A stretch of 64,000 nt of DNA. Source: Watersipora subatra (taxonomy: Eukaryota > Bryozoa > Gymnolaemata > Cheilostomatida > Watersiporidae). Within the stretch, counting starts at the first letter, position 1; every line of letters starts with the position of its first letter. The DNA lies in contig NC_088711.1 of the NCBI RefSeq assembly GCF_963576615.1, forward strand, positions 13,067,869-13,131,868, written 5' to 3'. A model generated the notes under the pieces. That model worked only from the letters and a program-made list of their open reading frames with translations. It was not told where the DNA came from and did no database searches. Shown in pieces: positions 1 to 64,000 of this stretch. Position numbers and translations under genes: made by a program.

Positions 1-919
1 CTGTAGCAAGTGAAGAAGCTGGTGCCGAACTTGCAGAGTTTGACGAAAACATTCCTTGGGATGAAAGGGAAGCAGAAGTGAAGAAACAGCAAATTGGAAA
101 GGCATCGAAGGTTTGTTTATGTGGTGTCAAGTTGTGGTATATCATGACTCTACTTGTATCATCGGGTGTTGAATGACTTCCTTTTTATAGGTAGAACAAG
201 AAATAGCCCTTCTGGAAAAGGAATTGACACCCGTTGAGCGATTTGCTGTCAATTTCTTGGAGGAAACTGATGAGCAGTTCACTGAAGATGCAATAAAAGA
301 AGCTGAGGTATGTTTGTTTTTCCCTAATTAAGGCAACCCCTTTGAGTTGAGATTGCAAGCATTTTCGTTGAGTTAATGTTGTTTTTCACCCATGTTTCAG
401 TTGGATATAGAAAAAGCTAAAAAAGACTGGGAGTTGAACCGACTAAAGGATAGACGAGAAGAAGAAGAACGACGAGCTGAGATGGAAGAGGATGATATGT
501 TGTATACTTACACAAAGGATGGGATGAATCAGGTACAAAGGGCACGGAAACGTGATAAAAATGTACCAAAGGCATCTGCTACCATTGAACCATCAAGAAA
601 ATCTAAGCGGCCGCCAATGCCTAAACTATTGGATTCCGAATCTGAAGACACGTTTGAACGTAAACCCAGAAAACCAACAGGTCGACCACGTGGGCGGCCA
701 AAAGGTAGCACAAAAAAATCAAAACAAAGCGTGTCTACTCCATTATCAAATTCTATTACTCAGCAATTTCTACACAGGGACCTAATACCACCAGTAAGTT
801 CTTCGCCGTTACAGAATGAGGGCGTGAAAAATCAGCGCGGGCTTTCTCCTACACCTTCAGACAGTAGTGATGTGGACATAGAAATTTCAACAACTCAACA
901 TTTGTGGGAGCAATCATGA
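1..919 (+). CDS. domino: Domino short isoform with AT-hook tail (alternative last exon)
   Basis: The third exon (401-532) ends at CAG|GTACAA, but its frame stays open past this site to a TGA at 917-919. The read-through adds 128 residues. This tail is basic, then acidic, and holds a canonical AT-hook core GRPRGRPKG (about nucleotides 680-706), a Ser/Pro patch (SPTPSDSSDVD) and no SANT domain. A poly(A) signal follows at 994-999. In Drosophila, domino is known to make DOM-A (EP400-like, SANT, Q-rich) and DOM-B (without SANT); vertebrate SRCAP carries AT-hooks. The structure seen here fits the same two-isoform design, made by choosing between splicing at 533 and cleavage after 999. That both forms are produced is inference from sequence; retention of an unspliced intron is the alternative. 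Confidence 0.72.
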
Positions 920-3900
920 TGCTAATGTTTTTTTTATTATTTATTTTTTATTATCTATTTGTTTTTGCAATGCTACCATAATGAAGTTGTTAAAATAAAT
1001 TGTACACCCATGCACCGTATTTATCTCTTGGTTGTTAGACTGGATTTCATTTCATATTCGGTTCTCACGTTACCACAGTTGCCAGTGCTAACAACTCAAA
1101 ATCAATTACCTTCCAGTCAAACATCCAAGAGTTAAGTGTGCATAGTGTGGAGTTGGTTTGACACTATCTGAAATGTGGTTGACTGAAGGTAGCGTGGGAA
1201 CCAGATGTTTCTAGCCACATTCAGGTCTGGTCAAAGCAAGCTTCAATTATAATCGTGGCTTGTCTTTGACATTGATCTGCTTTCTCTCATAGGCTTTTAA
1301 AGATAAAGTCACTGGAGAAAATATGCCGGTAAGTATTCACTTTGATTTTTTTACACTTGTTGTTTGCCAGTCACTGCACCATGCTACAGGTAATCATCAT
1401 TTTCTCCACGATTCAGATGTGGTGCCCTCCAACACCTCCCCATTCTGAAAATGATATCTACACTGATCAATCGATGTTCTTCTTGTACAACTCTGCGATT
1501 ATGACAGAATCTCAGCTTCCCCCGATCTATGTAAAGAAAGAGAAAAAACGCCGACACGAAAGTCAGCATCTTGGGGTTGCGAAAAAGAAGGCAAGACTGG
1601 TTGCTGAAGAAATAGTTCAAAATCAGTCTGGTTTAGCTAATAGGCCTCCCAGGTAAGTTTTGTCAAGGTAGCCTTTCAATGTTTGGAGGTTAGCTCACAT
1701 TTCATTCATTGAATCAATTCGACGCGCTGTTGCAGATCGCTATTTGATCGGCCGCAACTTCTGAAGATGAGACGTGACAAAACATTGATGAGGCATGGCA
1801 GTGTTTCAGGACAGCTTTCAATGAAGATGGGTGCTAGTGGCAATCTGCAACGGCCTGGCTCGTCTGACAGTAGTCATCAAGACCAACCGGAATGGTTAAT
1901 TCATGAAGATTGGTCTTTGCTTCAGGTAGTCAAAAATAGTTCAGTTTAAAAAAATTTATGTGATCATTTAAGATTCTACAATTGCTGATGGAATGCAGAA
2001 ACATCAAGCATGGGTGCCATTGTCAGACAACTTTATAAGCCATATTTACTGATAATGACCACTAAGCCCTAGTGTCTTGTTTGCAGTCGGTGCAAACCCT
2101 ACTGCAGCAGCCGCTCAATCTAATCGTGGCCTCACCTGCTCATGTTCCTAATTGGGACTTGGTTTCTGACATTGTGAGTACTACAAGTCGTATCTACAGA
2201 TCTGCAAAGCAATGCAAGACCCGATACGAAACGGTGATAATTCCACGAGAGGAAGGAAAGCTAATTTTTGATCCAAATCCGAGGAAACCATCGAAAAAAA
2301 TACCAAAATCCGTTTATAAGGTAAGTTTTTTGTCATTAGGTCTCATATCTGCATTGGATTTGGTATTTAATGTGGTTACATCTTTTGCATGTGTTTTGTA
2401 GACCAAAGGAAACAAACCGATGAGAACTGGACAGTTATACACCCAAGATAGTGGGAGTTCTGTCACCACACTTCATGCTTTTAGATTTGACTGTATAAAA
2501 AATGTTGCTAGCAAAAGAACTCCCACCCTGAAACCAACCCTAGTTAACCCTACACTTAAGAACCCGAAGCATGCTGCAGTTATTGCAGACAGTGGTAAGA
2601 TCTTTTAACAATGCTTCTACCGTTACTACTTTTTTCTGCAAGCTTTTCTACTTGGTGATGTCGATTTGCTGGTTTTCTAGGCATTCAATATGATTCCCCA
2701 ATGAACCCTGAGGAAGTGGCAAAAATTAGGCAAGAGCGGATTAAGAGTGAGAAGACTAAGGTTGGTAGCAATCCTTGTATTTCTTTGAGCTTTTATATCA
2801 ATGTATTTGCAAAACATAGTATAGATTGAATTTGTTGCAGTGTGCTCTACCAAGTTTTGAACAAACTTTGTAGAATTAGTTTGTTGTTTATTTAAAAAAG
2901 CATGCTGTGCGTTTGGTTTAATTGTATAATAATACCTTTAATTTCAATGTTTGGCATGTACCTGCCATGTGGGTTGTCCAACCACCATTCTCTAGCTCGC
3001 TTAGCTGGAATAATTTAAACGGCATCAGAGATGAAAGATACTTTGAAGAAATGTCATTTAAACAAGCCTCTTGTCATCAGCAATACCTACAATTAACATC
3101 AGTTGGATATATGCCAGGTTTAGGAAACTAGGCACTAAAACAAGATTTCACCATCGTATTAGCCTGCCTGGTCAGTAAAACAAAGCTGCCAATTTTGGTA
3201 ATACACGATTTTAACAAAAAAGCAATCTCGCGAAACAGATTTACGCTGGAAATGGGGATTCATGTATAAGAAAAAGAATGAATGGGTGATACTGGGTTTT
3301 GCTGAAGGAATACTGAAGTGCCTGCTTGAAGGCTGACACTATGGAGAAGTATATACCTTACTTTTCGGACTATAAACCGCACCCCTATATAAGCCGTATC
3401 TGCTTCATTTTCAAAATAGTGATAATAAAACTACATAAGACGCGCCTTTGTATAGGCCGCAGAACTCGTTACGGTGCTTTCTAGCGCGGCAGCAACTTTG
3501 CAGTTTAAAATGGAACAGTGCCTAACGGCACTGTTTCGTATTAACCAATGCTTTTCAACCTAATGCCTAATGGAACAGTACCGTTAGGAATTGTTCAGTA
3601 TTTTCTTTCACCGCTAGAGGCGCCCTAAACGTAGATTCTTGTTGATGCGCCCTAGCGATGAGGGCACAGCCACACCCTTATAAGCCGCATGGCTCAAATC
3701 GTCAGAAAAAAGTAGTGGCTAATAGTCAAATCCATTTACGTACAGTAATTATAGAAATCACATTTCAAAAGAAAATCCTTGCTATAGCAAGTTCAATGGA
3801 CGAGAATGGGACATTGTGTCCGATTCATCTCGTGAGTAGGATGTCAATATTTTATTTAGTTTTTTTATTTGCGATAAATTTGGAATTTCATTTTTAGTCA

Positions 3901-6900
3901 AGGACGGGTTTTCAAACTTAGTTTAGTGTCAAATCTTTGGCAAACACCGGAGTTCGCGGTAGATGGCATATGCTGCATTATTGGCCCAATGATTCCCCCA
4001 TTTTTTGTGGGAAAGTTCAGCGATGACATGTTTGTTTTAGGCAGAGCAGCAGCGTACCACTCCAAGTCAAACTAGTGTTCGAACTGGAAACACTGTGCAA
4101 CTGCAACAGTTCTCGTCGTCAGGCGGGTCCACTGCCATTATTGTGAGTTACATTTTGCAGTCCTAATTTAATCCAAATTTGTTCTGCATGAAGATTTTCC
4201 TTCTGTTCATAGTAGTGCTAATGTCTACATTCTAGTTCAATTCATGTTAGAACTCTTTTATTTTCATGTTGAGACTGAATCACATATTCATATAAAGACT
4301 TAGCTAGTGTAGTCATTGAATTTCAGGTCATTTGCAGATTCAGTTTTTTTGTACCTGCCTAAAGTACCATGTACACTGGAACAGCATTTTGCAAACGTTA
4401 ATGCGTAATTCCTCTATCACTGACTGTTCAAGACCATAGCAGTGGGTTGGGCTAAACATGCCGGTACAGATTAGCCAGTTTTTAGAAAACTAATGCTTCA
4501 TATGTTGTTGAATAAGTTGATTTACCCTAAAAATGGCTGATTTTATATGTGAATGCAGCCCAACAGGGCCTTAAAAAATCTTCATATTTTATATAATTCT
4601 GCGCAGTTAATAAATAAAATCCTTTATAAAGCTTGCAAAAAAATTCACATTGCAGTTATTTGGTATCAAAAGATTCACCATGTCTTACTCTGCTGTGTTG
4701 TAGGTGCAAAATGTGTGGAAATGTGATAACAGGTTATTATAAGCTCAAAAATGAACACGGGGAATCTTTTTGATACCAAATATCTGTAATTTTGTAATTA
4801 TAACTATAATTGTGAATTTTGCTGCAAGTCAACCATTTAGAATTAAAAATAATTGTTAAAAAAGCCATAAAAATAAGCATAGTCGAAGCTAGTTTTTCTC
4901 CCATTTCAAATTTTAACATGTTACTTTTTACATCCACTCCCTTAATTTTAATTTAAAATACGATTCTTGCGATTACTAGGCCGTTAAAAAGTTTTGACTT
5001 TGATAAGTTTATATCCGTCACATCTGTATCCTGATTGTTTAAGAGCCCTGCCACAAAGCAAGCCCTACAAGGGACTTCACTGTCTGCTGTCTCCATTGGA
5101 AGAAATAATAGTATTGTTGTCAGCAACTCCTTGGGGTCACTTAGTCGGAAACTTCCTAATCAAGCCACTAGTGTCATAAGTGGTATTACACAGGTAACTT
5201 AGCTTGTTGGGTTTGTCTTGTGGTTTTCACTGGCATGATCTGATTTACATGCTTAGTAGCTTTTCATATTCTCATCAGGGTGGTCGAAAAATGACTGTTC
5301 AAGAAATCCAGCAGTTGAGAAGCAGCACAACCGTAGCTCAGTTTGTAAAGCAAGTGCAAGCTGGCGGAGGATCGGTTACTGGTGTTTCTCAGGGTGGCTC
5401 CCAACGAACTAGTAAGTGCCACATTTTCTTCATGCTCATTTGTCTCAAGACAAGTCAAATTACTGATTACCTCATCAAGTTATCAGTGCCAACGTCTTGA
5501 TAAAGTAATGTGGTGGTAACACTCTGGGAGGGTTTGATCCCTTGCCAGCACTAAGAACATCAAACATTTTCTCGTCAGTGGTGTTAGTCTTTTGCATTTA
5601 CATCACCCTGTATTGTATGCCGAATTTGTATTGTTTGCAGTCACAGTACAACAAGGGCAGCAACCCATATCAATTGGAGGTGCCACAAAGCAACAATTCA
5701 ACCAGCTAAACATCTTGAGTCAGCATCAGACTAAACAGCGAGCTACTGGAGCCACTCTTGTTGCCCAAAGGACAGCTTCTGGCACTACGCAGGTATATAC
5801 ATGTGTATACATGCTTTCATAAAACCAGCTTGAGTGCTTTGTCAGCGCTCAAACTATTTTTTCATCACTGACAAACTTTCATTCATTAATACCTAACAAC
5901 TTGCTCGCCTTGAAATTAGCATAATTCCTGATATGCAAGCTTTTTACAATAGCAATATGATGTTACTCATATTGATACACAGTGGTGCACAATAGATGAA
6001 AGTTTTGCAACAACGCGCTAAAAATTTTCCAGGAATTGCAACCAACTCATGATTATATGTAGTTTTTACCTATATGCTGTGCAACTCATTTTACTGCTAA
6101 TTTTCTATCTAGAATATATATGTATTTTCTTCCGGCATGTGGCGGGTTTTGTATGTGAACATTTCCCGATGATCAACTAGCCAATCGGGGCAAAACAGCA
6201 GATACAAATATCAACCGTTCCTTATACATGCGAACTCCCTAGGTTTAATTGTTGCATCATTGCAAATTCATTGCTAGTTCTCCCTTTGAGCCTTGCGATG
6301 CCATGCCTTTGTAGTTGTTTTTCACTACTTTACTATGTATTTCTAGCTGCTGAGTGGACAGCAAATCCAACAAGCTAGCGATCAGGCACGCGTTCCCACT
6401 CTGGTGAAGACTGTCAGCTCTGTGGCTGGTTCTGCTACTACTAATATGACAATTCCTGTGAGCACAGGAGTCAATATTAATGTTACTCTTCCGCAGCAAC
6501 AAAAAACATTGGGTATGTTTGAATTTTATTCTGCTGCTGCAGGTAGCTTTAGTGAAAGACTTCCATTTGATAATTACAATCCTTTTCATATTGACATGAA
6601 TAACATTTAGACGATTTGGCTCAGGGCAGTGGAAATAACTAAAGCGTAGGCATTTTGTCCAAATTGCCTTGCGGATGGATGCTCAATTGGATGTGCTCCA
6701 AAACGATTTGATAACTGGTTATTAGAAACTGTAACATTATTTTGCAAAAGAGACCAACTCTGTCGATTTAGAACGACATCGATTTAGAACGACATCGAAA
6801 GACAGGAAATGGCTAGTGTAATGTCAACTTGGCTAGTTTGTTTCTGGCTGTTGTGAAACATTAGATGATTAAGCTTGATCATAAGTGCAGCAGTAGTTCA

Positions 6901-8817
6901 TCCATCCTGCTTGATTTTCTCTCGGTTTGTTGGTGGCCGTTTGTTTGTATACATTGTGGCACACTGTCAATGTCATCTCTAAGGTCTTTATTTAGGAGTT
7001 CAGTCTATCGATATGAAAGGCCTCTACTGACAAACTAGTTTGTTTCGTGTCAGTGAAAAAATAAAATCTCCACCAAGACTAGTCCTTTACAACTATTTAA
7101 TAAACATATCTTTCTTCTATCCACATACAATAAACGCTTCTCATCTTGAGCATTCCCTGGCATATATTGGCGCTAGAATATTTGACATAGACTTTAATGC
7201 TTTGGTTCTTGAAAACGTAAATTAATCTTGTCACTTTACAAGCAGTGCTTGTTTTGCACTGCTTGTAAAGTTCTACTAAAACTGCTACTAACCGATGTCT
7301 TTGTTGTTTACTAATTTTAGTAATACCTGAAGTGCTGCCACATGTGTTCTTTAATATTGTTGACAGGCGCCATAAGCAAGGCTGGTATCTCTGGCAGTCA
7401 GCCACACCAGTTCAGACAGATACAATTGCTTCACAATAATAAGCAGGTGACACGACCACAGCTCCAAAAGCTCAGTAAGTTCATTTATTCGACTCTTTGA
7501 ACCTATCTTGAGCCGTAATTTTTTGTTTGTACAATTGGTATTACTAATGATGTTTTTCGTCTAGGTCTTAGTCACCCACAGTTAGTTGGAAAATCAGGTG
7601 CAAGTGTTCAGATAGTCCAACAAAAAATCGGAGGTAAACAAATAGGAGTTCACCAAATTCAACAGTTGATAAAACAACAACAGTCGCAGCATGCTCAGAT
7701 TATAACGACCCCTGGGACATCTGGAGCTTCAGTTACAGGCACAGCTGGCCAGACAATCATAGCCACGACTCAACTCATAACCCCTGCCAACATGCACGGT
7801 TAGCATTTGCCATTGTTTGTCGGTTGTCATGTTTATTTCTCTATCACTAGTATGTAGACAAAGCTTTTTTCATTAAATAGTTTTTCTACATTTATGAATC
7901 ATTTTATAGCTACTATTACCAAAATGTCGGCACCCAACAGCTCGGCTGGTATATCCGGATCAGGCAGCAGCAATGTGACAGTGTCCTTGGCTCGTCCTGT
8001 CATCACAACCACCAACCCTGTTGCAATAGTGCCTGGAGCAGGCTCATCTCTTGTCACTCAGTCCCCGTCCAAGCTGGTTGCAACTAGCTCTGCTCGTCCA
8101 TCAGCTCACCGAGTAGCTGGAGCCATTACTGGCATTGTGTCGGGTGGAAATGCTGGCGCAACATCGGTTGTGAGTCTAGCGTCTGTAACTGTGCAAGGTT
8201 TGCAAAGCCAGGTAGGATCTAACATTGTGTTGACATATCTGACATGTGCGATTTTCAAAATCTGAGCGATTAATCATAATCTCTTTTCGTTGTAGCCTTC
8301 CGTATCCGCTTCCCTAATGGGCCATCGATCCGTTTCTTCAACTGATAGAACTGTCACTACCATGTCTCTATCCAAAGCCTATCAGCCACCATCTGTATCG
8401 CAGACAGCTGTTCGTACCCCCACAGTTGTGACGACAAATCCTGCAGGCATAGGCACTGCTGGTACAACAGTGTTACACCACACAATATTAACTAACAAGC
8501 CATCTGTTGTGAATTCAGCAACTCCTACCCTATCAGTAGGTCAGGCAGCTGTCACTCCGCCTATTGTAACACAGCCAGCTGTTCCCATAACACCCACAGT
8601 TGTAGTTCCAGTTCCAGATCCCCAGCTAGTTACATTGGCCAATGTTGGCAACACTGTTACCATAGCTACCACGCCAGCGCCAGAAATGCTTGCGAGTGAT
8701 AGTTCGCCTAATGCTGCTGGGCAACCCGACTCACCAGATGCTGAGCTGGCCGACTTACAAACAAACATACCAGATTCTACTAGAACGTATGCCATGAGAC
8801 CGAGAAAAACAACATAA
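1..8817 (+). CDS. domino/EP400: Domino/EP400-type chromatin remodeller, 3' part, long isoform
   Basis: Partial gene; the Snf2 ATPase lies upstream of the window. Exons: 3-110, 191-307, 401-532, 1293-1328, 1417-1652, 1736-1925, 2087-2320, 2402-2594, 2681-2760, 4041-4142, 5044-5193, 5279-5411, 5641-5792, 6347-6512, 7367-7474, 7565-7798, 7910-8211 and 8296-8817. All phases match and give 1064 residues. Diagnostic stretches resemble human EP400 as I remember it: LTPVERFAVNFLE, WCPPTPP followed by acidic residues, LPPIYVKKEKKRR, RSLFDRP, then a SANT/Myb-like domain at about residues 260-331 of the visible product (PEWLIHEDWSLLQ, NWDLVSDIV, SRIYRSAKQCKTRYE, IIPREEGK). Next come a QLYTQD motif and LKNPKHAAVIADSGI, then a long Q/S/T/V-rich low-complexity tail ending in a basic RPRK. 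In the family, this class provides the ATPase of Tip60/p400 and acts in H2A variant exchange. The identification is firm; exact borders of the low-complexity exons are less so. Confidence 0.93.
533..538 (+). promoter_or_regulatory. Isoform-deciding 5' splice site
   Basis: GTACAA follows the CAG that ends the third Domino exon. Splicing from here to 1293 gives the reading MNQ-AFKDKVTGENMP-MWCPPTPP, which lines up with the EP400 family. Ignoring it gives the AT-hook tail. The site departs from the GTAAGT/GTGAGT consensus used by several other exons of the gene, as expected for a regulated donor. Confidence 0.65.
994..999 (+). terminator. Poly(A) signal of the short Domino isoform
   Basis: A canonical AATAAA lies 75 bases after the short-isoform stop, in a T-rich stretch (927-961) typical of a 3' UTR. 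It sits inside the intron of the long isoform, so use of one excludes the other. Confidence 0.6.
2761..4040 (+). other. Domino intron 9 (1.28 kb)
   Basis: An intron between the exon ending EKTK and the exon beginning AEQQR. It contains the MITE described at 3353-3737. The remainder is AT-rich sequence in which I see no exon; the short open frame at 2922-3131 has no family resemblance. Confidence 0.6.
3353..3737 (+). mobile_element. Short inverted-repeat transposon (MITE), copy 1
   Basis: A second copy lies at 51354-51757. Both begin with a TTTTYGGACTATAAACCGCACCCC stretch (only its core CGGACTATAAACCGC is quoted as diagnostic) and end in the near inverse GCGGCTAATAGTC. They share internal motifs: ATATAAGCCG, two runs of GGAACAGTRCC around TAACGG, and TTTCACCGCTAG. 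The open frame at 3658-3897 is part of this element and its flank, not a gene. The superfamily is not certain. Confidence 0.7.
4628..4840 (+). mobile_element. Fold-back element, short copy
   Basis: Inverted arms carry TTTGGTATCAAAAGATTC (left) and its reverse complement near 4767, bounded by CTTGCAA/TTGCAAGTCAACC-type ends. The same family occurs as a solo arm at about 22080-22178 and as a full element at 47368-48264. It lies in Domino intron 10. Confidence 0.6.
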
Positions 8818-10505
8818 TCTTGATATATTATAAACTCCAAGTTTCTATTTATTTAATGTATTCTAACTTTATTAATTTTGTTCAACAGTTAGTGAATTGT
8901 GTACAATAGAATGTATAGTGACGTCATGAAAGGGCTTAAATTCATTTCTATCCAACAGTACCGTAGTTGTCAGAAAGTTTAAACAGGTAAGCATGTCCTA
9001 CATTTTGATAACTGAATTTTTTGTTTCTCAAACGTGCCAGTTTTATGCCAAAAATTGGTACATGTGTAAACTTGAGTGCCTACACAAATTCTGCGCAAGT
9101 TTTATGAAATACATTTGTTTGTTCTGCGCATTCCTAAGCTTCACAATGGGTAATGTCATCTGTTTCAGAACCTGGTTATTGGTCCTCAAGTGAACACGTT
9201 CCAGCCAAAGTAAGTATATTGTAATCTACATATGCCAATTGCGTTACTAATAGCTCAGTATGATGAAAAACTTGCCCTCTCTTAGTTGTACTCAAAAACC
9301 CTGCTGAAGAATGTGTATCGGCACTGTCAGACTGCTTACTCCCTTCATAGTTTGAAACCATTTTATTGTCTTCTTGAATTGATCATTTAAACATTGTTAT
9401 AGGTGAAGATTATGTGGAACTGCATTCCTTGAGACATTCGTATGACCAGGTTTGTGATATACGTTACATATTTAAAACACTGATATCAAAACAGATTTTT
9501 GTCAGTATTCCAAGATCGAGAATAGTACTGGCCACTGCTTTATTAGTGCCGGTTGATTTGCAATTGTCTTATAATAAGTCTTGTTAGAACACATGTTTTT
9601 GATCCATTCTAGTATTTCTGGTTGTGCTTTGTGAAGTGCAGTTGATGATTGAAAAAACTGTGGTTTGCACGGGTTGGTCATTATTACAGAAAACATTGAT
9701 GGACAGAAACATCGATTTCCCTCTTGACGTAAAACTTGAGTGGTAGCATCTCAGGTGAGCATACATCATTTTGAAGTTGAAAATATAGTGCCATAAAAGT
9801 ATTGAAACATTAACTAAAAACAAAATTATTATCTTCAGCACCTCATGTCAATAACACTAATGTCTACTGAGGTCCATTCCTTATGCTCTCCATGATGTAA
9901 CAATGTCAATGGTATTAGCACCGGCCATATTTCTTATATATTTCTTCGCAGAATTTCATCACGTTCTACTTGTCTTTGTGACATGAGAACACATTTGAGT
10001 GGAGAACAGGAAAACTAATAGACCACATGGTTGGTCAAACAGTAGTACGATAAAATCAACACAAAGTGGCTTTGCTGGTTATCATTTTTTGAAACTTTGC
10101 AATTTGTAAACAGCACTCAATATTGCTACGAAGTTTTTCGTCATTGCAGAATGAAAACTTCAGAAAAACCATCTTCTGACAGTTCCTTCTGACAGTGTAT
10201 TAATATAGAAAGCTTGTCAGAGATTGGTAATTATACTTGGAGCCGTGCTGATGGAACAAAAGGGTGCAGATGTAGTGATAGTGATGCGTTGTAAATCAAA
10301 AATATGAATAATGCAGTAAAATAATCACAGATAAGACACTACCTTTTTACCCATTCTAAATTTGAACATAGTTGTGATGAAACAATTTCCTTCTTCAATG
10401 CGTTACTGGCGCGTTGAAAAATTTCTGTAGTATACAGTTTTTGTGTAAATGTCAGTGTGTTGGAACATTTGTAGTAATGCACTTGGTTGTAGAGTCAACT
10501 TTATT
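8818..10505. other. Downstream flank of Domino, no gene recognised
   Basis: AT-rich sequence after the long-isoform stop. No clean AATAAA follows the stop within 200 bases; a TATAAA is present at about 8829. Several small pieces end in splice-like sites (for example AAACAG|GTAAGC near 8985 and GACCAG|GTTTGT near 9450), so alternative 3' exons are possible, but I cannot link them in frame. Confidence 0.4.
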
Positions 10506-11299
10506 AGTTTATATCCCCAAGTTATTGCTGCATCCTGTATTATTTTAGATCCCTGTCATGAAAAAAGCCCTACAATAAACTGCAGGTTCACTGTCCATTG
10601 GGAAAACCACAATTATTGTTGCCCCCATTAGAAAAACCAAAAATATTGTTGCCCGCAACTCATTGGGGAAACTTCCAAAATTTCCAATCATCATTAGTGG
10701 TATTACACAGGTAACTTAGCTTGTTGGGTTTGTCTTGTGGTTTTCACCGGCATGATCTGATTTACATGCTAAGTAGTTTGTTATATTCTCATCAGGGTGG
10801 TCAAAAAATGACTGTTCAAGAAAAGCAGCAGTTGAGAAGCAGCACAACTGTAGCTCAGTTTATAAAGCAAAGTCTAGTTGGCGGACGACCGGTTACTGGT
10901 GTTTCCCACGGTGTCTCCCACCGAACTAGTAAGTGCCACATTTTCTTCATGCTCATTTGTCTCAAGACAAGTCAAATTACTGATTGCCTCGTCAAGTTAT
11001 CAGTGCCAACGTCTTGGTAAAGTAATGTGGTGGTAACACTCTGGGAGGGTTTGATCTCTTGCCAGCACTAAGAACATCAAACATTTTTCTTGTCAATAGT
11101 TCTTTGTCTTTTGCATTTATATCAACATGCATTGTATGCTGAATTTGTATTGTTTGCAGTCACAGTACAAGGGCAGCTACCCATATCAATTGGAGGTGCA
11201 ACAATTCAACCAGCTAAACATCTTGAGTCTGCAGCAGTCCAAACTGAGAACTACTGGAGTCGCTGTTGCACGGAGGAAAGCTTTTGGCACTATACCGGT
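10506..11299 (+). pseudogene. Decayed duplicate of Domino exons 11-13
   Basis: The stretch matches 5004-5792, introns included. The copy of exon 11 (about 10560-10710) is badly altered, with in-frame stops. The copy of exon 12 (10797-10929) is still open and keeps its CATCAG acceptor and GTAAGT donor (MTVQEKQQLRSSTTVAQF). The copy of exon 13 (11160-11299) lost 8 bases in GGTGCCACAAAGCAACAATT and is frameshifted. Because the introns are as similar as the exons, the duplication looks fairly recent. An element with CAGTCAAAC ends lies directly behind it. It could still be used as alternative exons, but the frameshift argues against a full-length product. Confidence 0.82.
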
Positions 11300-11310
11300 A
11301 TATACATACA

Positions 11311-11884
11311 CAGTCAAACTCGGATAGCTCGAACACATGCTTAACGCGAACAAATTTGTTTGGTCCATTCCCTCTCAATGATAAATTGCTTTAGATAACT
11401 TGACCTGAACATCATAAACTTGAACAGTGTTTTGCCTAACAAAACAGTTATCACTTTAGACTATCACTTAATTGCAAACCATGGAGATCAAAACCAACTT
11501 TTAGTAGTTCTTAGGCGTTGTTATCACCATTACCGGCAAAAAGTCTTTTTCTGAGCGTTTCAACAGCGATCAAGTTTTGCCAATTTCAATATGAAAACGT
11601 CCTGGCAGTCACATCACCTAAAACAAGAAACAAATCTCAATAAAAAAATATCTATACTTTCTGGTAAAAAAAAATTTAAACTACATGGGATGCCTTATAA
11701 TTTCCAACAAGCCATCTTTACTTTTGATTTATATATATATATATATATGTTATCGATTTATATTTATACATGTATCTACTAATAAATACATGCATTTGTG
11801 ACAGTCCTCTGATTACTTGAACGCTCTGATAACTCAAACACTTTTCATTCGGACCCGTGAAGTTGAGCTATCCGAGTTTGTCTG
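11311..11884 (+). mobile_element. MITE with CAGTCAAACTCGGATA termini
   Basis: The left end CAGTCAAACTCGGATAGCTC is mirrored at the right end (GAGCTATCCGAGTTTGTCTG). A related copy in the opposite orientation lies at 50272-51026. The CAGT start and the TA target in the second copy suggest a Tc1/mariner/pogo-type element. An (AT)n run (11732-11748) lies inside. No transposase frame is seen. Confidence 0.72.
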
Positions 11885-13616
11885 TATATAACGGCAAACC
11901 TGGAGAAATCTTATAGCAGAAGCAACGTACCCCATGGGCGCATTGTATTACTAATTTGCTGTGTGCAATCACCAAAACAGGTATACAATATATATGGTAA
12001 AAGTGATGGGAATGGTCAAAATGGCTTGGCCATATGCTTAGGTGCTCATATCAGCAAACTTGTGGTTACAATCTTCGTGAGTTCTAGTCCAGAATGAAGC
12101 AAATTTTTCATTCCAAGATTGTAATTGCTATGAATGGGCAGGCAGACATGAACAGACAACAAACTTTAAGATTGATATTTATAGACTATCATCGTATACA
12201 TAGTAGAGATCCCTATACTTTGGGATAGTTATTTTATCTCAAGTGTGGCGTAAAAATTTTCAAGACTAATCATTGAACTCGTTATTAAAGTTATGTTACA
12301 AATACTTTACATTATAGAAGTGACTACTGTATTATTCAATTGATGCCAAACCTTATTTTCCAAATTCTTAGTACCACCTTAGATAAAGATCAAATGTTAC
12401 TTTTAATTGTTTGTCGGTTGTAAATGTAACTTGAATGTGTAGTTGACATTTGAAGAATTTATCAGATAGGAGCAGTTTATACAGTACCGTTATTAATGCT
12501 AGTGATATGGTGCTATGGGGATGCAAGGATGTTAAGTGGACAGGGCCAAACTGCATTATAATTGTATTAATTAATTGCATTTTGAAACCTTTTCAAATAC
12601 AGAAACACCTCCCATAATATTTATTGTATCATAGATACAATCATATCATAGATACAAAAAATATCTGAATATACGAATGATGCAATGAAAGTAGATACAT
12701 TGAGTTAACCCGCTCCAGTTGTTTGCCATTGTTAAATTTATAATTATAACTTTATTAGAAATGAAAGTCCATTTCTTATCATTCATGAATGCTTAACACC
12801 TTAATGGCCTTGATTGAGCTTTTACAGTAGCTATATAATATTGCTTCTATTCTAACTCATAATAATAAGTGCGTCACAGACAATCTAAAAGATTCTCAAT
12901 GTTCTAAATAATTCTATTGCATGCTGTCAATAGGATTAACCAGTATCTATTTTTAATTGTATTTTCAAGGCTATTACTGCTTTTCATCGATATTTTAGCT
13001 TTCCTTAATCAATATGTATGGCAGCATATAAATGTGTTGCTTCTTTCAGCAATGTTAGGACGTTAGATCACACAATAGATAGATCACACAATATTGTTTG
13101 CATGATTTTCGATTTCTTACAGCATACATCATCATACTTACTATCAGTGGTTTTTACCTTGTTACTATTTGTGGCATATCCGTTACAGCCTGAAAAGTGA
13201 CACTTCTGCAGCGACCTGTCCCGTCTCCACGTAAGCCAGGTAAGATGACATGCTACATGTCATGTTTATTTCCTTGGCTTCTGACAGCAGAATAATGATG
13301 TTTATACTTTCGTTCTACTGAATTAGTCCTGTAGAGCAATCATGTCACTGAATGCTGTAATCCAGAAGAGTATCTAATCTCTATTTATAATGTTTATTTG
13401 GAATTAATCCATCGATCTATTATTTTAGCATTGCTGAATAAACATGAGAACACAAGCACAAGTGATGATTCTGGCAACAACTTACATCTTAAGGTGTTCA
13501 TTCATAAGGTTCCACCTCATCATTTCAAATTCCAGTAAGGACAATATATTGTCTGTATCTCTTTGGTGTTTTCGACCTGTCATTTTTTCATACATTTCAG
13601 ACTATTCTTGTTTCAG
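11885..13616. other. AT-rich stretch with isolated exon-like pieces
   Basis: No supported gene. Pieces near 13192-13239 (ending CCACGTAAGCCAG|GTAAGA) and 13431-13492 (ending CTTAAG|GTGTTC) have splice-like ends just upstream of the 243-bp exon-like array, and may belong to the same possibly non-coding transcript. Confidence 0.35.
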
Positions 13617-14760
13617 CCAGCAGTACGAAAGAAACCTGCAGCATGAGGAGGGACAATGACTACTAATTGATGACCATCTATCTATCAGGTGAGATATCTC
13701 GCCATCCTTTTTTACACTGCAGCTTTTGATCATGTTGTTGATGATTATCATACGCCGCCCCAGGCTTAGTTGTTATGATGATAGGTTATTCTATGAAACA
13801 ATATCCTTCATCTATTCATGCCCTGATCATTTCTTGGACATTCTAGACTGTTCTTTCTTGTTTTAGTCTGCTGAAAAACTTCCAGCTCGAAGGAACCATG
13901 ACTACTAATTGATGACCATCTATCAGGTTAGATATCTCACCATACTTTTTTACACCGCAGCTTTTGACCATGTTATGTTGTTGATGATTATCATACACCG
14001 CCCCAGGCTTAGTTATTATGATGATAGGTTATTCTATGAAACAATATCCTTCATCTATTCATGCCCTGATCATTTCTTGGACATTCTAGACTGTTCTTTC
14101 TTGTTTTAGTCTGCTGAAAAACTTCCAGCTCGAAGGAACCATAACTACTAATTGATGACCATCTATCAGGTTAGATATCTCACCATACTTTTTTACACCG
14201 CAGCTTTTGACCATGTTATGTTGTTGATGATTATCATACACCGCCCCAGGCTTAGTTATTATGATGATAGGTTATTCTATGAAACAATATCCTTCATCTA
14301 TTCATGCCCTGATCATTTCTTGGACATTCTAGACTGTTCTTTCTTGTTTTAGTCTGCTGAAAAACTTCCAGCTCGAAGGAACCATGACTACTAATTGATG
14401 ACCATCTATCAGGTTAGATATCTCACCATACTTTTTTACACCGCAGCTTTTGATCATGTTATGTTGTTGATGATTATCATACACCGCCCCAGGCTTAGTT
14501 ATTATGATGATAGGTTATTCTATGAAACAATATTCTTCATCTATTCATGCCCTGATCATTTCTTGGACATTCTAGACTGTTCCTTCTTGTTTTAGTCTGC
14601 TGAAAAACTTCCAGCTCGAAGGGATAACGACTACTAATTGATGACTATGTATCAGGTAAGATATCTCACCATACTTTTTTACACCGCAGCTTTTGATCAT
14701 GTTATTGATGATTATCATACGCCGCCCCAGGCTTAGTTCTTATGGAGATAGGTTATTTTA
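13617..14760 (+). repeat. 243-bp tandem array of exon-like units
   Basis: About four and a half units of some 243 bp, three nearly identical. Each unit begins with a 60-base block preceded by TTCTTGTTTTAG or TTCTTGTTTCAG (a good 3' splice site) and followed by CAG|GTTAGA, GTAAGA or GTGAGA (a 5' splice site). Block positions: 13617-13688, 13867-13926, 14110-14169, 14353-14412 and 14596-14655. The rest of the unit would be intron. All frames of the block hold stops (one reads SAEKLPARRNHDY then stop). The repeated 66-codon open frames starting at 13909, 14152 and 14395 are by-products of the repetition. Confidence 0.88.
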
Positions 14761-15946
14761 TGAGACCATTTTTTTGTATTCGTGACTCAATCATTCTGGT
14801 ACAGCAGTTCCAGTTACAACTGATGTTATTTCATTGAAGTTGCTGCTAGGATGTGAGAATTGGTCATGAGCTATGGGGCCTATACAAATGACTAAAGGAG
14901 TGAGACGCTAAACTTTTCCAGCCTGTGAAAAAATTACTCTGAGTCATCAACATTTGATGAGCACATAGGGCATAATAGGCAAAATTATGATCTGTCGTGA
15001 ATCTTCTGTTGGCTAAATGCCTCTGCTAATAGAGACTCATTTTATTCACCATCATGTTGTTTTTTTATAATCAATTTAAGGTTTAATTTATCATTGTATA
15101 AAGTATTGTAACTGGTTTTTGACAGTTTTTAATTTCAGTTCAAAACAAACGCTTAGTAGTCTTATTTTTTGTTTGTTGCCGATTTTGACAATTCAAATAG
15201 CCTAAGCTCATCTACTATCTGTACTTGATTACTCATGAGTGAGTAATGAGAGATTATTCAACGAATCTAGCAAAATGTGAAACAAATTTCAGACTGCATA
15301 GTGGAGCACCTGTTCAACTGCTCGTAATAAAATGTAAATGGTAATGTAAATTTTCATTGTTGTAACCACACCGATGCAGTGCAAGTGGGACAAGTAGAAT
15401 TTGAACCTTTATTTTAATAATCAATCATATCTGCTATGCGCTGCTAGCACCACATACCCTCTGACAACATCTCATGTTTTTGTGATTAGCTTTATTTGAT
15501 CTATAAATATTTAAATAAAATGTGGACACAATGTTGCGAAAATGTTAGACAGTGCGCAAATACAATTGAGAATGAGGCTAATGGTAAGCTTGCTAATGGC
15601 TTCTCTAAAAATTTGCTCATGCAGTGGATACCCTCATCATCTTTACCTGATACATGTATGTACATGTTGACACGAGTTAGCAAATATGCCTGAATAGGAA
15701 TTCATGAATCGAACTTCAAGAAATTCTTCATTCTCGTTGGTAATGGCAACTCTTCAATGAACACTTGCGTGGAAAGCTGCTGAGTGATAACATCTCTGCA
15801 TAGTGTTTGTAAAGTCTCACCTTCAAAAGATGATTGTATAGAAAATAAAGGTCCTAATCAAAATTTCAGTGTGCAAATCGTGATGGTGGGCTTTTGTTAG
15901 AACATCAAAACTTGAAATGCTGAAATACGCAATTTTCAGCGGTAAT
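14761..15946. other. No gene recognised
   Basis: AT-rich sequence after the tandem array. Short open frames at 15496-15693 on both strands have no family resemblance and no convincing splice context. Confidence 0.45.
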
Positions 15947-16754
15947 CCTAGACTGTTTTGACAAACTTGTTTTTGCGGAGTTGTTCCTCCGTCGAGCGGG
16001 CGAACAATGCAACGGCTTGTCACAGGACGTACTTCACCTGATGCATCAGCTGCACTTATAGGGAGTTGTTCTCTTCCGTCTATGCGGCTTGGTTGCGATG
16101 TTATGTCGGTCGCTCGATTAGGGACGGGTATAACTGGAGTATCTCAGAACCTACATGCAACATCAGAACCTCTATGTATGCATGCATACATATAGGTTCT
16201 GAGGTTGCACGTAGGTTCTGAGATACTCCAGTTATACCCGTCCCTCGATTAGTAATCACAACGAATTTCGCGCCACAATTTATGTAGAAAAATAAAATTA
16301 ACGTTTAACCAGCGACCAGTCTCTGAGGTCAACTTTAGTAGAACTTGAGAACTTACACAACAACAGCGACTAAACATGTCGTTATTTGTGCGCTCAGTCA
16401 GTTTAATTTCTATTTTTGTGTCAGTCAGTTTCATTTGTTCTTACAAATGAAACTTTATTTTCAATTTATTTTATTCTTAAATTCTACTAACGTGTACAAC
16501 AAAGACTGGTCTTTGGTTCAACGTTGTAATCTTATTTTCTTCCACATAATTTTTTGCGCGCGAAGTCCGTTATGATTACCAATGGAGCGACCGCCATAAC
16601 ATCGCAGCCAAGCCGCGTAGACGGAAGAGAACAACTCCCTTTCAGTGCAGCTGATGCATCAGGCGCAGTACGTCTTGTGACAAGCTGTTGTGTTGCTCGC
16701 CCGCTCGACGGGGGGAAAACTCCGTAAAACAACATTTAGTCAAGACAGGCTAGG
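15947..16754. mobile_element. Transposon with ~175-bp terminal inverted repeats
   Basis: The left arm (15947-16120 and continuing at 16252) and the right arm (16567-16754) are inverted copies. Both carry CGTCGAGCGGGCG, a CTTGTCACARGACGTACT-like block, CTGATGCATCAGCTGCA and CTCTTCCGTCTA. The ends are CCTAG/CTAGG, flanked by a 5-bp direct repeat GTAAT on each side (15942-15946, 16755-16759). A second element has inserted into the left arm. No transposase is seen. Confidence 0.8.
16121..16244. mobile_element. 124-bp near-perfect palindrome MITE
   Basis: The sequence GGGACGGGTATAACTGG is repeated inverted at the other end, and the whole element folds into one hairpin around ATGCATGCAT. It is flanked by the direct repeat TCGATTA (16114-16120 and 16245-16251; 8 bp if a C is included). 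Removing it restores CGCTCGATTAGTAATCAC, which matches the sister arm of the host transposon (CGCTCCATTGGTAATCAT on the reverse strand near 16580). Insertion is therefore shown by an empty site in the same window. Confidence 0.85.
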
Positions 16755-17204
16755 GTAATTCCCAAATTTCTTCCTTGATGGAGCTGTGAAGATTGGTTAG
16801 AAATGTGGTTGGAAAGGTACAAACCGAAAGTTTGGCAGAACACTAATTCTATGTATTATCGTAAACAATACATGAGGGTATATACTCTTAATGTATACCT
16901 TTATATACAGTATCATAAGTATATACAATTGATATTACGATTCGATTGCTAATCGAAAATGTCCAATTCTGAAGCCCTAAATTGGTTAGATTTTGTCATG
17001 ATGGAACTCACCAAATTTCAGAACCTATTGAAATTAGATGTTAAATATACTGTACTTAACATGTAACATTACAAATCTCATTCTATCACAAACTGCAATA
17101 TAATAACCATGTATATTTTTCAGTGCTTGTTTAGCTTCAGTTGATCTGTTTTCCCTATATTCAGTTAGAGGGAAACAAAACATTAGGCTACGGAAAACAC
17201 ACAT

Positions 17205-17258
17205 TGGATTCGAACTCAGAACCTCTCGCTCTGCAGACCTAAGCATTAACCCTTCCGC
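17205..17258 (-). mobile_element. 5' half of a tRNA-like SINE, split by a hAT-type element
   Basis: On the minus strand this reads GGTTCTGAGTTCGAATCC, a Pol III B-box-like motif. The rest of the SINE resumes at 20572. Together the halves match an uninterrupted relative near 21885-22020 (shared CAGACMT..., ATTACG/TATGCCTAACAATCA and GTGCGCTTG blocks). Confidence 0.6.
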
Positions 17259-17488
17259 TAGTGTTGGGCCGGTAATATAATTTAGTATCGGATAGGATAT
17301 CCTTGCACTTTTTTATCGGTTTTCCTGGTGTCGGTATCCTCGGTATTTACCATCTTCGGTATCCTTTGCCCATTAAGTTCGGTATATGGTTTTCAGTGTG
17401 TGTTTAACTTCGGCTTACCTACTTGCCCATTTTTATATCCCATTTGGGGGATAAATCAAATATCAAACGAGGGTTTTATCAAATATAA

Positions 17489-17523
17489 AACGTAATATAC
17501 GTTTTATATTTGATAAAATATAA
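17489..17523. repeat. AT-rich palindrome
   Basis: TCAAATATAAAACGT is followed closely by its inverse, then repeated again up to about 17545. It lies within the 3.3-kb hAT-type element. It may be a subterminal structure of that element or a chance AT palindrome. Confidence 0.5.
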
Positions 17524-18002
17524 AACGTATATTACGTTTTACATTTTATCAATGTAAGAAGTATAAATATAATACTAGATAATTCGCATGTGTTGTGTTT
17601 TCAAAATGTCTGAAAAAAAGTTGCGATTGCCAATGTGCGCTGAGCGACCTTTTTTGATTAGCGTGTTCCTCAAATAAGCGTTTTTGCGTTTTCCATAACA
17701 TCAATTGACACGCGACTTATCTTTTTCATTTTTCTCATTCAGTTACATAGCGATTGTGGGTGAGACGTCAAAAGAGATCCTTCATAAGCAGCTCATGAAA
17801 AGTGGTTAATGTAGCACCTTCAAAATGGTTAATGTAGCATAAATTAACTTAACTAAAGCTCTTGGAAACTGAAAACGTGCCATTTCTAGTAAAAATGTTA
17901 AAAATACAGCTGTACTATTTTGCAACGCGCAGTCATGATTTCATAATTACTACGCCCTGTTAAACTGTGAGTGATCCTGTTTGTCATTATTAGTAGTGCG
18001 TA

Positions 18003-18714
18003 CAGGCCCGTATTCCTTGGAACGGCTGGGTGGCTGAGGCGCCCTAACTTTTTAGTAATTTTTAACGGCTAAGTACTAAGAATTGCAGTCTAAGCTCGTT
18101 CACTTGGAATTTCCAACTACTAATTACGAGCGCTAGTAGCGCTCTAGTGCAACTAGCGATGAGGCTCACTAATCTAGTATTGGTTTTGCCTGCCACTAAT
18201 GCAGTGAGTGAGAGATCCTTTTTTTGCATTGAAGCAAATCAAATCAGCGATGAGGAGCACTATCGGGCAGGCTCGTCTAAATAATCTTCTAGTATTACGC
18301 ATATATAAAGATGTTGAAATACATGTAGATATAGAATCAGTTGTGAAAGATTTCTGCCATGGACACATTGACAGAACAAATGCTATTGCAATAAAGAAGT
18401 AATAGCTCTTGTTCTTTCAATGTTTTTTACAGAAATCTGTATTGTCATGAGTTTTATAATGTTCGTGGAATAAAGAAAAAGTTTTTCCTACCATGAACCA
18501 TAACCAATATATTTATGTAGATTTCGATGCTTACAATTGATTGCATTTATGCATACTTGGAGGGTTGTTGATGCCTAAAAAGTCCAGAGCTCCGAGGCAC
18601 TGCTCCGTATCCATTTGAAGAGGGGGGCTAACACCGCCCCCTAAACCCCCAAGTGTTCATAACTAGTCGTCTAACATTTGCAGACCCAACTTGCAACCAG
18701 GGAATACAGGCCTG
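18003..18714 (+). mobile_element. Truncated hAT transposon with 8-bp target duplication
   Basis: Termini CAGGCCCGTATTCCTTGG and CCAGGGAATACAGGCCTG are inverted repeats. The flanks are a perfect 8-bp direct repeat, AGTGCGTA (17995-18002 and 18715-18722). It carries the C-terminal end of a hAT transposase. It sits inside another hAT-type element, which itself sits in a SINE. Confidence 0.88.
18183..18402 (+). pseudogene. hAT transposase C-terminal dimerisation domain, frameshifted
   Basis: The reading VLPATNAVSERS in one frame continues one frame over as FFALKQIKSAMRST, then IGQARLNNLLVLRIYKD and a TAA at 18400-18402. The frame changes in a run of T bases (18218-18224). The pattern (A/S)ERSF-alk-IKs-(L/M)RST-q-RLn-L is the hallmark of the hAT C-terminal (dimerisation) region. 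No N-terminal catalytic part is present, so the copy is dead. Confidence 0.85.
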
Positions 18715-20797
18715 AGTGCGTAGGCTGCATGCATGCTTGCAAGTTGAAATGGAAAAAAGGCTGCTACCTCAAATGCTTTTCACTGTCTGAAATCAGAAGA
18801 TGACAACTGTAATTTGATTGTTTTATCACCGAAGTGGCTCAGCACTGCTGAGTCATATGCTCAGCAATATATTAACTATTATATTGAGCCATAAAGGAGT
18901 TTATCCAGACTCTGTTTGCAAAGATCTTCTAAGGGACTGGGAGCATCATCATCTTCTACCACCACCAATGCCTCTTAAGATGATATCAATACCAGCTGCC
19001 ATGAGAAATACTACAGCCATTTCACTCATAAAAAAACATTACAATCAGCTCAAAGGAGAACTGAGGGAAGTTGAGTAATACTATCTCAAACAACAATCTG
19101 GCACAGTTTAGTAAGTTTTTCTACACTAGCAGAGGATCAGATGGTTGTTGTTCTAGTTAAGGATAAGATATAAGATGCAACTGTTTTACACAGAGTACAC
19201 AAAAGTCTAGTGTGTAAGTGTAAAATGATAAGTTCTTAAAAATAAATAAAACAACTGTAACTTTCAAACTTCATAACTGTAAATTAAAAATTTTATAACT
19301 TTTAGCGACGTGTAAGGTTGTTTAAAACCCGAAATAAATTTTCCCATTAAAATAAGATTATGTAAATTTATTTTTAATTTAGTGGTCCTGCACAAAACCT
19401 TTTCCTCATGATATGAAGTTTAAAAGTGACAGTTGTTTGAAACAGTTTAAAAACTTCTACAGTTGTTTTTATTTTCTATTTTAATTTATTTCAATTACAC
19501 AAAACACTTTTCTCATGATATGTAATTTGAAAGTTAAAGCGGCAAATGTTGTTATATGTTAAATAAAAATAAATTTTCTGTCCAAAGACTTTTTATTGTA
19601 ACCATTTAATTATATTAATTTTTCATTGTAATCATAGCTAAACAGATTATATTTAGCCATTACTTGCTAATGATTTCACATTTACAGTTTTATTTTTCTT
19701 CCTAATTTATTTCAACAAAACGCTTCTTTCATTATATGAAATTTAAAAATTGTAATTCTTTGAAAAATCTTGAAAACTTTTACAGTTGTTTTCTTTTTCC
19801 TCTTCATTTATTTGGACTGCTTAAAAATGTTTTCTCATGATATGAAGTTTAAAAGTTAGAATGGTAAGTGTTGTATATGGCATGTTAAATAAAAATAAAT
19901 TTTCTGTCCAAAGACTTTTTTATTACCCAGGCAACGCCGGGTAGTACAGCTTGATAAGTAAATCCTATAATCAACTTATCAATATGTATGTATTGTTATT
20001 CATTAAATCTCAATAAAAACCACCATTATTTGTTGAAGTCGTCTCCCTTGTGTCTGTAAAAAATACATTTAATAGCATTGTGCATCTATTCACTTGCGTA
20101 ATAGTTCAGTGACTAGGTATAAAATACATTGATATAATCACCTTGTATATAAAACAAAGTTAAATAGTTGTTTAAAAGCCTTTAGGTCAACTTAGACTGC
20201 CACGCACACAATACAGGTTTAAATGGCAAATGTCGCCGCCAATAAATTTAACGCTGATTGAGTATTGGCAAGGTTGGCCATTCCGACAAAATGAATTTCT
20301 AAAGACATACATTACAGCTATACTTTGGAACAGTCAAACCCTGTTCTGTCTGCTTTTGGTTTTCTAAACTAAAAAAAATTCAACAATTCAGCATCACAAG
20401 GACTGAACTACTTTCCGGATAACCAATTACCGATAGGATTTCACGGATAAATATCGATCATATCAAACTGGCGGCGGATAACTAGCTGTCACCGAAAATG
20501 ATTGGTTTTCCGTATACTGATAAGCACTCGGTGTCGGTAAAAGCGGATAACTCCTTACCGGCCCAACACTACCTTACACTGAGCATCCATCTGGCTTTAG
20601 TATGGTATCATTACGCCTAACAATCAATGTGCGCTTGGCTGTGCATTTCGAATGCACTGGTTCGATTCTTGTGAGGCGCAATCATCTTTCCCAATACTCT
20701 TTTCCCAACGCTTTTAACTGGCCTTGAAAAGCTTGTGCGCCACCATCATTGATTGTATAACGCAAACAAACATTTTGTCTCTTTATGTAATTACTAG

Positions 20798-21165
20798 CTG
20801 TGCTACCCGGCATTGCCTGAGTAATAAAAAAGTCTGGACAGAAAATTGATTTGTATTTAACTTATAACAAAATTTACTATTCTAACTTTCAAACTACACA
20901 TCATGAGAGAAGTGTTCTGTGTAGTCTGAAAACAACTGTAAAGGTTTTAAAAAATTGTCAAACGACTAACTTTCAAGCTGTTAGCCTGGCACATTGCCAA
21001 TGGAAAATTGCAGTAAGCTGCTAGGCTTCTAATGACGGTACTCCATGACATTGCGTCAGCATTGTTGTCCAGCTGCAGTTATTCTAATAATAGCTATAGC
21101 CGGAATGCAGACAGACATACGACATACACACGGACATACTCTGAGAAATAGATATATAGATTTAC
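20798..21165 (+). mobile_element. Dispersed repeat beginning CTAGCTGTGCTACCCGGC
   Basis: It begins with the GCTGTGCTACCCGGCATTGCC motif (core ACCCGGC) and ends in GAGAAATAGATATATAGAT. Other copies or fragments: minus strand ending about 19950, about 22390 and 51975; plus strand at 46233, 57911 and 58279. The shared ends and the tRNA-like block in the 58-kb copies suggest a SINE-like or LINE-derived family. Confidence 0.65.
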
Positions 21166-21884
21166 GTTGTTTCTTTATTTTAATCAAAAATGAACTGACT
21201 AAACACTTGTTTTTCTTTTGAAGATTGCGATTTACACATCTTCAATTTCTGGTTCCTAACGACTAACTAATCTTAAGGCCACTCGCTAAAATCGGTGAAA
21301 GATATCAGTTGTTCTCATTAGCAGTTGTATGTTGCATTATTTCGAGTTGGAATTGCCTCTACATTATCTCTGTTCGATCAGACAAAGTATCTATGTTATG
21401 TATCTAATTCCGATAGCTCATTTTAATTAATGAAATAGTATTGTTGTATTCAACATTTTGATGGATAGCTTCTACTGCAACAGTAACCTTTTCTATACCC
21501 ACACTTCTATGTACTCATCGCTATTAATTTAACATATTTATATGTTTTTATTTTGTTTTCTCAATTTGTATTAATTATATCAGTATCAAATCATTTTTCA
21601 TAGTAGTAGGACGGACTATCTAGCCATTACTTGCTAATTATTTCACATTTAAACACCTTTACAGTTGTTTTATATTTTCTTTAAATCATGCAAAACTTTT
21701 TCGCATGATTCGAAGTTTAAAAAATTTGAATGGCAAATGTTGTATATGCTAAATAAAAATAAATCTTGCATGCAAAAACCTTTTTACACAGGCATTCATC
21801 CAGTACATCATATGTAAATGTGAGTATCTGTCAGTTGCTTGCCCAATTGTAGTGATTAACATCTAGCAACGAAAAATCTGCTTA

Positions 21885-22050
21885 GCACTGGATTGGAACT
21901 CAAAACATCTAGTTCTACAGACATGAGTGTTTATCATTACACTGCATGCCAACTGGCTATACTATGGAATGATTATGCCTTTAACAATCAGAGTGCGCTT
22001 GTTTCTGCTTAACACTCCAGCTAGCGTTATGTGTGAAGCCTTACCAGAAG
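21885..22050 (-). mobile_element. tRNA-like SINE fragment
   Basis: GGATTGGAACTC (B-box-like on the minus strand) is followed by CTACAGACATGAG and by TATGCCTTTAACAATCA...GTGCGCTTG, matching the split SINE at 17205/20572. A solo arm of the fold-back family follows (22080-22178). Confidence 0.55.
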
Positions 22051-22399
22051 AAAAATGTATGCCCATATGTAATCACATTTTCACATATTTTGAACCTACA
22101 ACACAGCAGAGTAAGACATGATGAACCTTTTGATACCAAATAACTGTAATTTAAATTTTGTTGCAAGTCAACCTTTAAACTTACAAAGCCAACATTATTA
22201 TTACAATTGTTGTTGAGCTGTAGTAGGCACTGCAATCTGTACAGAATGTATTAGGCATAGATAACCACAGTACACAGGAATAAACAAACACTTACATTCA
22301 GTTAGAATGGTAAATGTATATGTTGATTAAAAATGAATTTTCTGTGCAAAATTTTATTAGCTGTGGAACGCCTGGTATTCATCTAGTATTGACATAAAA

Positions 22400-23690
22400 T
22401 GAAATTAACAATAAATTTTTATTACAGTTTGAAGTAAAAAATTCACAAGCGTTGCAATCTCCAAGCACCGCTTTTCCATGCGTCTTGCCTTTACATGCGT
22501 TTTACAGCGCCATGCTCGCTATTGAAATTTGTTATGATAGTAATTGGCTCATTTTTAATAATGTTTATAAAGACCTCACTACTCCTTCTGGACAACCAGC
22601 TAGTAAAATGGGAAATTTGACATATACTTACAATAATAACTGGTCTTCAAACATGAGCATTGCAAAAATTTTTTACATTATTAACATAGCACTCTTATTC
22701 AACTACGATTTTCATGCCAACAGCGCACATTTGAAATTATTCCAGTCTCCAACGATAAAAAGGATTACATGCTTAATTAGCAAAATGAAGTATACAGAAA
22801 ATTGCAGAAGAGATCAATGCGAATTGCTCCCTATCGGTTTCAATAACATAAAGTTTCATTAGGAAGTTTTTATATAATATATTGTTTACTACTCACTGGC
22901 CTTACCCTACTAAGTAAATGTGCTTTTGAGATCGTGTGGCTTGCCATTATCTCAGTGAAAGCAAACATTAAAAAACTGACGTAATTAATTTTATTTTAAC
23001 AATATAAATATTATACTGTTTCGAAATTATAACTTTTTATTTATATACATGAAATTGAATAACATTTTTAAATATAATATCTAACAAGTGTCTCATATTT
23101 ATTAATATAGTATGTTATATTCATTGTTTCAATTTTAATTTATCATTTATGATCTAAATAATAATTACTATAAAACTTATTAATATGATATAATAATATT
23201 AGTAACAGTTATATTATTATTAATTAATATAAACAGTACAATACATATACTAGATTAAAATAGCATCTCCTAGGCTCAGATTACAACTGCTACCAGTAAA
23301 TATTTATTGTTCATATTCTATAAAATATTACTAGTGTTTCAAATGTTATTGTTGTTGCAAGTCACCAAAAGAATTACAAAGTTTTAGTTAATGGAAATAA
23401 TAAGAAAATAAATTTAATAATTATTTAGTAAATAGAGATATATCTATTGAGTGACTAAATAGGTGATCTAAATAGATCTATCTGTTTATTGATGAAATTT
23501 CATTTGATTTGAATCGCTTGTAATTATATATGAGATATGTAGTTGGTTTCTATATAGTAACTGAACAACAATTTTTTTACTTTAAGAAAAAGCCGAAAAC
23601 TACAGGCGGTGGTGTAGTAATTATTATTATTATAATATAACTAAGAAAAGACAGACTAAAAGAGATGAAGGATGAAGTATACAAAAAACC
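22400..23690. other. AT-rich spacer, no supported gene
   Basis: Very AT-rich, with many TAATA/ATTATTA runs between 22980 and 23640. An open frame of 136 codons (22452-22862) has no recognisable domain; its meaning is unclear. Confidence 0.4.
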
Positions 23691-24318
23691 AAAACAGTGT
23701 ACAGTAGACGCTCCTACAATGCAAATAGTCTGTTACAGAAATAGGGATTTTACATTGAGCAGTAAAATACATGTAAATTGTCAAATCTATTCCAAAATCT
23801 TTTCAAACTCACCCATATGGACATATAAAAAGGAAAAACTAGACTTAACTTTATAATTTATTGGTTGTACCGTAACTGTAGTATTATTAGTTTGTATTGA
23901 CAACTTTTTTCCTTTTTCTCATCGCTCTCTCGTCATATGATCCGATTGCGATAATTTTACAAGTTAATGAGAACGCATATCTTTGACATACATTTACAGC
24001 GATTTGTTCCTTTTTCCTAAACAGCAAGGTCTATTCAGCAAAGAAAAACTTATTATAAATATTTTATACGCCTACAGTACATTGACAGCCTTCAAGTATT
24101 TCTGAACAATTGCGCTGCTGTTTATCCTTTAAACTTTGTCGACACATTTGACGATCTACCACATACCACTGGTATAGATAATAGAGATAACGCTATAAAC
24201 ACTTCCTCATTTTTCTCTTAAGTGCGGCGAGAGAGAAAACGTAATTTTTAAGGCTAATTACAAGATTAATTAACGTTATTCAAATCGAAATTTGAGAACT
24301 TGCAGCAACTTAACATTA
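23690..24318 (+). repeat. Dispersed repeat interrupted by a Tigger element (left part)
   Basis: Shares CTCCTACAA, GGGATTTTACATT, CAGCAAGGTCTAT, TTCAAGTATTTCTG and the CACATAAATTCTTTACG end with 29140-29860. The end lies beyond the Tigger element, at about 25590-25690. A partial relative lies at about 39815-40015. Confidence 0.55.
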
Positions 24319-25589
24319 CAGTAATACTTCAACTTACGAGTGCTCCAACGTACGAGAAACTTGAGATACGAGCCAGCTTTTAAGCAAGTTTTAGCACTAA
24401 CATACGAGCCATATTTGAGATACGAGCACGTGAGTCAGTTGCCAAGTATGCCGGAGGTGTTCTATGACAACAGCATCAATCTATATTTTTCAACTGCACA
24501 GGTTATACTTTTGTACCGTGTTTTTGTGCACGCTTTTCAGTGCAGAATTATGTGAATTAAAAGTACTGTGCGTAGACCGAAAGTTTGCCAGTAAAATGAA
24601 AAATAATGCAAAGAAAAAGAATGCAATTTTCCGTTTAATATCAAATGATAACAATTGATATTAAACGGAAAATTATTGAAAAATATGCGAAATGTGTATG
24701 CATGATTGAGCTAGCTCAGCAATATGACAGAAATACATCCACAATTATCAAACAGAAGGATTATATTCAGGGCATTTAGCTCGCAAAAGTACTAACCATA
24801 GTTTCTAAACGGCGCGGCGATCTTTACCACCGCTGATGGAGAGACCGCTCAGGCATTGGATATAAGATAAACAATTGGCCGATGACAGCGTAACTGAAAC
24901 GACGCTATTTGAAAAGGCCGTTGCTATCTATAAAAACTAAAAATAGACATTCGGACAAGTTGGCTAGTGGTCGTGCATTAAACCTTTGTGACGACACCTG
25001 TGTTCGTCCTAATCCCGACATGTTGAAAGGGCGACAAAGGCAAACGTCCTTAGATAGGTTCATCTTAAAACGGCCGGCTAGTCGTGAAAGCGAAACAAAG
25101 GAAAAATTAGCTAACTAGCGAGAAACTTCAAACTATGAACGCCGAAGAAATTTTAATTACGTTAAGTTAAAAATGAAAGCTTGCTTTTAGATTTGCTTCT
25201 AAGTTTGTCTTTTAAGACTTTGATAAAATCCAAATTTATCAAAGTCAACTGTTGTAATAAAAGATAACTTATATATCTCTCTCTGGCAAATGCTAGCGTT
25301 AGTTGCTATTGTATGTATTTAATTTTACATTTTAATTTAACACATTTCCTTGCATTATTTTTTATTTGTTGCTTTTTGAAAGCAAGTGGTAAGTTAGGAC
25401 AATAATCAACATGTTCTTTCTGTTACAATATCTTGTTTTGAGTGTTTTATTTGCATTTTACAGAGTATGGAAACCAATAAATATATATTTAATTGTTCTA
25501 TATATAAATAAATTGCACCAACATGCGAGTAAATTGACATACGAGCTCAGTCTCGGAACGCATTAAGCTCGTAAGTTGAAGTATGACTG
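24319..25589 (+). mobile_element. Deleted pogo/Tigger-type transposon
   Basis: Ends CAGTAATACTTCAACTTACGAG and, inverted, CAGTCATACTTCAACTTACGAG, each next to TA (24317-24318 and 25590-25591), as in the Tc1/mariner superfamily. Inside is a start of a CENP-B/pogo-like HTH (IDIKRKIIEKYAKC...ELAQQYDRNTSTI, about 24655-24750) and the typical tail of such transposases (see 24909). The catalytic middle is missing. A 50-base hairpin at about 24627-24676 (TTTCCGTTTAATATCAA and its inverse) repeats the start of the HTH region inverted. Confidence 0.82.
24909..25118 (+). pseudogene. C-terminal tail of a Tigger-type transposase
   Basis: The 69-codon frame ends with GRQRQTSLDRFILKRPAS, close to the RQTTLDRFF-type tail found in many pogo/Tigger proteins. 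Upstream frames are broken by stops and no DDE domain is visible, so it is a relic. The putative stop is at 25116-25118. Confidence 0.75.
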
Positions 25590-26002
25590 TATATCAAATT
25601 CTTTTAAGTAGTACGAAGCAGAAACTTCACATAAATTCTTTACGCTATGTGGAATTTACTTTATAGAAAGTATAGGGGTTATAGGAGCTGCTATAGTATA
25701 CCATATTCCTGCAAGTAAGTAACTATACGGTGTCACATCATCCTGACAAATGTATCCTAACGAGACCTCACACTATTGTCAATATATCTATATTTATGGA
25801 CCAACAAGCCGATTTTGAAATATTTTAAAGTTTTAAATAGCTAAGATTTTATGTAATGACATACTGAAATTTGAGGTATGTTATGTACATGTATGTACAT
25901 GTATGTATAGTACATGTAGTTTGGAAAACTTTGAAAGTTTTACTAAATTTTACGCGGGATTCTCATAAATCTTGCCTACATGCTAGCGGCTATGAAGTTT
26001 GA

Positions 26003-29000
26003 TTACTCACTTGTTGTAAGTTGAACTATTTGTATCTGTTTTGTGGTACCATACACATCAAGCACAGGCCAGAGAGGACCGTCGTGCAACCTAAAATTAT
26101 ATGCGCTGGGTTATAGCTGAAGGATAGTACCAACACTAATCGTTCCAACCAGTTCACACAAGTGATTCGAAATTGCCTGTGGCTTGTGTGTCGCAGTGAT
26201 TCATCCTACACTATTCTAGGGCTAAATACTTGTTTGCTATCCAATATCCAATAAAATTCACGCTTTTTCAGCCAAAAGAATTGATGATCTGGTATATGTT
26301 TACACGATTAATCCTCCAGCAGCAATTCTCTACATTAATAAAATAATACCACATTTAAATGATCACGTTTTTCATCAGTTCTATTTACTTACGGTATATT
26401 CTTAGCCACTGGCCCGTATTCCTCACCGTTTACTATTATATACAGATCGCCTTTCTTCCCATTCTTAGTGAACATCATGCCTAAATAAACAACCCAATAA
26501 CGCACAATGTCAATGGCTTTTGCAGTGTTTGGTGTTGTGCAGTTGAAATCAAATTGTCAGTAGTTACTGCAATTACACAATAACACTTTAATCTTGTACC
26601 AATATGTTAACAAAAAAAGTCAAACCAACTAAATTAAACTCCTTATTGTAATGGCAAATTCCATACACCGTAAAACTTGTATTTGAACGCCATGCTTTAT
26701 TTGAACGTCACCTCTAAGAAAGCGCCACTATAAGGGAAGGGCTGAAAAATAGGGCACCATGGCATTCAAATAAAAGGTTTTATGGTATGATAAAACCTAT
26801 AATCTTAGCCATACTATCAAATGTTTAAATGTATATTTCTAAAATCTTGTTGAAAAATTTCCATTCAAACTTTCAAACTTCAAGGCCGTTGAGTCATTTG
26901 GCAGACATTCCTGTTACGCCTGTAGAGAGTTTCAAGTGATTAAAGATTACAACTACCAAATCTAATTAGGGCAGCAAGCAGAGGATGTTACCGTTTTGCC
27001 AGATGCAGTTTATTTAGATAGAGCTATGTCATATCATTTAATACATTAAATTTATTTCTCTAATATTTACAATAAAATATTGAAATCATAATTATTAAAA
27101 AATTATACAAATAAATTTCAAAACACTTGACTTTTTCATTGCTATAATTTTCCCTGATGTTTGCTGCAAATACACTAGGTAACCAACTTTTTAATCTTGC
27201 TAATGATGTCATACACTACATTGTTTAGTTACCACTCATTAACACTTGGGCAATTGACAGCTTATGTTAGTTTGCAGTTGACCATTAATAATGCCAAGAG
27301 AAACCCATATCGACTTTTCCCCATTTCTAATATTCTGTCTTCCCTGTTTTACTTTTCCCCCGAGTTTATCTTTCTACGATGTTTACCTTTCCACGTTTTT
27401 ACTGTTCCCATGTATAATTACTCTCATGTTTACTTTCCAACATCTTTTTACACTATGAATTATCATGTTGCTAACCTATATATGTTTGAATCAAGAGTGA
27501 AAAGGTTCGATTTGCAATACTTAATTTAAATTATGAACAGTAGCTACATAAAACAATATTTGCTGAACTTCTTTATATATAATATTTCTAGTACAGGTAG
27601 CTTCTCGTCTTCAATAATGTCTAGTACAGGTGGCTTCTCATCTTCAATAATGTCTAGTACAGGTAGCTTCTCATCTTCAATAATGTCTAGTACAGGTAGC
27701 TTCTCGTCTACAATAATGTCTAGTACAGGTAGCTTCTCGTCTTCAATAATGTCTAGTACAGGTGGCTTCTCATCTTCAATAATGTCTAGTACAGGTAGCT
27801 TCTCGTCTTCAATAATGTCTAGTACAGGTAGCTTCTCATCTTCAATAATGAGTAGAATCATTCTGAAGACAAGTTTTAACTCTTACACTGCTCATTGACC
27901 GTGCTGTGATATCATAATTTTCTGAAACCTGACAAACGCTTTGAAAAATCACAAATATTCAAAGCATACACCAATATAAAAAAATTTTTTTAGCCGTCCC
28001 TGTTACCTTCATTGTCGTTCTCTGGCTGCCTCTCTTCGCAGCCTTCTTCGCTTGTCCACATTGTGGGTAAGAAATTAAGGATATGTACTAACGACAATAC
28101 GTTTTTTAATTTTAAATCTAGAATTCCTTAAAAAGATTATTCACGTGTTTTGGAACAAAAAAAAATTGGAAGGTCTTTTGTTTGCAAAGGTTAATTAAAT
28201 TTGTGCAAAACTATATAGAGCCTTTGTATATGTGATACCATAATTTCCTGATGCATGACAAACACTTTGAAACAATACAAACACATGTACGTGTATTAAA
28301 CAGTATTGAGATTCTTCTAATTTATTCCTATCATAATACTGAAGACATGGCACATGACCAACTAACGGACACACTAGTATCCTGGCAGTCAGTGTGTTAT
28401 GGGTGATCATCAGGTGTGCAGATGCAGCAGAGAATAAGCATCTACAGAGTTATTTTGAAACACCTACATCAATCGACCGCCTGCTAGAATATTGCAATGT
28501 TCGAATCCCGATTATAACAATATTTTATCTCAACCCGTAACCGTGGTTTTCGAGATGTCGCTGAGACACGTAATCTTTTGAGCATATATGCTCACTATAA
28601 TGTGTTTTTTATTCACCAAGATTTTTTTAAGCGTTTTTGAACATCAAAAAATAAGATCTTGTTTGATTAAAATCTGGTGAAACGATATACAGTCTTTGTA
28701 TCTGTGATATCATATTTATTCTTATCTAATTACTGAAGAGCATGATACATGGCTAAGTACCACTCGCTAGTATCCTGACAGTCTAGGGTGCGGTGAGTGA
28801 TCACGGAGACCGACTACAGGCAAAGTTTTTATTAAACCTCTAAACCTAGGTGTTCCAATGGCCCTGGTGATGGAGCATTGGTGTTCCAATGGCCCTGGTG
28901 ATGGAGCATTGTGATTGGTCTACCAAGCTGAATGCTACGAGTTTGAATCATGCTTACAACAGTCTCGTTATCTCCCCCTGTAACCATAACTTATCTCCCC

Positions 29001-32000
29001 CTGTAACCATAACTTATCTCCCCTGTAAGCGTGACACACGGCGAATGGACGAACCCGCTATCGAATTAATGTATAGAAGATGAAACAAATTATGTAACTA
29101 CTAACTTTCTGAATACCCAACGTAGTGCCATCTACAGAGGATACTCCTACAACGTAAATAATTTGTTCCAAACATTTTATAGGGATTTTACATTATAGGT
29201 ACATTTTTAGAATACATTATTGGTTTTTATCAACGACTCTTCTCTTTTTACTTGGTTTAAAGTTTATTATTGCAGTAATCTTAAGTTAAGGGAAGCGCAA
29301 ACCCTCCATGTCAATTTAAATTGATTTGTTCTAGACAGCAAGGTCTATGCTGCAAGAAAAGAATATGGTATGTCTATAATAAAGCAACCATATATACACT
29401 ATATCGTAAGAGTGGTGTCTGTCTGCCCATCCATTTTGATCCGATGCCAAAGTTAGAGATTACAATTAAGGATTCATTTCAATGAGACCCAACTAGTGAC
29501 ATTCAGAATAGTAAACTGTCACACCTGCACCAACCGATCACCTTCAAGTATTTCTGTACAATGGTGCAGTGCAGCTACTCAATCTCTGTGCTTTATCGGT
29601 ACACATGACAATCTCTCACGGCAGCCTAGACTGCGAGGCTACTATTATATATAATAGAAATATCCCTATACATCGTTTTCCACAAAATGGGGCTATCTCT
29701 GTGATTCTCGTCATTTAAATCGAATTTGAAAACTCGCACCAATATGATGCTTTACTCTATATGGAAATATTTATGTAATACGATGCAAAAACTTAACATA
29801 AATTCTTTACGTTAAAGGAGATTTATGTGATAGGAGTGTTTACTGTATATGCATCGGCCATCTTTCTTACCTATACGGCTTCCTAGATCTGTAGGTAGCA
29901 ACTGAGAATCCTGATTTGTTGCAGTAGCAGATTGTTTGGAAAGAGTGAGCAATGATCGTTTAAGGGTGCCACAGGATGTTCTTATCAACTCTCCGTCACC
30001 TGCAAGGAAGTTTACCATGTGAAATGAATGGCTGTAAATATTGGAGTACGTACCAGTAGCGCCTGACAACAGTACCAGTAGCCTGTTGTGTGATGCAAAC
30101 TGAGGTTGGACTTGGCTAACATTTCTTGCCTTTTTGACTAATATGGATAAATGTCTGACAGCGCCTGACGTTAGACAGAGTACTCTGACAGGTAGTGTTA
30201 TGTTGGTATTGAAATCATTTAAAACATTCTACCATTTGTCAAGTATAACCTATAGATTACTAGTTCAACCTTAAAAGGAGTCTGCCTGGTAATAGTAATA
30301 AAGATCAAGTGAGGTCATCTAAAACAACAAAGGATGAAAGCTTTTATTTGTTCATAGAAAACTTTGGCATAATATTTTCAACAGACAAATCAAGTTTATA
30401 TATACCGATATATATAATCTGCTTAAGAAATTTGATAGGAGAAATGAATCTATACTTGTAGTTTACCAGGTAGTGTACAAGTAGAAGTAGCAACCCGCAA
30501 GCAATTTTAAAGTAACACTCAACCTAGGCCCTTCAGTGGACACAGTATATCACAATGTAATCTCGGATACAGAGATAGACCACTCACTTGTCTTGGTTAA
30601 TTGGCCTGACATAAGAACACCCAGTTTTTATTTGCACTCTATCATCTGTAATGCATATCATTCAAATATTTGGTTCGCCGTGCCGCTTGTTTATCTTTTC
30701 AACAATATGAAAAAAGAAGTGGCAAGATCATGTGGGTCGAAACAACCATTGTGGCCTTTTACACAGTTTTAAAATCAAGCTAGTCCAACTGTTCATTGAA
30801 GAAAGTATTAAAACTAATGAGCTTGCAGGCTAATGGCTCGCTATTTTGTTTGTTCATATCACTGTCACTTTCTGCATATATGATCCTCTTCATTGTCATG
30901 TAAGAGGGTCATGTATGCACCTATTCCAATATTTCCAATACAGAAGAAGCAAAAGGCGAGGAGAGACAAAGTGAAAAACCTTTTTGGTCATATGGACCAT
31001 GTCCCTAGACCTATGTCCCTAGACCTATATTCCTAGATCTATGTCCATAGACCAATGTCCCTAGACCTATGTCCCTAGACCTATATCCTTAGACCTGGCC
31101 CTACATCGATGTCTCTAGACCTATATCCCTAAACCTATGTCCCTAGACCTATGTCCCTAAACCTATGTCCATAGACCTACATGTATGTCCCTAGACCTAT
31201 TTCCCTAAACCTATGTTCCTAGACTTATGTGCCTAGACCTAAATCCCTAGACCTAAATCCCTAGGTTGCTAGAATTATAAACAAAATCATGACGCTTATT
31301 TTCACCTAGCCTAGCACTAAGGCTAGAGTTACTGTATATAGCTAGTGTGAACCATGACTTGCGATATTATGTCGAACTTGAATTGCATCAGTGTGAACTA
31401 ACACATCTAATTGCCGTTTGTCTATTTCAAACAAGAATAATAATGTATTTAATAGCATTCTAGCTATCTAGCATTCTAGCTATCTAGCATTGAACTCACC
31501 TAATATTGATTGACGAGGTGGGTTTCCTGGTTCCTGGTCCATATCGGGTAAATCATCATCTCTGAATATATATTTGTGTGTCTTAGTAATGGCCATAATC
31601 CATGACTTGCCTGTCAATTGCCATCCGATCAATAGACAAAGAAAGTGCTAAAGCAATAGAACCGATTATGATGTAAAATGTAAACAAAATCTATTTTTAT
31701 GAAATATCAACTTAGCATACAACGAATAATTCTGATCAAGTTGAAACTAGAAGAGCCAAACCAGATACTGATCCGACATATGATCTTCGCTAAACGCTAA
31801 TTACACCCTGAGCAAGATACCTTGTGCCGCATTGTTTATGTTTGTTATAAAATATGAAATTATTTGTTAACTTTTTAAGACAAGATTATATATATATTCA
31901 ACTTCAATTGGTAATGTTAGTAAATAGAAGTACTACGCTGTGTTCTTGGCCCATAATTCAATTTTTAATGATGTAAATGCAACACGCAAACAAATACATT

Positions 32001-35000
32001 TATATCTCCACAAAAATGAGATCAGTATATTTGCTGAATTTATCAGTTATGTTGCTCAGATATGAATAAAAGTAATTCGTCAGTATAAAAATTTGATATA
32101 TTAGAAAACTGTAATCTTGCTAAAAACCATCACGCTGAAGCGCTTTATAAATCAGCCACCCTCAATCTTGTAGAAAAATCTTGTACTATAATAAGACCGA
32201 TGTTCCATAAAGTTAAATAATTCTCACGCTGCCTACAACTTATTTAATGTGAACAAACAGGCCCAAGGCTCAAATTAGTAACTCAAGAACGCACGCATCA
32301 AGGACAATTGTTGCCCTCAATGAATGTGTTGTTCATGGATTGCTGTCGTGAAAGCAGCGAAACATTTTGCAGTGAAAATAAAAGAAATTGCAAGCAATGC
32401 TTAATACTAGTTCATTAGATATTTATATCTAGTGATAACAACTCACAGCTTATCATATTTGTTAGTCTGGTAAGTAGAGGTACTATTACCATCCTCAATA
32501 GTAGACTGTAGAAAGTATCATAGGTTTCAGTCTAGTTTAGGAAAAGATGAGCAGATACCATTCCAGATACTCAACCATGATATTGGTGCAGATACCGTTA
32601 TTGATACTAAGATAGGACATCTCTACTTAACATATGATGAACTCAGATACACACCGCTAATATACACACCTTGTGATTAAATTGACCAGAACTGATATGA
32701 TGTTGTAAAGATTTGCCGCTTCAAAACAAAAGTTTAGATGAATTCATTAGAACATAAAATGCTAGAAAGGTAAACTACATATTTAAATATGGCCAACATC
32801 GTGACATCACGATGGCATCGCGTTCATCATACACAAAAACAATTATTTTCTCTATCAAAATAGGTTCATAGGATAGGACTTAATGTTAGAGGAGCAATTA
32901 GGTTAATATACATAGTAGTCCTATAAGCTAGTTCAGATGAGGACAAATGTTCAGTCAAACCTAGGACAAAACCTTGTAACAAAATTTGTTTGGGTCAAAT
33001 GATGGATTTGTCAAGGATTTATGAAGATCGATTTATGAAGATAAAATTGTTAGAGGAGAGGAGATCAATATGATTGGGTTGTTAGAGTCTTTGTTGCCTC
33101 CCTATTGGATGAAGCTAGATCGGTACTACGGGTTAATCGTTTGGTGGGAAAGCAAGCCGTACCAATGCAATTTGTAGTCTATGACACAGAGTGTAATAAT
33201 AAATTGATAGGGATAATTAAAGATGGCTCAATTGAAAATTTACCCGATTCTAAATGAAAGCATAGCAAAATAATATATACCCTAAGACACTTTTATTTCG
33301 CTAGTATTTAGTTTCGTGAGTAGCACACAGAGTAAAATTTCGCTGCAACTTAATTTCGCGGCTCTGATGAATGCAAAAATATTGTGATGTGAAAATAAAT
33401 GCAGTGGAAAAAAAACAGATTACATTCATCAGGTCCAGTTCACTAATAAGAAAAAAAATTCAATTTGGGACTAGTTCGTATTTGTAAACCGCAGGTTGAA
33501 ATGTGTGGGTGAGATCGATAATTCAATTTGATCACTTGTTGCCATTTGTTTCTTGGACTATCAATGACGTCTAGGTCCCTCACGCCGTGACTTTCACACT
33601 CGAATCCCAAGAAGAAGAAAATAGATAGGTAACAACCAACTTCACAACCAAAACTGTATAACCCTTTCGCTGCCAGAAACGCATTTATGCGTTTTCTAGG
33701 GGCCACTGCCATAAACGCATTTTTGGACTTTCTCAGCAATTGCGTGGTAACCTGATTTTATTATTCGTTGACCACATAACCCACGGTCTTTAAGAGTTTT
33801 ATGAAATTGACTGTGTTGTCCGAAGATTTCTCTATAAAATCAGCCTAAAACAACGAAGCAATTTTAAACTTTTGTTTGAGAATTTCTAATCTAAAAACAA
33901 ACATTTTTCTGTGAGTTCATTAACTACCGCGCGCGAGTCATAAAACAGGTAATTAGTTGCTGATGACATTATAGCCAATTAAGATTTAGATTTTCGTGAT
34001 TATACAGATAATTAAAGTAGCAGCACCGTCTCTGACAGTGGTGAAAGTAATAGTTTTGTAAGAGTAAGGAACATTGTGGAGGATCGTTTTAGCTTTGGAT
34101 CGATCGTAGCTTTACATAGCTTTATCATCGCGCACAAGTAGAGAAACATTGAATTTTTGGATAGCAATATTGGTTAAAATGTTGGCAAAATAAAATTTGT
34201 AACAAAAATGTTCTAGATAGAGATCGAACTTGAACAAATACTGTATACATATCATGAAGCAATATCGGCAATTTCGGCAAAATGGCTGGCACTAGGCCGA
34301 TAGCGAAATTGTACATGGTTGGCAGTGAAAAAGATAATGTGGTTGAACCTGATGAGGGTTGATATTGTATTTGGTTGGTAATAAAATTCATCACTACAAT
34401 AATTATTCTTCAATTTTATGACTTCACCTACCAGACTTGCATCCTCATCAGTTACAAATTCGGCGACTAAACTGATATCATCTTAATTTGCTTTGCCATG
34501 CTGCTCAGTCGGTGTATTAGCTATAATGAGTTTACCAGAAACTTTCCATTGAGCCCAACCACAGGCGAAAATTGTCTGCATTTCTAATAAGACGATACTA
34601 TTGTGGATATCAATGAACAAAGCTATTTAATTTTGCGTTTTCGCTCGTTCGTTATGATAGTTTAGTTTCGCTCATGAAATTTTTGCGAGAGGATGACACC
34701 GCGAAAATGCGAAAGTTAGATGACGCGAATACATAAGTGTCCTAGGGTATTATATATAATTATATATATGGCCAGAAAAACTCTGAGATCCGACTACCCA
34801 GACAAAACACTTAACCACTTACATTTACAAAACACTAAAGCATTACTTTAAGTAAATGTCCTGGTGTCAACTAGGTATGTAACATTTAACATCAAGAAGG
34901 GAAATGGTAACCTGGGATGTCTGTCATGACTCACCAAGCGATGTGATGAAATCTGGTAGAGCGTATTGCGGCAGTTTAAATCGTGTATTCGGATTGTGCT

Positions 35001-37384
35001 GTGTCAGTCCAATCCTCAGGTGACCGCTCCATCCCTTCTGGTTGCTCAGGATCTCAACCAAAAATATTTCTCTCTGAAACCAAGTGATCACGTACCTTAA
35101 GACACCATGGTCGTCAAGCTATTTAGTTATGGGTGCCATGGTCACTCGCTCATCACACTCGTGTGCTGGATCATTCATTCCCAATTATCCTAACAGCTAC
35201 ATTCATCTTTGTTGTAACACTAGTAGAGGTTTGGCTACACACACTGACAAAATACATGTGGTGCGTAGCCAACACAAGGGCATAGCATTATTGATGCATC
35301 GTGTAGAAATGGACATCTTGGACTATGTCAGTAGAGAGAAAAGCTATGCATCTGTAATTTGCGGAAATGGTTTCTTCTAACAGCCGTAACCTTGATTCTA
35401 TTTTGTTTTCCAACGCAAACTAGTTTGCTTTAATATTCACTTCAGAACAGCAATAACAACCTGGCTTCACAAAAACAAGTACTTCTATATGGACAAAAAT
35501 ATGTTCATTTGTAAAAAATGTGTTGGGCTACCAGTGCAAATTGGAACTGTTCCTTCATTTGTAAAAAATGTGTTGGCTACCAGTGCAAATTGGAACTGTT
35601 CCTTCAATTGTAAGAGATGTGTTGGCTACTTGTGCAAATAGGAACTGTTCCTTCATTTGTAACAGATGTGTTGGCTACCAGTGCTAATTGGAACTGTCCC
35701 TTCATTTGTAAGAGATATGTTGGCTACCAGTGCTAATAGGAACTGTTCCTTCATTTGTAAAAAATGTGTTGGCTACCAGTGCCAATTGGAACTGTTCCTT
35801 CATTTGTAAAAAATGTGTTGGCTACCAGTGCAAATTGGAACTGTTCCTTCAATTGTAAGAGATGTGTTGGCTACTTGTGCAAATAGGAACTGTTCCTTCA
35901 TTTGTAACAGATGTGTTGGCTACCAGTGCTAATTGGAACTGTCCCTTCATTTGTAAGAGATGTGTTGGCTACTTGTGCAAATAGGAACTGTTCCTTCATT
36001 TGTAACAGATGTGTTGGCTACCAGTGCTAATTGGAACTGTCCCTTCAATTGTAAGAGATGTGTTGGCTACTTGTGCAAATAGGAACTGTTCCTTCATTTG
36101 TAACAGATGTGTTGGCTACCAGTGCTAATTGGAACTGTCCCTTCATTTGTAAGAGATGTGTTGGCTACTTGTGCAAATAGGAACTGTTCCTTCATTTGTA
36201 ACAGATGTGTTGGCTACCAGTGCTAATTGGAACTGTCCCTTCATTTGTAAGAGATATGTTGGCTACCAGTGCTAATAGGAACTGTTCCTTTATTTGTAAG
36301 AGATGTGTTGGCTACCAGTGCTAATAGGAACTGTTCCTTCATTTGTAAGAGATGCGTTGGCTACCAGTGCTAATAGGAACTGTTCCTTCATTTGTAAGAG
36401 ATGCGTTGGCTACCAGTGCTAATTGGAACTGTTCCCTCATTTGTAAGAGATGTGTTGGCTACCAGTGCAAATAGGAACTGTTGCCAAAACCTTTCAGATA
36501 ATTCTTCCACTAATTCATTCTATTGAAATGCGTTTTTTACACAGTTTAATTCATGTTGTAAACAAAAATTTTTTTGTACTTTCCTGTTCAACTATTAATA
36601 TGTTGGTTTTTTGAGTAAAAATATAATAATGTAAAATCTGCACAAAAACATTGTTATCACAAATTACTGATGATCCTTATTAAATAATAGATATGTTGAT
36701 GATGTTTGAAAAACAGCGATGGAAAACCAGCAAGGACGGCATGGCTTTTACGCAACTGTGGGCAACTTTCACTGGTCAATCTACATTTTTCACGGTGATG
36801 TGCGTGTGTGTGCGTGCGCATGACAGAATGCATACCTGTTGGCTACGCATTCTGTCAGTGAGTAGGCAATAGCACTTACAATTCACGTCTCCAAAATAAT
36901 GACAAAGCTGTAATTAGCAAACATTAGAGGTTATCCTCAGAATACATAATGAGTACTGTTTGCTAAATACAGCGCTCATTACAATACATATTGATATATT
37001 ATAGTTGCAAACCTCCAACACTTACAAATAACAAAATATTAGGTAGGTGAACTTACGACATACCCTACTTAAGCTATAAATTAACTTACTGTATGCTAAT
37101 AACTTTGTGTTAATCTTATGTTACTACGTAATGACGATTAAGGAATGAAGACTACATATGCAGTCGATTGATATTAACAAGATACAAAGAAAAGCCAAAC
37201 TGTCTGATTTAGAGGTCACCAAAACACTCACTTGGTTTAGAGGTCGGTCACCAAAACAAAGGCCATGGGCGTAGCTACATGTCCGAGTGGCTGTGTTTCC
37301 ATCATCTGATATATGAATATTTTGACCGTGGTGAGAATGGAAGCGCATCGGTTGCATCTCTAAACATAGAATACGTTGAACCAT
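26003..37384 (-). CDS. NEURL2: Neuralized-like protein with one NHR domain (NEURL2-type)
   Basis: Exons on the minus strand: 37384-37232, 35073-34935, 31610-31500, 29999-29871, 26480-26393 and 26090-26003; every phase matches, giving 235 residues. The NHR domain fills the product: [11 protein letters not shown] and [12 protein letters not shown], then [58 protein letters not shown] and WPVLDVYG...IQIVQL. The order and spacing match vertebrate NEURL2, the muscle ubiquitin-ligase adaptor (Ozz) built of NHR plus SOCS box. Here TTSE-stop follows the NHR and no SOCS box was found. The last exon ends across a strong GTGAGT (26010-26005), so a further exon may exist. Start could be residue 1, 10 or 13; an acceptor-like TATGTTTAG precedes residue 10. 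Introns hold three minisatellites and several MITEs. Confidence 0.87.
26667..26786. mobile_element. 120-bp MITE with ACCGTAAAAC termini
   Basis: Left ACCGTAAAACTTGTATTTGA and right TCAAATAAAAGGTTTTATGGT are inverted copies. It lies in an intron of the NEURL2-like gene. Confidence 0.7.
27590..27850. repeat. 33-bp minisatellite
   Basis: About eight units of TCTAGTACAGGTAGCTTCTC plus CGTCTTCAATAATG. Because 33 is a multiple of three, both strands stay open ([10 protein letters not shown] repeats on plus, [11 protein letters not shown] on minus). It lies in the intron between exons 4 and 5 of the NEURL2-like gene, so I do not call it coding. Confidence 0.9.
28200..28810. repeat. Two partial copies of one dispersed sequence
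   Basis: TTTGTATNTGTGATAYCATA, AATTACTGAAGA/ATACTGAAGA, CATGRYACATG and CTAGTATCCTG recur at about 28215-28400 and 28690-28790, with a shorter relative near 27905. It is intronic in the NEURL2-like gene. Nothing coding is seen. Confidence 0.5.
28847..29026. repeat. Short local tandem duplications
   Basis: GTGTTCCAATGGCCCTGGTG and the following 11 bases occur twice in a row (about 28850-28911). TTATCTCCCCCTGTAACCATAAC is then repeated nearly three times (about 28967-29030). Confidence 0.75.
29130..29870 (+). repeat. Dispersed repeat, second copy
   Basis: Matches the sequence at 23690-24318 plus 25590-25690. It is uninterrupted here, which shows that the Tigger element inserted into the other copy. 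It abuts exon 4 of the NEURL2-like gene. Confidence 0.55.
30990..31264. repeat. 14-bp minisatellite
   Basis: About 19 units of CCTAGACCTATGTC with small variations. It lies in the intron between exons 3 and 4 of the NEURL2-like gene. Confidence 0.9.
33280..34747. mobile_element. 1.47-kb element with CCCTAAGACACTT termini, TA-flanked
   Basis: Left CCCTAAGACACTTTTATTTCGC and right (inverted) CCCTAGGACACTTATGTATTCGC are paired, with TA on both outer sides. Subterminal sequence is rich in TTTCGC/GCGAAA. A smaller inverted pair, CGCTGCCA near 33668 and TGGCAGTG near 34318, marks a possible nested element (about 33660-34336). No transposase is seen. Confidence 0.68.
35500..36482. repeat. 47-bp minisatellite with dimer structure
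   Basis: About 21 units built on TTCATTTGTAAGAGATGTGT plus TGGCTACCAGTGCTAATTGGAACTG. Between about 35600 and 36240 two unit types (CTTGTGCAAATAGG and CCAGTGCTAATTGG) alternate as a higher-order dimer of about 94 bp. It lies in the first intron of the NEURL2-like gene. Confidence 0.92.
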
Positions 37385-38335
37385 AAATAGACAGTATATA
37401 TGGCTATAATCAATATAGGGAGTTGTACTGTGCTCGTTTCATCATACCAAATTATTACTCAGATGCACCGATAGCCTTAGCTTTAAAGGTGTCACATGAG
37501 AGTTTTACAAACTCAATACAGTACTAATTGTTAAATTTGCTTCCTCAGCCTGAGGCGTTAAAATATTTCCAACTACATAATTTTACTGTGGCCTACACAA
37601 CACTTCATGTAGGCAACAACGAGATATTTTCCATGGACCAATTTTATAAGATTTGAGCAAAATTAATAAAATAAAGCGTAATTTAAATATTATTAAGCCG
37701 TAATTAAATATTATTAAGCCTTGTCGCCTTTCGAGCTGCTGTGATAGTGATGTAGCGTTGCTCACGATGATTGACAACGACACGCAATAAACTTAAATTT
37801 TTAGCGATTTTTTTCCTACGAATTAAGTGTGATAACGATAAACTCAACCAGTTGTGAAGCAGGATTCGTGTTTAAGACAAATGCTAGACTATATAGTAAA
37901 CAAAGTCTGCAAAATATTTAGCAATAGAAAACAATGTGGTAATTTGTTGTCCGTACCAGTGTTTCTAGTTAACTGAGTAGGCTGTCAGCTAGCTAATTGT
38001 TAAAATAATAAAATTTTGTTTTCTATTTTTGATAATGTAAATCGTGCTTTTTTGTAAAAGAAAGCAACTTCAAACATGTAAGCCATTTGTTTTTATGTTC
38101 TACTTTAGAGCTGTTTTTACATGATGCAGGTCGCCAATAAAATCACTCATCACTTGACTGCAAAATGTAAACAATAATTATAATATAATGGCAATTATTC
38201 TCTTCTATGAAGGAATTGCGCTCGTTTTAAATTAAGTTGTTAGTCCTGGGTGAGCCACACAAAATGTGTAGACTTTGTCTCTGGTCATATCCTTAAATTA
38301 CTGGATAACATTGACATTACTATTACTACATAGCA
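37385..38335. other. Intergenic region between two divergent genes
   Basis: The NEURL2-like gene starts leftward at about 37384 and the predicted 82-residue gene starts rightward at 38336. The 950 bases between could hold a shared promoter; I see no reliable core-promoter motif. TATAG-type acceptor sequence just before 38334 suggests that the rightward gene has an untranslated first exon here. Confidence 0.4.
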
Positions 38336-41300
38336 ATGCACTATGCAGTGCCAGAATCTTTGAAAGTAAATTGGAGACTTGAGAGCGTTCAGAAAGCTTC
38401 AGAATATGCTAAAAAGGTAGACCAGGCTGGTAAGTGGTAACAACTCTTACCTATATCTAGCATGAGCATCTTCAACTCCAACCTATATCTAGCATGAGCA
38501 CCTTCAACTCCAACCTATATCTAGCATGAGCACCTTCAACTCCAACCTATATCTAGCATGAGCACCTTCAACTCCAACCTATATCTAGCATGAGCACCTT
38601 CAACTCCAACCTATATCTAGCATGCGCATCTTCAACTCCAACCTATATCTAGCATGAGCATCTTCAACTCCAACCTATATCTAGCATGCGCATCTTCAAC
38701 TCCAACCTATATCTAGCATGAGCATCTTCAACTCCAACCTATATCTAGCATGAGCACCTTCAACTCCAACCTATATCTAGCATGAGCACCTTCAACTCAA
38801 ACCTATATCTAGCATGAGCACCTTCAACTCCAACCTATATCTAGCATGAGCATCTTCAACTCCAACCTATATCTAGCATAAGCACCTTCAACTCCGACCT
38901 ATATCTAGCATGAGCATCTTCAACTCCAACCTATATCTAGCATGAGCACCTTCAACTCCAACCTATATCTAGCATGAGCCCCTTCAACTCCAACCTATAT
39001 CTAGCATGAGCACCTTCAACTCTGACCTATATCTAGCATGAGCACCTTCAACTCCAACCTATATCTAGCATGCGCACCTTCAACTCCAACCTATATCTAG
39101 CATGAGCACCTTCAACTCCAACCTATATCTAGCATGCGCACCTTCAACTCCACCCTATATCTAGCATGAGCACTTTCAACTCCGACCTATATCTAAGTAA
39201 TGCATCATCAAAAACTCAGGATCAAGACACTGATAAATATTTTTATAAAGTTTTTAGGCTACGATAATGGAACACTAGTTGAGAAAAAAGTTCAATGAAT
39301 GCAAAGAATGCTCTGCTGGGTTCATTCGAAGGTCACCAAAAAACTAAGTACGTTGCCAGTCACAAATCAGTGAAAGTCACATGTAGAAGATAATTCAAGT
39401 GCATTCCTTTAAGCAAATCTATACAAATGCTAATTGTGTGCCAATTCCAAGATCAGTGTTTGTTCGACAGTTTGTAACACGTATGCTACTAGGGTACGCT
39501 TAGGGAATCCAAAATAGTTCTAACATTGCCAGAGTGAGACATCATCAAGGAACCAAGGTGTATATCTGGCTAGTCTCAACTCATTGCCGGTAGCATTGTG
39601 TTCAATATAAAATAACAACTAGGAGATTCCAACTCTACTATCACATTCTCATTATACATTAAAGAGTTTTTTATTATAGGGGAGGTAGTTTCCGAATTCC
39701 AAAGCAATTTCAAATTTTCCAAGCTGTCATCTTCAATATGGTATGTTAGAGGTAAGGTTACTGTCAATGAGTTGAGACATGCCAACTATGTATATGACTA
39801 AAATATTTACTATAATAAGAGCGGTGTTCATCCATCCGAAGCCGCACTAGGAAAAAGATTACACTGCACAAGAATCAAACTCCCATATCACCAGTAACCA
39901 TAGCAACCAAGCGTATCACCAACTGCGTCACCAGACTACCTTGCATCATCAGGGAATAATTGTGTACATACTTATTACACATGATGATCTCTCATGGCGC
40001 ACAAGACTACCAACGTACTAATAAGAATAGAACAAAATGGTAAATAAAGTACATAGAAACTGGACTTACCAAGATATGATGCAGCCAGCAAGTCGCAGTA
40101 TTATTTCAAAGTAGGCTTTCAACTTGTCTTCTGTTTTAAGTTTTGATGGTGAAATATCGTGACATGTTCAGGAAACAGCGGATGGAGATTATATTGAAGG
40201 TGTTCAAACAAGGACTGCCCAGTTATACAAGTCTAATATCAATGAAGATACAGTTGACAACAGTGCTCTATCTACAAAATTTAAAATGGGTTATATTGAC
40301 TGTTGCTAACTGCAGAATTATTGGATTGTCAGTTTTTGGAGTTGAAATAGAGATGATATGACACTCACACAGATACTATACGCATAGACCTATTAACTAT
40401 ACTATTAGTATTTAATTAACTATTAGTATACTTGTAGTTAATAGGTCTATGACTATACATTTCTGGCTCAAGAATCAATATACAAAACTAGTTAATGAAA
40501 CTGACAAAAAAGGCTATACATGTATTTCGGTATAAAAACATGGAGTAGACAATTGGACCACACTGTGTTTCACCTTTTTAGACTTTTTTCGATAATCAGA
40601 CAATGAGAAAAAGACAAAAGCAGAGAAACCTTTCAGTCTTGCTAATGTTTCCACAGGACTGGCACTCAGTCTAAACGAGAGGACAACTCTCAACAGATGA
40701 GTTAAGGTCTGAAGTACACGTGAATTGTTAACAAGATTGTGGACAAGTGAACCTTGTGCCCGTTCTCAGATAAACCTTGACAGCCAATATGCCAGTATTA
40801 ATATGAAATTAAAAAGGTAAAAAAGATATTACTTTGGTACAAAAATATGCAGTTGTTCCTCATGGCTTGGCACATTCTATGTTCAGTCTGATAGTTTCTT
40901 TCCAGCCCAGGCATTTTAAGAGAAAATACAAAATGGTCTTTATAAAGGGCCTACGGTTAGGCATATACATGTACTGTATATAATAACATCACTGCTATGG
41001 GATAGTAAAGGTGCACAGACAAAATTTTAAAAATCACACTTAAGCTCATTTGCTTTTCCGAAATGAATCAGGTACTAGAAGAACAACAAACCAATCTATA
41101 AAATAGAATAATTCGCAAAACAAGCGAGTTTTGATGTAAGAAGGATTGGCTTACAGGGGTCATAGTTAAGGTTTCCGACATTTACATGCTCCAATGGTTG
41201 TATGTTTGTGCTATTTAATATTGAAAATAAACTTACACAAAAACTTTCGGTAAACTTCATCAGAAATTTATAGAGAAAGGTATTTCTCTATTATTTGTGA

Positions 41301-41470
41301 TTGTTTTTGATGTTTGAGCCTTTGAGGTGTTCCGATTCCAAGGATTTTGTGATTTAGTTAACACTATACTATTACCATCATAACATGACTGGTTGCCATG
41401 ATCATGAGGTATTGTTTAATTTGCAGGAGACGACCAATGGAGGGAAAAATCAACCGACTGGCATTGTTAA
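38336..41470 (+). CDS. Predicted 82-residue protein, three exons, unknown family
   Basis: Exons 38336-38429, 40179-40289 and 41427-41470. Each intron interrupts a codon after its first base, and the donors are G|GTAAGT and G|GTTATA, with acceptors AACAG and TTTGCAG. The joined frame is open from ATG to TAA. The product starts MHYAVPESLKVNWRLESVQK, has a charged middle (DGDYIEGVQTRTAQLYKSNI) and ends with GDDQWREKSTDWHC. No signal peptide or membrane segment is seen. I do not recognise the family. Composition and phase agreement make it look genuine, but the second donor (GTTATA) is weak and no transcript supports it. The first intron contains a 32-bp minisatellite. Confidence 0.5.
38449..39195. 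repeat. 32-bp minisatellite
   Basis: About 23 units of CCTATATCTAGCATGAGCAC plus CTTCAACTCCAA, with scattered single-base variants. It starts 20 bases after the donor of the first exon of the 82-residue gene. Confidence 0.93.
40383..40451. repeat. 69-bp inverted repeat
   Basis: CATAGACCTATTAACTA is mirrored by TAGTTAATAGGTCTATG with a paired AT-rich interior. It is a possible tiny MITE or hairpin in the second intron of the 82-residue gene. Confidence 0.7.
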
Positions 41471-42752
41471 TGACAGCAGTTGCATATTCCGTATCCAAAA
41501 CGATATTCAATCAATGTCGAGTGATATTTATAGTTGCTTAAAGGCATAACTGCGTATAGCGTCAAATCTCAGAGAAGATGCCTTCAAAATATTTGCACCA
41601 TACTTTTTTGAAAATTGATTAGGTCGTTAACAAATACTAATAAAATAATTATTAAATTAATTAGTTGATGAATTTTTGTTAATACAATTCATTAACTAAT
41701 TAAATGTATAATTAGATTTGTTGACGTAAAGTATAATTTCCTTAAATTTGAACACATGGAAAAAAGTTGAGCTTTTTAATTTGTATGACGTTATTTTATT
41801 TACACTTCACTGTGAATAAAAAAAAATGCTCTAAAGCTTTTATTAATAATCATGGATTCATAAAGACTTGATTCTGAGTAATTAGTACCGAGATAACAAC
41901 TGACAAAGGAGAAAAAAATGCCAATAGAAATTAAAGAGTACAGATTGTTTGAGTACAGAAGTTTAGCATGCGGATATGTCTAACCACCAAAAAATAAAGA
42001 CTATCACTGCTACACTCTACCTAGTTACTAGTAGTTACTACTTTTCTATGAGAGTAAAATTTTCAAGTACATTACTGACTAGCCAAATATATATAAATGT
42101 TGAATGGCTGCACTCAACATTTATTCAGGACTGTGAAACAATGCTTGAGACTTATTGCTATATAATAGCGTTAAAATATTAAACTTCATGTTGGTGTAGT
42201 TTTGTTTTTGATTCTTAAGATTATGTTATTGGTGTTGTTACATTTCTACGGTGACATTTTGGCATGGATAATGATGACTTTGGTAACCTTTGGCCCTCCA
42301 ATGATGGGATGCTCTCGTTGAAACGATGGTTTTTTAAAGAAGGGAGGCATTTCTATAAACTTCATAGTAGATAAAGAGAAACAAGCGAAATGCTATTTTG
42401 AAAAAGTAAAACAAATACATGCACATGTAGGAATATCATAATATATCATAAGAAAATTTTTATGCTTCTTTGGCAGCAGCACAAGTATGATTTAGAAATA
42501 TTCTAGAAATATATCACATATGCAACAAAGCAGAGATTATAAACAGCAGTAACTATTTTCAATCGCAAAGAAACGCCAAATGATCGACATTGAAACTCTA
42601 GCATTTTTATGTAGCATTACCTTAGAACTACAGCCTTAACAATAAAACTTTATTACGATTAAAATACTGTTTCTATTTATGGCCAGTAGAACACACAACC
42701 ACTCATAACAACCAAGCCAAGTACTATAATAAATTAGTAATAGATGGCTACA
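41471..42752. other. No gene recognised
   Basis: AT-rich spacer between convergent predicted genes. A run of ATTAATTAGTT inverted motifs is present at about 41630-41720. The small frame at 41976-42182 has no support. Confidence 0.4.
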
Positions 42753-44622
42753 TCATTCAATGTATTCTTGTTCCCATGCTTGACATGTAAGTCTCATATC
42801 ATCAACATGTTCATACCTGAACAATGATATTAATTTCCATTATTACCTATGCTATGTACCATGCATAAATATGATGAGCTACCTCTTTTCAGTCGTCTCA
42901 AATATGTCGCAAGGCTGAAATGAACGGCACTGATGCAGAAAATAGTTAAGATTGTGGACATACGTCCCACAATTGCCTTAGACTGGTGGCTACAAAATCA
43001 TGTATTATTAGTATCCTATCACCTCAAGCGAGCTGACATTAAACTCGCTATTTAACTAAACTGAAAAAAATTCAGTAAAAATTTGCTATTCTCAAAATTT
43101 ACAGTTTAAAACCTATCATTAGGTAGGTTTAGAAATAACTTTGGATTGTGTATGAGAATTGCAATTGGACAATTTGTAGATATTGCAGCTCAAAAGCCAA
43201 GAGATTATAATATTAGGTAATAATTCCATGCTAAATCAGTTTCCGCTTGATACCTCACAAACGTCGGGATTCTTTCCATCCATTCTAAGTACGTCAACAA
43301 TTTCAAAGACCAGAACTCGTTAAAAAGCCTGCAAGCTAAACTTGAACTGGTCAAACGAGCAGTTCAAGAATTCATAGGTGTATAGAGTGCCTCTCACACT
43401 TCAAAATGTTGCAGTCAAAGAAAAAAGAGAATTATACATGACAGAATCTTAATAAGCTTAACAGTTAGATCCTATAGCTTAATCCTAAAGCCTAATAGGT
43501 TAGTTAGGCTAGTAATCCTAGTAGGCTAGTTGGTTAGTCAGTAATCCACTTTAAAAAAAACTGTACCTCCTCAAATTGACGTAAAACATGTCAATCTCAG
43601 CTTGTGAGTAACAATGCTGTCCAGTATTGTATTAGTAATTACTGAGTTTACAGATTTCCTTCTTAGCATAGGCATTCAGCAGAAGCAGGGTGTCTCAATC
43701 TGGGGGTTGACTTGAAGTATGAACTGGTGAAAGGTTTGCTCAAATGATAATTGGATGGCCATTAAGGGTTAGACTTGACTATGTGAGGCCATACATACTT
43801 CCCAAATGAAAGATATATACGACACAATGTAAAACCCAGATTTTCACACAAATCAATGTGTTTGGGTGAGATGTTATTTAGGTAACTAGTGCTAATTGGA
43901 AGAAAGGTACAATAGTTGAGAAATTGGAGCCTTTGCGTTATGGTATAAGTGGAAGGAAAAAGTGGAAACGCCACATTGATTAGCTAAAAAGTAGAGAAGC
44001 ATCAGAAGACTAGTCTGTTAAACTGCAATGTGTCGAAATCTACAAAACCAGTTTTACTAAGAAAACTGGTCTTAAAGTCAGAGAACTTTCTTTTCTCAGT
44101 TTGATGCACTTTATAGGAGCAGTGGAACACTTGATTAGTCAGACTTTCCTCACTAAGATGTATTGTGATTTTTTATGTAGATCCAACTCGATTTAGTGTA
44201 ACTTAATCCAGTGCTTCTACATTCTGCCTCCATACCAGTTATTCCTAGACATTTGCTCCCACAGGTGTCCTTTAGCGGAGATATTGCCGAAGCCGAGACC
44301 GGGCCGTAGTCTACACACACAAAATAACAACATTGTTGTTATTTTGTGTGTGTAGACTACGGCCCGATCTCGGCTTCGGCAATATCCCCGCTAAAGGACA
44401 CCTGTGTTTGCTCCACAAGGATGCGTAAGCTAACGAAACATGAAAATATAAACTGTATCTATATAAATATAAACGGAACATGGAAATATAAACGGCATCT
44501 GTCAAGTGCTTTATTTGGGTCTCAATTAGTTCGCTTATTTTGTATTTGCATTTACCTTTCAGAGTAGATGCATTCACAATCACTGTGTATGGCTCTGTCC
44601 AGGCTTTAGGTAGAATAATATG
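42753..44622 (-). CDS. Tentative small multi-exon gene, unknown product (5' end missing)
   Basis: Candidate exons on the minus strand: 44622-44556 (ILPKAWTEPYTVIVNASTLK), 43315-43254 (LVFEIVDVLRMDGKNPDVCE), 42929-42883 (CRSFQPCDIFETTEKR) and 42816-42753 (YEHVDDMRLTCQAWEQEYIE, TGA). Phases agree and the last two joins use clear TTCAG and CATCAG acceptors with GTATCA and GTAGCT donors. The join into the second exon needs an unusual CGAG acceptor. An alternative frame through the same exons starts from another exon-like piece (43616-43567) and uses a better GCAG acceptor, but it ends quickly in the last exon. Translation could also start at the ATG in the second exon. Cys-rich in its C-terminal half; no known family recognised. 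Confidence 0.35.
44260..44406. mobile_element. 147-bp palindromic hAT-like MITE
   Basis: CACAGGTGTCCTTTAGCGG is mirrored by its inverse at the other end; the arms meet at AACAACATTGTTGTT. It is flanked by a perfect 8-bp duplication TTTGCTCC (44252-44259 and 44407-44414). The open frames running across it on both strands are artefacts of the palindrome. Confidence 0.9.
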
Positions 44623-46232
44623 CTGAATATACCGCTGTTTTTATATTTTTCGAGAACTCCAATATAGGGGACACAAACTAACAATTCATTTGTTTTAAGT
44701 TTAAAAACTAAATATTACATCCAAGGTCTACTAACTATATAGCAATTTGATTGATTCTTAGCAAATAAAAATGTAGTGAACTACATTACAGTTTGGAAAG
44801 AGCGAAAACTTTATAACAGTTTGCTAATTGTCATTATCATCAAATTTAGTCTCAGAGTATATTTGCTGACATATCGATAAACAAATGTAATCACATGATT
44901 TTTATTCTCACCTTCGTTGCTATGAAGTTTTTTCAAATAGCTAAACCAAAAAAACCGTAATATGTTAAATAAACCTTATGACGCTTACTTTTTCAAAGTC
45001 ACTGATAAAAAAACATTTTACAACAAATACTCAAAACTACAAAGACGTAGGGGAGATTGTTTAACGCTTGGTCAAAATCCCTTTCCTTACCTTCAACGGC
45101 AACGATACTCAAGCTGCAGCAAGCCTACACCGGTGAATGCCATTTTAGGGTCACGCTCTATTTCCGGATCCTAATTCATGTTGATTGGTCAAGTTAGGCG
45201 GAGGCAATTTTCAAATCATCCGTTGCGCTAATACTTAGCGCGTAATCTAACACGTCTACATAGAAAATTACTTGGCTGCGAGTAGGTTTCACTGCCCTCG
45301 TTCGACATTTTAAAACTAATATAGCCGCTATGATATTCTGTTTAGCAGATGAAAGCAGTCAAGTATTTCAGTAGTTGTTTTTGTTAGCTCGCTGGTAAAT
45401 TACGTATAGGTCTATTGATATTATTACTGTGTTCAGCCGATAGTTAGTGCATTCTATAGTATACATGTGAAAGTTTACATATATGAATGTTTATGTTACT
45501 ATTTAGCTTGATCATGTTGCAATACCTACGCACACTGTTGATTAGGAAAAATGTTAGAATTTTATCATACCTCGTCATCAAATGATATACATGTAAATGT
45601 TTTACTATTCAGCTGCTGTTTTGATTGGCGTATGTTATATATACAAAACAGTTTTTAGAAGTGAGAAACGGATCGATATCGCTGTTGGCTCTAGTATTCG
45701 AACCTGTAGACGCAACTATTATGTAGTTTCTCAGCTCAGTCAGGTGTCTAATCGATTCATCTCCTCATCGATTTGAGTTTCCAAAAACGTCTTTACAAAG
45801 TACAAATAAACATGCTTTAGCTGGCTAAATCTGTTTGAGCAACAGTAATTTCTTAGGTCTCGGCCTAGCAGAGTTACTGTAAACAACTATCATGTAGGTT
45901 TACTATGAAATATTATGCAATGTTTCTACACTCGTTCTTAATTAAAATTGCATTAGTCGTCGAATAGGGCTCATTGGAAATAAGCTTTTACACCTAAATA
46001 GCCTCCTGTCGAAGTAAACCAGCATTTAATTCTCTCCAACTTATAACTATAGTAAAGAGTGTTGGATAATTAGATTGCATTGCTTGGGTTCAAAACTCGC
46101 CTGATTTGGCACAAAGGTCGGGCGCTACCTTCCGGGCCATTAGCATTGTAAAATCAATGTGCATCTAGTTGTATACCTAACGATCTCTTGCAGTGGCGCC
46201 AGACTGCTAGGGTATTAGTCTATATATATACT
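44623..46232. other. Spacer with a possible minus-strand 5' exon
   Basis: On the minus strand, AAAATGGCATTCACC near 45145 is followed by a stop and GAAG|GTAAGG near 45088; it could be a non-coding first exon of the tentative gene at 42.7-44.6 kb. Otherwise I see nothing here. Confidence 0.3.
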
Positions 46233-46575
46233 AGCTGTGCCCCCTGACGCTACCCGGGTATTAAAAATCAGCTTATAAACGATGAGAAGTGATGAGAGTT
46301 GCCTACCATTTGCTACTAGCCTAGCGCATTGCCAATTAAAAATCAACTTATAAACCATGAGAAGTGATGAGAGTTGCCTGCCACTTGCTATTAGCCTGGC
46401 ACATTGCCAATGGAAAATTCCATTAAGCTAGTTAACAGACGCTAGGCTTCTGATGATGGTACGCCATGAAGTTGTGTCAGCGTTGTTCAGGTACAGCTAT
46501 TCTAATAATAGCTATAGCTGGAGGGACACACATACATATGTACTTTGAAAAATATAGATATAACTTGCATGAGTA
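46233..46575 (+). mobile_element. Dispersed ACCCGG repeat, copy
   Basis: Starts CTAGCTGTGCC...TACCCGG and ends TTTGAAAAATATAGATATA, as in the copy at 20798-21165. It contains an internal tandem piece: ATTAAAAATCAGCTTATAAA followed by CCATGAGAAGTGATGAGAG occurs twice. Confidence 0.65.
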
Positions 46576-47367
46576 TATATATATACATGTATACTCATGA
46601 TCCAAACAGTACTGTTTCGGCTTTTGAAGCCTCATCATTGCAGCTCAGAGCGGGCATATGAGACAAACCCTATTGCCACTGAGAGTTGACTTTCTGCCAT
46701 GAAACAACTAAGTTGCCTCACAGGCTAAGAAAGTCAATGTGCTGACACCCGAGTGCTCAACTCACACAAGTGATGGGCTATGCACGAAGGCAAATAGTGT
46801 CGCACCTCTCACAAAGTGCTCAACCAAACTGAAATAAGGGAGCATATACTCAGTGGACCCTCGGGTTGCGACGTCCAGATTTTCCTTTTTTTGCATTATG
46901 CAAACAATGTTTTTTCATGCCCTCGATATGCCATTTTTTTGTCATACGACATCAACAAAAATGTCTCTTGAAATTCAAATGTGGTGGTCGGTGTGTGGAA
47001 TATGTCGGAAAAACCAATACAGTGCATGCTCAGGATACGATTTTAATCCGTTCTTGGGTTGGTATCGATGGTGAAAAAATCGTATGAAGTGGTATAAAAC
47101 CATAGTAATTATATAATGCAACCATTTCCCAGTTAAAATGATCAACCTTTTATACAAATACTGTACATACTACAAATCAATAACAAAATAGTATGTTAAC
47201 CTTAGTAACTATAGTTACCTTCAGTAACTTTAGTATATTCAGTGTATTTATTGGTTATGATCTGCATTAAAATGTAATGTTGCAATGTGGTATGCAGTAC
47301 ATACCGTAAAGAGTTCTTACCTTCAAGACAGGCATGCGTATAACATAAACTTTGAATTCACTTTAAA

Positions 47368-48264
47368 GGTTGACTTGCAACGGCATTCACATTACAGTTA
47401 TTTGGTATCAAAAGATTCACCATGTCTTTCTCTGCTGTGTTGTATGTGCAAAATATGTGGAAATGTGATTACAAGCTCTTAAAAGCTCAAAAACGAACAG
47501 TTAATCGCCGCTATCACGAAACTGTCGTATATTAGAATCTCTTTCCAAAACGGCTCAAATGGGACATAGCTGAACGAGATGGCTTCTGTTTACGCTTTCA
47601 TACAACCTCATCGTCGAAATATTTTCACAAATATACTTCACGCATTCAATAAAACCATCTCTATTGTTCTTACGCGTCTATTTCATCATCATTGTAATGC
47701 TGCCATTTTGAGCACTGATATCTCAAAACCCACTGTAAAAATTTGGTTAATTTTATAACCTTAGCTCGAAAAGTACATATCATTCTCTGATAAACACGAT
47801 GAGCCTGTTGGTCACCTGTGATAGTCAAAAAAGGCTGCAGAAATTGCTCGCGCTGTTTGGTAGGAAGTACGGGTCACTTGATCAGATTATGATTAGACCC
47901 AGACGAATCGAAACTGCAAAGTAGCGAGCATCTATATTTGATACGGGCTTTTTGGTAAAACCCCTGAAGTGTTTGTCATAAACTAGTGCTACGAGACATT
48001 TTATATTGAGCCTTTTATTGGCCTTTCAATTCACGTGAGAACATCACGTGTCAAAACAATAACCAAGTGGATTGACAACGTCAGAGAAATAAACTGATTC
48101 CAATCAACGGCGGTTTCGTGATGGCGGCGATTAACTGTTCATTTTTGAGCTTTTAAGAGCTTGTAATCACATTTCGTCATATTTCGCACATACGCAGCAG
48201 AGTAAAACATGGTGAATCTTTTGATACCAAACAACTGTAATGTGAATTTTGTTGCAAGTCAACC
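47368..48264. mobile_element. 897-bp fold-back element
   Basis: Arms of about 160 bp: GGTTGACTTGCAACGGCATT at the left, AAATTTTGTTGCAAGTCAACC-type sequence at the right. Shared blocks in inverse order are TTTGGTATCAAAAGATTCACC, TCTGCTG, CTCTTAAAAGCTCAAAAA and GTTAATCGCCGC. Shorter relatives lie at 4628-4840 and 22080-22178. No transposase frame is seen. Confidence 0.8.
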
Positions 48265-48332
48265 CTTAATAACTAAATTTACTTTACTAAACATACACAC
48301 AAAGTTAAGTTTTAGTAGGTATTTTTCACTCT

Positions 48333-49709
48333 TTAAAGAATAGAGAAAGCATAATATTATTATGCTTTATTAGTTATCTTGAGGTGTTGACTGATGTTCT
48401 AAAAAAAGAATTAAGGAGATTGACCGACTAGAAGCTGAGATATAGCCAGCTAAACACAGGTCTACCTAATAAAGATTTAGAGGAAAACCCTTCGAAAATC
48501 CCGAGAACTGTGACGTATGAAATCGACTTAATGATCATGTGCCAGAGTTGCGCACCCTTACCGCCGTTACGTATAATGATTGTTTTGGCTACGAGATGTG
48601 AAACGCTTCTCGCGATAGTAAATAATTTACAGACTAGCTCTGGTTTCTCAGGAAAATCAAGCAAACATTGTGTGGTAAAGGCATTTGCCCACAACCCCTT
48701 GCCATGATTTTTCAAAACAGAAGAGCAGATTTTGACTATTGTGCTTCAAAATTTAACTCGATCTCCACGGATATGCTCCGAAGATCCTCTGTTCAACAAA
48801 CGGCGCGTGTATAGTCTATATGCGACATCCGCGATATGCAGTTTGTTTAGAATAAGAAATGTGAATGTGACTTTTTGTTCATTCATCATTTTTCTACTGT
48901 GTATCTACTGCAGCATTCAGTTGATTTTCATGATTATCGTCACTATTAACAGACTGTAAGTTCACTACAGCCATAATCTTAAAAAGAATAACTTGACCGT
49001 GCTGCTCTTGCTGTAAGAAAAGAAAACGATAACTTTTGATTTGATTTTTCTATTGATCTATTATCTTATCTATGATTATTTTTTATGATTAATATAATAA
49101 TCATAATGCATATTATACAAAATAATAATATAACTGTGTATAGAATAAATAATGTAACTAATATAATTTGTAGAAAATTCCAAATGATAACCGAGATTGA
49201 TTTAATTGATTCCATTTATTAGCTATAGTTAAAAAAAATCTGAACAACGCTAAAGATGAGTCTGAATAGGGAAGCTAAGTGGGAGAACAACAAAACTGAG
49301 TTGAACTAGCAAGATAGCGAAATGTTGCGAAATAAATTATAGATGCGTGTAATCATTTTATGCTAAAACTAATCTACACGTCAGAGGGACTGGTTCGGAA
49401 TTCTCAGAGAAATGGTTGTTAGGCCCAATTTGATTGTTCTATACTTCCAGGGATTAAACCAATTAAAACGCCGTGATTGTTATAGGAGAGCGCATTAGTT
49501 GGCTTAATTGACAAATGGCACACAAGTCGATTTTATACGTCATATATTGATGATTACTAAAACACTTATGTTTTTGGTAGACCTATGTTTGGCTGGCTAT
49601 ATCTCAGCTTCTGGTTGGTCAATCTCCTTGATTCTTTTTTTAGAACATCAGTCAACACCTCAAGATAAATAATAAAGCATAATAATATTATGCTTTCTCT
49701 ATTCTTTAA
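48333..49709. mobile_element. 1.38-kb element with ~140-bp inverted arms
   Basis: The left arm (48333-48474) and right arm (49566-49709) are inverse copies: TTAAAGAATAGAGAAAGCAT, TCTTGAGGTGTTGACTGATG, GAGATTGACC and AGCTGAGATATAGCCAGC. The interior has a 95-codon minus-strand frame (48715-48428) with no recognised domain. It lies 70 bases from the fold-back element at its left. Confidence 0.8.
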
Positions 49710-50271
49710 CTGAATTTTAACTTTTTATCACAAAAATTTCATCACCTACATTGCATTAGTTTCTGGCCTCGGTTTTAATATAATTTTAGCGGATCTCAAT
49801 AAAACCTTTTCCAACCTAATTCGGCAAGACAGCCCAAATGATGCTGTTTTCATAATAAAGTGGATTTTTGTTAGCAGGTTAAGAGAAATTGTCTGACCTT
49901 CTATTTGAAGGAATTGCAACTCCAATTTTTGCTATTGGTTTTTGAAGGAAAAATATTACCATTTTACATATGAGAATTGCTTAAATGTGAGAAATCGGTC
50001 ATCGTGGCCCTTTCAGGCATTGTGAAAATGTTTTCGACGAGCATCATTTCGGCGTCTTTGTTATTTTGATGTATGTAATAAGCACACCAACTGCCGAATT
50101 TGAACTCGGGCGAAAAATTTGTTGAATTCGTTCAGTGAAATAAGATTCGTATGGTGAGATAAAACAATCATCATGCTCTACTTCGTAAGGTGAAAAAATC
50201 ATATATCTTAATCGTATCCTGAGGGTGCACTGTATGCTGATATGCTATTCGTTGAAATTCCTCCCAATATA
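49710..50271. other. No gene recognised
   Basis: AT-rich spacer between two mobile elements. No splice-supported exon was found. Confidence 0.4.
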
Positions 50272-51026
50272 CAGTCAAACATGGATAACTCAAACTTCAC
50301 GGGACCGAGCGAAAGTGTTCAAGTTATCAGAGCGTTCAAGTTATCAGAGCACTGTCACAAGTCCATGTATTTATATATTTATTAGTAGATATATGTACAT
50401 ATATAAACTATAATATAAATCAAAAGCATAAATGGCTTGTTTCAAATTAAATGCATCTGATGTAAAGTTTAAAAAATATTTATCAAAAAGTATAGAGATT
50501 TTTCTATCACTTGAAATTGGTTTGTTGTTTGAGTTGATGCTATTGCCGGGACATTTTTTATATTAAAATCGGCAAAACTTGATTGCTGTTGAAAGGCTCA
50601 CAAGAAAAGACTTTTTCTCTGAGCGTTTTAACCAAGATCAATTTTGCCAATTTTTTTGAAGTTTATGCAAAGGTTACCTCACTTTCCTTGCTTCCGAAGA
50701 GCCATCGCTAAGCGGATGTTTGGGAAAAATCAAATTTCACCAAACCTTTAGAAAAGTCGTTGACAAAAATATTTTGCCGATGATGGTAATAACGAAGCCT
50801 ATGGACTACGAAAAGTTGAGGTTTACCTCTATGGCTTGGAATAAAGTGATTTTCTAAAGCGATAACAACCGTTTCGGTAGCCGTTGGGCAAAAAACTGTT
50901 CGAGTTAACAGGGTTGAGGTCGAGTTATCTAAAGTAATTTATCATTACGTGGGAGCGGACCAAAAAAACCGTTCGAGTTAACCATGTGTTCAAGCTATTC
51001 GAGGGCGAGTTATCCATGTTTGACTG
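50272..51026. mobile_element. 755-bp MITE with CAGTCAAACATGGATAAC termini
   Basis: Ends are CAGTCAAACATGGATAACTC and its inverse, flanked by TA on both sides (50270-50271, 51027-51028). Related to the element at 11311-11884 in opposite orientation; both share CTTCACGGGACCG/GGACCCGTGAAG and CAAGTTATC motifs. A Tc1/mariner/pogo-type non-autonomous element is likely. Confidence 0.78.
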
Positions 51027-51353
51027 TATATATACACAATGCTATGCCGATATACAATGCTCGCTCTCTCTCAGTTCAACATTCTTCGTATTTTGTAAAT
51101 GTCTAATATTGCGTTAGTGAAACGAAAAAAATTAGTGAAAAGTAAGCGGAAGTGAAAGTTTATTGTGCATTTTAGCATTTACTATAATATTGACTGGAAA
51201 CTTTAATTAATTTTAGGTAGATAAATATATAACTTTAATCCCTTAGCCATGGATCCCAAGATTGATAAGTAAAATTGGTAAGAATGATAATGATTATCAT
51301 AAGCAGATCATGAAATGATCTACACTGATACACTAAATGATTTTGATGTACAG

Positions 51354-51757
51354 TACCGTACTTTTTGGACTATAAACCGCACCCCTATATAAGCTGCATC
51401 TGCCTTATTTTCCTAAAAACGATAATAAAACAATACATAGGCAGCACCTTTGTATAGGCCGCAGAACTCAAGACGGTACTTTTTAACCCGGCAACAACTT
51501 TGCTGTTTAAAACGGAACAGTGCCTAACGGCACTATTTCGTATTAACCGACGCTTTTTAACCTAGTGCCTAACGGAACAGTACCGTTAGGCACTGTTTCG
51601 TATTTTCTTTCACCGCTAGCGGTGCACTAATCGGAGAATCTGGTTAATGTGCTCTAGCGGTGAAAGAAAAAGCCACGGAATAGCCGCACCCTTATATAAG
51701 CCCCATGGCTTAAATCATTAGAAAAAAATAGCGGCTAATAGTCCGAAAAGTGCGGTA
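51354..51757 (+). mobile_element. Short inverted-repeat transposon (MITE), copy 2
   Basis: Left TACCGTACTTTTTGGACTAT and right (inverted) TACCGCACTTTTCGGACTAT. The body is close to the copy at 3353-3737, which lacks some terminal bases. Confidence 0.75.
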
Positions 51758-51907
51758 GTTATAAAATTTTGATGTTTTTTTATTAAAGGTGATTGCGTTA
51801 GATAATTGCTATGAGTTTCTATACCCCTCTATACGATATTTTACCTTATAATACTAACACCGCGGAACAAATTAATGTCGTACAGCGGGGTCCACTAAGA
51901 GGTTGAT

Positions 51908-52260
51908 TAAAAATGAATTTTCTGTGCAATAACTTTTTTATTACTCGTGCAATGTCAGGCATTCGGCTAGTTAATGTATAATAAAAATATAAATTTGCCA
52001 ATCTATAACACCTATCGATCAATGACCAACAGCATCATATTGAGACTGTGTTTTTGCTGTGTAACCAATTAGGTATTGTGGACCATATATAACTTTTTAT
52101 CCTAACATTGCTTTGATTCGCAATGCAATAATCTTTCTACCATGTTAAAATAACACAAGCTTCCAATCTAATTATTGTGTGCCATTTATTATTTTGTTTT
52201 CCTTTAAAAACTGATAATTCACTAATGCTGCAATATTAGTTGAATCTTGCTTTATTTTAG
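51908..52260. other. Upstream flank of the S/T-P-K gene
   Basis: Begins with a minus-strand end fragment of the ACCCGG repeat (51908-51975). The stretch ends in TTTATTTTAG (52251-52260), a good 3' splice site, so the promoter and an untranslated exon of the next gene probably lie further left and are not identified. Confidence 0.45.
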
Positions 52261-52288
52261 GTTGCCATGTCTGAATGAGTTATATAAA

Positions 52289-55200
52289 ATGTCAGTAGAA
52301 AATCAATCTTGGATATCTGGTGAGGAGTTCCAATTCAAAACTCCGTCAAGAAGGTATTTGTCTCTCATCGTGTGTCATTCACATGAATTGTAGGCAGTTA
52401 TTTTGCTTAAGCATTCATTTCACAGAATAACAGTATGCAATTTATGTTTTTCTCGCTTGCCGGTGAAATAACCAAGAAGAGTGCCTGGTTCTGTATGCTA
52501 TAATTATAATTGGAGCTATATACACTGGCAATTCAAAATAGTTTTATTAATTTGTGTTTAATATTTTGAAGAAGTTTATCATTTGTGGTCAACAGATGTC
52601 AAGCATGGGCTGTCAAAGTTATCATAGTATATCATTTGGTTGTAATTGATTGTAATAACTTAATGTTTGGTCAAGTGCACCAGTGAATTGATTTTACTGG
52701 GTGGGTTTAGAAAAACACTTGTATCAACGAAAGGAATAGTTCTAGGAGCCAAATAAATTGATGTGACACTACGATCATACAACTGTAAGAACTCCAGAGA
52801 TAACACTTTTCACTTGAGGACAGCATTAAACCACACCGATGTTGGCTCTTTATTAAAAGGCAACTAACAAGTCTTCAATTTAGATCCGATGGTCCATCTA
52901 TCTATTGAAACAATTCATGTTGTTTAATAGTTCACTAGACAACAATACTTGAATTAGTTTAATATAAAAAACATTCAAAGAAAGTGTTACATGGTTGCGA
53001 AAACTTGCAAACCTGTTAATACATTAATGGCCTGACTCCACATCAACAAATGTTTTTATACACTTTACTCGCCGTACATGAAAACCCTTTACCCAAGCAA
53101 TTAGGGACCCTGAATTACACTAGGATGTACACTAGGGTTGTAGTACACTAGGGTTGTAGTACACTAGGGTTGTAGTACACTAGGGTTGTAGTACACTAGG
53201 GTTGTAGTACACTAGGGTTGTAGTACACTAGGGTTGTAGTACACTAGGGTTGTAGTACACTAGGGTTGTAGTACACTAGGGTTGTAGTACACTAGGGTTG
53301 TAGTACACTAGGGTTGTAGTACACTAGGGTTGTAGTACACTAGGGTTGTAGTACACTAGAGTTGTAGTACACTAGGGTTGTAGTACACTAGGGTTGTAGT
53401 ACACTAGGGTTGTAGTACACTAGGGTTGTAGTACACTAGGGTTGTAGTACACTAGGGTTGTAGTACACTAGGGTTGTAGTACACTAGGGTTGTAGTACAC
53501 TAGGGTTGTAGTACACTAGGGTTGTAGTAAACTAGGGTGTACACTGAATTACATTAATTCAGCGATTTATCACCATTTTGGAACAATCATAACCTTGGTG
53601 GTCTGTTGTTTGGCAACTAGTTCATAAATACAGATGTAAATAGGCTAATTTTTTATTGTGCAAATCACCTCATGTTACTATTGTGTCAGTTTTAATCATT
53701 AGGTTACTATTACAACAATACATTAGTATGGTGTGATTGTCTCATAAACTAGACTTTTTATTGTAAACAACATTTTTAATTAAACTTTTTGTTAATTATC
53801 AATGTTCCAAAACATGATGTAAAATTGTCACAAAATATTGATACACATTTACTGACTGTGGATTCACTACATAGCCATACACATACATTACATGTAATTC
53901 GCTACATAGCCACACACATACATTACATGTAGTTCACTACATAGCCACACACATACATTACATGTAATTCACCACATAGCCATACACATACATTGCATGT
54001 AATTCACTACATAGCCATACACATACATTGCATGTAATTCGCTACATAGCCATACACATACATTACATGTAATTCGCTACATAGCCATACACATACATTA
54101 CATGTAATTCACCACATAGCCACACACATACATTACATGTAATTCACTACATAGCCATACTTTACATGTAATTCACCACATAGCCATACACATACATTAC
54201 ATGTAATTTTCAATTACTATTGGTCATACATACATACATACATACATCATGTACTGTGGGTCCTAATTAATTTCTAGTCTTCTGTTATGTAATGCGAGCT
54301 TTAGCTTGTACTAAAATAACTAGTGCTGGGAACGAGTACTTCTTGGTCAACGAGTTTAGACTCGCCCCTTCTGTTCGGGTTTTTCGAGTATCGGGTAGAT
54401 AGTGGTGCTTGGCCTGAGTACTTCATGGCCAACGGGTTTTTTTGGGTATCGGGTTTGTTGATACGGGTTTTATGTCTAAAATTTCCAAACATCAGACATA
54501 TTTTAAAATTTACAATGCAGTTATAATTTTATTCCCATTTTATTGTTTTTTACTATTTTCTATCGACCGATATTCGTGCTCGCAGCCTGAACCCTTGGAA
54601 GTTTGAACCCTAGCTGGAAGTTTTCAGGCGTGGCGTAGGGTGTGTCAGAATCTCTATCGGCCAGAATTCTAGAATTCACATGGTTTTGTTTACAAAAGCC
54701 GTTTCTAAGTAACAGCGTAAATCGATCAAATTAATTTTTGCACAGGGTATTAGAGCAGTAGTTTTACTCCCATTTGTAACAGTTTTCAAATATCTTCACC
54801 CACTTCCTTCGTTTTCATAGCAAACTTTGTTTGAACGATATCGCGAAAAGATTGACACGACTCGTTTGTTGGTAGGTCATGAATGATTGTGATGCAAATA
54901 AAGAACTTTATAATATTAATAACAATTTTCCAGTATATTTTGAGTCATAAAATAATGATGAACATGTGCTCAATGGATATGATGCTATTGTAAATGTTTT
55001 TACAATACTTTTTAAAATCGTACAAACTTTTATAGTTTTAGCCCGAATAATGATAAAGTACTGCTTTTGCTGTTTGATGACATTTGCTGTGGGTTGCCCG
55101 ACTTTTTTTTACTAGTGTTTTACCAAATATCATTGTATTATGAGCACGTTCAGATATATACGGTATAATAAAAGTTTAAAAACTTTGGATTGTTGGACAG

Positions 55201-58200
55201 ATTGCCCAGAGTTACTGACACGCAATGACAAATAAGGTTATTAAACAGTGTTTAGAGAGCAGGGCACAATAGACCGAGTTTTTGTCTACTTTACTCGACG
55301 GATCCGTGTACTAAAACCCGAACTAGAAAATCAAAACCCGAACCAGCAAGACCGAAATACTCGAAATCTCTATTACCCGATATTCGAGAGAAGATAAACC
55401 CGCAAGTTCAACGAGTTTTCGTTCCCGTGCCCAGCACTAAAAATAACTTTCAATTTGTTTCTACAATTTTTTGCCTTAAATTGTTCAATCTTATACTATG
55501 TGTTTGCACCTATCTATAGCCAAAATCATTCTATTCAGAGATTAGCTTTCAGCTTATGGTTGCTTATTACAAGCCCTGCTCTTTTGTGATTAAATGATAT
55601 AAAGCAATGACATTGTCAGACTCCAACTGGAAATCACTCTGAGGAGTAATCATAAGCTCTCTTATTTATTATTGAATCGGAAAGTAAATTGGACATGCTC
55701 TTCCAAAAAGTTCATGCTTTCATTTGGGACATGTTGTGTTGTGATGCTTAGACAATCTTACTATAACTTGTACTTCACTATTAAGTTTTTTGCATTTAAA
55801 ATTTGAAAGTACCTTCACACTCGTATCTCCATTCACTCAATCTAATATTAGTACGTAATATTTCATCGCCCTGATTCAATCATTAAGGGTTTGCCTAAAT
55901 AAAATTGCTTGTTGTCACTACGTGTTTTCTAAACTATGCTCTTACATATGGTTGAATGGTTACATGTTAACTGTTTGATGTAACAGTTTTAATAAGAATT
56001 TTTTGCTTTGTTTCAGTGAGAGGTTGAGGCTTGCTGGAGGGAATGTGAGGTCACCTATAAACACCAGGCGACGAACTACTCTTGCGTTGTACGTTTGTTC
56101 TTTTTTGTTCTAAAATGATGGAATTGTATAAAAAACCCTAATTGCTTTATTGTGAGTTTATTCTGTGATAAGTTATTTTTATTCGTGAACATTTAGTCAA
56201 AATATTATATACATGTTTTCACTCGAATAGGTCTACGTTATACCTGGTAATGTTATCGTCAAGGTGCTTAGCTACATTACGATGTCGTGAGCATCAAAGA
56301 TAGTGTTGTCAAAGAAAGGACAATGTGGCAAACAACATAGTTCTGTCTTACGCATTGTGTTACAACTAGTCATAATGCATGTTTATAAGTTATCTTGAAC
56401 ATACTGCATTAGTTCAGTTTTTATAAGTCCCCATTTACTGAGCATCCACCATTGCCTGATTTCTGATTATAAGACCATCAAAGTCTGGGTAGTTTTGTCA
56501 CCTACAAGTATCAAGTTAGAATCAACATACATGTAGTTGTCTCAACAGACACGTATGTGTACAGTCAATCAGTCTGAGTCGGCTTCAAGCTCCACAGATG
56601 CCCTGAAACTGAATGCTAATAATATATCTTATCAATTTATCACAAATGGCCACAAATAAATCATTGTAGTGTATTGTACTCGTAAGGGGTGCAATGCATG
56701 CATGTAGTGAGAGGTAGAGGTGGAACGAGACACGAGACGTCTCGAGTATCGACCTGTCTCGTATCGGTCTCGTCTCGAGTTAACTATTGCCAAACTCGAG
56801 ACAGGAAATAGAACTAAAGCGCCTGCGCACGGTCGTTAAAACATGGCTTCTTGCGGTAGCAACAACTCCATATATTGTAACGGATTGCGGGCAGCTGCCT
56901 TTAAAGTTCTACCCGGTCCGTTACTACCTGTTGCTATTGATTATGTTGGCCACTGAGTCTAATCATGTAGTCCGGACAACGGCCCTGTTATATTTTAGTT
57001 CGGTTCTGTGTTCTTAAAACAGATACCGGGTCGTATCTAATTGCTCTTCGGATAATCCACTTTAATAAATTGGATAACTTTTGCGGGTAAAATGTCTGTA
57101 TTTTATCGTATCGTGTCTAAACACCAACTGACCTTCATAAAATTCGGGCCTCTTTTACGTATATACCACCAATCGCGGGTAAAACTTGCCCGGACACGGA
57201 GAAACGAACGAAAGGCCGTGTCGACCATAGTCCGTGTTCGGTTAACAATGACGTTTTGTTAACTCAATATAAGAATATACATGTATACAGTAATTAATAT
57301 AATTTCATGAGTACAATTTAAATATAATTCACATACTACAGTTAACACATAAACAAAACTTAACATTAATGAAACAATAAGAATGAAAGTGTTATCGTGT
57401 GTTCTTTTAGTTGCGGTATTTCTTTGTAGAGCGACGGCTATCGGTTTCATTACACATTACATTAAAAAGTAAGAACTATTCAATAGATGGTAAAAATATA
57501 CATGTACAAAGCAATATGTTTATAATAATTATGATCAATCAAGCTCAAAATTCTTAGAATATATAACTTCGGTATTTTAGAGCTGTTTGTGTCACTTTTG
57601 TTTACAAAAACTACATGCATATCACTATAATAATTAAAATGTTGTATTTAAATCGTTTACACCAGTTGAAAATTCAATTTAAAAATAGATTTATTAATTT
57701 ATATATACCGAGTAGCTGGTACTTGTGTAGTGAAATCATCACCAAATGCTCATTATTTTACTGTCTCGTGTCTCGAGTCTCGACTTTTCACAAGACAGTG
57801 TCTCGAGTCTCGTCTCGAACTTAAAAAACCTGTCTCGTTCCACCTCTAGTGAGAGGTGCATTCCAAATGTGTTCTTCAGGACAGCTTCCTCCCAGTCCTT
57901 ATATAAAAGACTAGCTGTGCTACCCGGCGTTGCCCAAGTATTAAAAATCAGCTTACAAATGATGAGAAATAATGAGAGTTGCCTCATACTTGCTATTAGC
58001 CTTCAGATTGCCAATGAAAATTTTAGTAAGCTAACTAATGATAATCACTTATACAATCACCCTGCTTAGTATGCAAAGCCGTTGGGTATGTGCTCCCATA
58101 TAGAGACACATCTCAGCAGTGATGAACTTATTTTCTGTGGCCTATTGGGTAGGGCGTCGGACTGGTGAACAGTAGTGTCTGAGATCAAATCTTCGGTACG

Positions 58201-61200
58201 GATTCTTTATGCTAAGATTTTAATAGCTATATATGGAGTGTATACATACGAACATACCTTGAGAAATATATATATATACTAGCAGTGCTACCCGGCGTTG
58301 CCCGATTATTGAAAGTCACATATAAATAATGAGAGATGCCTGGCAGATTGCCAATAGAACATTTTAATAAGCTAACTAATCACAATCACTTACTTATGCA
58401 ATCACCCTGAGTGGTATTCAAAGCCATTGGGTATGTGCTTTCATATAGCCGCCTATATCGGCAAGCTATTAACTCATTTTCTGTGGCCTATTGGGTCGGG
58501 CGTGGGAATAGTGAATGGTAGGGTCTGAGATCAAATCTTCTTTGGTACAGATTGTTTATTCCAAGCTTTTAAAAGCTATAGGAAGGAGCTTATTACTTCC
58601 TCAACAGCTTATTAGTCTCACGCTGCCTAAGCAGAATGTGCCAGGCAGGTTTTGTACATTTTTACGCTGTAGTACACCGGATGGGGCTGTACATTAATCC
58701 CATTTCACAAATTAGATTATGTTAGGCTGATGTCTGGGGATTAAACAAAGCTTTTTTATTGAAGTGAGATGCACCGTTGAATGGCCACAGCTCACCTCAA
58801 TCTCTGAGTTTCATCAGGCGTATATCTACACAGTAGTTCTTCTCCGATTGCTGTTGTCAAATTCATATTCGTCAGCTGCCGATTTATAGTTCTATAGTAT
58901 CCATTTTTGTCTTCAATTTCTGCTCCTATCTTATGTTCAGCCAGAACTTACATCCTGAATTACAACTCAATGTCTACGTCAATATGCCTCAGTAGCACTT
59001 GTTGTCACATCTTGGTAGCCTTTCCAGCACATGATCCTTCATCTCACCCAATGGCATCACACTTCAAGAAAGACCTTCAACTCTCACAGCAATTTTTTCT
59101 CTTTTTTTACCTCAGAGTTCTCAATTACACTGCAACATGGAGGCCCTCTTCATTCAGTCATATCTGATTGTATGGTGTAGTCTCACAAGCCATTTTGATG
59201 TTTCATTCAATGCAGTATTTGATTGGTTTGAGAGCCAGACCTAATATTCGCACACTGTACAATTAAACCATGACTTCGGATCACCGCTACATATGTTTTT
59301 GCTAGTAGTTGTCTTGGCTCGCTAAGTAATTTTTAACATACAACAACTGAAATTTATTAAAATATAACAATATTCTATTCGAAAGTAAAAAGCTGGTAGA
59401 GATTAAACAGCCGGTACTTATGTTTCCGCTCTTTCCGTGTCTTTAAAGCTTAATACGTAAAGGTTAAAACTTCTTACCAATTATCATTTTGCTGATTGAT
59501 TTTTCATATATAATTTAGACATTTAAGTTTTAATATAGTTTTATGTTTTTTAGTTTATTTAGTTTTAAGCAACTTTAACAAAATGCAATGTTTTCTTGCA
59601 TTAATACATGTATTTGTTTTGATATATAACAGTTTTAGCATATGAAAGAGATAGCTGGATGGATCAACTTTGTGTAGAGGTTAAACTATACAGGATAATG
59701 TTAAGGCAATTTCCAATAAGCCGTTAATACAATATTTCAAAGCACCTACAGAAAAATGTGAGTTTGGAGTTTAGCTTAAAACAGCAGCTGCTAGTCAAGT
59801 GAAATTACCAACTCGTCTCTTTTGCTAGGGGAACATGCGGCTAAAACTGGATTAAGATCTCAGAACATTGGTATTTAAATAACTTTTGGCGATATCACCT
59901 CTTTTATTTTTGCGTTTTTAACACGAGCAGTTATGCCTCGCCTTCTGATTTTCTCATGAAATCTCAGCTCTGATTGCTAATTTACACTCCAAGCATGCAT
60001 CTGTCGACTGATCTGGTTATAGATGATGTTACCAACTCAGGCAAATCGCTAAAAAGTTTTGGTTTGTGATTTCTTCAAAACATGTCTTGTAGCTATGCTA
60101 ATATTTTAAAAGTCGGCTAATATTATGAGTGATTCATTTGTATAAGACTTTAAATCTTATGCAAAATTGCGGAACACTACAAAATAGCAAGATTTTGCCG
60201 TAGCAAGCTAAGTTAAAATAAAATATTGTGTGGAAAATGTGGAGTTCGCTTGTCTTGAATGTCTAACAAATCCGAATCTAGTTTAAAGTTTATTTAATAG
60301 ATCCTTTGGAGAATTTAGTAGTGTTGTATCAAACATGTTGTTATGGGGCATTATCATAGAGTGTTGCTATTTTTTATGAATGTAGTGTCCTCCCTTCAAT
60401 TCAGCCTCTCGATGTTGTAAACCCAGTGCAATTTAACTGCCAATGAAGTTGCCACTAGCCTCTCTTATGTCATGTTCAGTCATTTTCATTCTATTAATTT
60501 TCAGAGGAAGACATGTTGGTCCTCTACTTGTTCCTAGTGATGAAGAGACATCACCTAAGTCTAAAGCAATTCAGTCAAGCAACTTTTATAAGAAAACTGA
60601 AGTCAGAACTCGCCAGCTGAAAACTGTGACTACTGTACAGGTAGTACATAATTCATTTTAAACCGTGACTACTGTACAGGTAGTATATAATTCATTTTAA
60701 ACTGTGACTACTGTACAGGTAGTACATAATTCATTTTAAACCGTGACTACTGTACAGGTAGTACATAATTCATTTTAAACTGTGACTACTCTACAGGTAG
60801 TACATAATTCATTTTAAACTGGTACTACTGTACAGGTAGTACCTAATTCATTTTAAACTGTGACTATACTGTACAGGTAGTACATAATTCATTTTAAACT
60901 GTGACTACTGTACAGGTAGTACATAATTCATTTTAAACTGTGACTACTGTACAGGTAGTATATAATTCATTTTAAACTGTGAATACTGTACAGGTAGTAC
61001 ATAATTCATTTTAAACTGTGACTACTGTACAGGTAGTACATAATTCATTTTTAAACTGTGACTACTGTACAGGTAGTACATAATTCATTTTTAAATTTTC
61101 CAAGTGACCTAAATTAAATCTGGTAAGCAAAATCTGTAATGATTGTGAATTGGCTGCACTTGCCTCCTTTTGCAGTAATTAGCCGGAGCCATTATATGTT

Positions 61201-64000
61201 ACCAGTTTGTTTTTGTTAAAACATTTTCTTAAAAGTGCTATATAATCGGCTGTGTAATCCTCTGGCGATAACATCATTGCCTGGTAATTTATCGAATATT
61301 CACTGACGAGTGCTGTTATTGGAGTTCTTGTATTTTGTGCCAAATATCTTTTGATCTTGAGCATAATAGGGTCTTAAAAATTAGTCTTTATAATTATTCT
61401 TAAAAATGGTTGTGCTTAATATCTGAAAAAACTTTGTTTATATCGTTGAAAAAGTCTGCAGCTATTTTGAGTCAGGCAACAGTGAATATAGCCCCAAAGT
61501 GCATCAAATTGATTTTGATCTTATTCAAAATATTAAATATGTAAGATGAACAAAGCCAATATAGCTTACATCACGTTGTATTGCATGCTAGCTTTCTAAG
61601 GATTAACACAGTTTATATCTGTGAGCCTTTTTTTTTCCATCAGGTAGCCTGTGTCAGGGAAGAAAGTTTAGCTGCGGTCTTACCCACTCGAGGAAAAAAG
61701 GCCAAAGCATCAACTTCCAATAAGTCGAGCTCTTCAGCTAAGGTTAAACGTCGGGGTGCTTCTATGGAGTCACCGCCTGTGAAAGTCAAAAGAATTAGTG
61801 TTTCCAACAAAAGAAAAACTGAAGAATCAAATTCGAGCATCAAAGTTTCACCAGCGTCTCCGAAGTTATCGCGTTCTGCTAGAACAGAGGCACCCATCGT
61901 ATCGCATATTCTATCCACTAAATCAAAAGCATTTAGCGTTTCTCATAAATCAGGCATGAGTTCTATTAGCATGACAAATTCCTCGCCAACTACCAAATCA
62001 CCCACTTTAAAATCTAAAGGAAAGTACACCAAAGCATCCCCAATTTCTGTAGTGTCACTGTTGTCCAAGGAATTGGAGAGCTCAAATAGTTTTGTTAAAG
62101 TATCGAAGAGTCCACTACAGTCACCTAAAGCATCAAGAAGACTAACAAGGTCATCAAAGATAGCATTCAGACCAGAAAGGTCACCTAAATCAGCAAGGTC
62201 ATCCAAAATAACAAAAGAAAGAGGAAGGTCGACAAAAAGTTCTGAGATCCTACCAAATTCATCAAAAAGATCATGCAGTCCAGCAAGGTCACCCAAGGCA
62301 TCTGTCAGTCCAACAAAACCACCCAAGGCTTCAGTAAGACAAACCGAATTACCCAAGGCATCATTGAGTCCAGCAAGGCTTGCCAAGGTGTCAGGGGGTC
62401 CAACCAAGCTCATCAACGCATCAGTAAAATCTAAAAACTCACCTAAGGTATCAGGGAGACCAACCAGGTCACCTAAGTCCATTGAGAAACTAACAAGATC
62501 ACCCAGAGCATCAGCAAGTTTAACAAGCCCACCCAAGACATCAGTGAATCCACAAAAGTCGCCTAAGGCATCAATGAGGCCGAAAAGGTCGCACAAATTA
62601 TCAATTGGACATACAAGGTCACCCAAAATATCAACAAGGTCACGCATGGTATCAGTGAGTCCAACAAGGTCACCCAAGACATCAATGAGCTCAACAACAC
62701 CACCCAAGTCTTCGGTTGAACCAAGAAAGCCTTCAATGAGATCAACGAGGTCATTCAAGACATCAGGGGTTGAAATAACATCACCCAAAGCATCAATTAA
62801 ACCGAAAAAGACGCCGAAGGTTTCATTAGGGCCAACAAGGTCCCCAAAGGCTTCAGTAACTTCAACAAAGACACCCAAAGCATCAGTAAAGCCAAGCAAG
62901 TCACCCAAGGCATCAGCAAGTCCCAAAAAGTCGTCCAAGACGTCGGTGAGGCCAACAAGGTCACGCATGGCATCGGTGAGTCCAACAAGGTCGCCCAAGA
63001 TATCAGTGAGTTCAACAACACCATCCAAGGCCTCAATTAAACCACGAAAAACTCCTAAGGCTTTAATGGAACCAACAAGGTCACCCAAGACAGTGATTGA
63101 AATAATATCACCTAAATCATCAAATAAACCGAAAAAGACGCCGAAGACTTCATTAGGGCCAACAAAGTCCCCAAAGACTTCAGTAACTTCAACAAAGACA
63201 CCCAAAGCATCAGCAAAACCAAGCAAGTCACCCAAAGCATCAGCAAGTCCAAAGAAGTCGCCCAAAACACCAGTGAGTTCAGAAACACCACCCAATGCCT
63301 CAATAGAACGACAAAAGACTCCCAAGGCTTTAATGAGACCAACAAGGTCACCCAAGACAGTGATTGAAATAACATCACCTAAAGCGTCAATTAAACAAAA
63401 AAAGACGCCGAAGGCTTCATTAGGGACAACAAGGTCACCTAAGGCTTCATTAAATTTAACAAGGACACCTAAAGCACCAGCAAAACTGACCAAGCCACCC
63501 AAGTCATCAGTGAGTCCGAAAAAGTCGCCCAAGGCATCAGCGAGACCAACAAAGTCACCTAAGACTTTAATGGTTAATCGTCAAGTTACTCCAACAAGGT
63601 CACCCAAGGTCTCAACGAGTCGAATAATGAGTAGTTCAACATCTTCATTAAATGCCAGTAAAACTACAAAATTTCCTAAAGATGCCAAACATTCACCCAT
63701 TTTACCTCAGACCAAGCGACATTCAACTAGGTTGATATCGGGTACACCGACAGCAACATCCAAAACATCTGTGGATTTATGTTTCAATGCCGAGTTATTA
63801 ACTCCTGACGCAACCATCAACGAAACTGAAAATGACACTTATAATAATCTCAAGCTGATGGAAATGTCTCACACAAAAGCAGCTGCATCGTTATTAAAGG
63901 TGAAAAAATCACGATGTCAAAAAAGCATAGTTAAACGAGGTTCACCAGTGAAGGATTTGTCTCAACACATTGATGAGATCTTGGAAGAAAAAGCTGGGCA
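52289..64000 (+). CDS. Ser/Thr-Pro-Lys decapeptide-repeat protein (3' end outside window)
   Basis: Coding exons 52289-52353, 56017-56088, 60505-60640 and 61644-64000 (still open at the edge); phases match and give at least 876 residues. The start MSVENQSW follows a short upstream ATG-TGA. The N-terminus is basic and Ser/Pro-rich (FKTPSRRSERLRLAGGNVRSP). Residues about 250-745 are some 45 degenerate units of ten residues, consensus (S/T)PKAS-x-x-P-(T/K)-(R/K), with larger blocks of about 90-110 residues repeated three times. Units supply many S/T-P-x-K/R sites, the pattern for CDK phosphorylation and for SPKK-type minor-groove DNA binding. After the array the sequence becomes mixed (LTPDATINETENDTYNN). 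A nuclear, chromatin- or spindle-linked role is inferred; I do not recognise the family. The 529-codon minus-strand frame across it is a shadow. Confidence 0.85.
53126..53535. repeat. 16-bp minisatellite
   Basis: About 25 almost identical units of GTAGTACACTAGGGTT; one unit has CTAGAGTT. It lies in the first coding intron of the S/T-P-K gene. Very low divergence suggests recent expansion. Confidence 0.95.
53870..54205. repeat. ~36-bp minisatellite
   Basis: About nine units of ACATAGCCATACACATACAT plus TACATGTAATTC (with CACTAC/CGCTAC/CACCAC variants), one unit shortened. It is followed by a short CATA run (54227-54247). Confidence 0.9.
54321..55439. mobile_element. 1.12-kb hAT-type MITE with 8-bp duplication
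   Basis: Ends TAGTGCTGGGAACGAGTACT and, inverted, TAGTGCTGGGCACGGGAACG. Flanked by perfect AAAATAAC (54313-54320, 55440-55447). Subterminal TCGAGTATCGGGT and CGGGTTTT motifs repeat on both sides. No transposase. Confidence 0.88.
56715..57848. mobile_element. 1.13-kb hAT-type MITE with 8-bp duplication
   Basis: Ends TAGAGGTGGAACGAGACA and, inverted, TAGAGGTGGAACGAGACA, with dense TCTCGAGTCTCG repeats inside each end. Flanked by perfect GTGAGAGG (56707-56714, 57849-57856). It lies in the second coding intron of the S/T-P-K gene. No transposase. Confidence 0.9.
57911..58278 (+). mobile_element. SINE-like repeat with tRNA-like block, copy 1
   Basis: Starts CTAGCTGTGCTACCCGGCGT and ends GAGAAATATATATATATA. 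Inside, TGGCCTATTGGGTAGGGCG (A-box-like) and GAGATCAAATCTTC (B-box-like) resemble a Pol III promoter. A second copy follows directly. Confidence 0.7.
58279..58600 (+). mobile_element. SINE-like repeat, copy 2 (tandem)
   Basis: Starts CTAGCAGTGCTACCCGGCGT, directly after the first copy, and repeats TGGCCTATTGGGTCGGGCG and GAGATCAAATCTTC. The downstream end is not sharp. Confidence 0.65.
58600..60500. other. Rest of the second coding intron, no exon seen
   Basis: AT-rich sequence up to the TTTTCAG acceptor at 60498-60504. The 86-codon frame at 58907-59167 shows no domain and no splice context. Confidence 0.45.
60622..61095 (+). repeat. 39-bp minisatellite that contains the exon's 5' splice site
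   Basis: Twelve units of ACTGTGACTACTGTACAG|GT plus AGTACATAATTCATTTTAA. The first unit overlaps the last 18 coding bases of the exon ending at 60640 (reading TVTTVQ) and its donor CAG|GTAGTA. Every further unit carries the same CAG|GTAGTA in the intron. Splicing from any later copy would include VVHNSF and a TAA, so only the first donor keeps the frame. Confidence 0.92.

What the first reader, a model, noticed from the sequence alone, without database searches (positions are those of the whole stretch)
401..1328. One Domino gene appears to encode both an EP400-like and an SRCAP-like product through an alternative last exon
The third visible exon is open past its donor at 533 into a 128-residue tail with a canonical AT-hook (GRPRGRPKG), a stop and AATAAA at 994-999. 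Splicing at 533 instead leads to the SANT domain and Q-rich tail of EP400. Drosophila domino is known to make two such isoforms; vertebrates are known to use separate SRCAP and EP400 genes. Seeing the same layout here suggests that the choice between splicing and early polyadenylation is old and sets the balance of two remodelling complexes. It would be notable if this animal has no separate SRCAP gene.
Basis: partly seen in the sequence, partly recalled or inferred. Interest (0 to 1): 0.85.

Follow-up and report, generated by a model that had tools for sequence, protein, structure and literature searches.

The report
One Domino gene, two alternative tails
This animal seems to have a single gene for a chromatin motor that vertebrates split into two genes (SRCAP and EP400), and it appears able to give the protein either a short DNA-gripping tail or a long EP400-type tail; flies and other arthropods are known to do something similar.

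Summary
Exon 401-532 stays open past its donor for 128 codons to TGA at 917-919. The tail holds an AT-hook (RPRGRPKGS, identical to HMGA1); AATAAA lies at 994-999. Splicing 532 to 1293 instead gives the EP400 SANT end. The tail looks coding: 38 of 88,045 local non-coding starts stay open as long, and codon use is exon-like. The gene is a SRCAP/EP400 mosaic: HSA plus motor score best with human SRCAP (881 bits; EP400 542), the long C-terminus with EP400 (294 bits). In the 784-Mb genome the HSA and SANT exons each match once, and none of 21 other SNF2 loci looks SWR1-like, so a separate SRCAP gene is unlikely. No transcript was seen: intronic polyadenylation is inferred. An in-phase GTAAGT donor at 794 leaves an AT-hook insertion into the long form as a rival or third product. 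The tail does not align with SRCAP; it shares only an AT-hook. Two Domino C-termini are known in Drosophila and reported in other arthropods, so this is a new member of a known kind. The phylum was not determined.

The parts
3..110 (+). shared exon (continues upstream of the window)
   Evidence: spliced model, phase 0; residues 4-91 of the three shared exons match human SRCAP 2262-2352
191..307 (+). shared exon with the ELTPVERFAVNFLEE motif
401..532 (+). third visible exon, common to both products
   Evidence: its last part aligns only with EP400
533..919 (+). extension of the third exon: 128-codon alternative C-terminal tail and stop TGA (917-919)
   Evidence: open frame and codon score
680..709 (+). 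AT-hook GRPRGRPKGS
   Evidence: only PDB match of a 27-aa stretch is HMGA1 (2EZD/2EZE), nine residues RPRGRPKGS identical, E 0.55
533..538 (+). donor GTACAA, no G at +5; competes with use of the tail
   Evidence: 7 of the 9 visible donors have G at +5, this one and 1926 do not; by plain matches to CAG|GTAAGT (6 of 9) it ties with four others
794..799 (+). possible alternative donor GTAAGT, phase 0, would insert 87 residues with the AT-hook before exon 1293
   Evidence: sequence match only
920..1040 (+). presumed 3'UTR and poly(A) region of the short mRNA; AATAAA at 994-999, GU-rich TTGGTTGTT near 1029
   Evidence: sequence; GC 17.5% over 920-999
1293..1328 (+). first exon of the EP400-like end
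   Evidence: phase 0, GT-AG
1417..2760 (+). EP400-like exons 1417-1652, 1736-1925, 2087-2320 (SANT region), 2402-2594, 2681-2760
   Evidence: human EP400 294 bits, E 1.7e-86 over residues 39-440 of the 442-aa translation
2761..8817 (+). Q/S/T-rich remainder of the EP400-like end, several exons, not modelled exon by exon; last open stretch 8296-8814, stop just after it
   Evidence: open frames only

Best explanation
This is the 3' part of what looks like the animal's only SWR1-type ATPase gene, the counterpart of Drosophila domino. The pre-mRNA carries a composite terminal exon: exon 401-532 has a donor without G at +5, followed in frame by an AT-hook tail, a stop and a poly(A) signal. If the 3'-end machinery acts at about 1010-1030 before the donor at 533 is used, a short mRNA results whose protein has the HSA and SRCAP-type motor plus an AT-hook tail and no SANT (SRCAP/DOM-B-like). 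If the donor is used, transcription runs on and the mRNA encodes the EP400-type SANT and Q-rich end (DOM-A-like). Shown: gene structure, homologies, intact frame, one genome match each for the HSA and SANT exons. Inferred: that both mRNAs exist, that polyadenylation is the switch, and that the two proteins serve an H2A.Z-exchange complex and a TIP60/NuA4-type complex.
For: Layout and coding signals. Mosaic homology: HSA plus motor exon pieces upstream of the window score SRCAP 880.6 bits, yeast SWR1 588, EP400 542, INO80 418, while the spliced end scores EP400 294. Shared exons alone: SRCAP 35.8, EP400 24.3 bits. Motor motifs intact (DEMGLGKT; DEAQ across a GT-AG junction), whereas human EP400 reads DEAGLGKT and DEMQ in the same alignment. 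One HSA match and one SANT match genome-wide; of 22 SNF2 gene loci the next best reaches 202 against 683 bits of self-match. Precedent: DOM-A/DOM-B share 2008 residues, differ in the C-terminus and build separate complexes; isoforms with different C-termini are reported in bee, wasp, ant, beetle and spider (PMC7239659, passages). SRCAP's C-terminal AT-hooks are implicated in H2A.Z at AT-rich sites (PMC11808731, passages).
Against: No transcript data. Apart from the AT-hook the tail matches nothing in the PDB, and the 247-aa short end matches no Pfam family; with the tail attached, the shared exons hit EP400 entries and not SRCAP. An in-phase GTAAGT donor at 794 offers another use of the AT-hook stretch. 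The donor at 533 is not the weakest by plain consensus matches. AATAAA alone is weak evidence (by my own estimate about one is expected in 760 nt of such AT-rich DNA), and the rest of the intron is nearly as GC-rich as the tail. The tail holds one AT-hook, SRCAP three.
Confidence: 0.77

Rival explanations
1. Alternative 5' splice site: the donor at 794 is spliced to 1293, so the AT-hook is an 87-residue in-frame insertion in an EP400-like protein and no SRCAP-like short form is made from here. A small intron 794-860 is a further possibility, since an acceptor-like site ends at 860; it would lead to a stop after six codons.
For: CCA|GTAAGT at 794 matches +1 to +6 perfectly (7 of 9 overall, better than the 6 of 9 at 533), is in phase 0, and exon 1293 starts in phase 0.
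Against: The frame stays coding-like after 794: 794-916 scores 0.145, reached by 1.4% of 419 non-coding 41-codon open segments; its other two frames score -0.78 and -0.50. Its GC is not unusual (15.8% of segments reach it). AATAAA follows the stop. By simple counting a GTAAGT hexamer in 384 nt has a chance of about 0.1, about 0.03 in phase.
Confidence: 0.13
2. Chance read-through: the open frame past 532 is a non-coding intron, at most retained in unspliced RNA.
For: No homology of the tail to a known C-terminus; GC of the rest of the intron is close to that of the tail.
Against: 128 open codons (about 4e-4 by local counts), exon-like codon use and a nine-residue perfect AT-hook.
Confidence: 0.05
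3. The short form exists but is a truncated, regulatory EP400-type protein; a separate SRCAP does the H2A.Z exchange and was missed.
For: Genome searches were six-frame and exon by exon, only best candidates were scored, several SNF2 loci are held in part, and the motor-exon search was asked 18 times without an answer.
Against: The motor here is SRCAP-type and intact; HSA and SANT exons match once each, although the human SRCAP and EP400 HSA regions score 127 and 120 bits with this gene's two HSA pieces (the genome query was the first 65 residues); no second SWR1-like gene among 22 SNF2 loci.
Confidence: 0.05

Closest known systems
Drosophila domino (DOM-A / DOM-B), and arthropod Domino orthologues reported to have two C-termini
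   Same: One SWR1-type gene; shared HSA and motor; a long end with SANT and Q-rich region or a short alternative end; no separate SRCAP gene found here.
   Different: Here the short end carries an HMGA-type AT-hook and reads through from an exon; DOM-B's short end is described as folding 'in no predictable manner' (PMC7239659, passages). I did not see the exact 3' exon structure of fly dom-B. Complex membership was shown in fly, not here.
Human SRCAP
   Same: Motor and HSA closest to it; C-terminus with AT-hooks. By extrapolation the end of exon 401-532 falls near SRCAP residue 2380, and SRCAP's last exon begins between codons 2334 (exon 33) and 2389 (exon 34).
   Different: SRCAP (3230 aa) runs on for hundreds of residues with three AT-hooks; the tails do not align.
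Human EP400 (p400)
   Same: The spliced end aligns over about 400 residues including the SANT region.
   Different: EP400's own motor is further away (542 against 881 bits) and differs at DEAGLGKT/DEMQ.
HMGA1 AT-hook (2EZD)
   Same: RPRGRPKGS identical.
   Different: Only the short motif is shared.

Membership tests
SWR1/SRCAP/EP400 (Domino) ATPases | HSA domain plus split INO80-class motor closest to SWR1/SRCAP/EP400 | tested here: met
   on 518 aa of exon pieces joined by me: SRCAP 880.6 bits first, SWR1 and EP400 next, INO80 418
EP400 / DOM-A type | SANT-containing C-terminus homologous to EP400 | tested here: met
   E 1.7e-86 (by homology to EP400; Pfam named no SANT domain)
EP400 / DOM-A type | Q-rich terminal region | tested here: inconclusive
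   Q/S/T-rich open stretches to 8814 seen, exons not modelled
SRCAP / DOM-B type short product | ends without SANT | tested here: met
   frame ends at 917-919, before the SANT exon; as a reading frame, not as an mRNA
SRCAP / DOM-B type short product | AT-hook in the C-terminal tail (SRCAP) | tested here: met
   one hook here, three in SRCAP (PMC6570847, passages)
SRCAP / DOM-B type short product | tail homologous to SRCAP C-terminus | tested here: not met
   no PDB hit at E<=10, with a 3230-aa SRCAP chain (6igm_H) in the library
SRCAP / DOM-B type short product | assembly into an H2A.Z-exchange complex | not testable with these tools
   no protein or RNA data held
Composite terminal exon with intronic polyadenylation | polyadenylated transcripts ending inside the intron | not testable with these tools
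   no RNA data held; only AATAAA 994-999 and a GU-rich stretch
Single-gene (Domino-like) organisation | no second SWR1-type gene in the genome | tested here: met
   the motor-exon search did not complete, so not exhaustive

The most novel reading that the evidence does not exclude
The choice between a short AT-hook end and a long SANT end on one SRCAP-type motor is the ancestral animal state, set by competition between a donor and an intronic poly(A) site; vertebrate SRCAP and EP400 arose when a duplicated gene parcelled out these two isoforms, after which EP400's motor decayed and SRCAP lost the SANT end.
Probability: 0.4. Interest if true: 0.72.

Novelty: new member of a known kind. Interest (0 to 1): 0.5.

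Why it matters
If both mRNAs exist, this animal makes its H2A.Z-exchange motor and its TIP60-type scaffold from one gene by a 3'-end choice. The mosaic (SRCAP-type motor, EP400-type end) is what an unduplicated ancestor should look like. It makes the idea that vertebrate SRCAP and EP400 are 'fixed isoforms' directly testable, and gives a candidate switch with a measurable donor and poly(A) site. The AT-hook in the short tail links it to the part of SRCAP lost in Floating-Harbor syndrome (PMC6570847, passages).

Tried and rejected
Pfam on both predicted ends gave no significant family: none for the short end, one sub-threshold TMEM247 match (E 0.31) for the long end. PDB search of the tail alone: no hit at E<=10. 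Relatives of the SANT exon in bacterial/archaeal and viral contigs: none confirmed, as expected for an animal gene. Rfam (gathering threshold) and tRNA scans of the window: nothing. Phylum: not settled. Telomere motif, chromosome-scale contigs and short introns were considered, but none is decisive, so I do not name it. Asked of the genome and never answered: COX1 for the mitochondrial code (PF00115, 4 times), SRCAP-complex and NuA4 partners (PF05764, 7 times; PF10513, 2 times), the tail (7 times) and motor exon 5 (18 times); so presence of both complexes and uniqueness of the tail are not tested. Two segments (661-793, 855-916) were cut out of frame by me and say nothing. The hairpin after AATAAA might affect 3' processing; I have no evidence for that and left it out of the mechanism. 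Print searches for two C-termini outside arthropods: (listings; one search showed 20 of 30 papers, 15 of 348), plus passages of nine papers. I found no such report, but the library lacks most subscription papers and no paper was read whole.

Full report
What is there. The window opens inside a gene on the + strand. Three exons (3-110, 191-307, 401-532) are shared by either product. The third stays open past its donor for 128 codons to TGA at 917-919, with an AT-hook at 680-709 and AATAAA at 994-999. The donor at 533 joins 1293-1328 and then five further exons up to 2760, all in frame with GT-AG introns.

Is the tail coding? 38 of 88,045 start positions in the non-coding part of the window (tandem arrays masked) stay open this long, and the gene's other eight visible donors read through only 0 to 39 codons. 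The codon score is positive in this frame and negative in the other five, and 1 of 31 non-coding open stretches of 80 codons or more scores higher. GC of the tail is 43.5%, like the exons (43.2%) and unlike the other introns (36.0%), and falls to 17.5% in 920-999; but the rest of this intron, 1030-1292, is 41.4%, so GC is weak support. The stretch after 794 scores as coding by itself (1.4% of 419 null segments reach it; its GC is not unusual). RPRGRPKGS is identical to the HMGA1 AT-hook, the only PDB match of that stretch (E 0.55, a very short query). I take the tail as real coding sequence.

What the gene is. The spliced route matches human EP400 at 294 bits over some 400 residues including the SANT region. 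The shared exons alone score higher with SRCAP (35.8 bits) than EP400 (24.3); SRCAP aligns with residues 4-91, and the last part of the third exon aligns only with EP400. Against this, the 247-residue short end as a whole hit only EP400 entries (about 22 bits) and not SRCAP. The upstream part of the gene, fetched from the same genome (window = C4:13067869-13131868), has an HSA domain and a motor. 518 residues of exon pieces joined by me score SRCAP 880.6, yeast SWR1 588, EP400 542 and INO80 418 bits. Thus the motor is SRCAP-type and the long C-terminus EP400-type.

Is there a second gene? Of 56 SNF2 exon matches, which I grouped into 22 gene loci, only Domino matches its own motor exons strongly: 683 bits against at most 202 for any other locus (several loci are held only in part, so their sums are lower bounds). 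The HSA exon and the SANT exon each find one place in 784 Mb. As a yardstick, human SRCAP and EP400 HSA regions score 127 and 120 bits with this gene's two HSA pieces, so a paralogue of either kind should have been seen unless its exons are cut differently or it is missing from the assembly. The motor-exon search never got an answer.

How it most likely works. The donor of the third exon (CAG|GTACAA) lacks G at +5; 7 of the 9 visible donors have it, the exceptions being this one and 1926, though by plain consensus matches it ties with four others. An in-frame tail, stop, AATAAA and a GU-rich stretch follow, and the intron is 760 nt where the other seven are 80-161. That is the anatomy of a composite terminal exon: early polyadenylation gives the short AT-hook protein, splicing gives the SANT protein. 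The rival is a perfect in-phase GTAAGT donor at 794 that would insert the AT-hook into the long protein. Both could occur. None of this is shown at the RNA level.

Known and new. [quoted passage not shown] DOM-B builds the SWR1-type and DOM-A the NuA4-type complex. The authors report two C-termini also in honeybee, jewel wasp, an ant, flour beetle and house spider and suggest that this may be widespread in arthropods (PMC7239659, passages). So the kind is known. What this case adds: an AT-hook in the short end, as in SRCAP, whose AT-hooks are lost in Floating-Harbor syndrome (PMC6570847, passages) and are tied to H2A.Z at AT-rich DNA (PMC11808731, passages); a clear mosaic of SRCAP motor and EP400 end; and evidence for one gene in a whole genome. 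By extrapolation the exon end falls near SRCAP residue 2380, while SRCAP's AT-hook-bearing last exon starts between codons 2334 and 2389, which fits a common layout but is not an alignment.

Limits. The phylum is not determined. Contigs of this genome end in TTTGGGG repeats, not the TTAGG that I recall as usual in arthropods, but that does not name the animal. Tail homology to SRCAP was tested and not found, so I call the short product SRCAP-like in motor and in carrying an AT-hook, not a SRCAP orthologue in its tail.

Noticed in passing
L035, L039, L040, L041, L042, L044, L046, L048, L050 (ends of contigs C1, C3, C4, C7, C9, C10, C11): Ends of the large contigs carry long arrays of the 7-mer TTTGGGG/CCCCAAA: 9 of the 16 sampled ends of eight large contigs (some of the other seven are partly N), none in the starts of C12 and C13; no run of three TTAGGG or TTAGG in any of the 18 stretches. 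An unusual telomere for an animal as far as I recall; one print search listed 19 papers, no title about it.
   Followed up: partly
window 9984-10171 and 10498-11307: Decayed partial copies of this gene downstream: 643-834 (in the AT-hook tail) at 66% with frame-breaking gaps, and 4997-5802 (Q-rich exons and introns) at 82%. The tail match scores 82.5 bits; best of 200 dinucleotide shuffles 28.3.
   Followed up: partly
window 998-1154: A strong fold-back directly after AATAAA (stretch 990-1240: -77.7 kcal/mol, z -4.57, 0 of 200 shuffles as stable; arms 1021-1063 and 1093-1135 72% complementary). Could be a decayed palindromic element or act on 3'-end processing.
   Followed up: partly
window 61545-63998: 818-residue open frame running off the window, rich in repeated S/T-P-K motifs (SPKAS, KSPK) in about 30-residue units; linker-histone-like or nucleolar look. 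It was among the 102 frames scanned, which does not say which frames matched its three families.
   Followed up: no
window 34927-35118 (- strand): Open frame with a Neuralized-like (NHR) stretch WSGHLRIG found by a recalled pattern; Pfam Neuralized matched 2 of 102 open frames, presumably this one among them.
   Followed up: no
window 13649-14763, 27587-27850, 35504-36482, 38441-39195, 53127-54208, 60621-61091: Many minisatellite arrays (periods 243, 33, 49, 32, 16, 35, 39) in a stretch with few long open frames.
   Followed up: no
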